DNA of 43,928 nt from Polyangiaceae bacterium. GTDB lineage: Bacteria; Myxococcota_A; Polyangia; Polyangiales; Polyangiaceae. Location: positions 1 through 43,928 of the forward strand of contig JAKLKA010000050.1 in NCBI GenBank assembly GCA_023150915.1, written 5' to 3'. Within the stretch, counting starts at the first letter, position 1. Every line of letters begins with the position of its first letter. The notes under the pieces are model-generated. The model saw only the letters and a list, made by a program, of their open reading frames with translations. It was not told where the DNA came from and searched no databases. The position numbers and the translations under genes were made by a program. Of the stretch, positions 1 through 43,928 are shown piece after piece.

Positions 1-177
1 CACGGGCGGCGCCGACGCCGGCGGAGCGGGCGGCGCCGATGCCGGCGGAGCGGGCGCCGATGCCGGCGGAGCGGGCGCCGATGCCGGCGGAGCGGGCGGC
101 GGCGCACCGGGCTGCTGCGCGAGGGACGCCGAGGTCGCAAAAAGCACTGCGAGACCGAGCCGTCGTGCCGCACCCAT
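1..177 (-). CDS. N-terminal part of a secreted Pro/Ala repeat protein (truncated by window edge)
   Basis: The minus strand reads open from an ATG at 177 to the window edge (59 codons, no stop). It starts with a short basic stretch (MGAARRLG), a hydrophobic segment and a probable cleavage site after SLA, which together look like a signal peptide. A low-complexity Pro/Ala/Ser region built on the heptad PAPPASA follows. The start codon overlaps an alternative upstream start of the divergent GH35 gene, so the two genes probably share the short region 178-265 for transcription. The function cannot be read because the folded part lies outside the window. Confidence rests on the signal peptide and the in-frame repeat. 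Confidence 0.6.
   Translation of the reverse strand, partial: MGAARRLGLAVLFATSASLAQQPGAPPPAPPASAPAPPASAPAPPASAPPAPPASAPPV
11..100. repeat. Tandem repeat, four units of 21 or 24 bp
   Basis: Four head-to-tail copies of GCCGAtGCCGGCGGAGCGGGC occur, with unit lengths 24, 21, 21 and 24. Two units carry an extra GGC. All lengths are multiples of three, and on the minus strand they encode a Pro/Ala/Ser heptad just after a signal peptide. This is a coding repeat that can expand or contract without a frameshift. Confidence 0.85.
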
Positions 178-265
178 GTCAGGCACATGCTCGGCCGCGC
201 GCCGCGCGCCGTCAAGCCAGGGTGGATCGGCCGAGACGGTCGCGTTAGCGTCGCGCCTCGCCCTC

Positions 266-2302
266 ATGCACGCCGATCGCCCGCCCTCGCACGCTCGCGT
301 CAAGCTGGTTCCCGAAGGCATCGACGTCGGCGGGCACGTGGTGCCGCTGTTCGCCGCCGCGGTTCACTATTGGCGGCTCGAGCCGGGTGACTGGCGGCGG
401 GCGCTGGATGCGACGCGCAGCCTGGGCTTTCGCCTGATCGACGTGTACGTGCCGTGGAGCGTGCACGAGGTCGGCCCCGGCGCGTTCGACTTCGGGAAGC
501 TGGCCGACGAGCGCGACGTCGCCGCGTTCATCCAGCTGATCGGCGAGCTGGGCCTTCATTGCATCTTGCGTCCGGGCCCGCACATCAACGCCGAGCTGAC
601 CGGCTTCGGCCTGCCCGAGCGCGTCATCTGGGACGCCGACTGCCAGGCGCGGTCACCGCAGGGCAACCCAGTGGTGCTTCCGGTGCCCCCGCTGGCCTTT
701 CCGGTGCCCAGCTACGCCAGCGAGACGTTCCATTCGGAGGTCGCGCGCTGGTTCGCCGCAGTCGGGGCAGAGCTGTCTCGCTTCGTCTACCCCCAGGGGC
801 CGATCGTGCTCTGCCAGATCGACAACGAAGGCGCGCTCTACTTCCGCGACGGCGTCTACGACCAGGACTGGCACCCGGACTCGCTGCGGAAGTACCGGCG
901 TTTCATGCAGTCGCGCTACGAGAAGGTGTCGGCGCTGCGCCGAGCTCACCGCGACGACCACGTGACCTTCGCTCGGCTCGAGCCGCCCAAGCGCTTCGAC
1001 GCTCGGCACGCCGACGAGCTCGCTCCGCACCTGGACTGGGCCGAGTGGCAAGAGCAGATGCTGGCGGACTCGTTCGCCCTGATGCGCGAGCACCTGGCTG
1101 CCGCGGGGTTTGGTAGCCTTCCCACCAGCCACAACTTGCCCCTCTCCGAGGGTGCCACACCGCTGGACCCCGAGCGGGTCGGCAAGGTCGTCGATCTGGT
1201 GGGGCTCGACTACTACCACGGGGCGTCGGCGCCCCAGCGGACCGAGATCGCGCGCCGCACCAGCGAGCTGTCCGAGCGGTGCGCGGCGCGCGGCCACTCG
1301 GCCTTTGCCTGCGAGCTGGGCGCCGGCTTTCCGCCGTTCTTTCCGCCGCTCACCGAGCGCGACAACGCTTTCTCGGTGCTCACCGCGCTGGCCTATGGGC
1401 TGCGCGGCTTCAACGCCTACATGGTGGTCGAGCGCGACCGTTGGATCGGCGCACCCATCGACCCGCGGGGAAAGATCCGGCCCTCGGCCGAGGCCTGGCG
1501 CAAGCTGATCGCGGCCCTCGAGCGCACGCGGTTCGCCGAGCTGCGGCGCGAGGCGGCCGTGCACATCGTGGTGCCGCGCAGCTTCCGCCGGCTCTCGCGG
1601 GTGTGCCACGCGTTCGGCCCGCTGAGCCCGGCGCTGTTCCAGATCTTGGGCGGCGGCGCCCAGGAAGCGTGCTTCGAAGACGAGCTGGGCCTGGGCGCGT
1701 CGGTGGTGATCGAAACCGAGCGCTTCGCGCGGCAGCTGGAGCACGCCCTCGAGCAGGCCCGCATTCCCTGGGCGCTCGTGGGCGGCGACCTGCTCGAGCA
1801 TTCCCTCTCGCGGGCGCGCTGGGTGGTGGTGGCGTCCACCGGCGGCATCGAGCCCGAGCTGCTGGCGACCGTGCGACGTGCGTGGAAGAAAGGGGCGGCG
1901 CTGAGCCTGGGCCCGTATCTTCCGGACCGAGACGCCGCGCTCCAGGCGATGAGCGACCCACCGACCCCGCCGAAGGGCGCGCGCACCGTTCCCGCGTTGC
2001 TCGGGCTGGGCGCCGAGTCGATGGCAGAAGTGGTGGCAGCGGCCCAGAAGTCGCTCGATTTGCCCGTGGTCGCCGCCGCGCCCGGCGAGCTTCTCTCGAC
2101 GGTTCACGTCGATGCCCAGGGCGTTGCGCGGGTGCTGTTCGTGATCAACCCCTCGGCGTGGGCAGCGGAAGCCACGGTCCCGGCAGCGGGGGCGCGCGTG
2201 GCGGTCGACGCGCTCGACGGCGCGCGCTTCGAAGCGCACCACGGCAGTTTCGGACTGCCCGTGAGCGGGCGCTCGGTGCGCATGCTCGAGCTCACTCACT
2301 GA
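266..2302 (+). CDS. GH35-family glycosidase (beta-galactosidase-like)
   Basis: This predicted 678-aa protein resembles glycoside hydrolase family 35. The N-terminal TIM-barrel part has the expected order: strand-plus-loop VPWSVHE, then LRPGPHINAE, then the acid/base region GPIVLCQIDNEG with Glu near residue 188. A second acidic motif, FACELGAGF (Glu near 350), sits where the nucleophile is expected. The C-terminal third is less conserved and probably beta-rich. No signal peptide is visible from the ATG at 266, so it may be cytoplasmic. An upstream in-frame ATG at 176 would add 30 residues that look non-coding and overlap the divergent gene, so I prefer 266. Family assignment is fairly secure; substrate (beta-galactoside or another exo-linked sugar) is inferred. 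Confidence 0.8.
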   Translation: MHADRPPSHARVKLVPEGIDVGGHVVPLFAAAVHYWRLEPGDWRRALDATRSLGFRLIDVYVPWSVHEVGPGAFDFGKLADERDVAAFIQLIGELGLHCILRPGPHINAELTGFGLPERVIWDADCQARSPQGNPVVLPVPPLAFPVPSYASETFHSEVARWFAAVGAELSRFVYPQGPIVLCQIDNEGALYFRDGVYDQDWHPDSLRKYRRFMQSRYEKVSALRRAHRDDHVTFARLEPPKRFDARHADELAPHLDWAEWQEQMLADSFALMREHLAAAGFGSLPTSHNLPLSEGATPLDPERVGKVVDLVGLDYYHGASAPQRTEIARRTSELSERCAARGHSAFACELGAGFPPFFPPLTERDNAFSVLTALAYGLRGFNAYMVVERDRWIGAPIDPRGKIRPSAEAWRKLIAALERTRFAELRREAAVHIVVPRSFRRLSRVCHAFGPLSPALFQILGGGAQEACFEDELGLGASVVIETERFARQLEHALEQARIPWALVGGDLLEHSLSRARWVVVASTGGIEPELLATVRRAWKKGAALSLGPYLPDRDAALQAMSDPPTPPKGARTVPALLGLGAESMAEVVAAAQKSLDLPVVAAAPGELLSTVHVDAQGVARVLFVINPSAWAAEATVPAAGARVAVDALDGARFEAHHGSFGLPVSGRSVRMLELTH

Positions 2303-2438
2303 GCCTCCGCCCGCCGTTCGTCCTGGTCCGACGGGGCACGCGCCGCGTGTCGGCCGTTGTGAGTGCAGAGCACACGCTGACGGCGATCATGCCTCGAGTG
2401 TTTCAGAACGATGCGCAATCGCTGCGCGTACGGCCGCA

Positions 2439-2636
2439 GTGCCCCAGGCACCGGAAGCCGCACCGGCCCCGACACCCACGGCCACGACCGAGACCAAGAA
2501 GGGCCACCGCGTGGCGCCAGGCCCGATGGTCATCGCTCCGCCCAAGGCCACCGCATCGGCACCGGCGCCCGCGCCGGCGCCGAGCCCCACCGCGCCGGCA
2601 ACCAGCAAGGGCCGCGTCTTCCGCGAAGACCTCTGA
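2439..2636 (+). CDS. Possible small Ala/Pro-rich protein
   Basis: This lies in the 410-bp gap between the GH35 gene and yciO. A GTG-started frame encodes 65 residues dominated by Ala, Pro and Thr, with a less biased C-terminus (KGRVFREDL). Third positions are mostly G or C, consistent with coding, but no ribosome binding site is clear and the same frame stays open upstream without a better start. It could be the tail of a decayed lipoprotein or linker-type protein, or chance open frame in GC-rich DNA. Nothing else recognisable is seen in 2303-2712. Confidence 0.3.
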   Translation: MPQAPEAAPAPTPTATTETKKGHRVAPGPMVIAPPKATASAPAPAPAPSPTAPATSKGRVFREDL

Positions 2637-2712
2637 GCGAGCCCACTGCGGCTGGCACACGCGGTACGAAGATTGAGGCCTTCGGGCAAAGCGTGTAAGA
2701 GCGCGCCCCCCC

Positions 2713-3321
2713 ATGATTCTGGAGATCAACCCGGACCACCCGGAGCCGCGCAAGATCCGACGCGCAGTCGACGCGCTCGAGGCCGGCGAGATCATCGCCT
2801 ACCCCACCGACACCGTGTACGGGCTGGGCTGCGACCTGTTCAACAAGAAGGCCGTCGAGCGGCTGTATCAGCTCAAGGGAATGCAGCGCGATCAGAAGCT
2901 TGCCTTCGTGTGCGCCGACATCAGCGACGCCGCCAAGTACGCGGTGATGCACGATCAGGTCTTCCGGACCATCAAGCGCCACCTTCCGGGGCCGTACGTG
3001 TTCATTCTCGAGGCAACCCGCGAAGTGCCCAAGATCGTGCACCTGCCGCGCAAGACCATCGGAGTTCGCATCCCGAACCACGCGGTGCCGCTGGCCCTGG
3101 TGCGCGAGCTGGGGCGGCCGATCATCTCGAGCTCGGCGGCGCGCCACGGCGCCGAGGGCAGCCCCGACCCCCACGAAATCGACATCGAGTTCCCCGGCCT
3201 GGCACTGGTGCTCGATGCCGGGCCCGGTGGCACCACGCCCACCAGCGTCGTCGATCTGACCGGCTCGGTGCCGGTGGTGGTCCGCGAGGGCGCCGGCGAT
3301 GTGTCGGCTTTTGTGGACTAG
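2713..3321 (+). CDS. yciO: YciO-type Sua5/YrdC-family protein
   Basis: This 202-aa single-domain protein belongs to the Sua5/YciO/YrdC nucleotide-binding family, whose TsaC members make threonylcarbamoyl-AMP for tRNA t6A. The N-terminus has the family signature GEIIAYPTDTVYGLGCD, followed by LPGPYVFIL and KTIGVRIPNH. The C-terminal PTSVVDLTG...VVVREGAGDV and the short length without a Sua5 domain match the YciO branch. YciO proteins are conserved but are not proven full substitutes for TsaC, so I call family rather than activity. The gene precedes fdxA on the same strand with a gap of about 100 bp. The ATG at 2713 begins the conserved domain almost immediately. Confidence 0.85.
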   Translation: MILEINPDHPEPRKIRRAVDALEAGEIIAYPTDTVYGLGCDLFNKKAVERLYQLKGMQRDQKLAFVCADISDAAKYAVMHDQVFRTIKRHLPGPYVFILEATREVPKIVHLPRKTIGVRIPNHAVPLALVRELGRPIISSSAARHGAEGSPDPHEIDIEFPGLALVLDAGPGGTTPTSVVDLTGSVPVVVREGAGDVSAFVD

Positions 3322-3421
3322 CGAGCGAAAAAGTGGCCCGAGGCGACCGGCTTTGGATTAAATTCGCCCCCCGAATTCGGTCGCAGGCCATGCCTGCGCC
3401 ACAGCCAGGAGCTGATGTTTC

Positions 3422-3727
<306 letters not shown>

Positions 3728-3736
3728 GCCCGCCGA

Positions 3737-4834
3737 CTACTTCTGCCCGATCGCGATACTGACGTCCGCGATCGACTGGATGCCGAGACGCTGGTCCCCG
3801 CCCCCTGCGGGGATCAGCCCGGCAGCCAGGGTTTGCTTGCTGGTGCCCGAGCGCGCGATGGCCTGGCCCTTGTGCAGTACCAGCTTGGCCTCGGTGGTCG
3901 ACTGGTACTGGTCGAGCTCGGCACCGGGCGGCAGCCCTGGGATCTCGACCTTCTGCGAGACCGAATAGCGCTTGGTGCTCACGCTGAGCGTGAGCTGGTC
4001 GCCGTCCACCTTCTCGAGCTTCACCAGGCGGTAGGCGATGACCTCGGCCCCGCCGGCATTGCCGCGCGTGGTGATCAGCCAATACCCACCGGGGCCGACG
4101 GCCTCTTTGGGAAAGCCAACGGCGGTGGCCTCGAGCGCTTCGGCCACCGCGCGGAGCACCATGTCCAGCTCGGGCGTCGCGCCTTTGGCCAGCTGCTGCG
4201 TGAAGTCCACGCCCACTCCGCCGCCGACCACCGAAAAATCGATCTTGCTGCCCTTCATCCGCGAGAGCTGGGCCGCCAGATCTTTGCCCTGAGCGCCCAC
4301 GTCCCCGGTGAGCTTCACCTCGGTGATCTTGGCGCCGATCGACGTGGAATCGCCCTTGGGCTCGGGCGCCGGTGCCGGCGCCGCCCCGGCCACGGCGGCG
4401 GGTGCCTTGGGTTTCTGGGCCTCGATCATCAGCGAGACCGCGAGCGCGGGCAGCTGCGCGCGCCCCAAGCGCAACGTGACCTCGAAGCTGCCGTTCTGCT
4501 TCCACCCGGGCGCGACCACGCCCGCCAGCACGGCCCGTGGCTCGGCCCCGGCCTCGCCCAGCGCGATCTTGGGCGGCTCGCCGCGCTTCAGCTGGGTGTC
4601 GGCCTTGCCGGCTTCGAAGATGCCATTCTGGGGGGGGCCGTCGTCTGCCGCGCCGCTGGCCCCGGGCCTCTCTCCCTTGCTTCCGGCGGCAGCAACCGCC
4701 TGCGCCAAGTTCGGGTCGACCGCACTGGCCTTGCCCGCGTCCAGATCGGCCGGCTTGCTCTCTTTGGGCTTGTCTTCGCAGCCCAGGGCAAGGCCCAGCG
4801 CGGCCGCCGTGAAAAGTGCTCGCGTCCTCGTCAT
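3737..4834 (-). CDS. Hypothetical lipoprotein
   Basis: This 365-aa protein starts with a lipoprotein signal (MTRTRALFTAAALGLALGC, Cys19 as the lipidation site) followed by an acidic, low-complexity linker. The body has two alternating regions of beta-like sequence, separated by an Ala/Pro-rich linker near residues 145-160 (PAPAPEPKG). I do not recognise a domain. It is divergent from the 960-aa lipoprotein gene at 4893, with 58 bp between starts, so the two may share a control region. It is probably anchored in the cell envelope; role unknown. Confidence 0.75.
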   Translation of the reverse strand: MTRTRALFTAAALGLALGCEDKPKESKPADLDAGKASAVDPNLAQAVAAAGSKGERPGASGAADDGPPQNGIFEAGKADTQLKRGEPPKIALGEAGAEPRAVLAGVVAPGWKQNGSFEVTLRLGRAQLPALAVSLMIEAQKPKAPAAVAGAAPAPAPEPKGDSTSIGAKITEVKLTGDVGAQGKDLAAQLSRMKGSKIDFSVVGGGVGVDFTQQLAKGATPELDMVLRAVAEALEATAVGFPKEAVGPGGYWLITTRGNAGGAEVIAYRLVKLEKVDGDQLTLSVSTKRYSVSQKVEIPGLPPGAELDQYQSTTEAKLVLHKGQAIARSGTSKQTLAAGLIPAGGGDQRLGIQSIADVSIAIGQK

Positions 4835-4892
4835 GACTTCGGCCCCGGTTTACCCGATGGCAGCAGGTTGTCTAGACCTTTAGGATGCGGCC

Positions 4893-7775
4893 ATGCGCAT
4901 CTGGGGCCCGGCACTCGTGTTGCCGCTCGCACTTTCCTGCCGCGACCACCAACCGGATCCGAAGCTGGCGCCGCCGCCCACGTCGAGCGCGCCAGTGCCC
5001 TCCCCGCCCCGCGTGCCCACTCCAGAGTGGATCCCCGTCGACCCGATCAGCCCCCAGAGCGCCCTGGCGCCGACAGCCAGCGACCCGGACGGCGGACAGC
5101 TGGTGCAGGGGCAACGCCTGGGGAAGAGCGGCGCCGCCCCACAAGTCGCCGCGCCACCGCTCATCGGCGGCGCGCGTGTCCCCCGGCACGCCGGTGGCGG
5201 CTTCCTGTTCTGGAGCACGAACGCACTCTACTTCGCCCAGGCGTTCCTCGCGGACCTCGCGCCCATCGTGGCCACGGCTGGCGCGCCCAGCGGCGTCAGC
5301 TTCGGACCGGGTTACGTCGTGGTGCACCAGACCACCGGCGCGCGCTTCACGCTCTCGTGGCCCGCGAAGCGACCGGCGCCCATGCCGGTGGCCGGCCTGA
5401 TCGACGTCGGCACCCTCGCTGACGGTCGGGGCGTGCTGCTGGTCGAGCCGGATCGGGTGCTGACCCGAGGCGCCGGCCAGAAGGCATGGCGGGACGTCAC
5501 CGCCGAAGGCCGAGTCGTCTCGCAGATACATCCGAGCGACGCCGCGCTCTGGCTCGCACGCTCGGATGGCAGCGCGGCGCGGGTGGAGCCCGACGGTTCG
5601 CTCTCGCGCCACGACGCACTGCCGACCGAAGTTCTTCGCCCGGCGCCGAAGAACGACGTGCGATGGCCGCGCTCGGTGAGCGAAACGCCGCTGGTTCGCG
5701 CGGTGCGCCGCGGCGTTTCGCTGGACGACCACACCGCGCTGGTCGAGGTCGCGGGCGCCTTCGCTCGGGTCGAGCTGGGCACGGGGGCGCTGCTCGGCGT
5801 CTCGAGCGCGGTCTTGGCGGGCGCGCGCGAGTGCGAGCTGTTGCCCGTCGGGTCGGACGTGCTTGCGCTGTGCCGCACCAACGACGGCACTCACGTGGTC
5901 ATCGCCCACACCGCCGGCCCGACCCCGACCATCGAGCGCAGTTTCGGCGTGCAAGGCAGCTTCTTCACGGGGAGCCCCGGCACGCTGCTGTTCAGCGGCC
6001 CGTGCGACGCGCGCCCGAACGCGGCGGCGGCGGTCTGCGTGCGGCAGCGCGACGGCTCGTGGCGCGAGCTGGGCGGCGCCTTGCCGACTTCGGCCGACGC
6101 CGGCACCCCCGCGCCGACCATTGCGCGCTGGGTTCCAACCCCCGACGGGGGCGCGCTGGGCCTGGTCGGAGGCGCAGCGTCGGGCGTGTTCGACGCCGCC
6201 ACCGCCGTGTTCACGCCCTTCACGACCAACCCGCGCCCGCAAGAGCACTTGCTCTTCAACCCACCGCACCAGCTGCTGGTGGACGACGTCGCCACGGCAG
6301 ACGATGGGCGCCTGGTGGGTTACCTGGGCAGCTCGTCATTCACGTTGACGCGCGACGGGCAGTTCGAGCGCTCGCCACAGCGCTTCAACTCGCTGCAAGC
6401 GTCGGGGGCGCTGGCGCTGGCCACCGACTCGGACTACCGGCTCTGGCAATCGAGAGACTTCGGGCGGCGCTGGCACGAGGTAGCTCGCCCCCCGGGTTCC
6501 GACGCGCGCCAGGCGCTGCACATCACGCGCTGCTCGCGCGTGGGGTGCGAGCTGTCCGGGTGGTTTCGGCTGGGCTTCCGCAGCAGCGAGCCGCGGCCAA
6601 CGCAGCTCGGCGTGGCCGAGCGCCCGCCGTCGGCGGTGCCCCCGCGGCTGCCGCGCCTCTCGTGCCAGCGCACCTCGCCGCCGCGAACACGCTGGGTGAC
6701 GCGGACGCGCGGCGCAGACGGCACGCTGACCGAAGAGTTCGACTTCGGCGCCAGGAAGGTGAGCGGCCGCGAGGGCTCGCTGGCAGGCATCATCCTCAGA
6801 CCCGCGGCGATCTCCGACGAGCTTTCTCTGGGCGCCACGCTGGTCGAGCCCGACAGCGCCGACTCGGGCGCGGCGGGCTTTCGCCAGGCCGTCGGGCGCG
6901 CTCGCAGCATGCGCTTCGTGGAGCTCTTGGGTGATCCAAAGGTCGTCGAGAGCCGATTCGCCTGGCAAGACGTCCTGACCCGCGCGGCGCGCGAGTCCAC
7001 TGACGGCACCAGCGGGATTGCGACCGACGAGCGCAGCTCGGTGCCGGTGATGGGCGACCGACCCTTCAGCACCGCCGGGGTCTTGATGATCGATCCGAGC
7101 GGAGTGCTGGTGTGGTTCCGAGCGGGGCAGGCCGCGCAGGTCATGGCGCTGGGCCGCGAGAACGCGGGCTTCAATCCGCAAAGCGCGCTCACCCAAGGCA
7201 AAGACGGGCTGGTGGTCTTGGCCGAGGACGACAGCTGTGCGGCTCGAGTGATCTCGCTCACCTCGGCGGGGCCGCGCACGCTGCTCGAGCTGCCGCCGCG
7301 CGGACGGCGCGGCGCCTGCCCAGCGAACCCCGACGCCCTCGCCCGGCTCGACGACGACGGCTTCGCGGTGCTGCGCATGCCGGCCGCTGCGCCACCCTCG
7401 ACGGACGATCCGGCGCTCTTGCTCACGCCGCGGACCCTGCCGGTATCGCTGGCTGCGTGGTCGACGCTCGGCCCGTGCGCTGCAGATGCCAAGGGCCCGC
7501 GGGCGACGGTGGCGGTCCGGAATCGCTGGCTCGAGCTGGACGCGCCGGGCCTGGCTTCGACCGGCGACGCCTTCTTGCTGGCGCACGTCCGCTGGACCGA
7601 GACCCGCGTGTGCCTCGAGGCAGTGGCCATCGAGGCGCCGTCCGTCCCGATCGGCGATCAAGAGCTGCCGACCAGCGCGGTGGTGCGGTTCGGCCCCACG
7701 CCCCGCGCCGATCGGCGGGGCTTCGCGCTGGGCGCCGAGCACACCGAAGACCTCGCTTGCCGCCTTGCCCCGTGA
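4893..7775 (+). CDS. Large lipoprotein, probable beta-propeller-like repeats
   Basis: This 960-aa predicted lipoprotein begins MRIWGPALVLPLALSC, with Cys16 as the lipidation site, then a Pro-rich linker. The body is rich in short strand-turn units with recurring Asp, Gly and Trp, and one segment (QSRDFGRRWHEV) resembles the Asp-box (SxDxGxTW) found in BNR/sialidase-type propellers. No catalytic set can be identified, so propeller architecture is an inference. The stop codon directly abuts the stop of the convergent penicillin-binding protein gene. It diverges from another lipoprotein gene and is probably surface or periplasmic. Confidence 0.75.
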   Translation: MRIWGPALVLPLALSCRDHQPDPKLAPPPTSSAPVPSPPRVPTPEWIPVDPISPQSALAPTASDPDGGQLVQGQRLGKSGAAPQVAAPPLIGGARVPRHAGGGFLFWSTNALYFAQAFLADLAPIVATAGAPSGVSFGPGYVVVHQTTGARFTLSWPAKRPAPMPVAGLIDVGTLADGRGVLLVEPDRVLTRGAGQKAWRDVTAEGRVVSQIHPSDAALWLARSDGSAARVEPDGSLSRHDALPTEVLRPAPKNDVRWPRSVSETPLVRAVRRGVSLDDHTALVEVAGAFARVELGTGALLGVSSAVLAGARECELLPVGSDVLALCRTNDGTHVVIAHTAGPTPTIERSFGVQGSFFTGSPGTLLFSGPCDARPNAAAAVCVRQRDGSWRELGGALPTSADAGTPAPTIARWVPTPDGGALGLVGGAASGVFDAATAVFTPFTTNPRPQEHLLFNPPHQLLVDDVATADDGRLVGYLGSSSFTLTRDGQFERSPQRFNSLQASGALALATDSDYRLWQSRDFGRRWHEVARPPGSDARQALHITRCSRVGCELSGWFRLGFRSSEPRPTQLGVAERPPSAVPPRLPRLSCQRTSPPRTRWVTRTRGADGTLTEEFDFGARKVSGREGSLAGIILRPAAISDELSLGATLVEPDSADSGAAGFRQAVGRARSMRFVELLGDPKVVESRFAWQDVLTRAARESTDGTSGIATDERSSVPVMGDRPFSTAGVLMIDPSGVLVWFRAGQAAQVMALGRENAGFNPQSALTQGKDGLVVLAEDDSCAARVISLTSAGPRTLLELPPRGRRGACPANPDALARLDDDGFAVLRMPAAAPPSTDDPALLLTPRTLPVSLAAWSTLGPCAADAKGPRATVAVRNRWLELDAPGLASTGDAFLLAHVRWTETRVCLEAVAIEAPSVPIGDQELPTSAVVRFGPTPRADRRGFALGAEHTEDLACRLAP

Positions 7776-10121
7776 TCAGAAGGGCGGCAGCTCGGGGCTC
7801 GGACCCGCTTCGGGGCTGACGCCAGCATCCGACTCGGTGGGCGGTGGTCCGGCCTGCATCGCCTCGGGGTCGACCGGGGTCCCTGCGTCCACCTCGGCGG
7901 GCGCATCCACTCCGGCGTCGGCCACCTCGGTGGGCGCCGTGCCCTCCAGAAACAGCTCTTCTCGTGCGTCGTCTTGATCGGCGCGCGCCAAGAGCCCGCT
8001 GGCGGGGTCGATGCGGACCGCGACGATGCCTGCGGGCCGCGGGAAATCGGTGGCGGGCTTCTTGTCGTGCGCGGCCTTCATCAGCTCGATGAAGCCGGGC
8101 AGCGCGGTGGTCGCCCCCGACTCTCCCCACCCGAGCGGCAACGCGTCGTCGAACCCCACCCAGACCGCGCACACCAGGTCCGTCGAGTACCCGACGAACC
8201 ACGCATCTTTGGCCTCGTTGGTCGTGCCGGTCTTCCCGGCCAGCGGGCGGCCGAGCGCGAGCGCCCGGGTCGCTGTCCCCTCTTTGACCACGCTGGTGAG
8301 CAAGTGAGTGATCAGGTACGCCTCGTCTTCGCCCATCACCCGTCGCGAAGGGGGCGGCGCCGGCAAGCTCAACGCTTTGCCATCGGGCCCGACGATCTTG
8401 GTCACCAGCACGGGGGCCGCGAATTCGCCGCCGCTGGCGAAGGTGGCATAGGCGTTGGCCGCCTCGAGCGGGGTGATCTCGTAGGCCCCCAGCGCCAGGC
8501 TGGGCGTCGGCTCGAGCTTCGATTCGATGCCCGCGGCTCTGGACCAGCTCACCACACCCTCGGCGCCGACCTCGGTGAGCAAGCGCTCGGCGGCCGCGTT
8601 GTCACTGCGCGCCAGCGCGGTGCGGACGCTGATCTTCCGGGCCTCGAGCTTGCCGTCACGCGAGGCTGGCAAATCGAGCAGCGTGGCCGCGGTGAAGCGC
8701 TTGCCGTGCAACGCGTAGCCATAGACGAAGGGCTTGAACGCGGAGCCCGGCTGTCGGCGCGCGCGGGTGGCGCGATCGAGCCCCCCCGCCACGCCTTCGT
8801 AGCTGCCGACCAGCGCGAGCACGTGCCGGCTTCGCGGCTCGATGGCCACCAGCGCGCTCTCGGGCCCGAGCTCGAGCCGGGCAGCGACCGGCTCGTCGCC
8901 CTCGGGCAGCGCGGGGACGCTGGCCCTGAGCAGGGCCCCTTCCTTGGTGAACTCGCTCGGGGGCACGTGCTTCGGGTTGAAGCGCTCTTCGTGCGAGAGC
9001 TGCACGCGGCCGATCACCGAGCCCAAAAGCACGTCGATGGTCCCGGCCTTGTCGTCCACCCGCACGACCTTGCCCGCCACGGCGTGGTGCGGGCGCGGGG
9101 CGCCTTCGAACGGCGCGCCGAACAAGCGTCGCTTGGTGGCGGTGTGCGGCGGCTCCAGCTTCTGCCGCTCGGCGTAGCGCAGCAGGTTCTTGCGCACGGC
9201 GCCCCGCGCGGCCGCCTGCACCGCCGGGTCGATGGTGGTGGTGACCGTGAACCCGCCCCGCCGGGCGCGCTCGCCGGCCAGGCTCTCGAGCAACTTGCTC
9301 ACATGAGCGACCACTTCCGGGGCCAGCTCCGACTCACCCTCGGACGCGGGCGCCAGCCGCAGGGGCGCCTCCGACGCTTCTTGGTGCAGCTCGGGGGTCA
9401 CGAATCCCTTCTGAGACATCTGTCCGAGCACGTAGCGGCGGCGCTCGGCCGCGCCGGCCGGGTTCTTGCGCGGTGAATAGCGCTCGGGCGACGCCACCAG
9501 CCCCGCCAAGAGCGCCGCCTCGGGCAAGGTCAGCTCTTTCGCCTTCTTGCCGAAGTAGAAGCGCGCCGCCTCTTCGATCCCGTAGCGGCCGTGCCCCAGG
9601 TAGATGTGGTTCAGATAGAGCGCGAAGATCTCGTCCTTGGTCAGGTGTTGCTCGAGACGCCGGGCCAAGATGGTCTCGCGGATCTTGCGTCGATAGGTGC
9701 GCTCCGAGTCGAGCAGCAGGTTCTTCACCACCTGCTGCGTGATGGTGCTGCCGCCTTGCACGGTGCGGCCAGCGCGCAGATTCGCGACCAAGGCCCGCAG
9801 CATGCCGAAGTAGTCGAGCCCCTGGTGCTCGTAGAAGCTGGCGTCTTCGGCCGCCAAGAACGCCAGCTTGGCCACGTCGGACACCTCGGCCAAAGGCACC
9901 ACCGTGCGGCGCTCGGTGAACAGGCTGGCCAAGAGCGAGCCATCGCGGGCAAGCACCCGCGTGACCTGAGGCGGCGCGTACCCTGCGCGCAGCTGCTCCA
10001 CGCTGGGCAGGTCGGCCTCGTGGTAGCGAATCACGGCGAAGACGCCCACGGCGCCCAGGGCCGAGAGCGCGACGGCGATCAGCGCCAGTCGTTTCAGCCA
10101 GTGTGCGATCCGCCGGAGCAT
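7776..10121 (-). CDS. Class A penicillin-binding protein (PBP1A family)
   Basis: This bifunctional murein synthase polymerises lipid II and cross-links the stem peptides at the inner membrane. A membrane anchor spans about residues 11-31. The GT51 transglycosylase domain shows AEDASFYEHQG (catalytic Glu92), GGSTITQQVVKN and the RKIRE motif. The transpeptidase domain has all three active-site motifs: S460xxK463 in GSAFKP, SDN at 506-508 and KTG at 630-632. The last 60 residues form an Asp/Pro/Ala-rich tail. At 781 aa the length is normal. A clear ribosome binding site (AAGGAAGG) precedes the ATG. It follows a Ser/Thr kinase gene by 76 bp on the same strand, which suggests shared expression. 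Confidence 0.95.
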   Translation of the reverse strand: MLRRIAHWLKRLALIAVALSALGAVGVFAVIRYHEADLPSVEQLRAGYAPPQVTRVLARDGSLLASLFTERRTVVPLAEVSDVAKLAFLAAEDASFYEHQGLDYFGMLRALVANLRAGRTVQGGSTITQQVVKNLLLDSERTYRRKIRETILARRLEQHLTKDEIFALYLNHIYLGHGRYGIEEAARFYFGKKAKELTLPEAALLAGLVASPERYSPRKNPAGAAERRRYVLGQMSQKGFVTPELHQEASEAPLRLAPASEGESELAPEVVAHVSKLLESLAGERARRGGFTVTTTIDPAVQAAARGAVRKNLLRYAERQKLEPPHTATKRRLFGAPFEGAPRPHHAVAGKVVRVDDKAGTIDVLLGSVIGRVQLSHEERFNPKHVPPSEFTKEGALLRASVPALPEGDEPVAARLELGPESALVAIEPRSRHVLALVGSYEGVAGGLDRATRARRQPGSAFKPFVYGYALHGKRFTAATLLDLPASRDGKLEARKISVRTALARSDNAAAERLLTEVGAEGVVSWSRAAGIESKLEPTPSLALGAYEITPLEAANAYATFASGGEFAAPVLVTKIVGPDGKALSLPAPPPSRRVMGEDEAYLITHLLTSVVKEGTATRALALGRPLAGKTGTTNEAKDAWFVGYSTDLVCAVWVGFDDALPLGWGESGATTALPGFIELMKAAHDKKPATDFPRPAGIVAVRIDPASGLLARADQDDAREELFLEGTAPTEVADAGVDAPAEVDAGTPVDPEAMQAGPPPTESDAGVSPEAGPSPELPPF

Positions 10122-10197
10122 GCTCGCCTTCCTTCATGCCAAGGCGCGACCCATACCGACAACAAAACGCACCGCCCGCCACCGGGCATTCCCGGCC

Positions 10198-11325
10198 TCA
10201 TTTCACCAGGAACTTCATGGCGACGACCGCCAAGACCACGCCCAGGATCAGACACGCGGCGGCAACCCCGATCAGCAGGCCCGCGCCGGGGCCGCGGCGT
10301 GTGGGCGCGCGCAGGGTGGTGGCAGCCGGGCTGGTCGGCGGGGCCGGAATGGGCGCCTCGGGCGCCGACGGGGGCGGCAGCGCGCGCTCGGCGCCCCCCG
10401 GCTCGCCGTAGGGCGCCAGCGCTTGGGCAAACTCTGCTGCGGTCTGGAAGCGATCTTCGGGCTTCTTCGCCAGGGCTCGGGCGATCACCTCGCCCAGCCC
10501 CGCCGCGAAGGTCTTGCCCGGCACGCGCTCGCTGAGCGGTATCGGCGGCTCCATCACGTGCTTCTGGATGTACTCCATCGGCGTCTTGGCGTTGAACGGG
10601 AGCTTGCCGGTGAGCACTTCGTACAAGATGGCCGACAGCGAGTAGATGTCGCTGCGCGCGTCCAGGGTCTTGCCCTGAGCCTGCTCGGGCGACATGAACT
10701 CGGGCGTGCCGAACACCATGCCCTCTTGCGTCAAGATGATGGACCCGGGTCGCATCTGGCGCTCGGTCACCTTGGCCAGGCCGAAGTCGAGCACCTTCGG
10801 GAAGTCCTTCATCCCGCCCTGCACGCTGAGGAAGATGTTCTCGGGCTTCAGGTCGCGATGAACGATGCCCATCTCGTGGGCTTCGTGCAGTGCCCCGCAC
10901 ACCTGCACCAAGATGGGGATGGCGCGCTCCGGAGCCATCGGCCCCTCTTTGCGCACCGTCTGGTTGAGGTTCCGCCCCTCGAGCAGCTCCATCACGATGT
11001 AGAGCGAGCCGTCCTCTTCCAGCTCGCCGTACATGAACACCTTCGCCGTGTTCGGATGGGTCAGCTGACTCATCGCTCGGGCCTCACGCCGGAAGCGAGA
11101 CGTCAAATCCTTGCGCCCGGCCAGCTTGGGATGGAGGATCTTGATGGCCACCATCCGGTTCATCGCCGGCTGCTCGGCCTTGTAGACGGAGCCCATGCCG
11201 CCGGTGCCGATCTTCTGCAAAATCCGGAACTGGCCGCCGAGGATCTCTCGGCCAATGAACGGATCTGCGGGGCGCACCACGGCCGCTTCTACCAAACCTG
11301 GGTGCCCGCTACGAGGTTTCCCCAC
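10198..11325 (-). CDS. Membrane-anchored Ser/Thr protein kinase
   Basis: This is a Hanks-type kinase. It has the glycine loop GTGGMGSVYKA, the ATP-binding Lys62 in VAIKIL, the catalytic loop HRDLKPEN (Asp158), DFG at 180-182 and the substrate-lobe motif GTPEFMSPEQA. The catalytic domain ends near residue 290, followed by a Pro/Ala-rich linker and a C-terminal transmembrane helix (about 349-371), so the kinase faces the cytoplasm. There is no extracellular sensor domain. The start is uncertain: GTG at 11325 is the longest option, and GTG at 11280 or 11277 would also leave the kinase domain intact. It is upstream of and co-directional with the class A PBP gene, and divergent from pgeF. Confidence 0.92.
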   Translation of the reverse strand: MGKPRSGHPGLVEAAVVRPADPFIGREILGGQFRILQKIGTGGMGSVYKAEQPAMNRMVAIKILHPKLAGRKDLTSRFRREARAMSQLTHPNTAKVFMYGELEEDGSLYIVMELLEGRNLNQTVRKEGPMAPERAIPILVQVCGALHEAHEMGIVHRDLKPENIFLSVQGGMKDFPKVLDFGLAKVTERQMRPGSIILTQEGMVFGTPEFMSPEQAQGKTLDARSDIYSLSAILYEVLTGKLPFNAKTPMEYIQKHVMEPPIPLSERVPGKTFAAGLGEVIARALAKKPEDRFQTAAEFAQALAPYGEPGGAERALPPPSAPEAPIPAPPTSPAATTLRAPTRRGPGAGLLIGVAAACLILGVVLAVVAMKFLVK

Positions 11326-11354
11326 CCGGGCTCGACTTGGGAATGACGTGCAGC

Positions 11355-12128
11355 ATGAATACCGCTGAATTCCTGACGAGCCCCGCGCTCAGTCGGGCCG
11401 GGTTCCGCCATGCTTTCTTCACTCGAAACGGCGGCGCCTCCGTCGGGCCCTACGCTTCGCTCAGCTTCTCGATCGCGGTGGGCGACCACCCGGACAACGT
11501 CCGCGAGAACCTGGTGCGGGCGGCGCGCGCGCTCGACGTCGCCCCGGACAAGCTCTTCTTTCTCTCGCAGGTCCACGGCCGCGACGTGCATCGCGTCGAT
11601 GCCGAGTCGAGCCGCGAGACCGTCCTCGTGACGGAGGGGGACGCCTTGGTCTCGAGCGACCCCAGCGTGGGTGTGGGCGTACGCTCGGCGGACTGCGTGC
11701 CGGTGCTGATCGCCGACCAGAAGACCGGCTCGGTCGCGGCGGTGCACGCCGGCTGGCGGGGAGTCGAGCTGGGCGCCGTGGCGGCGGCGGTCCGACATCT
11801 CGCGGCCGAGCCCCGTGACCTGGTGGCTGCCATTGGACCCCACATCTCACTGGAAGCCTTCGAGGTCTCGGACGAGGTGGCCGCTCGCCTGCGGGCGTGC
11901 TCCCCCGACCCGAACGTGGTTTCGCTGCGCCCTGGGGCTCGGCCCCACGTCGATCTGAGGCGATTGGTGCGCGCCCAGCTGGTCAGCCTGGGCCTTGCCC
12001 CGAGCGCGGTGGACGACGTGCCGGGCTGCACCATGCTCGAGCCCGGGCGTTTCTTCTCGTTTCGACGCGATGGCGCCAAGAGCGGACGGCACCTGTCGGC
12101 CATCGTCCCGCGTGGTCTGCACGCCTGA
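11355..12128 (+). CDS. pgeF: Peptidoglycan editing factor PgeF (YfiH/laccase-domain)
   Basis: PgeF belongs to the DUF152 family. In E. coli it prevents misincorporation of L-Ser for L-Ala in the peptidoglycan stem; relatives show purine nucleoside phosphorylase or deaminase activity. The metal-site motifs are clear: SQVHGRDVH, RSADCVPVL and AVHAGWRG. The protein is about 257 aa, typical of the family. Earlier in-frame starts exist at 11337 (TTG) and 11343 (ATG); the ATG at 11355 was chosen because homology-like sequence begins shortly after it (TSPALSRAGFRHAFFTRNGG). It is divergent from the kinase and PBP genes, grouping three genes plausibly tied to cell-wall synthesis. Confidence 0.9.
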   Translation: MNTAEFLTSPALSRAGFRHAFFTRNGGASVGPYASLSFSIAVGDHPDNVRENLVRAARALDVAPDKLFFLSQVHGRDVHRVDAESSRETVLVTEGDALVSSDPSVGVGVRSADCVPVLIADQKTGSVAAVHAGWRGVELGAVAAAVRHLAAEPRDLVAAIGPHISLEAFEVSDEVAARLRACSPDPNVVSLRPGARPHVDLRRLVRAQLVSLGLAPSAVDDVPGCTMLEPGRFFSFRRDGAKSGRHLSAIVPRGLHA

Positions 12129-12181
12129 GCAGTAACCGGCTACTTTTTCCTTCCGAGCGCCCGGGTATACGCTCGGCAGCC

Positions 12182-13932
<1,751 letters not shown>

Positions 13933-13936
<4 letters not shown>

Positions 13937-14436
13937 CCCCTGCCCTGCGGCGCGCAACGCCGGACGACGCCGAGCTGGTGCTGCGCTTCATCCGCGAGCT
14001 CGCGGAGTACGAGCGCGAGCCCGACGCAGTCGAGGCCACCGCCGCAAGCCTGCGGCAGCAGCTGTCGAGCCCCGCGCCGCCCTTCGAGTGCCTGCTGGCC
14101 GAGCTCTCGGGAGAGCCCTGCGGTTTTGCGCTGTTCTTCCACAACTATTCGACCTGGCGGGGTCGCGCCGGGATCTACCTCGAGGACCTGTTCGTGTCCG
14201 AACGAGCGCGCGGACGTGGCGTCGGGCGTGCGCTCTTGGCCGAGGTCGCGCGCATCGCGGTCGCGCGAGGCTGCGCGCGGCTCGAGTGGGCGGTGCTCGA
14301 CTGGAACCTGCCTGCCATCGACTTCTACCGGGCGCTGGGCGCGAGCCCCATGGACGAGTGGACGGTCTTCCGTCTCACCGGGGACCCGCTCACACGCCTC
14401 GGCGCTCAGCGGCAGTCCGAGAACACGTCGCGGTAG
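13933..14436 (+). CDS. GNAT-family N-acetyltransferase
   Basis: This 167-aa single GNAT domain uses acetyl-CoA. Motif A is clear (YLEDLFVSERARGRGVGRALLAE), with the pyrophosphate-binding RGRGVG loop, and motif B follows (EWAVLDWNLPAIDFYRALGA). The pattern is closest to the diamine/thialysine acetyltransferase group (SSAT-like), but the acceptor is not proven. Its ATG overlaps the TGA of the GltJ-like gene (ATGA), so the two are probably translated together. Its 3' end overlaps the convergent SGNH hydrolase gene by 31 bp. Confidence 0.85.
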
Positions 14437-15098
14437 AGCTGGTCGGCAACCACCTGGTGGCCCGCTGCCCCCCAGTGCACGTGATCGTTCGCAAACCGGC
14501 GGTTCTTCGGGCACAGCACCTGCGGATCGCCGCACGAGAGCAGCCCGTGAATGTCCACCGCGTGGTCCACCGTACCGCCGCTGGCCTGCTCGACAATCCA
14601 CGAGTTGAGCGCCTCGGTCGCCTCGGCGCGCCGGTCGCGCGCGCCCCGCAGGCGGCCCCAGGGCGGGATCGTCACGGCCACCACCGCCACGCCGCGGTCC
14701 CGCGCCGTCTTGTACATCTGCGATAGGTTTCGCTTGATGGCGTCGATGCGCGCCTCGCGCGGGGTGGCGGCGGCCAGATCGTTCACGCCGCCCAGGATGA
14801 TCACATGGGTGTAGCTGGGCCGGGGGCGCCACGGCGTGCCACGCCCGAACAAGTGGTCAGCCAGCCGCCAGCGCATGTGATCGGTGCGCTGCCCGCCGAT
14901 CCCGTAACCGTCGAATCGGCTCTCGGGGCAGCGTTCGGACAGCGCTTTCAAGTACTTGCCCCCCCCCGAGCGGGTGTCGGTCAGCGAATCGCCGACCGCG
15001 GCCACCACGTAGCGCTTGCCGTGCGGCGCGTCGGCGCGGCCCGGAGCGCCCAGCGCCAAGAGACCGAAGCCAAGGAGAGTCGCGACCAACGCGCGCAT
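14406..15098 (-). CDS. Secreted SGNH/GDSL hydrolase
   Basis: This 230-aa exported esterase-type hydrolase begins with a signal peptide (MRALVATLLGFGLLALGAPGRA). Block I is GDSLTD (nucleophile Ser), block III is GGVNDL (oxyanion Asn) and block V is DHVHW (catalytic Asp and His). Several cysteines in the mature part could form disulfides, as expected outside the cytoplasm. Substrate is unknown; family members cut esters or acetyl groups from lipids, polysaccharides or peptidoglycan. The last 31 bp overlap the end of the convergent GNAT gene. Confidence 0.87.
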   Translation of the reverse strand: MRALVATLLGFGLLALGAPGRADAPHGKRYVVAAVGDSLTDTRSGGGKYLKALSERCPESRFDGYGIGGQRTDHMRWRLADHLFGRGTPWRPRPSYTHVIILGGVNDLAAATPREARIDAIKRNLSQMYKTARDRGVAVVAVTIPPWGRLRGARDRRAEATEALNSWIVEQASGGTVDHAVDIHGLLSCGDPQVLCPKNRRFANDHVHWGAAGHQVVADQLYRDVFSDCR

Positions 15099-15180
15099 GC
15101 CATGAAAGTGTAGCGCCGCGGGCCGACAGCGCGAAAATTCCGGGCTGTGTTAGCTTTTCGGCCCTTCGAGGAGAGCTGCC

Positions 15181-16413
<1,233 letters not shown>

Positions 16414-16558
16414 GCCGGCAAAAACTGCGGCGGCGGCCCCGCGGCCCGGCGAGCGGTTGGGGGGGGCTGGCGCACTCGAAGGGCCGGACTTAGGTTCCAA
16501 ACCATCGGCGCCCGTTGGGGCCGCAGAGTGTCGCACCCATCCCCGCCCAACCCCCGCT

Positions 16559-16602
16559 CGTCGGGCAGTCGAGCGCAACGAGAGTCGCGTTTTCGCCCGA
16601 CG
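16559..16602. other. Inverted repeat, 8-bp arms
   Basis: CGTCGGGC at 16559-16566 and GCCCGACG at 16595-16602 are perfect inverted repeats separated by 28 bases that include a short TTTT. It lies in the 286-bp region between the convergent thiolase and HEAT-repeat genes and could help end thiolase transcription. In GC-rich DNA such arms may also occur by chance. Confidence 0.35.
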
Positions 16603-16643
16603 CCCCCAGCGCGGCGCCGATACTAACTCCCACCCGAAAGCAC

Positions 16644-16680
16644 CACGGCCCGGCCCCGTCAGCGACGAGGTCGGGCCGTG
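16644..16680. terminator. Strong hairpin between convergent genes, probable bidirectional terminator
   Basis: CACGGCCCG (16644-16652) pairs perfectly with CGGGCCGTG (16672-16680). The inner part continues the stem (a G-T pair, then CCCCGTC against GACGAGG with one mismatch), leaving an AGC loop. The total stem is about 17 pairs. It is followed by TCTTCTGT on the plus strand and GTGCTTTC on the minus strand, so the T-tracts are weak. It lies about 20 bp after the stop of the HEAT-repeat gene, which fits termination there. Confidence 0.6.
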
Positions 16681-16699
16681 TCTTCTGTCGGACCTGCGC

Positions 16700-17626
16700 T
16701 CAGATGCGACGCAGGGCGATGGCGGCGGCGTCCCGAACGAACTGGTTGGGGTCGCTCTCGGCGGCCTTCACGGCAGTCTTGGCTGCCGGGTCGGCGATCT
16801 TGCCCAGAGACGAGACCGCTGCGGCGCGCACCGCGGGGTCGGACTCGGTGGCGGGCGAGGTCAGCGCGATCAGCCCGGCCACCGCGTCTTTGGCCCGCAG
16901 CGTGCCGAGTGCCTCGGCCGCGCGCTTGCGAACCAGCGGCGACTCGTCCGAGATGCGCTTCACCACCGCGGCCGTGCCGGTGAAGACGTTGACGCGGGTC
17001 GAGGCATAGAGGGCCTCCAGCCGGACGCTCTCGTCCTTGTCACCGATGGCGAGAGCCAGCTCGCCGTTCGGGCCCTGGCTGTTGATGCGCCAGAGGGCGT
17101 GGGCCGCCGCCTTGCGGACCTTGGCCGACGGATCGGAGGTGGCCGCCTTGGCGATCACCGGGACGCCGGGCGCGATCAGGAACTCACCCAGGGCCTCGAC
17201 GGCGTAGGCGCGCTTGTTCTCGCTGGCGCCAGCGTCCGTCGCGGTCTTGAGGGTCTGTTCGTAGACCTGACCGGGTCCGAAGACGCCCAGGATGCGGCGC
17301 CTCAGCCACCAGGCGCTGATCTCGCGAGTACGAGAGTGTGAGTCGTAGATCAGCTTGGAGACGATCGGGATGCAGTCGAGGCACTCCGTCTTCTCGCCCT
17401 TCTCGAGTCGCGCCCAGATCTCGGTGGGGGCGAGCTCCCCCACTCCGATGTTGCGGATGTCGGCAGCCGACGTCGGGCTCTCGAGCGAGGCCGGGTCGAG
17501 GTTCTTGTAAACCTTCGAGCGGCCGCTCAGGGTGTTCTTCGGAGCAGAGTCCGCGATGACAGCGCCGGAGACGAGCAGAGTGGCTCCAGCGAGGAGTGCG
17601 CCCAGGGTCGTACGAATGGTCTTCAT
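16700..17626 (-). CDS. Exported HEAT-repeat protein, partner of the diheme lipoprotein
   Basis: This 308-aa protein begins with a signal peptide (MKTIRTTLGALLAGATLLVSG). Residues about 95-308 consist of alpha-helical HEAT-like units of some 30 residues (for example SAKVRKAAAHALWRI, SPLVRKRAAEALGTL, DPAVRAAAVSSLGKI, FVRDAAAIALRRI). The N-terminal part carries Cys82 and Cys85 (ECLDCIP) without the His needed for c-type heme, so they may form a disulfide or metal site. It lies 23 bp after the diheme lipoprotein gene with its own ribosome binding site, so the two form an operon. HEAT repeats usually bind protein partners; I infer a periplasmic scaffold. A strong hairpin follows the stop. Confidence 0.85.
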   Translation of the reverse strand: MKTIRTTLGALLAGATLLVSGAVIADSAPKNTLSGRSKVYKNLDPASLESPTSAADIRNIGVGELAPTEIWARLEKGEKTECLDCIPIVSKLIYDSHSRTREISAWWLRRRILGVFGPGQVYEQTLKTATDAGASENKRAYAVEALGEFLIAPGVPVIAKAATSDPSAKVRKAAAHALWRINSQGPNGELALAIGDKDESVRLEALYASTRVNVFTGTAAVVKRISDESPLVRKRAAEALGTLRAKDAVAGLIALTSPATESDPAVRAAAVSSLGKIADPAAKTAVKAAESDPNQFVRDAAAIALRRI

Positions 17627-17649
17627 GGCTTTCTCCGTTGCTCCTCAGC

Positions 17650-20010
17650 TCACTTGTAACCGCCGCCAGCGAGGGGGTCGCTGCCGAATGGCTTGAATCC
17701 AGTGTTCTGGCGGGCGTAGTACTGGCCGCCGATGTCGATGGCGCGGATCAGCGCGGTGCGCTCTTCGCGGGTCAGCGTCACACCCTTGTCTTCGGGGTGA
17801 AGCGTGCGAGTGCCACCCTTGACGCCCGGGTCGCTGAAGGGCTCACCCAGCTTCCACGCCGTCTTGTTCGGGTCCTTGGCCGACACCATGTTGATCTTCT
17901 CGATCATCACGCTGTTGCGCGCGTCGCTCGGGACTGCCCAGGCCGGCGGAACGGTGCCGGTGACCTGCATGTCGAGCTTCGTCCCGACTTCCATGCCCGC
18001 GGGGTAGAACAGCGACACGTAGCTCGCCGGGTAGGTGGCGACCTTGTTGTCGTACATCACCGTGATGGGCGTGGTGCTGAGGTCGAGCCGCGGGATCTGG
18101 TAGGGCGTGGTCTCGCCGGTCAGCGTGTTGCTCATCGTGACGGTGTAGTACTCGGTGGTGCCGGCGTTGTGGCAAGTCGCGCACTTGGCATCGAGGATCT
18201 TCTGGATCTCGTTGCCCTCGAAGCCCGCGTCGGCCTTGTACCAGGGGTACTCTTGACGCTTGGCGATCGCCTTGTTGAAGTTCATCGGGTGATCCGCCTT
18301 GCTCGGGTCGCCCTTGCCGGCCGCGGTGGTCAGCGCCTGAGCGCCCGGCTTCACGGGGGCCTTGCGGCTTTCGTGGCAGCCACCACACACGCGGTCTTCG
18401 CCCGGCATCGCCTGGATCCACAGGGTCTGGTTGCGGATCGCGAGCTCGAACTCGTCGACGGCCTGGAGGTGGATCGGCACGTAGGGCGGGACGGCCGCGA
18501 GCCACGAACCGTCGTCGTAGACCTCGGCTTCGCCCAAGATGGCGCCGCCTTCGGACATGGTCAGGCCGAACATCGTGACGCCGGTGGCGCCCTCGCTCGA
18601 GAAGCCCTCGATGATGCGCACCTTGACGGCCTGCTTCAGGGCCTCGTCCATCGGCGTGCTCTTGACGAACTGCGCGCCCTCGACGCTGTCGCCGTGGACC
18701 GCCGCCAGCGAGGTCTGCTTGATGTCGATCGAGCCCAAGACCGCGGGAACGGTGGAGTCCGGAGTGTCCTGGATCGAGCCGATGATCGGCGGCGCGGCCC
18801 GCTTCACCACCGGCTTCGCGTAGATCTCCCAGGTGCCTTCGTAGTCTTTGACCAGCTGGTTGGTGCGAGTCTGCGGGTCGTAGATGTAGACGCCGAAGTC
18901 CGGCGGGGTCTGCGAGAGCTCGTTCAGCTCGTTGACGAAGCCCTTGGCCCAACCGGTGAGGATGCGACCGTCCGGCAGCATGGTCGGCGCGCGGTAGCGA
19001 CCCACCGGCGAGGGGTCACGGCCCGTGGGCACGGCCTCGCTGAGCACGGTGTACTCCGGCTCTTCCTCGTAGAAGGCCGCCGGGTTGTCGGGGTTGCGGG
19101 CGTCGATCAGCACCAGCGCGCCAGCGTGGTTCGGCTGCTGGCGGTCGGCGGCCACCGCGATGAACATGTTCGCCGTGTTGGTCTCGACACCCTGCACCAG
19201 CGAGTTCGACGGCTTGCCGTGCTGGCCGCTGACTGCCGTCATCTGAGTGCAGTCCGGGTTGGCGGCAAACAGCTTCGAGTCGTTGACGTTCTCGAGGTGC
19301 TCCCAGCGGGTGAAGCCGACGCGACCATCTTGCATCGCGAACGGGCCAACGGTGTGCGACAGGTTCTGCGAGCACAGCTTGCGGTCGGCATCGCCACCAG
19401 ACACGGTCACGAACGCCAGCTGCGACACCTGCCGGCTGTGGTTGTACTCGTCGGCGCGAGTACCCATCTCGGTGTAGCCCTGGTTGGTGACGAACGCGAT
19501 CTTGTCGCCGGGGATCCAGGCCGGCTGAATGTCGTCCTGGTCGCCGAAGGTGAGCTGGTGGATCTCGAACTTGCCATCGTCGTTGGGCTGCAGCGCCGCC
19601 CAGTAGAGGTGGTACGAGTCGCTGCCGCTCTGCTTCATCGAGAACACGATCTTGGTGCCCTCGAAGTTCAGGTCCAGGCCGCCGATGTCGGCCGTCTTGA
19701 AGTCCTCGATGATGTTGGCGGTGTCACCCGTCGACAGGTTCAGGACCTCGAGGCGCCCGCCGGGGACGAAGCGGTCGTAGTCCAGAACCTGGCCTTCGCC
19801 ATCGGCCACGTGGACGTTCCACGAGCCATCCTCGTTCTGCGACATCGTCTGGCGCACCGCGTAGACGAGTTGCTTCACGTTCTTGATTGCGGGGCCATCA
19901 CTCTCTTCCCCCTTGTCGCTGGAGCAGCTCGCTGCGGTCAGACCGAGCGCTACCAGGAAGGGGAGGGTGAGGGCGCGAACCACGCGACGACGGGAAGAGC
20001 TCTGAGCCAT
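17650..20010 (-). CDS. Hydrazine-synthase-alpha-like diheme c-type lipoprotein
   Basis: This 786-aa exported protein has a lipobox ending at Cys29 (LTAASC). Residues about 45-400 show TolB-like propeller features (VFSMKQSGSDSYHLYW, QLTFGDQDDIQPAW, GRYRAPTMLPDGRILTGW). A middle domain follows that resembles the one named after hydrazine synthase subunit alpha. Two c-type heme motifs are visible: C542xxCH546 (VCGGCHESR) and C610xxCH614 (KCATCHNAG). A good ribosome binding site (GGAGG) precedes the ATG. Proteins of this architecture occur widely in bacteria without anammox, so hydrazine synthesis is not implied; outer-membrane or periplasmic redox function is inferred. It is the first gene of an operon with the HEAT-repeat protein. 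Confidence 0.8.
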   Translation of the reverse strand: MAQSSSRRRVVRALTLPFLVALGLTAASCSSDKGEESDGPAIKNVKQLVYAVRQTMSQNEDGSWNVHVADGEGQVLDYDRFVPGGRLEVLNLSTGDTANIIEDFKTADIGGLDLNFEGTKIVFSMKQSGSDSYHLYWAALQPNDDGKFEIHQLTFGDQDDIQPAWIPGDKIAFVTNQGYTEMGTRADEYNHSRQVSQLAFVTVSGGDADRKLCSQNLSHTVGPFAMQDGRVGFTRWEHLENVNDSKLFAANPDCTQMTAVSGQHGKPSNSLVQGVETNTANMFIAVAADRQQPNHAGALVLIDARNPDNPAAFYEEEPEYTVLSEAVPTGRDPSPVGRYRAPTMLPDGRILTGWAKGFVNELNELSQTPPDFGVYIYDPQTRTNQLVKDYEGTWEIYAKPVVKRAAPPIIGSIQDTPDSTVPAVLGSIDIKQTSLAAVHGDSVEGAQFVKSTPMDEALKQAVKVRIIEGFSSEGATGVTMFGLTMSEGGAILGEAEVYDDGSWLAAVPPYVPIHLQAVDEFELAIRNQTLWIQAMPGEDRVCGGCHESRKAPVKPGAQALTTAAGKGDPSKADHPMNFNKAIAKRQEYPWYKADAGFEGNEIQKILDAKCATCHNAGTTEYYTVTMSNTLTGETTPYQIPRLDLSTTPITVMYDNKVATYPASYVSLFYPAGMEVGTKLDMQVTGTVPPAWAVPSDARNSVMIEKINMVSAKDPNKTAWKLGEPFSDPGVKGGTRTLHPEDKGVTLTREERTALIRAIDIGGQYYARQNTGFKPFGSDPLAGGGYK

Positions 20011-20105
20011 GGGTTTCCTCCGAGGGGCCTTGCCCCGCCCATCCCAAAAGCAGAATCCAGGCCAAGCAGAAACATCGAGGAAACCAGGTAGTCCATTCGC
20101 CCACC

Positions 20106-20179
20106 GTGGGGACGCGCCCCCACTACCCCGTGGGGCTGCGGGGGCCGCTGCCCCCTGGCCCGCCGGCCTCGCCGGCCCG
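20106..20179. other. Cluster of GC-rich palindromes upstream of hisIE
   Basis: Three adjacent inverted repeats occur in the divergent region between the diheme lipoprotein gene and hisIE. The first is GTGGGG/CCCCAC around a 6-base loop (20106-20123). The second is GGGGG/CCCCC around CCGCTG (20140-20155). The third is a GGCC/GGCC ladder (20157-20179). They end about 12 bp before the hisIE start. They could be a leader structure, a repetitive palindromic element, or base-composition noise. Confidence 0.35.
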
Positions 20180-20191
20180 TAGAGTGGGTGG

Positions 20192-20854
20192 GTGGAACTC
20201 CGATGGGACGAGCGCGGGCTGATCGTGGTGGTGGCTCAGGATCACCTCACGGGCGAGGTGCGGATGGTGGCGTGGATGAACCGCGAAGCGCTGGCGGCCA
20301 CGCGGGAGTGCGGGTTTGCCACGTTTTTCAGCCGCTCGCGCGGCAAGCTCTGGCAGAAGGGTGAGACCAGCCGCAATCGATTGAAGGTGCATGGCATCGC
20401 CGCCGACTGCGACGGCGACACGCTGTTGCTCTCGGTCGAGCCCGAAGGCCCTTCGTGCCACACCGGCCGGGCGAGCTGCTTCTTCCAGTCGCCCGAGGGC
20501 GAACCGCGGGACCCCGCGCCGACCTTGCTCGCGCTCCAGGCGGTGATCGCCGCACGGGCGAGCAGTAGTGCGGAAAAGAGCTACACGCGGGCACTGCTCG
20601 ACGGTGGTGCGCCCCAGATCGGCGAGAAGCTCAGAGAAGAGGCGGCCGAGCTCGCGGATGCGATCGCCGAAGAGTCGGCAGAGCGTGTCGCAGCCGAGAG
20701 CGCGGACGTGCTCTTCCACCTGCTGGTCGGTCTCGAAGCGCGCCAGATCCCGTTTCGCGAAGTGCTTCGTGAGCTGGCTCGCCGCGCGGGCACCAGCGGA
20801 CACGCGGAGAAGGCGGCCCGCAAGGACGGGGGCGCCGGCCCACAGCAGGTTTGA
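20192..20854 (+). CDS. hisI: Bifunctional HisIE (phosphoribosyl-AMP cyclohydrolase / -ATP pyrophosphatase)
   Basis: This fusion catalyses the second and third steps of histidine biosynthesis. The HisI half (about residues 1-110) shows MVAWMNREAL, SRSRGKLWQKGETS and the metal-binding region DCDGDTLLL...GPSCHTGRASCF. The HisE half (about 115-200) has the helical EKLREEAAEL and ADVLFHLLVGL motifs of the MazG-like pyrophosphatase. The 220-aa length is typical of HisIE. The GTG at 20192 is used because the conserved N-terminus begins immediately. No other his genes are nearby, so it is a detached member of the pathway. Confidence 0.93.
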   Translation: MELRWDERGLIVVVAQDHLTGEVRMVAWMNREALAATRECGFATFFSRSRGKLWQKGETSRNRLKVHGIAADCDGDTLLLSVEPEGPSCHTGRASCFFQSPEGEPRDPAPTLLALQAVIAARASSSAEKSYTRALLDGGAPQIGEKLREEAAELADAIAEESAERVAAESADVLFHLLVGLEARQIPFREVLRELARRAGTSGHAEKAARKDGGAGPQQV

Positions 20855-20941
20855 CCCTGCTCCAAGTGGCCGATATTGTGGGCTCCTCGCGTTTGCGCCC
20901 CCCGGCCATCTCGGTCGGATCCTCCCCGCGGAAAGTTGCCA

Positions 20942-23083
<2,142 letters not shown>

Positions 23084-23086
23084 GCC

Positions 23087-23163
23087 TGGCACGCCCGGAG
23101 GGACTCGAACCCCCGACCACCGGATTAGAAATCCAGCGCTCTATCCAGCTGAGCTACGGGCGC
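23087..23163 (-). tRNA. tRNA-Arg(TCT)
   Basis: The minus strand folds as a tRNA. The acceptor stem is GCGCCCG with CGGGCGT (last pair G-T). The D arm contains AGCTCAGCTGGATAGAGC and the anticodon stem-loop CTGGATTTCTAATCCGG has anticodon TCT. The T arm GGGGGTTCGAGTCCCTC has the canonical TTCGA loop. The discriminator base is G and an encoded CCA follows (23087-23089). The variable loop is short, as expected for a class I tRNA. TCT reads AGA and AGG, rare codons in a genome of this composition. Confidence 0.95.
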
Positions 23164-23213
23164 AGGCCGGTTTCAACTGTCACATTCGGACGGCGATTTC
23201 AAAGGGAAGCGGG

Positions 23214-23495
23214 ATGGACCAGGACAGAAGGGCGATCCTCGGGCGGCGGGCGCGGCTGATGGCCGCCGCACTCGCTGGCGCGGGCCTGGGCGGGGCCCCC
23301 AGCTGTGCCGCCGAGCAGAAGCCCGCCGCGTGCCTCGAGCCTCCGCAGCAGGTCGAGGTGATCGTGCCCGAGCCGGATGCCGGACCGACGGACGAGCCCG
23401 CCGACGCGGCGCTCCCCGCGCGCAGCCCCCTGCCCGATGCCGGCGCGCCGAAACCCCGCGACCCGTCGCCGCGGATCTGCCTCAGCGAGTGGTGA
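23214..23495 (+). CDS. Small exported protein, possible lipoprotein
   Basis: This 93-aa protein has an Arg-rich N-terminus (RRAILGRRARLM), then a short hydrophobic stretch (AAALAGAGLGGAPSC) that could be a lipoprotein signal with Cys31, and possibly a twin-arginine one. The rest is Pro/Asp/Ala-rich and looks disordered, ending with a single Cys near the C-terminus. A purine-rich site (AAGGGAAG) precedes the ATG. It lies between the tRNA gene and the MFS transporter. Function unknown. Confidence 0.55.
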   Translation: MDQDRRAILGRRARLMAAALAGAGLGGAPSCAAEQKPAACLEPPQQVEVIVPEPDAGPTDEPADAALPARSPLPDAGAPKPRDPSPRICLSEW

Positions 23496-23545
23496 CGTCA
23501 CTCATTCGTCACCCCCTGGCGCGGGCGGTCGGTTAGGGTCGGCGT

Positions 23546-24751
23546 GTGCCGCGCTATCGCTGGGTGGTCTGGGCTCTCAGCTGGGTCGCGTACGCCTCGT
23601 ACTACACCGGGCGCAAGGGGCTCAGCGTTGCCAAGAAGTCGCTGCACGACAAGCTGGGGGTGAGCGAGGGCGCGCTCGGCGCCATCGACACGGCTTACCT
23701 CGCGGCCTATTCGGTCGGGCAGTTCGCCTCGGGCTTCGCCGGCGATCGGGTCGGGGCGCGACGACTGATCGGCGCCGGCATGCTGGCCTCGGCCGCCGCG
23801 TGCGCCGCCTTCGGTGCGTCGAGCACCGCCCTCTTGTTCGCAGCGTTCTTCTGCCTGAACGGCCTGGCTCAGTCCACGGGCTGGCCCGGCACCACGCGGG
23901 CGATGGCCGAGTGGACCACCCGAGAGAACCGCGGCACCGTCATGGCCTTCTGGGCCACCTGCTACCAGGTGGGCGGCATCGTGGCGACCGCGCTCGCGGC
24001 ATTCTTGCTGGGGCGCTACGGCTGGCGCGCAGCGTTCTTCGGCCCGGCGGTGTGGCTGGGCATCGTGGGCGTCGCCGTCTGGATCTGGCTCGCACCGGGG
24101 CCCGAGCACGGCGACCCCGGCCAGCACGTGGCCGAAGAGCGGCGGGTCGCTCAGCGCGCCGTGCTGAGAAACCCGGTGCTCTGGTGCTACGGCGCCAGCT
24201 ACTGCAGCATCAAGTTCATCCGCTACGCGCTCCTGTTCTGGCTGCCGTACTTCCTGGCGAAGAAGCGCGGGTACGGCGAAGAGCAAGCGGGCTACGTCTC
24301 GGTGGCGTTCGAGGTCGGCGGCGTGGTGGGGGTGATCGCGCTGGGGATAGCGTCGGACCGACTGCGGCACTACTCGCGCTCTCTGCTCTCGGCGGTGGGG
24401 CTGGTCGCGCTGATGGCGGCGCTGCTCTTCTACTCGCGCATCGGCTCGAGCTCGATCTGGGCCAACGTGATCGGCCTGGCGCTGATCGGCGCCGCGCTGT
24501 TCGGACCCGACGCGCTGCTCTCGGGCGCTGCATCGCAAGACGCCGGCGGCCCGCACGCCGCGGCGACGGCCACCGGCTTCGTCAACGGCATGGGCTCACT
24601 GGGCTCGGTGCTGGAAGGGCTGGTGGTCCCTGCGATCAGCAAGCGCTACGGCTGGGAGGCCGTGTTCCAGCTGTTCATCGCGCTGGCGCTGCTCGGGGCG
24701 CTCTGCCTGGTGCCCACGCTCAGATCGGCCTCGGCCGCGCGCAGCCCCTGA
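23546..24751 (+). CDS. MFS transporter, organophosphate:phosphate antiporter type
   Basis: This 401-aa inner-membrane protein has about 12 hydrophobic helices. The N-terminus (YASYYTGRKGLSVAKK) and the helix 2-3 loop (GFAGDRVGARRLIGAG) match the GlpT/UhpT-like OPA branch, as do the helix 4-5 regions (GLAQSTGWPGTTRAMAEW and FWATCYQVGG). OPA members exchange sugar phosphates or glycerol 3-phosphate for phosphate, but the substrate here is unproven. The length is slightly shorter than that of GlpT. It starts with GTG at 23546. Its stop directly abuts the stop of the convergent transferase gene (TGATCA). Confidence 0.87.
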   Translation: MPRYRWVVWALSWVAYASYYTGRKGLSVAKKSLHDKLGVSEGALGAIDTAYLAAYSVGQFASGFAGDRVGARRLIGAGMLASAAACAAFGASSTALLFAAFFCLNGLAQSTGWPGTTRAMAEWTTRENRGTVMAFWATCYQVGGIVATALAAFLLGRYGWRAAFFGPAVWLGIVGVAVWIWLAPGPEHGDPGQHVAEERRVAQRAVLRNPVLWCYGASYCSIKFIRYALLFWLPYFLAKKRGYGEEQAGYVSVAFEVGGVVGVIALGIASDRLRHYSRSLLSAVGLVALMAALLFYSRIGSSSIWANVIGLALIGAALFGPDALLSGAASQDAGGPHAAATATGFVNGMGSLGSVLEGLVVPAISKRYGWEAVFQLFIALALLGALCLVPTLRSASAARSP

Positions 24752-25477
24752 TCACTCGAAGCGTTGCCACAGGCCGCCGATCAGCCGCTCGTGCGGCAGG
24801 AAGCGGGCCTTGTACCGCATCCGGTCGCACTCGCCGATGTACAGGCCCAGGTACAGGTACTCGAGGCCCCAGGCCAGGCACAGCTCGACCTGCTTCATGA
24901 TGGAGAAAGTGCCGATGCCCAGCGCTTCGTGGGCTGGGTCGTAATAGCAGTACACCGCCGAAAGCGCCGACTCGGCGCGGTCGGTGACGGCAACGCCGAC
25001 CAGCTCGCCCGCCAGCGAGTAGCGCAGCTCGAAGGACTCGCAGCACGAGGCGACCAGGAAGTCGGTGTAGTCCGAGGCTTCGATCTGCCGGGCTTCGTCC
25101 ACCAAGCCGCGCCCCAGCTTGTGCAGGTTGTACAGCCGCACCCGCGCGTCGTCGGTGACGGTCGGCCCGATCTCGACCGTTAGCGCGCCGGCCGCCCGCC
25201 GCACGTTGCGACGCAGCGAGCGGCCGACTCTGAGCTCGCGCACCGGGATGCGGATCGGCTCGCACGCATTGCACTCCGGGCACTCGGGTCGGTAGAGCAC
25301 CAGACCCTGCCGGCGATCGCCCGCGTGCAGGCGCTGATCCAGCTCGATGCGGCTGAGCTCGCGAATGGGCAGCCGCAGGGGCAGGCGTGACGTGCGCTCG
25401 GGCAAATACGGGCAGCGACTCGGCTTGTCGAGCACCAAGAGCTCTGGCGGCTCCCCCGGGAGCAGCGGAATGCTCAT
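24752..25477 (-). CDS. bpt: Aspartate/glutamate leucyltransferase (Bpt) or arginyl-protein transferase
   Basis: This enzyme transfers an amino acid from aminoacyl-tRNA to protein N-terminal acidic residues, creating an N-degron for ClpS/ClpAP. The family signature is visible: CPYLPERTSRLPLR near the N-terminus, then the Cys-rich YRPECPECNACEPIRIPV and RSLRRNVRR. The C-terminal GNAT-like fold has AVYCYYDP, LGIGTFSIMKQVE and the terminal YKARFLPHERL. The length of 241 aa fits Bpt. Leu versus Arg as donor cannot be told from sequence alone. It is the last gene of a coupled operon; its ATG overlaps the amidohydrolase stop by 4 bp. Confidence 0.9.
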   Translation of the reverse strand: MSIPLLPGEPPELLVLDKPSRCPYLPERTSRLPLRLPIRELSRIELDQRLHAGDRRQGLVLYRPECPECNACEPIRIPVRELRVGRSLRRNVRRAAGALTVEIGPTVTDDARVRLYNLHKLGRGLVDEARQIEASDYTDFLVASCCESFELRYSLAGELVGVAVTDRAESALSAVYCYYDPAHEALGIGTFSIMKQVELCLAWGLEYLYLGLYIGECDRMRYKARFLPHERLIGGLWQRFE

Positions 25478-26805
25478 GCGAGCTTCGCCCGGCGCGAAAG
25501 GCGTGGCGCCTGCTCACGGGCGATTCGCACGACGCGGTCGGCGTCCAACGTGACGAGCTGGCCGGCGGCGACCACCGGGCACCCGCCGACGAAGACGTGC
25601 TCGACGTCCCGCGCCTGGGTCGCGTAGACCAGCGTGCTCACCGGATCCGGGGCCGGTGCGGCGTGCGGCGCCGCGGTGCCGACCACCACCAGATCGGCCC
25701 GCTTGCCCACCTCGAGCGAGCCGATCTCGTGGGCCAAGCCCAGCACGCGCGCGCCGTCGATGGTCGCCATGCGCAGCACCTCTCGAGCCGGGAGAACGCC
25801 GGGGCCCACCGTGCCCGCCGAGACCAGCGCCGCGTGGCGCATCTCGAGCCAGGGGTCGAGGTTGTTGTTGCACGGAGCTCCGTCGGCCCCGAGCCCGACG
25901 GTCACGCCCGCGGCGCGCATGCGCGCGACCCGTGCGATCCCGCTGCCCAGCTTCAGGTTGGCGGACGGACAGTGGACGACGCGGGTCTCGTCGTCGGCAA
26001 GGCGCTTCATCTGTGCTGGCGTCAGCTGTACCCCGTGGGCGATGGACGCGCGCGGGCCGAACAGACCCCAGCGCCGGAGCAGCACCACGTCGTCGGCACC
26101 CAGCGCACCTCGGACCGCGTGCCGCTCGCCGGGGTGCTCGGCCGCATGGGTGTGCATCACGGCGTTCGACGCCCGCGCCCGCTCGCACGCGCCACGGATC
26201 AACCGCTCGGAGCAAGAGAGGATGAAGCGCGGGATCCAGGCATAGTGGACCCGACCCGAGGCGTGCCCCGCCCAGCGCCGCTCGAGGCCTTCCGCGTCGG
26301 AGAGTGCCCGGGCCGTGCTCTCTTTCAGGACCCGCGGCACCCCCGCGCCGGCGTCCATCAACGTCTTGCCGCCGACCACCCGGATGCCGGAGCGCACGCA
26401 GGCGTCGAACACCACGTCGTGGTGGTGCACCGTGCCCAGGTCGAGCAGCGCGGTGGTTCCAGCCAGCAGCATCTCGGCCAGGCCGAGCTCGGCGCTGGCG
26501 CGAATGCTGGCCTCGTCGTGAGCGGCCTCGAGGGGCCAGATCCGTCGCCTCAGCCAGTCGAGCAAGGGAAGGTCGTCGGCCATGCCACGCATCAACACCT
26601 GACACAGGTGAACGTGGGCCATGACCAACCCGGGCAGCACGATGCGATCACGACCGTCGACCACCCGCGCCTTCGACCCGGCGCGCACTCGGCCTAGGCC
26701 CGCGAGCCGCCCGTCGCGGATCAAGAGGTCGCCACGGAGCACCCGGTCGGCAGCGTCGCAGGTGACCAGTGTCGCCCCGCGGATCAGCGTTTCGCCCGTG
26801 GTCAT
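25474..26805 (-). CDS. TRZ/ATZ-family amidohydrolase (nucleobase/nucleoside deaminase-like)
   Basis: This 443-aa member of the amidohydrolase superfamily is related to MTA/SAH deaminases and the hydroxyatrazine-type hydrolases. Metal ligands are seen in AHVHLCQ (HxH), MHTHAAEH and IAHGVQL. The final Asp lies in GLGADGAPCNNNLDP, and MRGMADDLPLLDWL is the family loop. The C-terminal beta cap has VGKRADLVVV. The start is the ATG at 26805, inside the ATGA shared with cdd; the frame is open further upstream but only in cdd antiparallel frames. Context (purine phosphorylase and cytidine deaminase upstream) suggests a purine or nucleoside substrate, which is inference. Confidence 0.85.
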   Translation of the reverse strand: MTTGETLIRGATLVTCDAADRVLRGDLLIRDGRLAGLGRVRAGSKARVVDGRDRIVLPGLVMAHVHLCQVLMRGMADDLPLLDWLRRRIWPLEAAHDEASIRASAELGLAEMLLAGTTALLDLGTVHHHDVVFDACVRSGIRVVGGKTLMDAGAGVPRVLKESTARALSDAEGLERRWAGHASGRVHYAWIPRFILSCSERLIRGACERARASNAVMHTHAAEHPGERHAVRGALGADDVVLLRRWGLFGPRASIAHGVQLTPAQMKRLADDETRVVHCPSANLKLGSGIARVARMRAAGVTVGLGADGAPCNNNLDPWLEMRHAALVSAGTVGPGVLPAREVLRMATIDGARVLGLAHEIGSLEVGKRADLVVVGTAAPHAAPAPDPVSTLVYATQARDVEHVFVGGCPVVAAGQLVTLDADRVVRIAREQAPRLSRRAKLA

Positions 26806-27194
26806 CGCTCGAACACGAACGCTTCGGGCAAGAGCGCGGCAAGTGTGGTCTGTCTGCGGGCAGTGGGCGTGGTCGAGACAATCACGGCACCCGGTCCGAA
26901 CTCTTGGATCACTTGCCGACAGATGCCGCAAGGCATTGCCGGCGCTTCCGCCTCGGTGTGGACAGCCACGGCCACGATCTCGCGCTCGCCCGCCGCAATC
27001 GCGGCCCCGATGGCGTTGCGCTCGGCGCACACCGTGGCGCCAAAGCTGGCGTTCTCGACGTTGCACCCCACATAGGCTTGGCCGCTGGCTGCGCGCACCG
27101 CCGCACCGACTCGAAACCGCGAGTAGGGCGCGTGAGCGCGCAACATCACGCCTTGGGCCAAAGCTTCGAGCGCGGGGAGATCGAGCTCGGTCAT
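26802..27194 (-). CDS. cdd: Cytidine deaminase
   Basis: This enzyme deaminates cytidine and deoxycytidine to uridine and deoxyuridine in pyrimidine salvage. The small 130-aa form is the homotetrameric type. Motifs are YSRFRVGAAV, GCNVENASFG, the zinc and catalytic site CAERNAI (Cys ligand and catalytic Glu), and PCGICRQ (two Cys ligands). The start ATG overlaps the TGA of the upstream purine phosphorylase gene. Its own TGA overlaps the ATG of the amidohydrolase, giving strong translational coupling on both sides. Confidence 0.95.
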   Translation of the reverse strand: MTELDLPALEALAQGVMLRAHAPYSRFRVGAAVRAASGQAYVGCNVENASFGATVCAERNAIGAAIAAGEREIVAVAVHTEAEAPAMPCGICRQVIQEFGPGAVIVSTTPTARRQTTLAALLPEAFVFER

Positions 27195-28018
27195 GATGCC
27201 AGCCGCGCGACCTTTTCGACCCACTTGCCGAGCAGCGAGGTGAACGTGGCGCGCGTCTTGTTTGCGGTCGCCTCGACCTCCGAGTGATCGAGCAGCGTGG
27301 GCGACAGGCCCGCGCCCAGGTTGGTGATGCAGCTCATGGCTCCCACCCGGACACCGCGGTGCCTCAGCACCAGCACCTCGGGGACGGTGCTCATCCCGAC
27401 GGCGTCGGCGCCCAGCGTGCGCAGCATGCGGATCTCGGCCGGTGTCTCGTAGCTGGGGCCGAGCAGCCCGGCGTACACGCCCTCTTGCAGCTTCACGCCC
27501 AGCTCGGCGGCGGCCTCGCGGGCCGCGGCGCAGATCGGCGGGTCGTAGGCCCGGGTCATGTCCGGAAAACGCGGCCCGGCGGCGTCGTCGTTGCGGCCCA
27601 CGAGGGGGTTTCGCCCCATGAGGTTCAGGTGATCGACGATCAGCATCAGGTCGCCGGGCGCAAAGCCCGCCTGGATGCCCCCTGCCGCGTTGGTGAGCAC
27701 GACCGCCCGGCAGCCGAGCTCCGAGAGCAGTCGCACACCGAACGTGACCCGGTCGAGGTCGTGCCCCTCGTACAGGTGGACGCGGCCCTGCAGGCACGCG
27801 ACGCTCGCCTCGCCCACCTTGCCCAGGCACAGATTGCCCGAGTGCCCCACCACCGACGACTGCGGCATGTGTGGGATGTCGGCGTAGGGCACCTTCACCA
27901 GTCCGGAGAGGGAGTCGCCGAACGCGCCGAGCCCAGAACCGAGCACCACGCCCACTTGGGGAGCCGGCGCCGCCAGGGCTCGGACCCGCGCCGCCGCTTC
28001 GACGAGGTCTTTGGCCAT
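27191..28018 (-). CDS. punA: Purine nucleoside phosphorylase (trimeric, PunA type)
   Basis: This enzyme splits inosine or guanosine with phosphate to the base and ribose 1-phosphate. The phosphate-binding region GVVLGSGLG is near residue 24. The pattern continues with HSGNL, GRVHLYEGH and TNAAGGI, then the signature LLGPSYETPAEIRMLRTLGADAVGMSTVPEV with the catalytic Glu and Met of the purine site, and the closing TNLGAGL. The 275-aa length suits the homotrimeric family (MTAP/PNP). It is the first gene of the four-gene operon and divergent from the small basic protein at 28161. Confidence 0.95.
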   Translation of the reverse strand: MAKDLVEAAARVRALAAPAPQVGVVLGSGLGAFGDSLSGLVKVPYADIPHMPQSSVVGHSGNLCLGKVGEASVACLQGRVHLYEGHDLDRVTFGVRLLSELGCRAVVLTNAAGGIQAGFAPGDLMLIVDHLNLMGRNPLVGRNDDAAGPRFPDMTRAYDPPICAAAREAAAELGVKLQEGVYAGLLGPSYETPAEIRMLRTLGADAVGMSTVPEVLVLRHRGVRVGAMSCITNLGAGLSPTLLDHSEVEATANKTRATFTSLLGKWVEKVARLAS

Positions 28019-28160
28019 CGCGACGGAAGACTCCCAAAAGCGCCGGAGGTCACAAAGCGGATTCTCGCGCTGCGGTCCGAACGGCGCGTGCTATGGTCCG
28101 CGCCCCTCGCCGCCTGCCGGCGGCCCCAGCCCGCGGCCCCAAGGCCGCCCCATCGTTGCC

Positions 28161-28493
28161 ATGGCCAGCAAATTCCAGCAGTTTCTCACCGACAACCAGC
28201 TCGACTCGCGCCGCCTTCTGAACACCTCGAAGCTGATCGAGGGGCTCCAGCGGGAAGACCGCCTGGCGCGCCTCGCCAAGCGCCGCGGCGCCAAGGCCGA
28301 GACGAAGCCGGCCGAGGGCGCCGAGAAGCCCGCGAAGCGGCGCTCCGGGCGACCGATCACGCCCCGCCTGCTGACCCAGGCCTTGACGGGCAAGCCGATC
28401 AGCGGCCCGGCCAAGACCCGCCTGCTGCGGGCCGTGAACCGCCTGCTCGAGCAAAAGAAGAAAGATCCCGCGGATCTGCGCAAGTTGTTCTGA
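28161..28493 (+). CDS. Small basic protein of unknown function
   Basis: This 110-aa protein is very Lys/Arg-rich. The N-terminal 35 residues (SKFQQFLTDNQLDSRRLL) look helical. A charged Ala/Lys/Glu linker follows, then a second helical part (PITPRLLTQALTGKPISG, then RLLRAVNRLLEQKKK). The pI must be high, so nucleic-acid binding is possible, but no domain is recognised. The frame is open upstream to 28011, where codons look non-coding, so the ATG at 28161 was chosen. It precedes the sigma/anti-sigma operon by about 85 bp on the same strand. Confidence 0.65.
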   Translation: MASKFQQFLTDNQLDSRRLLNTSKLIEGLQREDRLARLAKRRGAKAETKPAEGAEKPAKRRSGRPITPRLLTQALTGKPISGPAKTRLLRAVNRLLEQKKKDPADLRKLF

Positions 28494-28577
28494 TTCGTTG
28501 CGCTCGGGGGAGGCGGTCATGAAGGTCTCGGACCTGCGGTGCATCCAATCCCCTCGATGCCTGCTGCAGCTTTGCCC

Positions 28578-29276
28578 ATGGCCCAGTCGTGGCCGGGTGT
28601 CGTCGTGCCGCCGGCGCTCTTGGTCCCGATGGCGACCGAGCGCCCGGCGCAGCACACAATCACGGTGACCGCGCGGACCATGGAGCCGGACGAGTCGGAA
28701 CGCCTCGTCGAGCGTTGCCAGGCTGGGGACCGGACCGCCTTCCGCGAGCTGTTCGTGCGCCACCGCACGGACGTGGCGCGCCTGGTTCAGCGGATGACCG
28801 GGCCCGGCGCGGACGTCGACGACCTGGTGCAAGAGGTGTTCTTCCAGGTCCACCGCAGCGTGAAAGACTTCCGCGGGCAGGCGCGGTTCTCGACCTGGCT
28901 GTATCGGGTGACGGTCAACGTGGTCTTGATGCAGCGCCGTTCGGCCAAGAGCCGGCCCGTCTTGGTCGAGACGCCCGAGAGCCTCACGCCCGTGTCGTCG
29001 GGCCTTTCGCCCGACGAAGACGCCGCGCGCCACGCTCGTGTTCGAGCCTTTGGCCGCCTGCTCGAGCAGATCTCGGAGAAGAAACGCACGGTGTTCGTGC
29101 TGCACGAGCTGCAGGGCTTGTCGGCCGCCGAGATCTCGGAGATCGTGGATGCTCCGGTGCTCACCGTGCGCACACGACTGTTCTATGCGAGGCGCGAGCT
29201 CGCAGAGCTGTTGAAGTCAGAGCCCAGCCTGGCGGCACTTGCCAAAGAGCTGTCCGGCACCGAGGAGGCCCAATGA
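28578..29276 (+). CDS. ECF-family RNA polymerase sigma factor
   Basis: This group 4 sigma factor has region 2 (ERLVERCQAGDRTAFRELF, DDLVQEVFFQVHRSVKDF, TWLYRVTVNVVLM) and region 4 (EKKRTVFVLHELQGLSAAEI, VRTRLFYARRELAELL). There is no zinc-binding anti-sigma gene next to it; instead a FecR-like gene follows with ATGA overlap, so regulation probably runs through the membrane FecR. The start is uncertain. Third-position GC is very high from about 28578 onward, so I chose that ATG; alternatives are GTG 28539, ATG 28629 and ATG 28680 (the domain itself begins near 28692). Confidence 0.9.
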   Translation: MAQSWPGVVVPPALLVPMATERPAQHTITVTARTMEPDESERLVERCQAGDRTAFRELFVRHRTDVARLVQRMTGPGADVDDLVQEVFFQVHRSVKDFRGQARFSTWLYRVTVNVVLMQRRSAKSRPVLVETPESLTPVSSGLSPDEDAARHARVRAFGRLLEQISEKKRTVFVLHELQGLSAAEISEIVDAPVLTVRTRLFYARRELAELLKSEPSLAALAKELSGTEEAQ

Positions 29277-30337
29277 CCGAGCAGAGCGGAGACGATCGGG
29301 CGCTCGAGCAGGTCACGGGCGAGATGCGCGACGCGCCGTCCGGCGACCTGGACTGGGATCGACTGGAGCGCCAGCTGATGGCTCGCGTCGACGCCGACGC
29401 GCGCGAGACGCGCCGTAGCGGTGGCGGTCGCCTGGCGGTAATCCTGGCCGCCGCAGCCGCGGTGCTGCTCGTTCTCGGCGTCGGGCTGCTGCGCGGCGAT
29501 CGCGCGCCCCAGGCGGGGGTGCAGCCGGTCGCCACCACCGCCAGCCGGGTGTTCGGCCCGGGCCAGACCCAGATCGACGGCAACCAGCTCGCCGGTGGGG
29601 ATCGCGTGGTCGCCGAGGCGCAGGCAGTGGTCGTGAGCCACCCCACCCGCGCGAGCTACACGCTGGAACCGTCCAGCCAGGCCACGGTCGAGGCGGTGGG
29701 TGACGTGATTCGACTGCGGCTGACCCAAGGGGCCATCTCGGCAGAGGTGGTGCCCAGCCCGAAGCCCGAGACCTTCGTGATCGAGGTCGACGAGGCGCGG
29801 GTGGCCGTGCACGGTACCGCGTTCCGCGTGGTGCGCACCGAGCGCGGGGTGAACGTCTCGGTCAGCGAGGGCGTCGTGGCCGTGGGTGGCGTGGGGCAGA
29901 AGCCCAGCTTCTTCCTGCGGGCGCGCGATTCCGGGGCCTTTGCCAAGAACGGCCTGACCGGCGAGGTGCAGCGCGGCGCCGAGGCAGCCGTCGAGCCGCC
30001 AGCGGTGGACCCGAAGCCGGCGGGAAGTGCGGCAGCCAAGGCGCCGGCGCCGGCAACCCCTTCGGAGAGCGGCGTGGCCAAGGCGCTCGAGCAGATCTCG
30101 GCCAGCGTCTCGCGCTGCTTCACGCAGAGCGGCGCCCCGGGCGAGGTGCGCGTCCAGATGCGGACGCAGCTCGACGTCGCGTTTGGCGCCGACGGCAAGC
30201 CCCATGCGATGACCTTCGAGCCGCCGCTGTCGCCTTCGGTGCTGGCCTGCGTGCAGAGCGATACGGCCAAGCTGCGCTTCCCCGAGAGCGCGCGCGGCGG
30301 CAGCGCCCAGCGTTCGATCTTGGTCGCCAGCGAGTGA
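29273..30337 (+). CDS. FecR-domain anti-sigma regulator with AgmX/PglI-like C-terminal domain
   Basis: This is a 354-aa membrane protein. The N-terminal 52 residues are cytoplasmic and would contact the sigma factor. One membrane helix spans about 53-74 (RLAVILAAAAAVLLVLGVGLL). The FecR domain (about 95-230) has LRLTQGAISAEV and VDEARVAVHGTAFRVV. A Pro/Ala linker follows. The last 85 residues have two Cys bracketing a beta-alpha region (VSRCFTQSG, then VLACVQSDTAKLRFPE), resembling the AgmX/PglI tail also seen on the GltJ-like protein. Its ATG overlaps the sigma stop codon, and a clear site (GAGGAGG) precedes it. The stop lies 3 bp from the convergent lipoprotein. Confidence 0.87.
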   Translation: MTEQSGDDRALEQVTGEMRDAPSGDLDWDRLERQLMARVDADARETRRSGGGRLAVILAAAAAVLLVLGVGLLRGDRAPQAGVQPVATTASRVFGPGQTQIDGNQLAGGDRVVAEAQAVVVSHPTRASYTLEPSSQATVEAVGDVIRLRLTQGAISAEVVPSPKPETFVIEVDEARVAVHGTAFRVVRTERGVNVSVSEGVVAVGGVGQKPSFFLRARDSGAFAKNGLTGEVQRGAEAAVEPPAVDPKPAGSAAAKAPAPATPSESGVAKALEQISASVSRCFTQSGAPGEVRVQMRTQLDVAFGADGKPHAMTFEPPLSPSVLACVQSDTAKLRFPESARGGSAQRSILVASE

Positions 30338-30340
30338 CGC

Positions 30341-30739
30341 TCACTCGCGGCGCAGCACGATGGCGCGCTCGTCCGAGAGCAGCCAGCGAATGCTGTGCTC
30401 CGAGTCCAGCTTGAGTCGCAGCTTGTCTCGCGTGCCGTCTTTGGCGGTCACCGCCAGCTCGACGGAGCTCTCGCGGACCGAGGCGACCTTGTAGCTGGCG
30501 GTGCGTGGGTCCTCGGCGGGGATGGCCACGGTCAGGTTCGAGCCCGAGAACTCGAAGCTTGCCCCCCGAGCCCAGCCCGTGGCCACCGCGACGTGGCGAT
30601 CGTCGAAGTTCTCGACGCTGTCGCCGACCCAGCGGCCTTCCAGCTTGTTCTGGACCGGGTGGCCACAGCCCGTGGCTCCGGCCATTGCCCCCACCCCCAC
30701 CAAAAAGCCCAGAAGGGCGCGACCCGACGGCAGTGGCAT
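30341..30739 (-). CDS. Small lipoprotein
   Basis: This 132-aa protein has a lipoprotein signal ending at ATGC (Cys in AGATGCGHPV). The mature part is beta-rich (LEGRWVGDSVENF, ASFEFSGSNLTVAIP, then the C-terminal RWLLSDERAIVLRRE), reminiscent of small lipocalin-like or DUF-type envelope proteins, but no family is certain. The ATG at 30739 was chosen over a TTG at 30757. The gene is divergent from 30830 and convergent with fecR. Confidence 0.65.
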   Translation of the reverse strand: MPLPSGRALLGFLVGVGAMAGATGCGHPVQNKLEGRWVGDSVENFDDRHVAVATGWARGASFEFSGSNLTVAIPAEDPRTASYKVASVRESSVELAVTAKDGTRDKLRLKLDSEHSIRWLLSDERAIVLRRE

Positions 30740-30761
30740 GGTCGAAATGGTACCCAACGAA

Positions 30762-30778
30762 CCTACATATGCCTACAT
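30762..30778. promoter_or_regulatory. Direct repeat CCTACAT at 10-bp spacing in an AT-rich island
   Basis: CCTACAT occurs at 30762-30768 and again at 30772-30778, one helical turn apart, joined by ATG that makes a CATATG palindrome. The stretch 30752-30785 is far more AT-rich than its surroundings and lies between the divergent starts at 30739 and 30830. It is a candidate protein-binding site or promoter for one or both genes. Confidence 0.45.
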
Positions 30779-30829
30779 TTTGGCAAATGGGCTTGGGGGC
30801 GGGCCCGGAGGGCCGAATAATCGCGGCCC

Positions 30830-31480
30830 ATGGCGCCCGAGCCGCTGATGAGTTTGACCCAGGTTCGCAACCTGGCCGAGGGCACGTGGGAAGAGGTCAC
30901 CCGCTGGTTCTCGGCCAAGCCGGGGATCTTCACCCTGCCCCACCCCGAGCAGCAGCTGCTGTTCGAGTACGCCGACCGCCTGCGGCGGGCCATCCGCCAC
31001 GTGGTCGGTGACCACTCTTGGGACCGGATGTACTTCGACGCGACCACGGTCACCTTCGAGCGCGCCCCGCTGCCGCTCGACGAGCGACGCGCGCCCATCT
31101 ACGTCGACACCCGCAAGCTGTTCGGCATCCCCAATCCAGCGCCGCGCGATGCGGCAGCACCCGACGTGGCCGTGGTCATTCAGGTGCTCAGGACCGCGCC
31201 TGCGGCCCTCGAGCTGGACGACGACGCTCGCCCTTTGCGCCCAGGACAACCGCCGACCGCCGTCCAGCTGCAGGGCTGGCTGCTCGAGCAGCACGTGCAG
31301 CACCTGGAGCAGCTCTCGCATGCGGCCTGCGACGGCTTCCTCTTCGTGGTGTACAGCAACGAAGCGCGGCGCCGCTCGGCGGTCGACCTGCGCGAGGTTG
31401 CTTCGTGGGCTTCGTGGCACCAGCCGAGCGAGACCTTGTGGTGGGCCACGCGCCACTTCCGCGCGCGAACGTTGCCCTGA
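30830..31480 (+). CDS. Hypothetical protein, soluble
   Basis: This 216-aa protein has no signal peptide and no membrane segment. It is rich in Trp, His and Arg (for example HSWDRMYFDATTVTFERAP, YVDTRKLFGIP, LLEQHVQHLEQLS, ETLWWATRHFR), which suggests a folded globular domain. I do not recognise a family. The ATG at 30848 (MSLTQVRNL) is an alternative start. It ends 1 bp from the stop of the convergent FGE-like lipoprotein gene. Codon use is typical of the window, so it is likely real. Confidence 0.7.
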   Translation: MAPEPLMSLTQVRNLAEGTWEEVTRWFSAKPGIFTLPHPEQQLLFEYADRLRRAIRHVVGDHSWDRMYFDATTVTFERAPLPLDERRAPIYVDTRKLFGIPNPAPRDAAAPDVAVVIQVLRTAPAALELDDDARPLRPGQPPTAVQLQGWLLEQHVQHLEQLSHAACDGFLFVVYSNEARRRSAVDLREVASWASWHQPSETLWWATRHFRARTLP

Positions 31481-31481
31481 G

Positions 31482-32462
31482 TCACTTGCAGCAGCGCACG
31501 CCCAAGCTGTAGTCGTAGTACGAGCGCGGGTGCGCGGTGATGCTGGCATCGCAGCCCTCGCGCGTGCTGCGCGCGAAGAACCCCCCGGAAAATCGCCCTT
31601 TCGCGTCGTCCACCCACTCGTCCAGGTTGCCGACCATGTCGAAGACGGCGTCGTTGCCCCACTCGCTCTTGCAGTCGGGGGTTTCGCCCGTCTTCCGGAG
31701 CAGCGGCTTGCCGTTCGCCTTCACCTTCAACAGCCGAGGGTCCAGGTGGTTGATGCTGGGGTTGCCGTGCAGCACCAACGCCGGGTGCGACTCGCGGAAC
31801 ACGTTGCAGCGCCCCTGCTCGTACTTGTCGCCGTAGGGGAACTTGCGGTTCTTCTCGCCGCGACAGGCAGTGACCCACTCTTCTTGGGTGCACAGGCGCT
31901 TACCGGCCGCCTGGCACGCCTTGGCCGCTGCGTCGCCACTGACGTAGCCGTTGGGGACGACGCCGGCTTTGACCTGGGCGCGGGGCTCGAACTCTTCTTT
32001 CAGCTGGAACGCCGGCGGCACGGGCACGGCCATCTCGCGCGACTCGGCGACCTCGGACTCGAGCCGTGCCTTCTGCCACCTTCCGTACTCGCGCTGCGAT
32101 TGCATCCGAGCTGGGTGGTAATACGGCGAGAGCTCGCGCCCCTGCTCGCGATCGACCAGCGTGGCCTCGTAGCGGTCGACGCAAAACCGGCCCTGAACAT
32201 CCACCATCTCTTCCGGGCACCGCTGGGACCGGGTGCCCCACGGCCCCGGCAGAAGGCCTTGCCCCGGGGCGCGAGGCGGGCCGAGGTCGCCACCGTCGGG
32301 CAGATAGAGCAGCTGCGGCGGCGGCGAGGCGGGGGGCGCCGACGCCACGGCCACCGGCACGGGGCCGGCATCTTCGCGCGGAGCCTCGGCGCTGCTGCGC
32401 CCGCACGCGGGCAAGAGCGCCATCAGCAGGGTCAGGTGCGGGCGGCTGCGCACGGCCGGCAT
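31482..32462 (-). CDS. FGE/SUMF1-domain lipoprotein
   Basis: This 326-aa exported protein has a lipobox LLPAC (Cys20) and a Pro/Ala-rich linker, then a formylglycine-generating-enzyme fold. Visible motifs are FCVDRYEATLVDREQG, CQAAGKRLCTQEEWVTACRG, then VFDMVGNLDEWVDD and GVRCCK. True FGEs activate sulfatases by oxidising Cys, but many bacterial members act on other substrates or only bind; the catalytic Cys pair cannot be judged confidently here. Several Cys could form disulfides in the periplasm. It lies 10 bp after infA on the same strand. Confidence 0.85.
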   Translation of the reverse strand: MPAVRSRPHLTLLMALLPACGRSSAEAPREDAGPVPVAVASAPPASPPPQLLYLPDGGDLGPPRAPGQGLLPGPWGTRSQRCPEEMVDVQGRFCVDRYEATLVDREQGRELSPYYHPARMQSQREYGRWQKARLESEVAESREMAVPVPPAFQLKEEFEPRAQVKAGVVPNGYVSGDAAAKACQAAGKRLCTQEEWVTACRGEKNRKFPYGDKYEQGRCNVFRESHPALVLHGNPSINHLDPRLLKVKANGKPLLRKTGETPDCKSEWGNDAVFDMVGNLDEWVDDAKGRFSGGFFARSTREGCDASITAHPRSYYDYSLGVRCCK

Positions 32463-32472
32463 GCGGCCCTGC

Positions 32473-32694
32473 TCACTTCCCGCGGTAGACGATCAATCCG
32501 TGGCTGAGATCGTAAGGCGACACGGCGACACGCACCCGATCGCCCGGCAGCACGCGGATGTGGTGCCGGCGCATGCGGCCCGACAGCTGAGCGCGCACGA
32601 TGGCACCGCCCTGGTCCACCCGGATGGTGTACTGGCCACCGCCGAGGGCGTCCTGAATGACGCCCTCCATCTCCAAAAGATCGCCTTTACTCAT
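32473..32694 (-). CDS. infA: Translation initiation factor IF-1
   Basis: This 73-aa protein has a single S1-like OB fold that binds the 30S A site. Signature parts are KGDLLEMEGVIQDAL, RAQLSGRMRRHHIRVLPGDRV and VSPYDLSHGLIVYRGK. The ATG at 32694 gives the normal IF-1 length; an upstream frame exists to 32775 but lacks homology. It is separated from the usual ribosomal-protein cluster and is followed by an FGE-like lipoprotein gene. Confidence 0.95.
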   Translation of the reverse strand: MSKGDLLEMEGVIQDALGGGQYTIRVDQGGAIVRAQLSGRMRRHHIRVLPGDRVRVAVSPYDLSHGLIVYRGK

Positions 32695-32856
32695 GTTGGT
32701 CGAGACGCACAAAAGGTGAGAAAGCGCGGCGAACCTGACACAAGGGCTCAGCCGATGCAAGCACCGTTCCTGCATCGGGACAAAACCCCGTGACGACGGC
32801 GGTCCGCTGTTCGCAGCGGGGGGACTTTGCCAGGTTTTGGGCTAATTTCCCGGCCG

Positions 32857-33540
32857 GTGTTCGCGGCAACCCTGTTCGATTTCAACGGCGTGCTCGTCGA
32901 TGACGAGGCCGTCCATCTCGCCGCGTTTCGCGCGACGCTCGCGCCGCGCGGCATCGCGGTCGACGAGCGCACGTACTTCGAGCGTTACATCGGCTTCGAC
33001 GACGTCGGCGCGTTCAGCGCGATGCTGATGGACGCGGGCCGCGACGCGACGCCGGCACTGGTGGCCGAGCTGGTGGACGCCAAACGCCCGCTCTATCTCG
33101 AACGCGCTCGGGCGGGGCTCGCGCTGTTCGCCGGGGCCAGCGAGCGGGTGTGCGCCTGCGCCGCCCACGGACCGGTGGGCGTGGTGAGCGGTGCGCTTCG
33201 CGACGAGATCGAGCTGGGGCTTGGGCTGCTCGGCGTGCGTGACCGGGTGAGCTTCATCGTGGCAGCAGAGGACACCACGCGCTGCAAGCCCGACCCCGAG
33301 GGCTACGAGAAGGCAGTGGCGCTCTTGCCGGGGGTCGAGCGACGGCGCGTGCTGGTGATCGAGGACTCGCTCGCGGGCGTGCGCGCGGCCAAGGCCGCCG
33401 GGCTGACCTGCGTGGCAGTGGCCCACAGCTACCCCGAAGCAGCCCTGCTCGAGGCCGGCGCCGACGCAGTGGAGAAGACCATCGCGGACCTCACGGACGA
33501 CCTGCTCTCGGCGGTCGCAGCGAGGCTCGTTGGTGCGTGA
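32857..33540 (+). CDS. HAD-family phosphatase, beta-phosphoglucomutase-like
   Basis: This 227-aa HAD hydrolase has motif I as DFNGVLVDDE, where the second Asp of the common DxD is Asn. Motif II lies in VGVVSGALRDE, motif III in CKPDPEGYEKA and motif IV in VLVIEDSLAGVRAAKAAG. The four-helix cap sits after motif I, which places it near PGM or phosphoglycolate-type members. A GTG at 32857 was chosen because the fold starts right after it; TTG 32827 is an alternative. The start of the GH113-like gene overlaps the end of this one by 8 bp, suggesting coupled translation. Confidence 0.85.
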   Translation: MFAATLFDFNGVLVDDEAVHLAAFRATLAPRGIAVDERTYFERYIGFDDVGAFSAMLMDAGRDATPALVAELVDAKRPLYLERARAGLALFAGASERVCACAAHGPVGVVSGALRDEIELGLGLLGVRDRVSFIVAAEDTTRCKPDPEGYEKAVALLPGVERRRVLVIEDSLAGVRAAKAAGLTCVAVAHSYPEAALLEAGADAVEKTIADLTDDLLSAVAARLVGA

Positions 33541-34690
33541 GCTGGCCCTGGCCTTGGTGCTGGCGGCGGGCGCGGCCCGCGCGGCGCCCCTCGATCGCGC
33601 AGCGCTGCCCCCGCGCGCCACCGGCTGGCAAGACAGCGGCCTGGGTGCGATCCGCGGCGTGACCATCGGCCCCATCGAGAGCGCGCTGCACCCCGACAAG
33701 GGCTATGGCAGCGCGGCCTGCGCCGCGTCGCTGTCCGAGGCGCGGCGAATGGGCGCCACGTGGGTCAGCCTGACCCCCTTCGGGCGCGTGTGGGATCTGG
33801 CACCGACCGGTGTTTCACCGACGTTCGAGCTGGACCACGCCGAGAACCGCGTGGCCGTTCGCCGCGCCATCGAGCAAGCGCACGCACAGGGCCTGAAGGT
33901 GTTGCTGGTGCCCCACCTGTGGGTCGAGACCGGCGGCTGGCGGGCGCTGATCGATCCCGGCGACGACGCGCGCTGGGCGCTCTGGGCCGCGAGCTATCGC
34001 GAGTTTCTGCTGGGCTGGGCCAAGCTCGCGGCAGAAACCGGGGTCGAGATGCTCTCGGTCGGCGTCGAGCTCAGAAGCTGGCTGACCACCGCGCGAGCGC
34101 CCAGCTTCTCGGCCATCATCCGCGACGTGCGCGGCGTGTACCCGGGCCTCCTGACCTATGCCGCGAACTGGGACGACGCCGACCGCACGGTGATCTTGGG
34201 CGAGCTGGACGTGATCGGGATCAACGCCTTCTTCCCGCTGGCGCAGAAAGAGGGCGCGCCGCGCGCCGAGCTGATGCAGGGCGGCCGCGACGTGGCGAAC
34301 CGGGTCGCGGCGCTGGCCAAGAGCTGGAACAAGCCGGTGATGTTCACCGAGTTCGGCTACACCACCCGGCCGAACCCCGCGATCAAGCCCTGGGAGTGGC
34401 CCGACGGGATGAGCAACGTGGTGGTGGACGAGCTGGCGCAGGCCGAGGCGTACTACGCGCTGCTCTCGGCCTTCGTGGACGAGCCGACCTTTGCCGGGTT
34501 CTTCGTGTGGCGCCTGTACGCCGACCCTCACGACATGTCGCAAGAGGCCGAGTGGGGCTTCTCGCCCCGCGGCAAGGTCGCGGAGCTGGTGCTCCGCGAC
34601 GCGTTTGCCGCACATTGGGCGGGCGACGGCCCGCGCGCGCTGGCCACCGCCACGATTCGGCTCGGCGCCGAGCACATCGGCCGGTACTGA
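33533..34690 (+). CDS. GH113-like glycoside hydrolase (secreted)
   Basis: This 385-aa protein begins with a signal peptide (MRELALALVLAAGAARA). The catalytic barrel resembles GH113, a family known for endo-beta-mannanases. Visible signature parts are LVPHLWVETGGW, SVGVELRSW with the acid/base candidate Glu179, VIGINAFFPL and VMFTEFGYTTRPNP with the nucleophile candidate Glu273. An aromatic-rich C-terminal region (GFFVWRLYADPHD) fits a substrate groove. GTG 33533 was chosen; TTG 33530 is an alternative. It is coupled to the HAD gene and convergent with a lipoprotein gene 4 bp away. Substrate is inferred. Confidence 0.78.
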   Translation: MRELALALVLAAGAARAAPLDRAALPPRATGWQDSGLGAIRGVTIGPIESALHPDKGYGSAACAASLSEARRMGATWVSLTPFGRVWDLAPTGVSPTFELDHAENRVAVRRAIEQAHAQGLKVLLVPHLWVETGGWRALIDPGDDARWALWAASYREFLLGWAKLAAETGVEMLSVGVELRSWLTTARAPSFSAIIRDVRGVYPGLLTYAANWDDADRTVILGELDVIGINAFFPLAQKEGAPRAELMQGGRDVANRVAALAKSWNKPVMFTEFGYTTRPNPAIKPWEWPDGMSNVVVDELAQAEAYYALLSAFVDEPTFAGFFVWRLYADPHDMSQEAEWGFSPRGKVAELVLRDAFAAHWAGDGPRALATATIRLGAEHIGRY

Positions 34691-34694
34691 CCGC

Positions 34695-35402
34695 TCAGGG
34701 CGCGGAGGTGAACTTCGCGGTGCGCTTCTGAGTCGCCTTGATCGTGCTCTCGTTGTCGAGGGCGCTGTCCACGGTGCCCTTGCGGGTCCGCCACATGGTG
34801 ATCTCCAGGTCGCAGGTTTCGGGGTTCGAGCCACCCGTGGACTCGAGCTTGCCCTTGTCGATCACGAAGCTGCCCGAGTCGCCCGGGATGTCGAAGTCTT
34901 CGTCGAAGATGCAGCTGCCCTTGACCCGCATGGTCATGTCGTCGCCCGAGGTCGAGGCGTCCCAGGTCACGGTCACGTCGTCATTGGCCCGCGACGGGCT
35001 GTTGGTCGGCAGCGCGCCGATGGTGAAGGGCGGCGGCAGCTTCACCACGTTGCCCAGGGCGTCGTCGTCCTCTTCGCGCTCGAGCATCACCTTGAACTCG
35101 GTCTCGGCGGCGTTGGTGCCATAGCTCGCCTGGTACACGCCCTCGGACTGCGCCTGCATGTCCTTCTTGTCGCCCGCGACGTCGGCCACCATCTTGTCGC
35201 CGTTCTCGAGGATGACGTAGGTGTTGCTCTCGTCACCACCGACTCGGAGGATGGCCTCGACTTCCGACGAGCTGCCACCGGCGGTGACCGAGATGGTCGC
35301 CGCGATGCCCTTGGTGCGGATGTTCGACGACGAGGTGGTTTCTTTCTTCGCACAACCCGTGGCCAGAACCAGCGCCACGACACTAATCAGCCCGATTTTC
35401 AT
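34695..35402 (-). CDS. Lipoprotein of unknown function
   Basis: This 235-aa protein has the lipobox LATGC (Cys19), then a Ser/Thr linker and a strongly beta-biased mature part with many Asp and Thr (ATISVTAGG, YVILENGDKMV, DDVTVTWDASTSGDDMTMRV). It may be a jelly-roll or immunoglobulin-like domain; no family recognised. The start is ATG 35402, with a good site (GGGAGG) about 8 bases upstream; a frame to 35561 is open but has no domain. It is the last gene of a minus-strand run. Confidence 0.75.
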   Translation of the reverse strand: MKIGLISVVALVLATGCAKKETTSSSNIRTKGIAATISVTAGGSSSEVEAILRVGGDESNTYVILENGDKMVADVAGDKKDMQAQSEGVYQASYGTNAAETEFKVMLEREEDDDALGNVVKLPPPFTIGALPTNSPSRANDDVTVTWDASTSGDDMTMRVKGSCIFDEDFDIPGDSGSFVIDKGKLESTGGSNPETCDLEITMWRTRKGTVDSALDNESTIKATQKRTAKFTSAP

Positions 35403-35586
35403 CAAGAGAGCCTCCCGGTAGCGCAGCCTACCAGCAACATCCAGACCACACGCCTTTTCGCGCCGATGCGCGGGCCCCGGCGGCAGGGGGTAGGGCAGCC
35501 CGATCGCAGGTGTGTAGCCGGGCAGCAACACGCCGAAAGCCGGGGGGAGAAAGCCCGGCATCCGGGCGTATCATGTCAGTTCGGGC

Positions 35587-37854
35587 TCAGTACGCGCTGG
35601 GGTTGGCGCGCAGGCCACCGGGGATGGCCAGGGCGAGCCGCGGGATGGCGTCGTCGCCCCCGGACAGGTACGAGTACCGCGCGAGGTTGCCGACGACGCG
35701 GCTCACGTAGACGCGAGTCTCGTCGTAAGGAATGCGCGCGACGAACACGTCGAGCGGGAGCTTCTCGCCGGTCTCGAGCCAGCGACTCACGGCGCTGGGG
35801 CCGGCGTTGTAGGCCGCGGCGGCGAGCGCCACGTTCCCCCCGAAGGTGCCCAGCACCTTCGACAAGTAGAAGCTGCCGAGGCGGATGTTGTACGCGGGGC
35901 TCGACAACAGCAGGGGCTCGAAGGGCAGCTCGAGCTCTTTCGCGGCGTTTTGCGCCGTGGGTGGGATGAGCTGCAAGAGCCCGACGGCGTTGGCCGGCGA
36001 GACCACCGCCGGGGCAAACGCGCTCTCTTGGCGCATCACCGCATAGATCAGGTCGTTCGGCAGGCCCCACTTCTGCTCGGCGCTGCGCACCAGATCTTCG
36101 TACGGTCGCGGATACACGCAGTCCCAGAGCCAGCGCGTGTCGGGGGCGGGCGCGCGGTTCAGGTCCTCGGGGCGGGCGGCCCGCTGCCCCACGCGATAGC
36201 GCCGCGCTGCCGGGCCCAGGGCGCCATACATGCGGCACAGCGCCTCGTCACCGCGCGGGGCGTACTGCCTGCGGATCGACTCTTCGTGGCGCTCGAGCTC
36301 GCGCTCGGCGTCCAGATCCAGACCCAGCGAGTGCAAGAGCCGCGCTTTCGCTGGCAGCTCGACGGCGAGCTCGGAACGCACCGACCCGAGCTTGGGCGGC
36401 TCGATCGGCGTGGGCTTGGGCTGGCCCAGCGCCTCGAGGCGGCTGGCGGCCGCCAGGGCCGCGAACGAGAGCGGACGCTCGTCGACCACCTGTCGGTAGA
36501 GCTTCGCCGCAGCGGGTTTCTTGCCGGCACCCTCGAGCGCCACCGCGGTCAGCTCGCGCAGCGAGGCGGCCTCGTGCTCCTTGGTCTCGGCCTCGGCCAG
36601 CGCGCCCAGCGCCTTGGCCGCCTGGTCGTGCTGGCCCGCTGCGAGCAGCGACACCGCGCGCTCGTAGTGCACCTGGCTCGAGAACTGCCCCGCCTTGGCG
36701 TGCCGCTTGGTGTACGCCGCGTAGGCAACGGAAGCCTCTTTCCACCGGCCGCCGACGTACAAGAGCCGCGCGGAGAGGAAGCGAGCACGCTCGGCGTACG
36801 GGCTGCTCTTGAAGCGGCGCGCCACGTCGCCATACACGGCGATGGCGCGGTCGTCTTTGTGGGTGCGCGACAGGGCGCGGGCGGCGTGGAACAAGTCGTG
36901 GGCCGCGTGCTCGCCGCCCTGCCTGGATGCGTCGGTGAGCACCTCGGCGGCCCGCTCGAAGTCCCGTGCCTGGTACAGCGCCCAGCCGCGAGCGTGGAGC
37001 GCCTCGGCCTTGCTCACCCCCGGGCCGTCGGCCCGGTCGATGGCAGCGATCTCGCGCTCGACGAGCTCGACCTTTCCCGCGCGCGCCATGGCCAGGGCGC
37101 GCTCGTAGCGCTCGCGCTTGGTCAGAGCGCGTTTGGGCGAGAGCTTCTCCAGCCGCGCGTCCACGTCGCCGGCGAAGTCTGCCGACGGCGCAAACGTCGC
37201 CAACCAGCGCAGCTCGGTCGTCGCGATATCGGTGGCGCCTTGCTTCTCGGCGATGGTCGCGCGGGCGTGTCGTGCCGCGATCTCGTCCTTCGAGGGGCCG
37301 TTCTTCTTGGGCTTCGCGGCGCTCGCGAGACCCACCGCGCGGTCAGCCGCCTTCCGCGCGTCGTCGAGCTTGCCGGCGCGTTCCCACGCCAGGGCAGCCT
37401 GGGTGAACCCGGCCGAGGTGTTCTTGCCCTCGAAATACTTCGCCGCCGCGTCGAACGGGCCCGCCTTGGCCTGGGCTTCGGCGCGCTCGTCGGCAATCTC
37501 GGGCCCGAGCACCGGCAGCTCTTTCTCCAGGTCCTTCAGCAAGCTCACCGCCGCGGCGTCGTCCCCGAGGGCCCGCGCCACCCAGGCACGGGCAAAGCGC
37601 ACCTCGGGCCGGTCCCGCTTCGGGCCCAGGGCATCGATCAGCTTCGCCGCCTGCTCCCACTGCTGCAGCCGAATGGCCTCGGTCCACTCGCTGGGCTTGA
37701 CCTCGGGCACCGCCGCGCTGGCGTCCGCCGGCGGAGCCGCCGCTTCCGCCACGCTCGGGGCGGCCTCGGTGGGCGTGGGCGGGGGGCCCGACCCGCGGGT
37801 GCACGCCGCCCCCCAGACGGCGAAAGTAGCGCTGATCCAGAGCCGCCGCATCAC
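35587..37854 (-). CDS. Slt70-like soluble lytic murein transglycosylase lipoprotein
   Basis: This 755-aa protein cleaves peptidoglycan glycan strands to form 1,6-anhydro ends. It has a lipobox (GAAC), then a long helical superhelix of TPR-like units (about residues 50-560). The C-terminal GH23 domain shows YAVMRQESAFAP (catalytic Glu610), AVGLLQLIPPTAQNAA, NIRLGSFYLSKVL and ALAAAAYNAGPSAVSRWL. The length exceeds E. coli Slt70 by about 110 residues. It lies 48 bp after the outer-membrane protein gene, in the same direction. It probably acts in the periplasm. Confidence 0.92.
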   Translation of the reverse strand: MMRRLWISATFAVWGAACTRGSGPPPTPTEAAPSVAEAAAPPADASAAVPEVKPSEWTEAIRLQQWEQAAKLIDALGPKRDRPEVRFARAWVARALGDDAAAVSLLKDLEKELPVLGPEIADERAEAQAKAGPFDAAAKYFEGKNTSAGFTQAALAWERAGKLDDARKAADRAVGLASAAKPKKNGPSKDEIAARHARATIAEKQGATDIATTELRWLATFAPSADFAGDVDARLEKLSPKRALTKRERYERALAMARAGKVELVEREIAAIDRADGPGVSKAEALHARGWALYQARDFERAAEVLTDASRQGGEHAAHDLFHAARALSRTHKDDRAIAVYGDVARRFKSSPYAERARFLSARLLYVGGRWKEASVAYAAYTKRHAKAGQFSSQVHYERAVSLLAAGQHDQAAKALGALAEAETKEHEAASLRELTAVALEGAGKKPAAAKLYRQVVDERPLSFAALAAASRLEALGQPKPTPIEPPKLGSVRSELAVELPAKARLLHSLGLDLDAERELERHEESIRRQYAPRGDEALCRMYGALGPAARRYRVGQRAARPEDLNRAPAPDTRWLWDCVYPRPYEDLVRSAEQKWGLPNDLIYAVMRQESAFAPAVVSPANAVGLLQLIPPTAQNAAKELELPFEPLLLSSPAYNIRLGSFYLSKVLGTFGGNVALAAAAYNAGPSAVSRWLETGEKLPLDVFVARIPYDETRVYVSRVVGNLARYSYLSGGDDAIPRLALAIPGGLRANPSAY

Positions 37855-37902
37855 CCGCCCTTACCTAGCACGCCCGGGCAAACCAGCCGAAAAACCGCGG
37901 GG

Positions 37903-38451
37903 TCACCAGCCGTAGCGGAATTCGGCGCGGAGCAGCGCCGAGAAATACGGGGCGTCCCCCACCCCGCCAAGCGGGTCGCTCATGAAGCCGTGGTAGCTGA
38001 TCTGCGCGCCCAGGCCGAAGGTTCGAGACACGGTGTAGTCCAGGCCGAGGGGGATCGAGACCCCGAGCTCGCGCTGCTTCAGGTGGCTGGGCCATGGCCC
38101 TCCGGAGAACGCGTAGTACCCGCCCAGGATTCCGGCGTACGGCACCCACTCGAGCACGTCGAGCTTGTAGACCACGCCGCCCGCAGCCGAATAGAGGCGG
38201 GTCGGGCGGTCGGGCAGGAACTCGTGCTGCGCGGCGCCGAGCTCGATCCGGAAGTCGAACATGTCCGAGACGTCGTAGGCGACGACAACGCCCAGCATGG
38301 GCGCGATCGGCGAGCCCCCATTCACGAACTCGGCGGCGCCCAGCCCGCCGCCGAAGTGCCACTGCTCTTCATAGGCGTGGGCTTGCCCCGCCACCGCGAG
38401 CACGACGGCTGCGGCACACGGCGCCAGCGCTCGACCCATGACCGGACTCAT
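37903..38451 (-). CDS. Outer-membrane beta-barrel protein
   Basis: This 182-aa protein has a signal peptide (AAAVVLAVAGQAHA) and a mature sequence of alternating hydrophobic and Gly/aromatic strands (WHFGGGLGAAEFV, LGVVVAYDVSDMFDFRIELGAA, YAGILGGYYAF, ending in the outer-membrane-type C-terminus FRYGW). This looks like an 8-stranded OmpW/OmpX-like barrel. An upstream GTG at 38475 overlaps the stop of priA (GTGA); the ATG at 38451 or 38439 better places the signal peptide. Function unknown. Confidence 0.78.
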   Translation of the reverse strand: MSPVMGRALAPCAAAVVLAVAGQAHAYEEQWHFGGGLGAAEFVNGGSPIAPMLGVVVAYDVSDMFDFRIELGAAQHEFLPDRPTRLYSAAGGVVYKLDVLEWVPYAGILGGYYAFSGGPWPSHLKQRELGVSIPLGLDYTVSRTFGLGAQISYHGFMSDPLGGVGDAPYFSALLRAEFRYGW

Positions 38452-38471
38452 ACTCGATCTGACCCCGGCAT

Positions 38472-40694
38472 TCACAGCATGTTCACCGGATCGATGTCGA
38501 TCGCCACGCGCACGGCACGGTCCACGGCGGCGCGCGCCACGGCCAAGAGCACCGGCCTCATTTTTGCGCGGTCGTCGCTCCGCACCATGAAGCGGAAGCG
38601 GTACCGGTTGCGGAGCCGGGGCAGCGGCGCAGGCGCCGGGCCGAGCACCTCGACCTCGTGCGCGGCGTGCTTGCGCGCGAGCTGAGCCAGCCTTTCGGCC
38701 GCTTCGCGGGCCCGCGCCTCGTGCAGCGCATCCACGCGCACCAGCGCGATGCGCCGATACGGCGGGTAGCCGAGCTCGCGGCGATCGGCCAGCTCGCGCT
38801 CCACGAACCGCGCCACGTCGTGGTTCGCTGCCAGCGCCACGGCCGGGTGCTCGGGCTGCCAGGTCTGGATCAGCACCTTGCCGGGCACGTCACCGCGCCC
38901 CGCTCGCCCGGCGACCTGGACCAACAGGTGGAAGGCCCGCTCGGCCGCCCGGAAGTCGGGCATGGCGAGCGCCGCATCCGCGTTGAGCACCCCCACCAGG
39001 GTCACGTCTGGCAGGTCGTGACCCTTGGTCACCATCTGCGTGCCCACCAGCACGTCGATCTCGCGGCGGCGCATGCGGTCGAGGACCTTCTCGCTCTTTG
39101 CGCCCGCCGCCACGTCGCGATCCAGCCGAGCGATGCGCGCGGCCGGAAACGCCTCGGCCAGCGCCTGCTCGATGCGCTCGGTGCCGGCGCCCTCTTCGCT
39201 CAGGCGCCCGCTGCCACAGCCCGGGCACCGGTCGACGAGCGCCGTGGAATGATCGCAATAGTGACAAGCCAGCCTGGGCCGACCGCTGCGGTGCAGCGTG
39301 AGGGCCACGGCGCAGCTGGGGCACTCGACCACCTTGCCGCACGCCTCGCACAGCAGGCTGGGCGCGAACCCGCGGCGGTTGAGGAACAAGATGGCCTGAC
39401 CCTTCTGCTCCAGGGTCTGCTCGAGCGCGCGATGAAGTGGCAGGCTGAGCAGTCGGTGGCCCGACGGCCCGGCGCCCACTCGCCTCAAGTCGATCAGCTC
39501 GACCCGCGGCAACACGGCGCTCGCGCGGGCGCGCTCGGGCAAGAGCAGCCGCTCGAGGCGCTGCTCGCGCACCCCGAGCTCGCTGGCCAACGATGGCGTG
39601 GCCGAACCGAGCACGGTCACCGCGCCGGCGCGATGGGCCCGCAGCAGCGCCATGTCGCGCGCGTTGTAACGCACGCCTTCTTCTTGCTTGAACGACCCGT
39701 CGTGCTCCTCGTCGACGCAGATCAGCGCCAGCCGCTCGACCGGTGCAAACAGGGCCGAGCGTGCGCCGACCGCGACCTTGACCTCCCCCGAGCGCAGCGC
39801 CTTCCACATCGCGTGCCGATCGGCGTCCCCCAGGCCGCTGTGCATGACTGCGATGCGCTCGCCCAGCCGCGCGCGGAACCGGCCGACCAGCTGGGGCGTG
39901 AGCGCGATCTCGGGCACCAGCACGATGGCCGAGCCCCCCAGGGCCAGCGCCCGCTCCACCGCCCGCAGATAGACCTCGGTCTTGCCCGAGCCGGTGACCC
40001 CGTGCAGCAGAAAACCGCCGCGCTCGTGGGCCTCGAGCCGCGCGTGGATGGCGTCGACCGCGCGGGCCTGGGGCGGCGTGAGCTGTGGAGGCGTGTCGCG
40101 CGGGGCGGGCACCACGAAGAACGGGTCCCGGGCCTTCGGCTGCTCTTCCAGCGTCACCAGGCCGGCCTGGGCCAGCCGCTCGAGCGCGGCGCGAGCGTTG
40201 CCGAAGCGCGCGACCAGCGACGCCACCTCTGCCGGCCCGCTCGCCAGCAGGTGCTCGTGAACCGCCCGAGCCTGCCCGCGGATCTGGGCCGGCACCGGCA
40301 GGGGGAGCGCCGTCGCGACCCGGACCAGGCGGCCCACCGCAGCGAGCTTTGCCTGGCCGGCGAGCGCGCGCGCCGAGCTGCGCTCGATGGCGGGCAGGGC
40401 CAGGCGCATCACGTCCCCGATCGGCGCCAGGTAATAGCGCGCCAGCTCGAGCAAGAAGTCCAAGAGCTCGACCCGCAGCACCGGCTCGGGGTCGACCAGC
40501 GCGACCACGGGCCTCAGCTTGTCGAGCGGCACGTCGGGCTCGCGCTCTGCCACGTCGAGCACCACGCCCACCACGCGCCGCCGGCCGAAGTCGCACAGCA
40601 CCCGAGCGCCGCGCTGCAGCTCGAGCCCCGCCGGCACCGAATAGGTGAATGCCTGCCCGAGCGGCACCGGCACCGAGACGCGCGCGAGAAGCAC
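38472..40694 (-). CDS. priA: Primosomal protein N' (PriA helicase)
   Basis: PriA is a superfamily 2 helicase that restarts stalled replication forks. At 740 aa it has an N-terminal 3'-DNA-binding domain (VSVPVPLGQAFTYSVP, FGRRRVVGVVLD). The Walker A motif is HGVTGSGKTEVYL and Walker B is CVDEEHDGSFKQEEG. Further motifs are GSATPSL, LFLNRRGFAP and GTQMVTKGHDLPDVTLVGV. A zinc-binding insertion lies between the helicase halves (CEACGKVVECPSC, CHYCDH, CPGCGS), as in E. coli PriA. It starts 9 bp after the end of a Ser/Thr kinase gene and overlaps the frame of the barrel protein, suggesting one transcript. Confidence 0.96.
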   Translation of the reverse strand: MLLARVSVPVPLGQAFTYSVPAGLELQRGARVLCDFGRRRVVGVVLDVAEREPDVPLDKLRPVVALVDPEPVLRVELLDFLLELARYYLAPIGDVMRLALPAIERSSARALAGQAKLAAVGRLVRVATALPLPVPAQIRGQARAVHEHLLASGPAEVASLVARFGNARAALERLAQAGLVTLEEQPKARDPFFVVPAPRDTPPQLTPPQARAVDAIHARLEAHERGGFLLHGVTGSGKTEVYLRAVERALALGGSAIVLVPEIALTPQLVGRFRARLGERIAVMHSGLGDADRHAMWKALRSGEVKVAVGARSALFAPVERLALICVDEEHDGSFKQEEGVRYNARDMALLRAHRAGAVTVLGSATPSLASELGVREQRLERLLLPERARASAVLPRVELIDLRRVGAGPSGHRLLSLPLHRALEQTLEQKGQAILFLNRRGFAPSLLCEACGKVVECPSCAVALTLHRSGRPRLACHYCDHSTALVDRCPGCGSGRLSEEGAGTERIEQALAEAFPAARIARLDRDVAAGAKSEKVLDRMRRREIDVLVGTQMVTKGHDLPDVTLVGVLNADAALAMPDFRAAERAFHLLVQVAGRAGRGDVPGKVLIQTWQPEHPAVALAANHDVARFVERELADRRELGYPPYRRIALVRVDALHEARAREAAERLAQLARKHAAHEVEVLGPAPAPLPRLRNRYRFRFMVRSDDRAKMRPVLLAVARAAVDRAVRVAIDIDPVNML

Positions 40695-40703
40695 GAGGTG
40701 GAT

Positions 40704-41963
40704 CTAGCGCATCACCACGGCGATCACGATCACCGCGAGCACCACACCGATCATCATCCACAAAAGGAAGCTGGGGCCGCTCTTTTCGCGCTCAGCTGCT
40801 TCGCGGGGCCGGGTCGAGTGGACCACCCCGACCAGAGACGGCGGCGAGTCCACGCGCGGCGGCGGGGGCGACTCGGCAGGCGCCTGGCGCAGCACCACCT
40901 GGTGCGGCGCCGCCGGCGCGGCCAGCCCTGCCAGCGAGTCGAGGTCGGTGCTGCCGGGCGTCTCTTCATGGCGCTTGGCAGCCCGCTCGCGACTGCGCCT
41001 CCGCTCGACGATCTCGGCGCCGAAGGTCTGCATCAGCCATTCGCCGACCCGCAGCGGGCTGGCCAGCATGCCGGACTCTCCGGCCCAATCTTCGAGCTCG
41101 CGCGAGAACTCGCGGGCGCTGGGAAAGCGCTCGTCGGGGTTCCGGGCCAGCGCGCGCTTCACGATGGCGTGGAGCGCCGGCTCGTTCGGCAGCTCGCGCG
41201 CGGGCAGTGGCGGGATCTCGGCGCGACGCGCCTGCTCGAGCGACGGTGGCCGCCCGCCCTCGCCACGATACAGCCGGCGACCCGCGAGCAGCTCCCACAA
41301 GATCACACCCGCGGCGAACACGTCCGAGCGCGCATCCACCGTGCCCCCGGCGGCGGCCTCGGGGCTCATGTAGCCGGCCTTGCCCTGGATGGCCTCTGTG
41401 GGCAGCTCGGCCCCGACCCCCATCGCGCGCGCGATGCCGAAGTCGCAGAGCTTCACCTCACCGTCGAAGCTGACCAGCACGTTCGACGGGGACACGTCGC
41501 GGTGCACCACGCCCAGGGGCCGGCCGTCGGCGTCTTTCTTCCGGTGGGCATAGTCGAGGGCGCGTAGCGTCTCGATCACGATCAGGATCGAGAACTCGAC
41601 CGGCAGCGGGGTCTTGGTGCGCGAGCAGCGCTTGAGCAGGTCCGAGAGGTCGAAGCCCTCGACGTACTCCATGGCGATGTACAGGACGTCGTCCTCGCGC
41701 CCCAGGTCGATGACCTGCACCACGTTCCCGTGCGACAGCCCCGCGGCCAGCTTGGCCTCTTCGATCAAGAGCTGCGAGAACTCTTGGCTCGACGCCAGGA
41801 TCGGCAAGATCTGTTTGACCACCACCAGGCGCTCGCCGCCCAGGTCGGTGCTCTGGCGGCCCAGATAGATGCGCGCCATGCCGCCCTCGCCGATCTTGTC
41901 GAACAGCACGAAGCGCCCGAAACGTCTCGGAAGGGGCTCGCTGGACGGGGGCGGCTCGGACAC
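40704..41963 (-). CDS. Membrane-anchored Ser/Thr protein kinase
   Basis: This Hanks-type kinase has GEGGMARIYLG, the ATP-binding Lys50 (LVVVKQI), the catalytic loop HRDVSPSN (Asp156, with Ser replacing the usual Lys), DFG at 174-176 and YMSPEAAAGG. The HRDxSPxN form is common in myxobacterial kinases, so activity is plausible though altered. The kinase core ends near residue 300; a Pro/Arg-rich linker is followed by a C-terminal membrane helix (about 398-419), again without a sensor. It is 72 bp after the TetR gene and 9 bp before priA. Confidence 0.92.
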   Translation of the reverse strand: MSEPPPSSEPLPRRFGRFVLFDKIGEGGMARIYLGRQSTDLGGERLVVVKQILPILASSQEFSQLLIEEAKLAAGLSHGNVVQVIDLGREDDVLYIAMEYVEGFDLSDLLKRCSRTKTPLPVEFSILIVIETLRALDYAHRKKDADGRPLGVVHRDVSPSNVLVSFDGEVKLCDFGIARAMGVGAELPTEAIQGKAGYMSPEAAAGGTVDARSDVFAAGVILWELLAGRRLYRGEGGRPPSLEQARRAEIPPLPARELPNEPALHAIVKRALARNPDERFPSAREFSRELEDWAGESGMLASPLRVGEWLMQTFGAEIVERRRSRERAAKRHEETPGSTDLDSLAGLAAPAAPHQVVLRQAPAESPPPPRVDSPPSLVGVVHSTRPREAAEREKSGPSFLLWMMIGVVLAVIVIAVVMR

Positions 41964-42035
41964 CAGGGGCCGATCGTAGCCAGCCGGCTCGCGAGAGCGC
42001 CAGCAATTGTCTAGGTCTGCGGCATTCCAGCCCGG

Positions 42036-42623
42036 TCAGTGCGTGCGCCGGCGCCGCGGCGGGTTGGCCTGCGCACGGACGGCGGCCAGGATCTCTTCGC
42101 CCAGGCGGCGCTCGCCCACCGCGCGCGCGAGCAGCAGCGCGCCCACCCACGAAGACAAGAGCTGGATGGCGCGCCGACGACCCGCCGTGCCGCCGCCCAG
42201 GCGCGCCGCCATCTGCCGCAAGATGCCGTCGATCCGGGCGGCAAACACCTTCTGAACCGAGGCCGGCGCGCGGGCGACCTCTGCCCCCAAGGCCGGGACC
42301 GGGCAGCCGTCGGCGGGCCCGGCCCGGTGAGCCGACGACAGATAGCGCTTCGCCGCGGCGCGCGCCCAAGCATCGCCCTCGAGCGCGTCGAGCCCGCGCC
42401 CCAGCAGGTTCTCCTGCGACTCGTCCAGGACACGCTCCAGCGACTCGATCAAGAGCTGAGTCTTGTCGCGGAAGTGAGCATAGAACCCGCCGCGGGTCAG
42501 CCCGGCGGCCGACATCAGCCGATCGACGCCGGTGGCCTGAAAACCGTCTTTCCGGAACAGCCGAGCAGCGACCCGCACGATGCGCGCGTGGGTCTTGGGT
42601 TTGTGATCCGGCGGGTAAGGCAT
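42036..42623 (-). CDS. TetR/AcrR-family transcriptional regulator
   Basis: This 195-aa repressor-type protein has an N-terminal helix-turn-helix (ARIVRVAARLFRKDGFQATGVD, then LMSAAGLTRGGFYAHFRDK), typical of TetR. The ligand-binding half (about 65-185) is divergent and the ligand unknown. The start ATG at 42623 was chosen; the longer frame to 42713 has no domain and would run through the operator candidate. It diverges from the VOC gene, with an inverted repeat at 42669-42686 between them, which suggests autoregulation and control of the VOC gene. Confidence 0.9.
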   Translation of the reverse strand: MPYPPDHKPKTHARIVRVAARLFRKDGFQATGVDRLMSAAGLTRGGFYAHFRDKTQLLIESLERVLDESQENLLGRGLDALEGDAWARAAAKRYLSSAHRAGPADGCPVPALGAEVARAPASVQKVFAARIDGILRQMAARLGGGTAGRRRAIQLLSSWVGALLLARAVGERRLGEEILAAVRAQANPPRRRRTH

Positions 42624-42668
42624 GGCCTGGCCGGTAGAATACCCGTGTGGGCTTCCCCCGGGTCGAAA

Positions 42669-42686
42669 ATATGTTAGGCGACATAT
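42669..42686. promoter_or_regulatory. Probable TetR operator (perfect 6-bp inverted repeat)
   Basis: ATATGT (42669-42674) and ACATAT (42681-42686) form a perfect inverted repeat with a 6-base spacer (TAGGCG). It is AT-rich inside GC-rich DNA and lies between the divergent TetR (start 42623) and VOC (start 42725) genes, as expected for a TetR-family operator controlling both. Confidence 0.65.
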
Positions 42687-42724
42687 CCCGAGTGCGTCGT
42701 GCGCGCGGGGCAAGAGGAGGAAGC

Positions 42725-43468
42725 ATGTCGCATCACAACATCGGCCGCGTCTGCTGGCGCGAGCTCATGACTGACAACACGGATCGGGTGAAGGGGTTCT
42801 ACGGCGAGCTGTTCGGGTGGAAGTTCGACGACATGCCGATGGGGGACATGACCTACACCATCGTCAAGCTGGGTGACCGGGGGATCGGAGGCCTGATGAA
42901 GAAGCCGATGCCCGAGGCGCCGGCCGCGTGGCTCAGCTACGTGTCGGTGAAGGACGCCGACGCCGTGGCCGCCACCGCCAAGGCGGAAGGCGGCACCGTG
43001 GTCGTCCCTCCGACGGACATCCCGAATGTGGGGCGGTTCACGGTGTTCGTCGACTTCGCCGGCGCCGCCATCGCGGCTCTGAAGGGCGACGGCGAGCAGC
43101 CGCTGCCCGAGAAGCCCGCGCTGCACGAGTTTTGCTGGGAGACGCTCTCGACCACCGACCTGGGGCGCGCCGCAGCGTTCTACGCCAAGGTGTTCGGCTG
43201 GCAGAAGAAGCCGGGCCCGGCAGGCGACATGACGGTGCTCGGCACCGCCGACAACATGGTCTGCGACGTCCAAAAGGCCGAGAACATGCCGCCGAACTGG
43301 CTGACCTACGTGGTAGTCGAGAAGATCGAGGCCGCCAACGAGCGCGTCGCGAAGCTCGGCGGCAAGGTCCTGATGCCGCTGATCGACGTCCCCAACGTCG
43401 GGCGCATCTCGGCGGTGCAGGACCCGACCGGCGCAGTGCTCGGCCTGTTCCAGCCGAACATGAGCTGA
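42725..43468 (+). CDS. Two-domain VOC (glyoxalase/bleomycin-resistance fold) protein
   Basis: This 247-aa protein has two tandem VOC domains: residues 5-120 (CWRELMTDNTDRVKGFYGELFGW, then TVFVDFAGAAIAAL) and 130-245 (CWETLSTTDLGRAAAFYAKVFGW, then SAVQDPTGAVLGLFQP). The repeated FYxxxFGW marks each half. Such proteins resemble CFP30B-like and other VOC members; metal ligands are not obvious, so the reaction is unknown. The strong ribosome binding site AGAGGAGG sets the start at 42725, although the frame is open from 42647. It is likely controlled by the divergent TetR regulator. Confidence 0.88.
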   Translation: MSHHNIGRVCWRELMTDNTDRVKGFYGELFGWKFDDMPMGDMTYTIVKLGDRGIGGLMKKPMPEAPAAWLSYVSVKDADAVAATAKAEGGTVVVPPTDIPNVGRFTVFVDFAGAAIAALKGDGEQPLPEKPALHEFCWETLSTTDLGRAAAFYAKVFGWQKKPGPAGDMTVLGTADNMVCDVQKAENMPPNWLTYVVVEKIEAANERVAKLGGKVLMPLIDVPNVGRISAVQDPTGAVLGLFQPNMS

Positions 43469-43478
43469 GGCACGGCAC

Positions 43479-43928
43479 CTACCCGGCGACCAATTCGGCA
43501 AGCCGGTGCAGGAGATACAGCGGCAGCGACAGCAGGGTGTACCGAGCACGGTCACCCTGCGTGGTCGCGACATCCACCGTCATCGACGACGGCGGGTTCG
43601 AGTCGACCCGCACGGCCAGCTTCAGGCCCTTGTCGGCCATGCACTGGTGCAGGCTCTTCATCGCGCCCGCGCTCCCCGATTTGAGCTCGACCGGCACCAC
43701 GCGCCCGCCCAGGGCCACCACGTAGTCGACCTCCCCGGGTCGCCCACCTTCCCGGTGCCAGTAGATGAGGCGCGGGTTGTCCCCCAGGCCCGATCGGTTC
43801 TCGTCAGGGCGACCTGCAGCGTCCGGCTCAGGAGCGAGGCGACCGGACCGGGGTCGAGGCGCGAGGCCCGTCTCTTGCCGCCACGGGCGCATCACGCCGC
43901 GGCCATCGGGGGCGGTGACCGGGGTGGC
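43479..43928 (-). CDS. DUF4143-type protein, C-terminal part (5' end outside window, possibly frameshifted)
   Basis: The frame is open from the window edge to a stop at 43479. The part encoded by about 43480-43790 matches the C-terminal DUF4143 domain of AAA-type ATPases: PRLIYWHREGG, EVDYVVALGGRVVPVELKSGSAGAMKSL, then LAVRVDSNPP. DUF4143 has a PD-(D/E)xK nuclease-like fold, here with EVDY and ELKSG. The upstream 130 bases of the frame (PWRQETGLAPRPRSGRLAPE) do not look like the expected sequence, so a frameshift or degradation near 43800 is possible. It converges on the VOC gene with 10 bp between stops. Confidence 0.55.
   Translation of the reverse strand, partial: ATPVTAPDGRGVMRPWRQETGLAPRPRSGRLAPEPDAAGRPDENRSGLGDNPRLIYWHREGGRPGEVDYVVALGGRVVPVELKSGSAGAMKSLHQCMADKGLKLAVRVDSNPPSSMTVDVATTQGDRARYTLLSLPLYLLHRLAELVAG

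Follow-up and report, generated by a model that had tools for sequence, protein, structure and literature searches.

A putative envelope redox module of Myxococcota with a predicted diheme lipoprotein of the hydrazine synthase alpha family and an exported HEAT-repeat partner

Does a gene pair in which a relative of the alpha subunit of hydrazine synthase (HZS) stands beside an exported HEAT-repeat protein encode a redox system of the cell envelope, and is the pair complete? The window, meaning here the whole analysed stretch of 43,928 nucleotides, comes from a Polyangiaceae bacterium, the class of which we take to be Polyangia-type Myxococcota. The original prediction described the pair as a two-gene exported system; the results presented below uphold most of its particulars, and the number of genes is where it has to be amended.

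The gene pair of the window

Both genes lie on the minus strand at the positions predicted for them, gene 1 at 17650..20010 (786 aa) and gene 2, the HEAT gene, at 16700..17626 (308 aa). The 23-bp spacing (17627-17649) is also correct, and GGAG-type ribosome-binding sites can be read in the sequence before both starts, GGAGG at 20017..20021 (-) for gene 1 and GGAGA at 17632..17636 (-) for the HEAT gene. Purifying selection acts on both genes, with dN/dS values of 0.07 (gene 1) and 0.06 (HEAT) against locus L034 and of 0.25 and 0.19, respectively, against L041. Codon scoring was set aside as evidence, since the five window genes used for its training include gene 1 and the HEAT gene, and it is not independent evidence for the pair. 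The strong hairpin noted after the HEAT gene (G+C-rich, 16644..16680, minus strand) is stable, at -45.5 kcal/mol for 93 nt, but it is weakly better than dinucleotide shuffles, 9/200 of which fold equally well or better (z -1.9), and a terminator scan found no T-tailed terminator there. The genes flanking the pair, which we take to be a thiolase gene and a HisIE-like gene, and a response-regulator gene are located on the opposite strand and were not counted as members of the module.

The gene 1 protein fits a bacterial lipoprotein, with a signal peptide ending in a predicted lipidation site, Cys29 (codon 19924..19926, minus strand), within TAASC, which we take to be a lipobox; C29 is invariant in 28/28 orthologues. 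The order of its parts is a propeller-like N-terminal part, an HZS-alpha middle domain and a cytochrome-c-like C-terminal part. The search with PF18582 (HZS-alpha middle domain) that the original prediction proposed returned 51.4 bits against a cut-off of 26.6, and the domain is matched in 28/28 orthologues at E <= 0.01. The two CxxCH motifs are present where they had been placed, at residues 542-546 within the middle domain (18373..18387, minus strand) and at residues 610-614 in the cytochrome-c-like domain (18169..18183, minus strand), and both are kept in the 28 aligned orthologues and in 19 more sequences (47/47), as is H238 (47/47). Matches to cytochrome-c families are weak and concern a part of the family (Cytochrome_CBB3 in 17/28, Cytochrom_C in 7/28); the window protein has such a weak match over the second heme. 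With two CxxCH motifs, predicted export and cytochrome-c-assembly proteins in the same genome (PF01578, three matches; ResB was not found in that genome), gene 1 would qualify as a c-type cytochrome. His738 (codon 17797..17799, minus strand) is kept in all 45 readable sequences, those of L068 and L099 being cut, and at H514, which is a candidate heme I ligand, one relative, L094, has Arg. The propeller-like region had been stated more firmly than the data allow: alignment to HZS-alpha and to the gene 3 family, which matches PD40, argues for a propeller, but no structure stands behind it, since the AlphaFold model of gene 1, computed from three alignment rows (the window protein, L034 and L035), had a mean pLDDT of 26.5 and no usable fold.

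The gene 2 protein matches HEAT_2 in three stretches (Pfam, 91.6 bits against a cut-off of 27.7), and in its AlphaFold model confidence is low over roughly the first 160 residues and good from about residue 161 onward, with a dip at residues 181-190. A CxxC motif, C82-C85 (17372..17383, minus strand), is kept in 44/44 sequences examined and lies within the conserved block LExGExxECxxC ... AWWLRRR. The residue after C85 is Ile in the window protein, in accordance with the prediction of a CxxC lacking a heme His, and no His directly follows the motif in any of the 22 HEAT sequences of the extra motif check described below.

These counts are based on alignments of 28/30 gene-1 sequences (L040, which shares its genome with L034, and L068, which is truncated, were dropped), 22/24 HEAT sequences (without L040 and the shortened L061) and 20/21 gene-3 sequences (without L069, a distant relative); the HEAT genes of L052 and L062-L064, which gene calling had missed or truncated, lie outside the HEAT listing, and their motifs were read in an extra check. 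This check of the motif columns covered 25 loci, 18 of them new (L090-L107) and seven already in the set; gene 1 was present in 25/25, HEAT in 22/25 (not in L067, L068 and L099) and gene 3 in 17/25, one of these being partial. The totals of distinct sequences are 47 for gene 1, 44 for HEAT and 35 full linked copies for gene 3.

Distribution and the third gene

In a phylum sample of 377 genomes, with presence tallies compiled from match listings, gene 1 was found in 42. HEAT is directly downstream of it in 39 of the 42 genomes, and the other three loci are cut by contig ends; co-occurrence of the two genes, which had been set beforehand as one of two points on which the original prediction could fail, is therefore clear, and the reading as a diheme exported lipoprotein with a dedicated HEAT partner is supported. 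The remaining 335 genomes contain no HEAT match at E < 1e-35 and no gene 3 match at E < 1e-100. These tallies leave out gene-1 matches below 300 bits (six genomes with best E values from 3.8e-11 to 9e-17, plus weak second matches), HEAT matches that do not reach E 1e-35, found in at least 94 further genomes at E <= 1e-15 and covering parts of the repeats among the matches listed, and two weak gene-3 matches (G066, 1.6e-78; G152, 5.6e-69).

The pair is usually part of a larger unit, contrary to what had been predicted: in 33 of the 36 readable loci, including three where it is cut by contig ends (G051, G335 and G389), gene 3 comes next after HEAT, the exceptions being the window genome, G002 and G054. 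Gene 3 encodes a second HZS-alpha-family lipoprotein of ~1,000 aa, homologous to gene 1 across the propeller and middle domain (hhalign probability 99.7, E 1.3e-26). It contains four Cys-His motifs, one CxxCH and three wider ones, in which the spacing between the Cys residues is 8 (15/20) or 6 (5/20) in the first motif and 4 in two others (20/20). All four motifs are kept in 20/20 aligned proteins, in 13/13 unlinked or contig-edge copies and in 15/15 further full copies. Some authors accept CX4CH as a heme motif, as reported in PMC5566968; no such support was found for CX6-8CH.

Judged from the genome comparison, the window locus is a derived state of this three-gene unit, without gene 3. The 286-bp gap at 16414..16699 between HEAT and the presumed thiolase gene is the usual place of gene 3 in relatives, and a tblastn search with one relative's protein revealed no remnant of it there. 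A loss of function was considered and rejected, because the genome retains two full unlinked paralogues (contigs C224 and C184), both with all four Cys-His motifs. In the gene 3 tree these paralogues form a clade that excludes the operon copies found in G001, G022 and G282; the other unlinked copies (G032, G043, G054 and G204) are placed elsewhere, so such copies have more than one origin. In class-level relatives, similarly sized genes recur upstream of the module; those of L092 and L094 presumably resemble MutS and a SPOR-domain protein, for which reason the upstream genes were left out of the module.

As far as the literature was searched, the three-gene envelope module is conserved and undescribed. 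The claim of an undescribed system stands to the extent that titles and abstract openings in limited literature searches held no description of it, and these are what it was judged by; PMC12758564, the closest paper, makes in its main text no mention of Myxococc, Polyangi, Sandaracin, Haliangi or HEAT repeat.

Possible roles of the module

The reading that we consider probable on balance is that two HZS-alpha-type lipoproteins and a HEAT adaptor form a multiheme redox complex anchored in the envelope. The window pair would be what this locus retains of the three-gene module that encodes the complex and is conserved in the host's class. Gene 1 would supply a diheme HZS-alpha-family lipoprotein, gene 2 a soluble exported HEAT adaptor that may hold both lipoproteins together, and gene 3, unlinked here and present as two paralogues, the larger HZS-alpha-family lipoprotein. 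In gene 1, heme II, with H614 and H738 as putative bis-His ligands, would relay electrons, and the middle-domain heme I (H546) is a candidate substrate site or second relay site. The c-type cytochrome pool would exchange electrons with the periplasm or the cell surface, with a direction of flow that we can only propose. A strict three-subunit complex is not proven, since gene 3 is off the locus in the window genome, G002 and G054. The strictly linked module with its fixed partner provides a defined set of proteins for joint expression.

The genomic context gives little direction as to the chemistry, since no conserved neighbour points to a substrate or an electron partner. Nitrous-oxide reductase (PF18764) occurs in 13/28 genomes with the module and in 6/31 without it, which, with a Fisher p of 0.049, uncorrected and with kinship ignored, is no more than a hint of an association. 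CCP_MauG (PF03150) cannot discriminate module-bearing genomes, because it is present in 54/59 relatives at E <= 0.001. It is possible, though we consider it rather unlikely, that the module is a clade-specific envelope enzyme, with up to six c-type hemes on the two divergent HZS-alpha-type lipoproteins and HEAT as a bridge, transforming a small molecule, possibly a nitrogen oxide, at the heme of the propeller and middle domain. If so, the HZS-alpha fold would serve redox chemistry as a general platform, and hydrazine synthesis would be one special case of its use.

The two lipoproteins could also be mainly structural or binding proteins, in which the propeller binds a ligand, a protein or a surface and the hemes serve electron transfer or stability, with no enzyme involved. 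The large propeller-like parts, with many invariant residues in the orthologue alignment of gene 1, agree with such a role, as do the PD40 repeats matched in 18/20 gene 3 proteins and the lack of a catalytic signature of any named enzyme when gene 1 was scanned against Pfam and NCBIfam and gene 3 against Pfam; but the Cys and His residues of the heme motifs, and H738, are exceptionless in the sequences examined, and we find this role unlikely.

It is doubtful, and less credible still, that HEAT is a dedicated assembly factor and not a subunit, either keeping the heme Cys residues of the lipoproteins reduced by means of its CxxC or presenting the apoproteins to the heme-attachment machinery through its repeats, especially for the CX4CH and CX6-8CH motifs of gene 3. 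The invariance of the HEAT CxxC inside its conserved block and the non-canonical Cys-His spacings of gene 3 point in this direction, and so do weak matches of HEAT to handlers of Cys-linked tetrapyrroles, NblB and CpcE; their scores of 32.8 against 300 bits and 25.1 against 330, however, probably reflect generic HEAT repeats, and no thioredoxin-like domain is present among the Pfam matches.

Comparison with hydrazine synthase and other known systems

PMC12758564 describes the hydrazine synthase of anammox bacteria as having previously been thought to lack homologues elsewhere. HZS alpha (5c2v/5c2w) is the sole PDB match of the gene 1 protein at E <= 1 and of the gene-1 family profile at E <= 0.1 (E 4.6e-17). 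The profile aligns with it in five collinear pieces that lie between chain residues 48 and 767, of which only the piece 335-561 is significant alone (i-Evalue 9.8e-9; i-Evalue >= 3 for the others). It is extremely improbable, in spite of PF18582 and this overall collinearity, that the locus encodes a functional hydrazine synthase or a closely related maker of N-N bonds, as gene 1 scores 46.5 bits against the 800-bit cut-off of the functional HZS-alpha equivalog NF052339, none of the 47 gene-1 sequences has Tyr at His+4 of heme motif 1, and no beta-gamma (propeller plus CCP/MauG) gene lies beside the locus, the sole match in the genome to PF03150, used as a proxy in this search, being on contig C39. 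By the tests made, the module is not a hydrazine synthase, and its chemistry is probably redox other than hydrazine making.

The likeness to HZS alpha of Kuenenia stuttgartiensis extends to the order of parts, from a propeller-like region through a CxxCH middle domain to a C-terminal CxxCH cytochrome c, and to a matching C-terminal LTxxER...D-G-Q stretch. His738 aligns with His772, the distal ligand of the bis-His heme alphaII according to PMC12758564, in a short alignment piece with an i-Evalue of 3 and a gap nearby. Unlike this protein, gene 1 is a predicted lipoprotein and lacks Tyr591, which is reported to bind heme alphaI as its axial ligand from a position four residues beyond the CxxCH His (PMC12607021, PMC12758564); it is accompanied by HEAT and by a second HZS-alpha-family protein, whereas HZS alpha has its beta-gamma. 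The region of Cys303, the zinc co-ligand, falls outside the aligned pieces, and this residue is reported not to be kept across all anammox bacteria (PMC12758564).

The literature searched offered no tested function for non-anammox relatives of HZS-alpha. As described by Hagglund et al. 2025 (PMC12758564), clades I-III of these relatives are likewise HZS-alpha-like heme proteins without Tyr591 and with no function assigned, and clades I-IV are, like gene 1, encoded beside another conserved heme-protein gene. In the same source, clades I-IV are co-located with fused beta-gamma genes, and clades I-III also with FG-GAP/CRTAC1 genes, whereas the companions of gene 1 are HEAT and the large HZS-alpha-family lipoprotein of gene 3. 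The alphaII site is reported to lack His772 in clade I and to be absent in clades II and III; gene 1, by a weak local alignment, differs from clade I in keeping the corresponding His, and this conserved residue bears on the evolution of hydrazine synthase from older heme proteins. Gene 2 shares tandem HEAT repeats, at residues ~120-308, with HEAT-repeat proteins (PF13646) such as alphaRep designs, a phycocyanobilin lyase subunit and NblB, and the best stretches of all 34 PDB matches listed start at profile position 122 or later; what distinguishes it from these proteins is its signal peptide and the conserved N-terminal CxxC block.

The gene 1–HEAT pair and its linkage

Gene 1, coding for the 786-aa diheme lipoprotein (17650–20010, minus strand), and the gene for the 308-aa HEAT-repeat protein (16700–17626, minus strand) are separated by 23 bp, and both reading frames are in use, since the dN/dS values are 0.07 and 0.06, respectively, against the homologous locus L034 and 0.25 and 0.19 against locus L041. 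The N-terminus of the gene 1 product is signal-peptide-like and ends in TAASC29; the CxxCH motifs occupy residues 542–546 and 610–614, and the two closely spaced exported-type ORFs of the original prediction were present on the minus strand. An 831-aa antisense ORF covers gene 1 (17596–20091, plus strand); as the minus-strand protein shows both conservation and purifying selection, this antisense frame was judged to stay open by chance in G+C-rich DNA. The predicted HZS-alpha middle domain was recovered as well: HZS_alpha (PF18582) is the sole above-cut-off Pfam match of gene 1 (51.4 bits, cut-off 26.6), and a PDB search found hydrazine synthase alpha as the only match (E 7.7e-6). The family profile matched the same protein with an E-value of 4.6e-17 in five collinear pieces spanning most of the chain, among which only the piece covering chain residues 335–561 is significant alone.

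The HEAT protein has a signal-peptide-like N-terminus, repeats beginning at about residue 120 and a C82-L-D-C85-I motif, the CxxC of which is kept in 44/44 sequences and may form a structural disulfide, bind a metal or take part in thiol redox chemistry; in the last case, the protein would be an assembly factor, a less likely alternative to the linking role proposed below.

Among 59 relatives, the window's own genome counted, 30 had a gene-1 match at E up to 0.001, and full or near-full counterparts (>500 bits) were found in 28. In the sample of 377 genomes from the phylum, 42 contained gene 1 (>300 bits), all within the window's class, going by kinship labels; HEAT (E < 1e-35) was found in 40 of these 42 genomes versus none of the other 335. 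The HEAT gene lies 21–195 bp directly downstream of gene 1 (profile bounds) in 39 of the 42, the remaining three loci (G039, G372, G136) being cut by contig ends; in G136, HEAT is located near the beginning of a different contig. The adjacency is far beyond chance, and the co-occurrence proposed originally withstood the survey. Occurrence of the module beyond the phylum was assessed by one scan of genome contigs, sensitive to close relatives only (2 loci).

Gene 3 and the two-gene locus of the window

Reading of the neighbourhoods revealed a gene of ~1,000 aa, gene 3, after HEAT in most relatives. Its product is a predicted lipoprotein (C23 invariant, 20/20), homologous to gene 1 across the propeller and the middle domain (hhalign 99.7%, E 1.3e-26), with Pfam matches to PD40 in 18/20 and to HZS_alpha in 7/20 members. 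It contains four Cys-His motifs (CX6-8CH, CX4CH, CX4CH and CXXCH), with both Cys and the His of each kept in 20/20 members and in 15/15 further full copies. Gene 3 (E < 1e-100) is present in 41 of the 42 gene-1 genomes, the exception being G039, where the gene-1 contig is cut. Of the 36 genomes in which the position after HEAT is readable, 33 have gene 3 immediately there; contig ends cut this position in six others (G004, G023, G039, G169, G372 and G386). The predicted pair is real and linked, but the usual unit has gene 3 after HEAT.

The three genomes without gene 3 at the locus (the window genome, its congener G002 and G054) each carry it elsewhere. The two copies in the window genome (contigs C224 and C184) fall in a clade of unlinked paralogues (FastTree, local support 1.0) that is separate from the copies in the operons of G001, G022 and G282, and a tblastn search with the G001 protein found no gene-3 remnant in the 286-bp gap between the HEAT and thiolase genes (16414–16699). 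As gene 3 follows HEAT in most genomes and is here represented only by copies elsewhere, with no remnant, the window locus represents the three-gene module reduced to two genes, a derived condition. In G054 (locus L061, contig C107), the HEAT gene at about 1702–2469 is matched only as far as profile position 243/306; the shortened match, together with the missing gene 3, makes decay of the module possible.

The C224 copy (L088) lies within an open frame at 6863–10159, after ORFs in 1–7008 that look like subunit I of a cytochrome oxidase, a protein of SCO type and a cytochrome b carrying Fe-S motifs; these neighbours suggest a possible respiratory link of this copy. Two more PF18582 proteins of the window genome (L002, C78:7168–7422; L003, C32:21968–22153; open frames of 952 and 962 aa) are distant from gene 1 and gene 3 alike. 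Outside the class, gene-3-like proteins were found in G066 (C95:26145–28553, E 1.6e-78) and G152 (C91:46959–49298, E 5.6e-69), which have neither a gene-1 match >300 bits nor a HEAT match <1e-35; they are a possible outgroup of the module. The window also contains glycoside hydrolases of families 35 (176–2302, plus strand) and 113 (33530–34690, plus strand), and a 960-aa ORF with a lipoprotein-like start (4893–7775, plus strand), for which the Pfam scan gave nothing at E up to 0.001.

Proposed working and comparison with hydrazine synthase

In the most likely working, the exported HEAT protein would link two membrane lipoproteins that both combine a propeller-like part with c-type hemes, and electrons would flow between these lipoproteins and the c-type pool. 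Heme attachment is plausible in this genome, since it holds cytochrome-c-assembly proteins (PF01578, three matches); no ResB was found there.

The domain family itself is known, HZS-alpha homologues beside beta-gamma genes being described in PMC12758564. Limited literature searches, including the main text of that paper, found no description of two HZS-alpha-family lipoproteins with HEAT between them, and as far as these searches reach it is this arrangement that appears new.

According to PMC12607021 and PMC12758564, the heme-alphaI ligand of HZS-alpha is Tyr591 in place of the CxxCH His, which binds zinc instead; heme alphaII, a bis-His heme, has His772 as its distal ligand. In the gene 1 family, Tyr occurs at position His+4 in 0/47 sequences, which argues, at the level of sequence, that the alphaI chemistry is not kept. 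H238 (47/47) and H514 (46/47; Arg in locus L094) are candidate heme I ligands. Beyond the second CxxCH, H738 is the one His that never varies (28/28), and it is present in all 45 readable sequences; it aligns with HZS-alpha chain residue 745, counted by hand on the profile alignment within a short, weak piece, and 745 corresponds to His772 by an offset of 27, based on His587 and Tyr591 at chain positions 560 and 564. The apparent absence of the alphaI chemistry is shared with the homologues of Hagglund et al.; unlike their clade-I homologues, from which His772 is reported to be absent (PMC12758564), the gene 1 family keeps H738, aligned to His772 in that weak piece.
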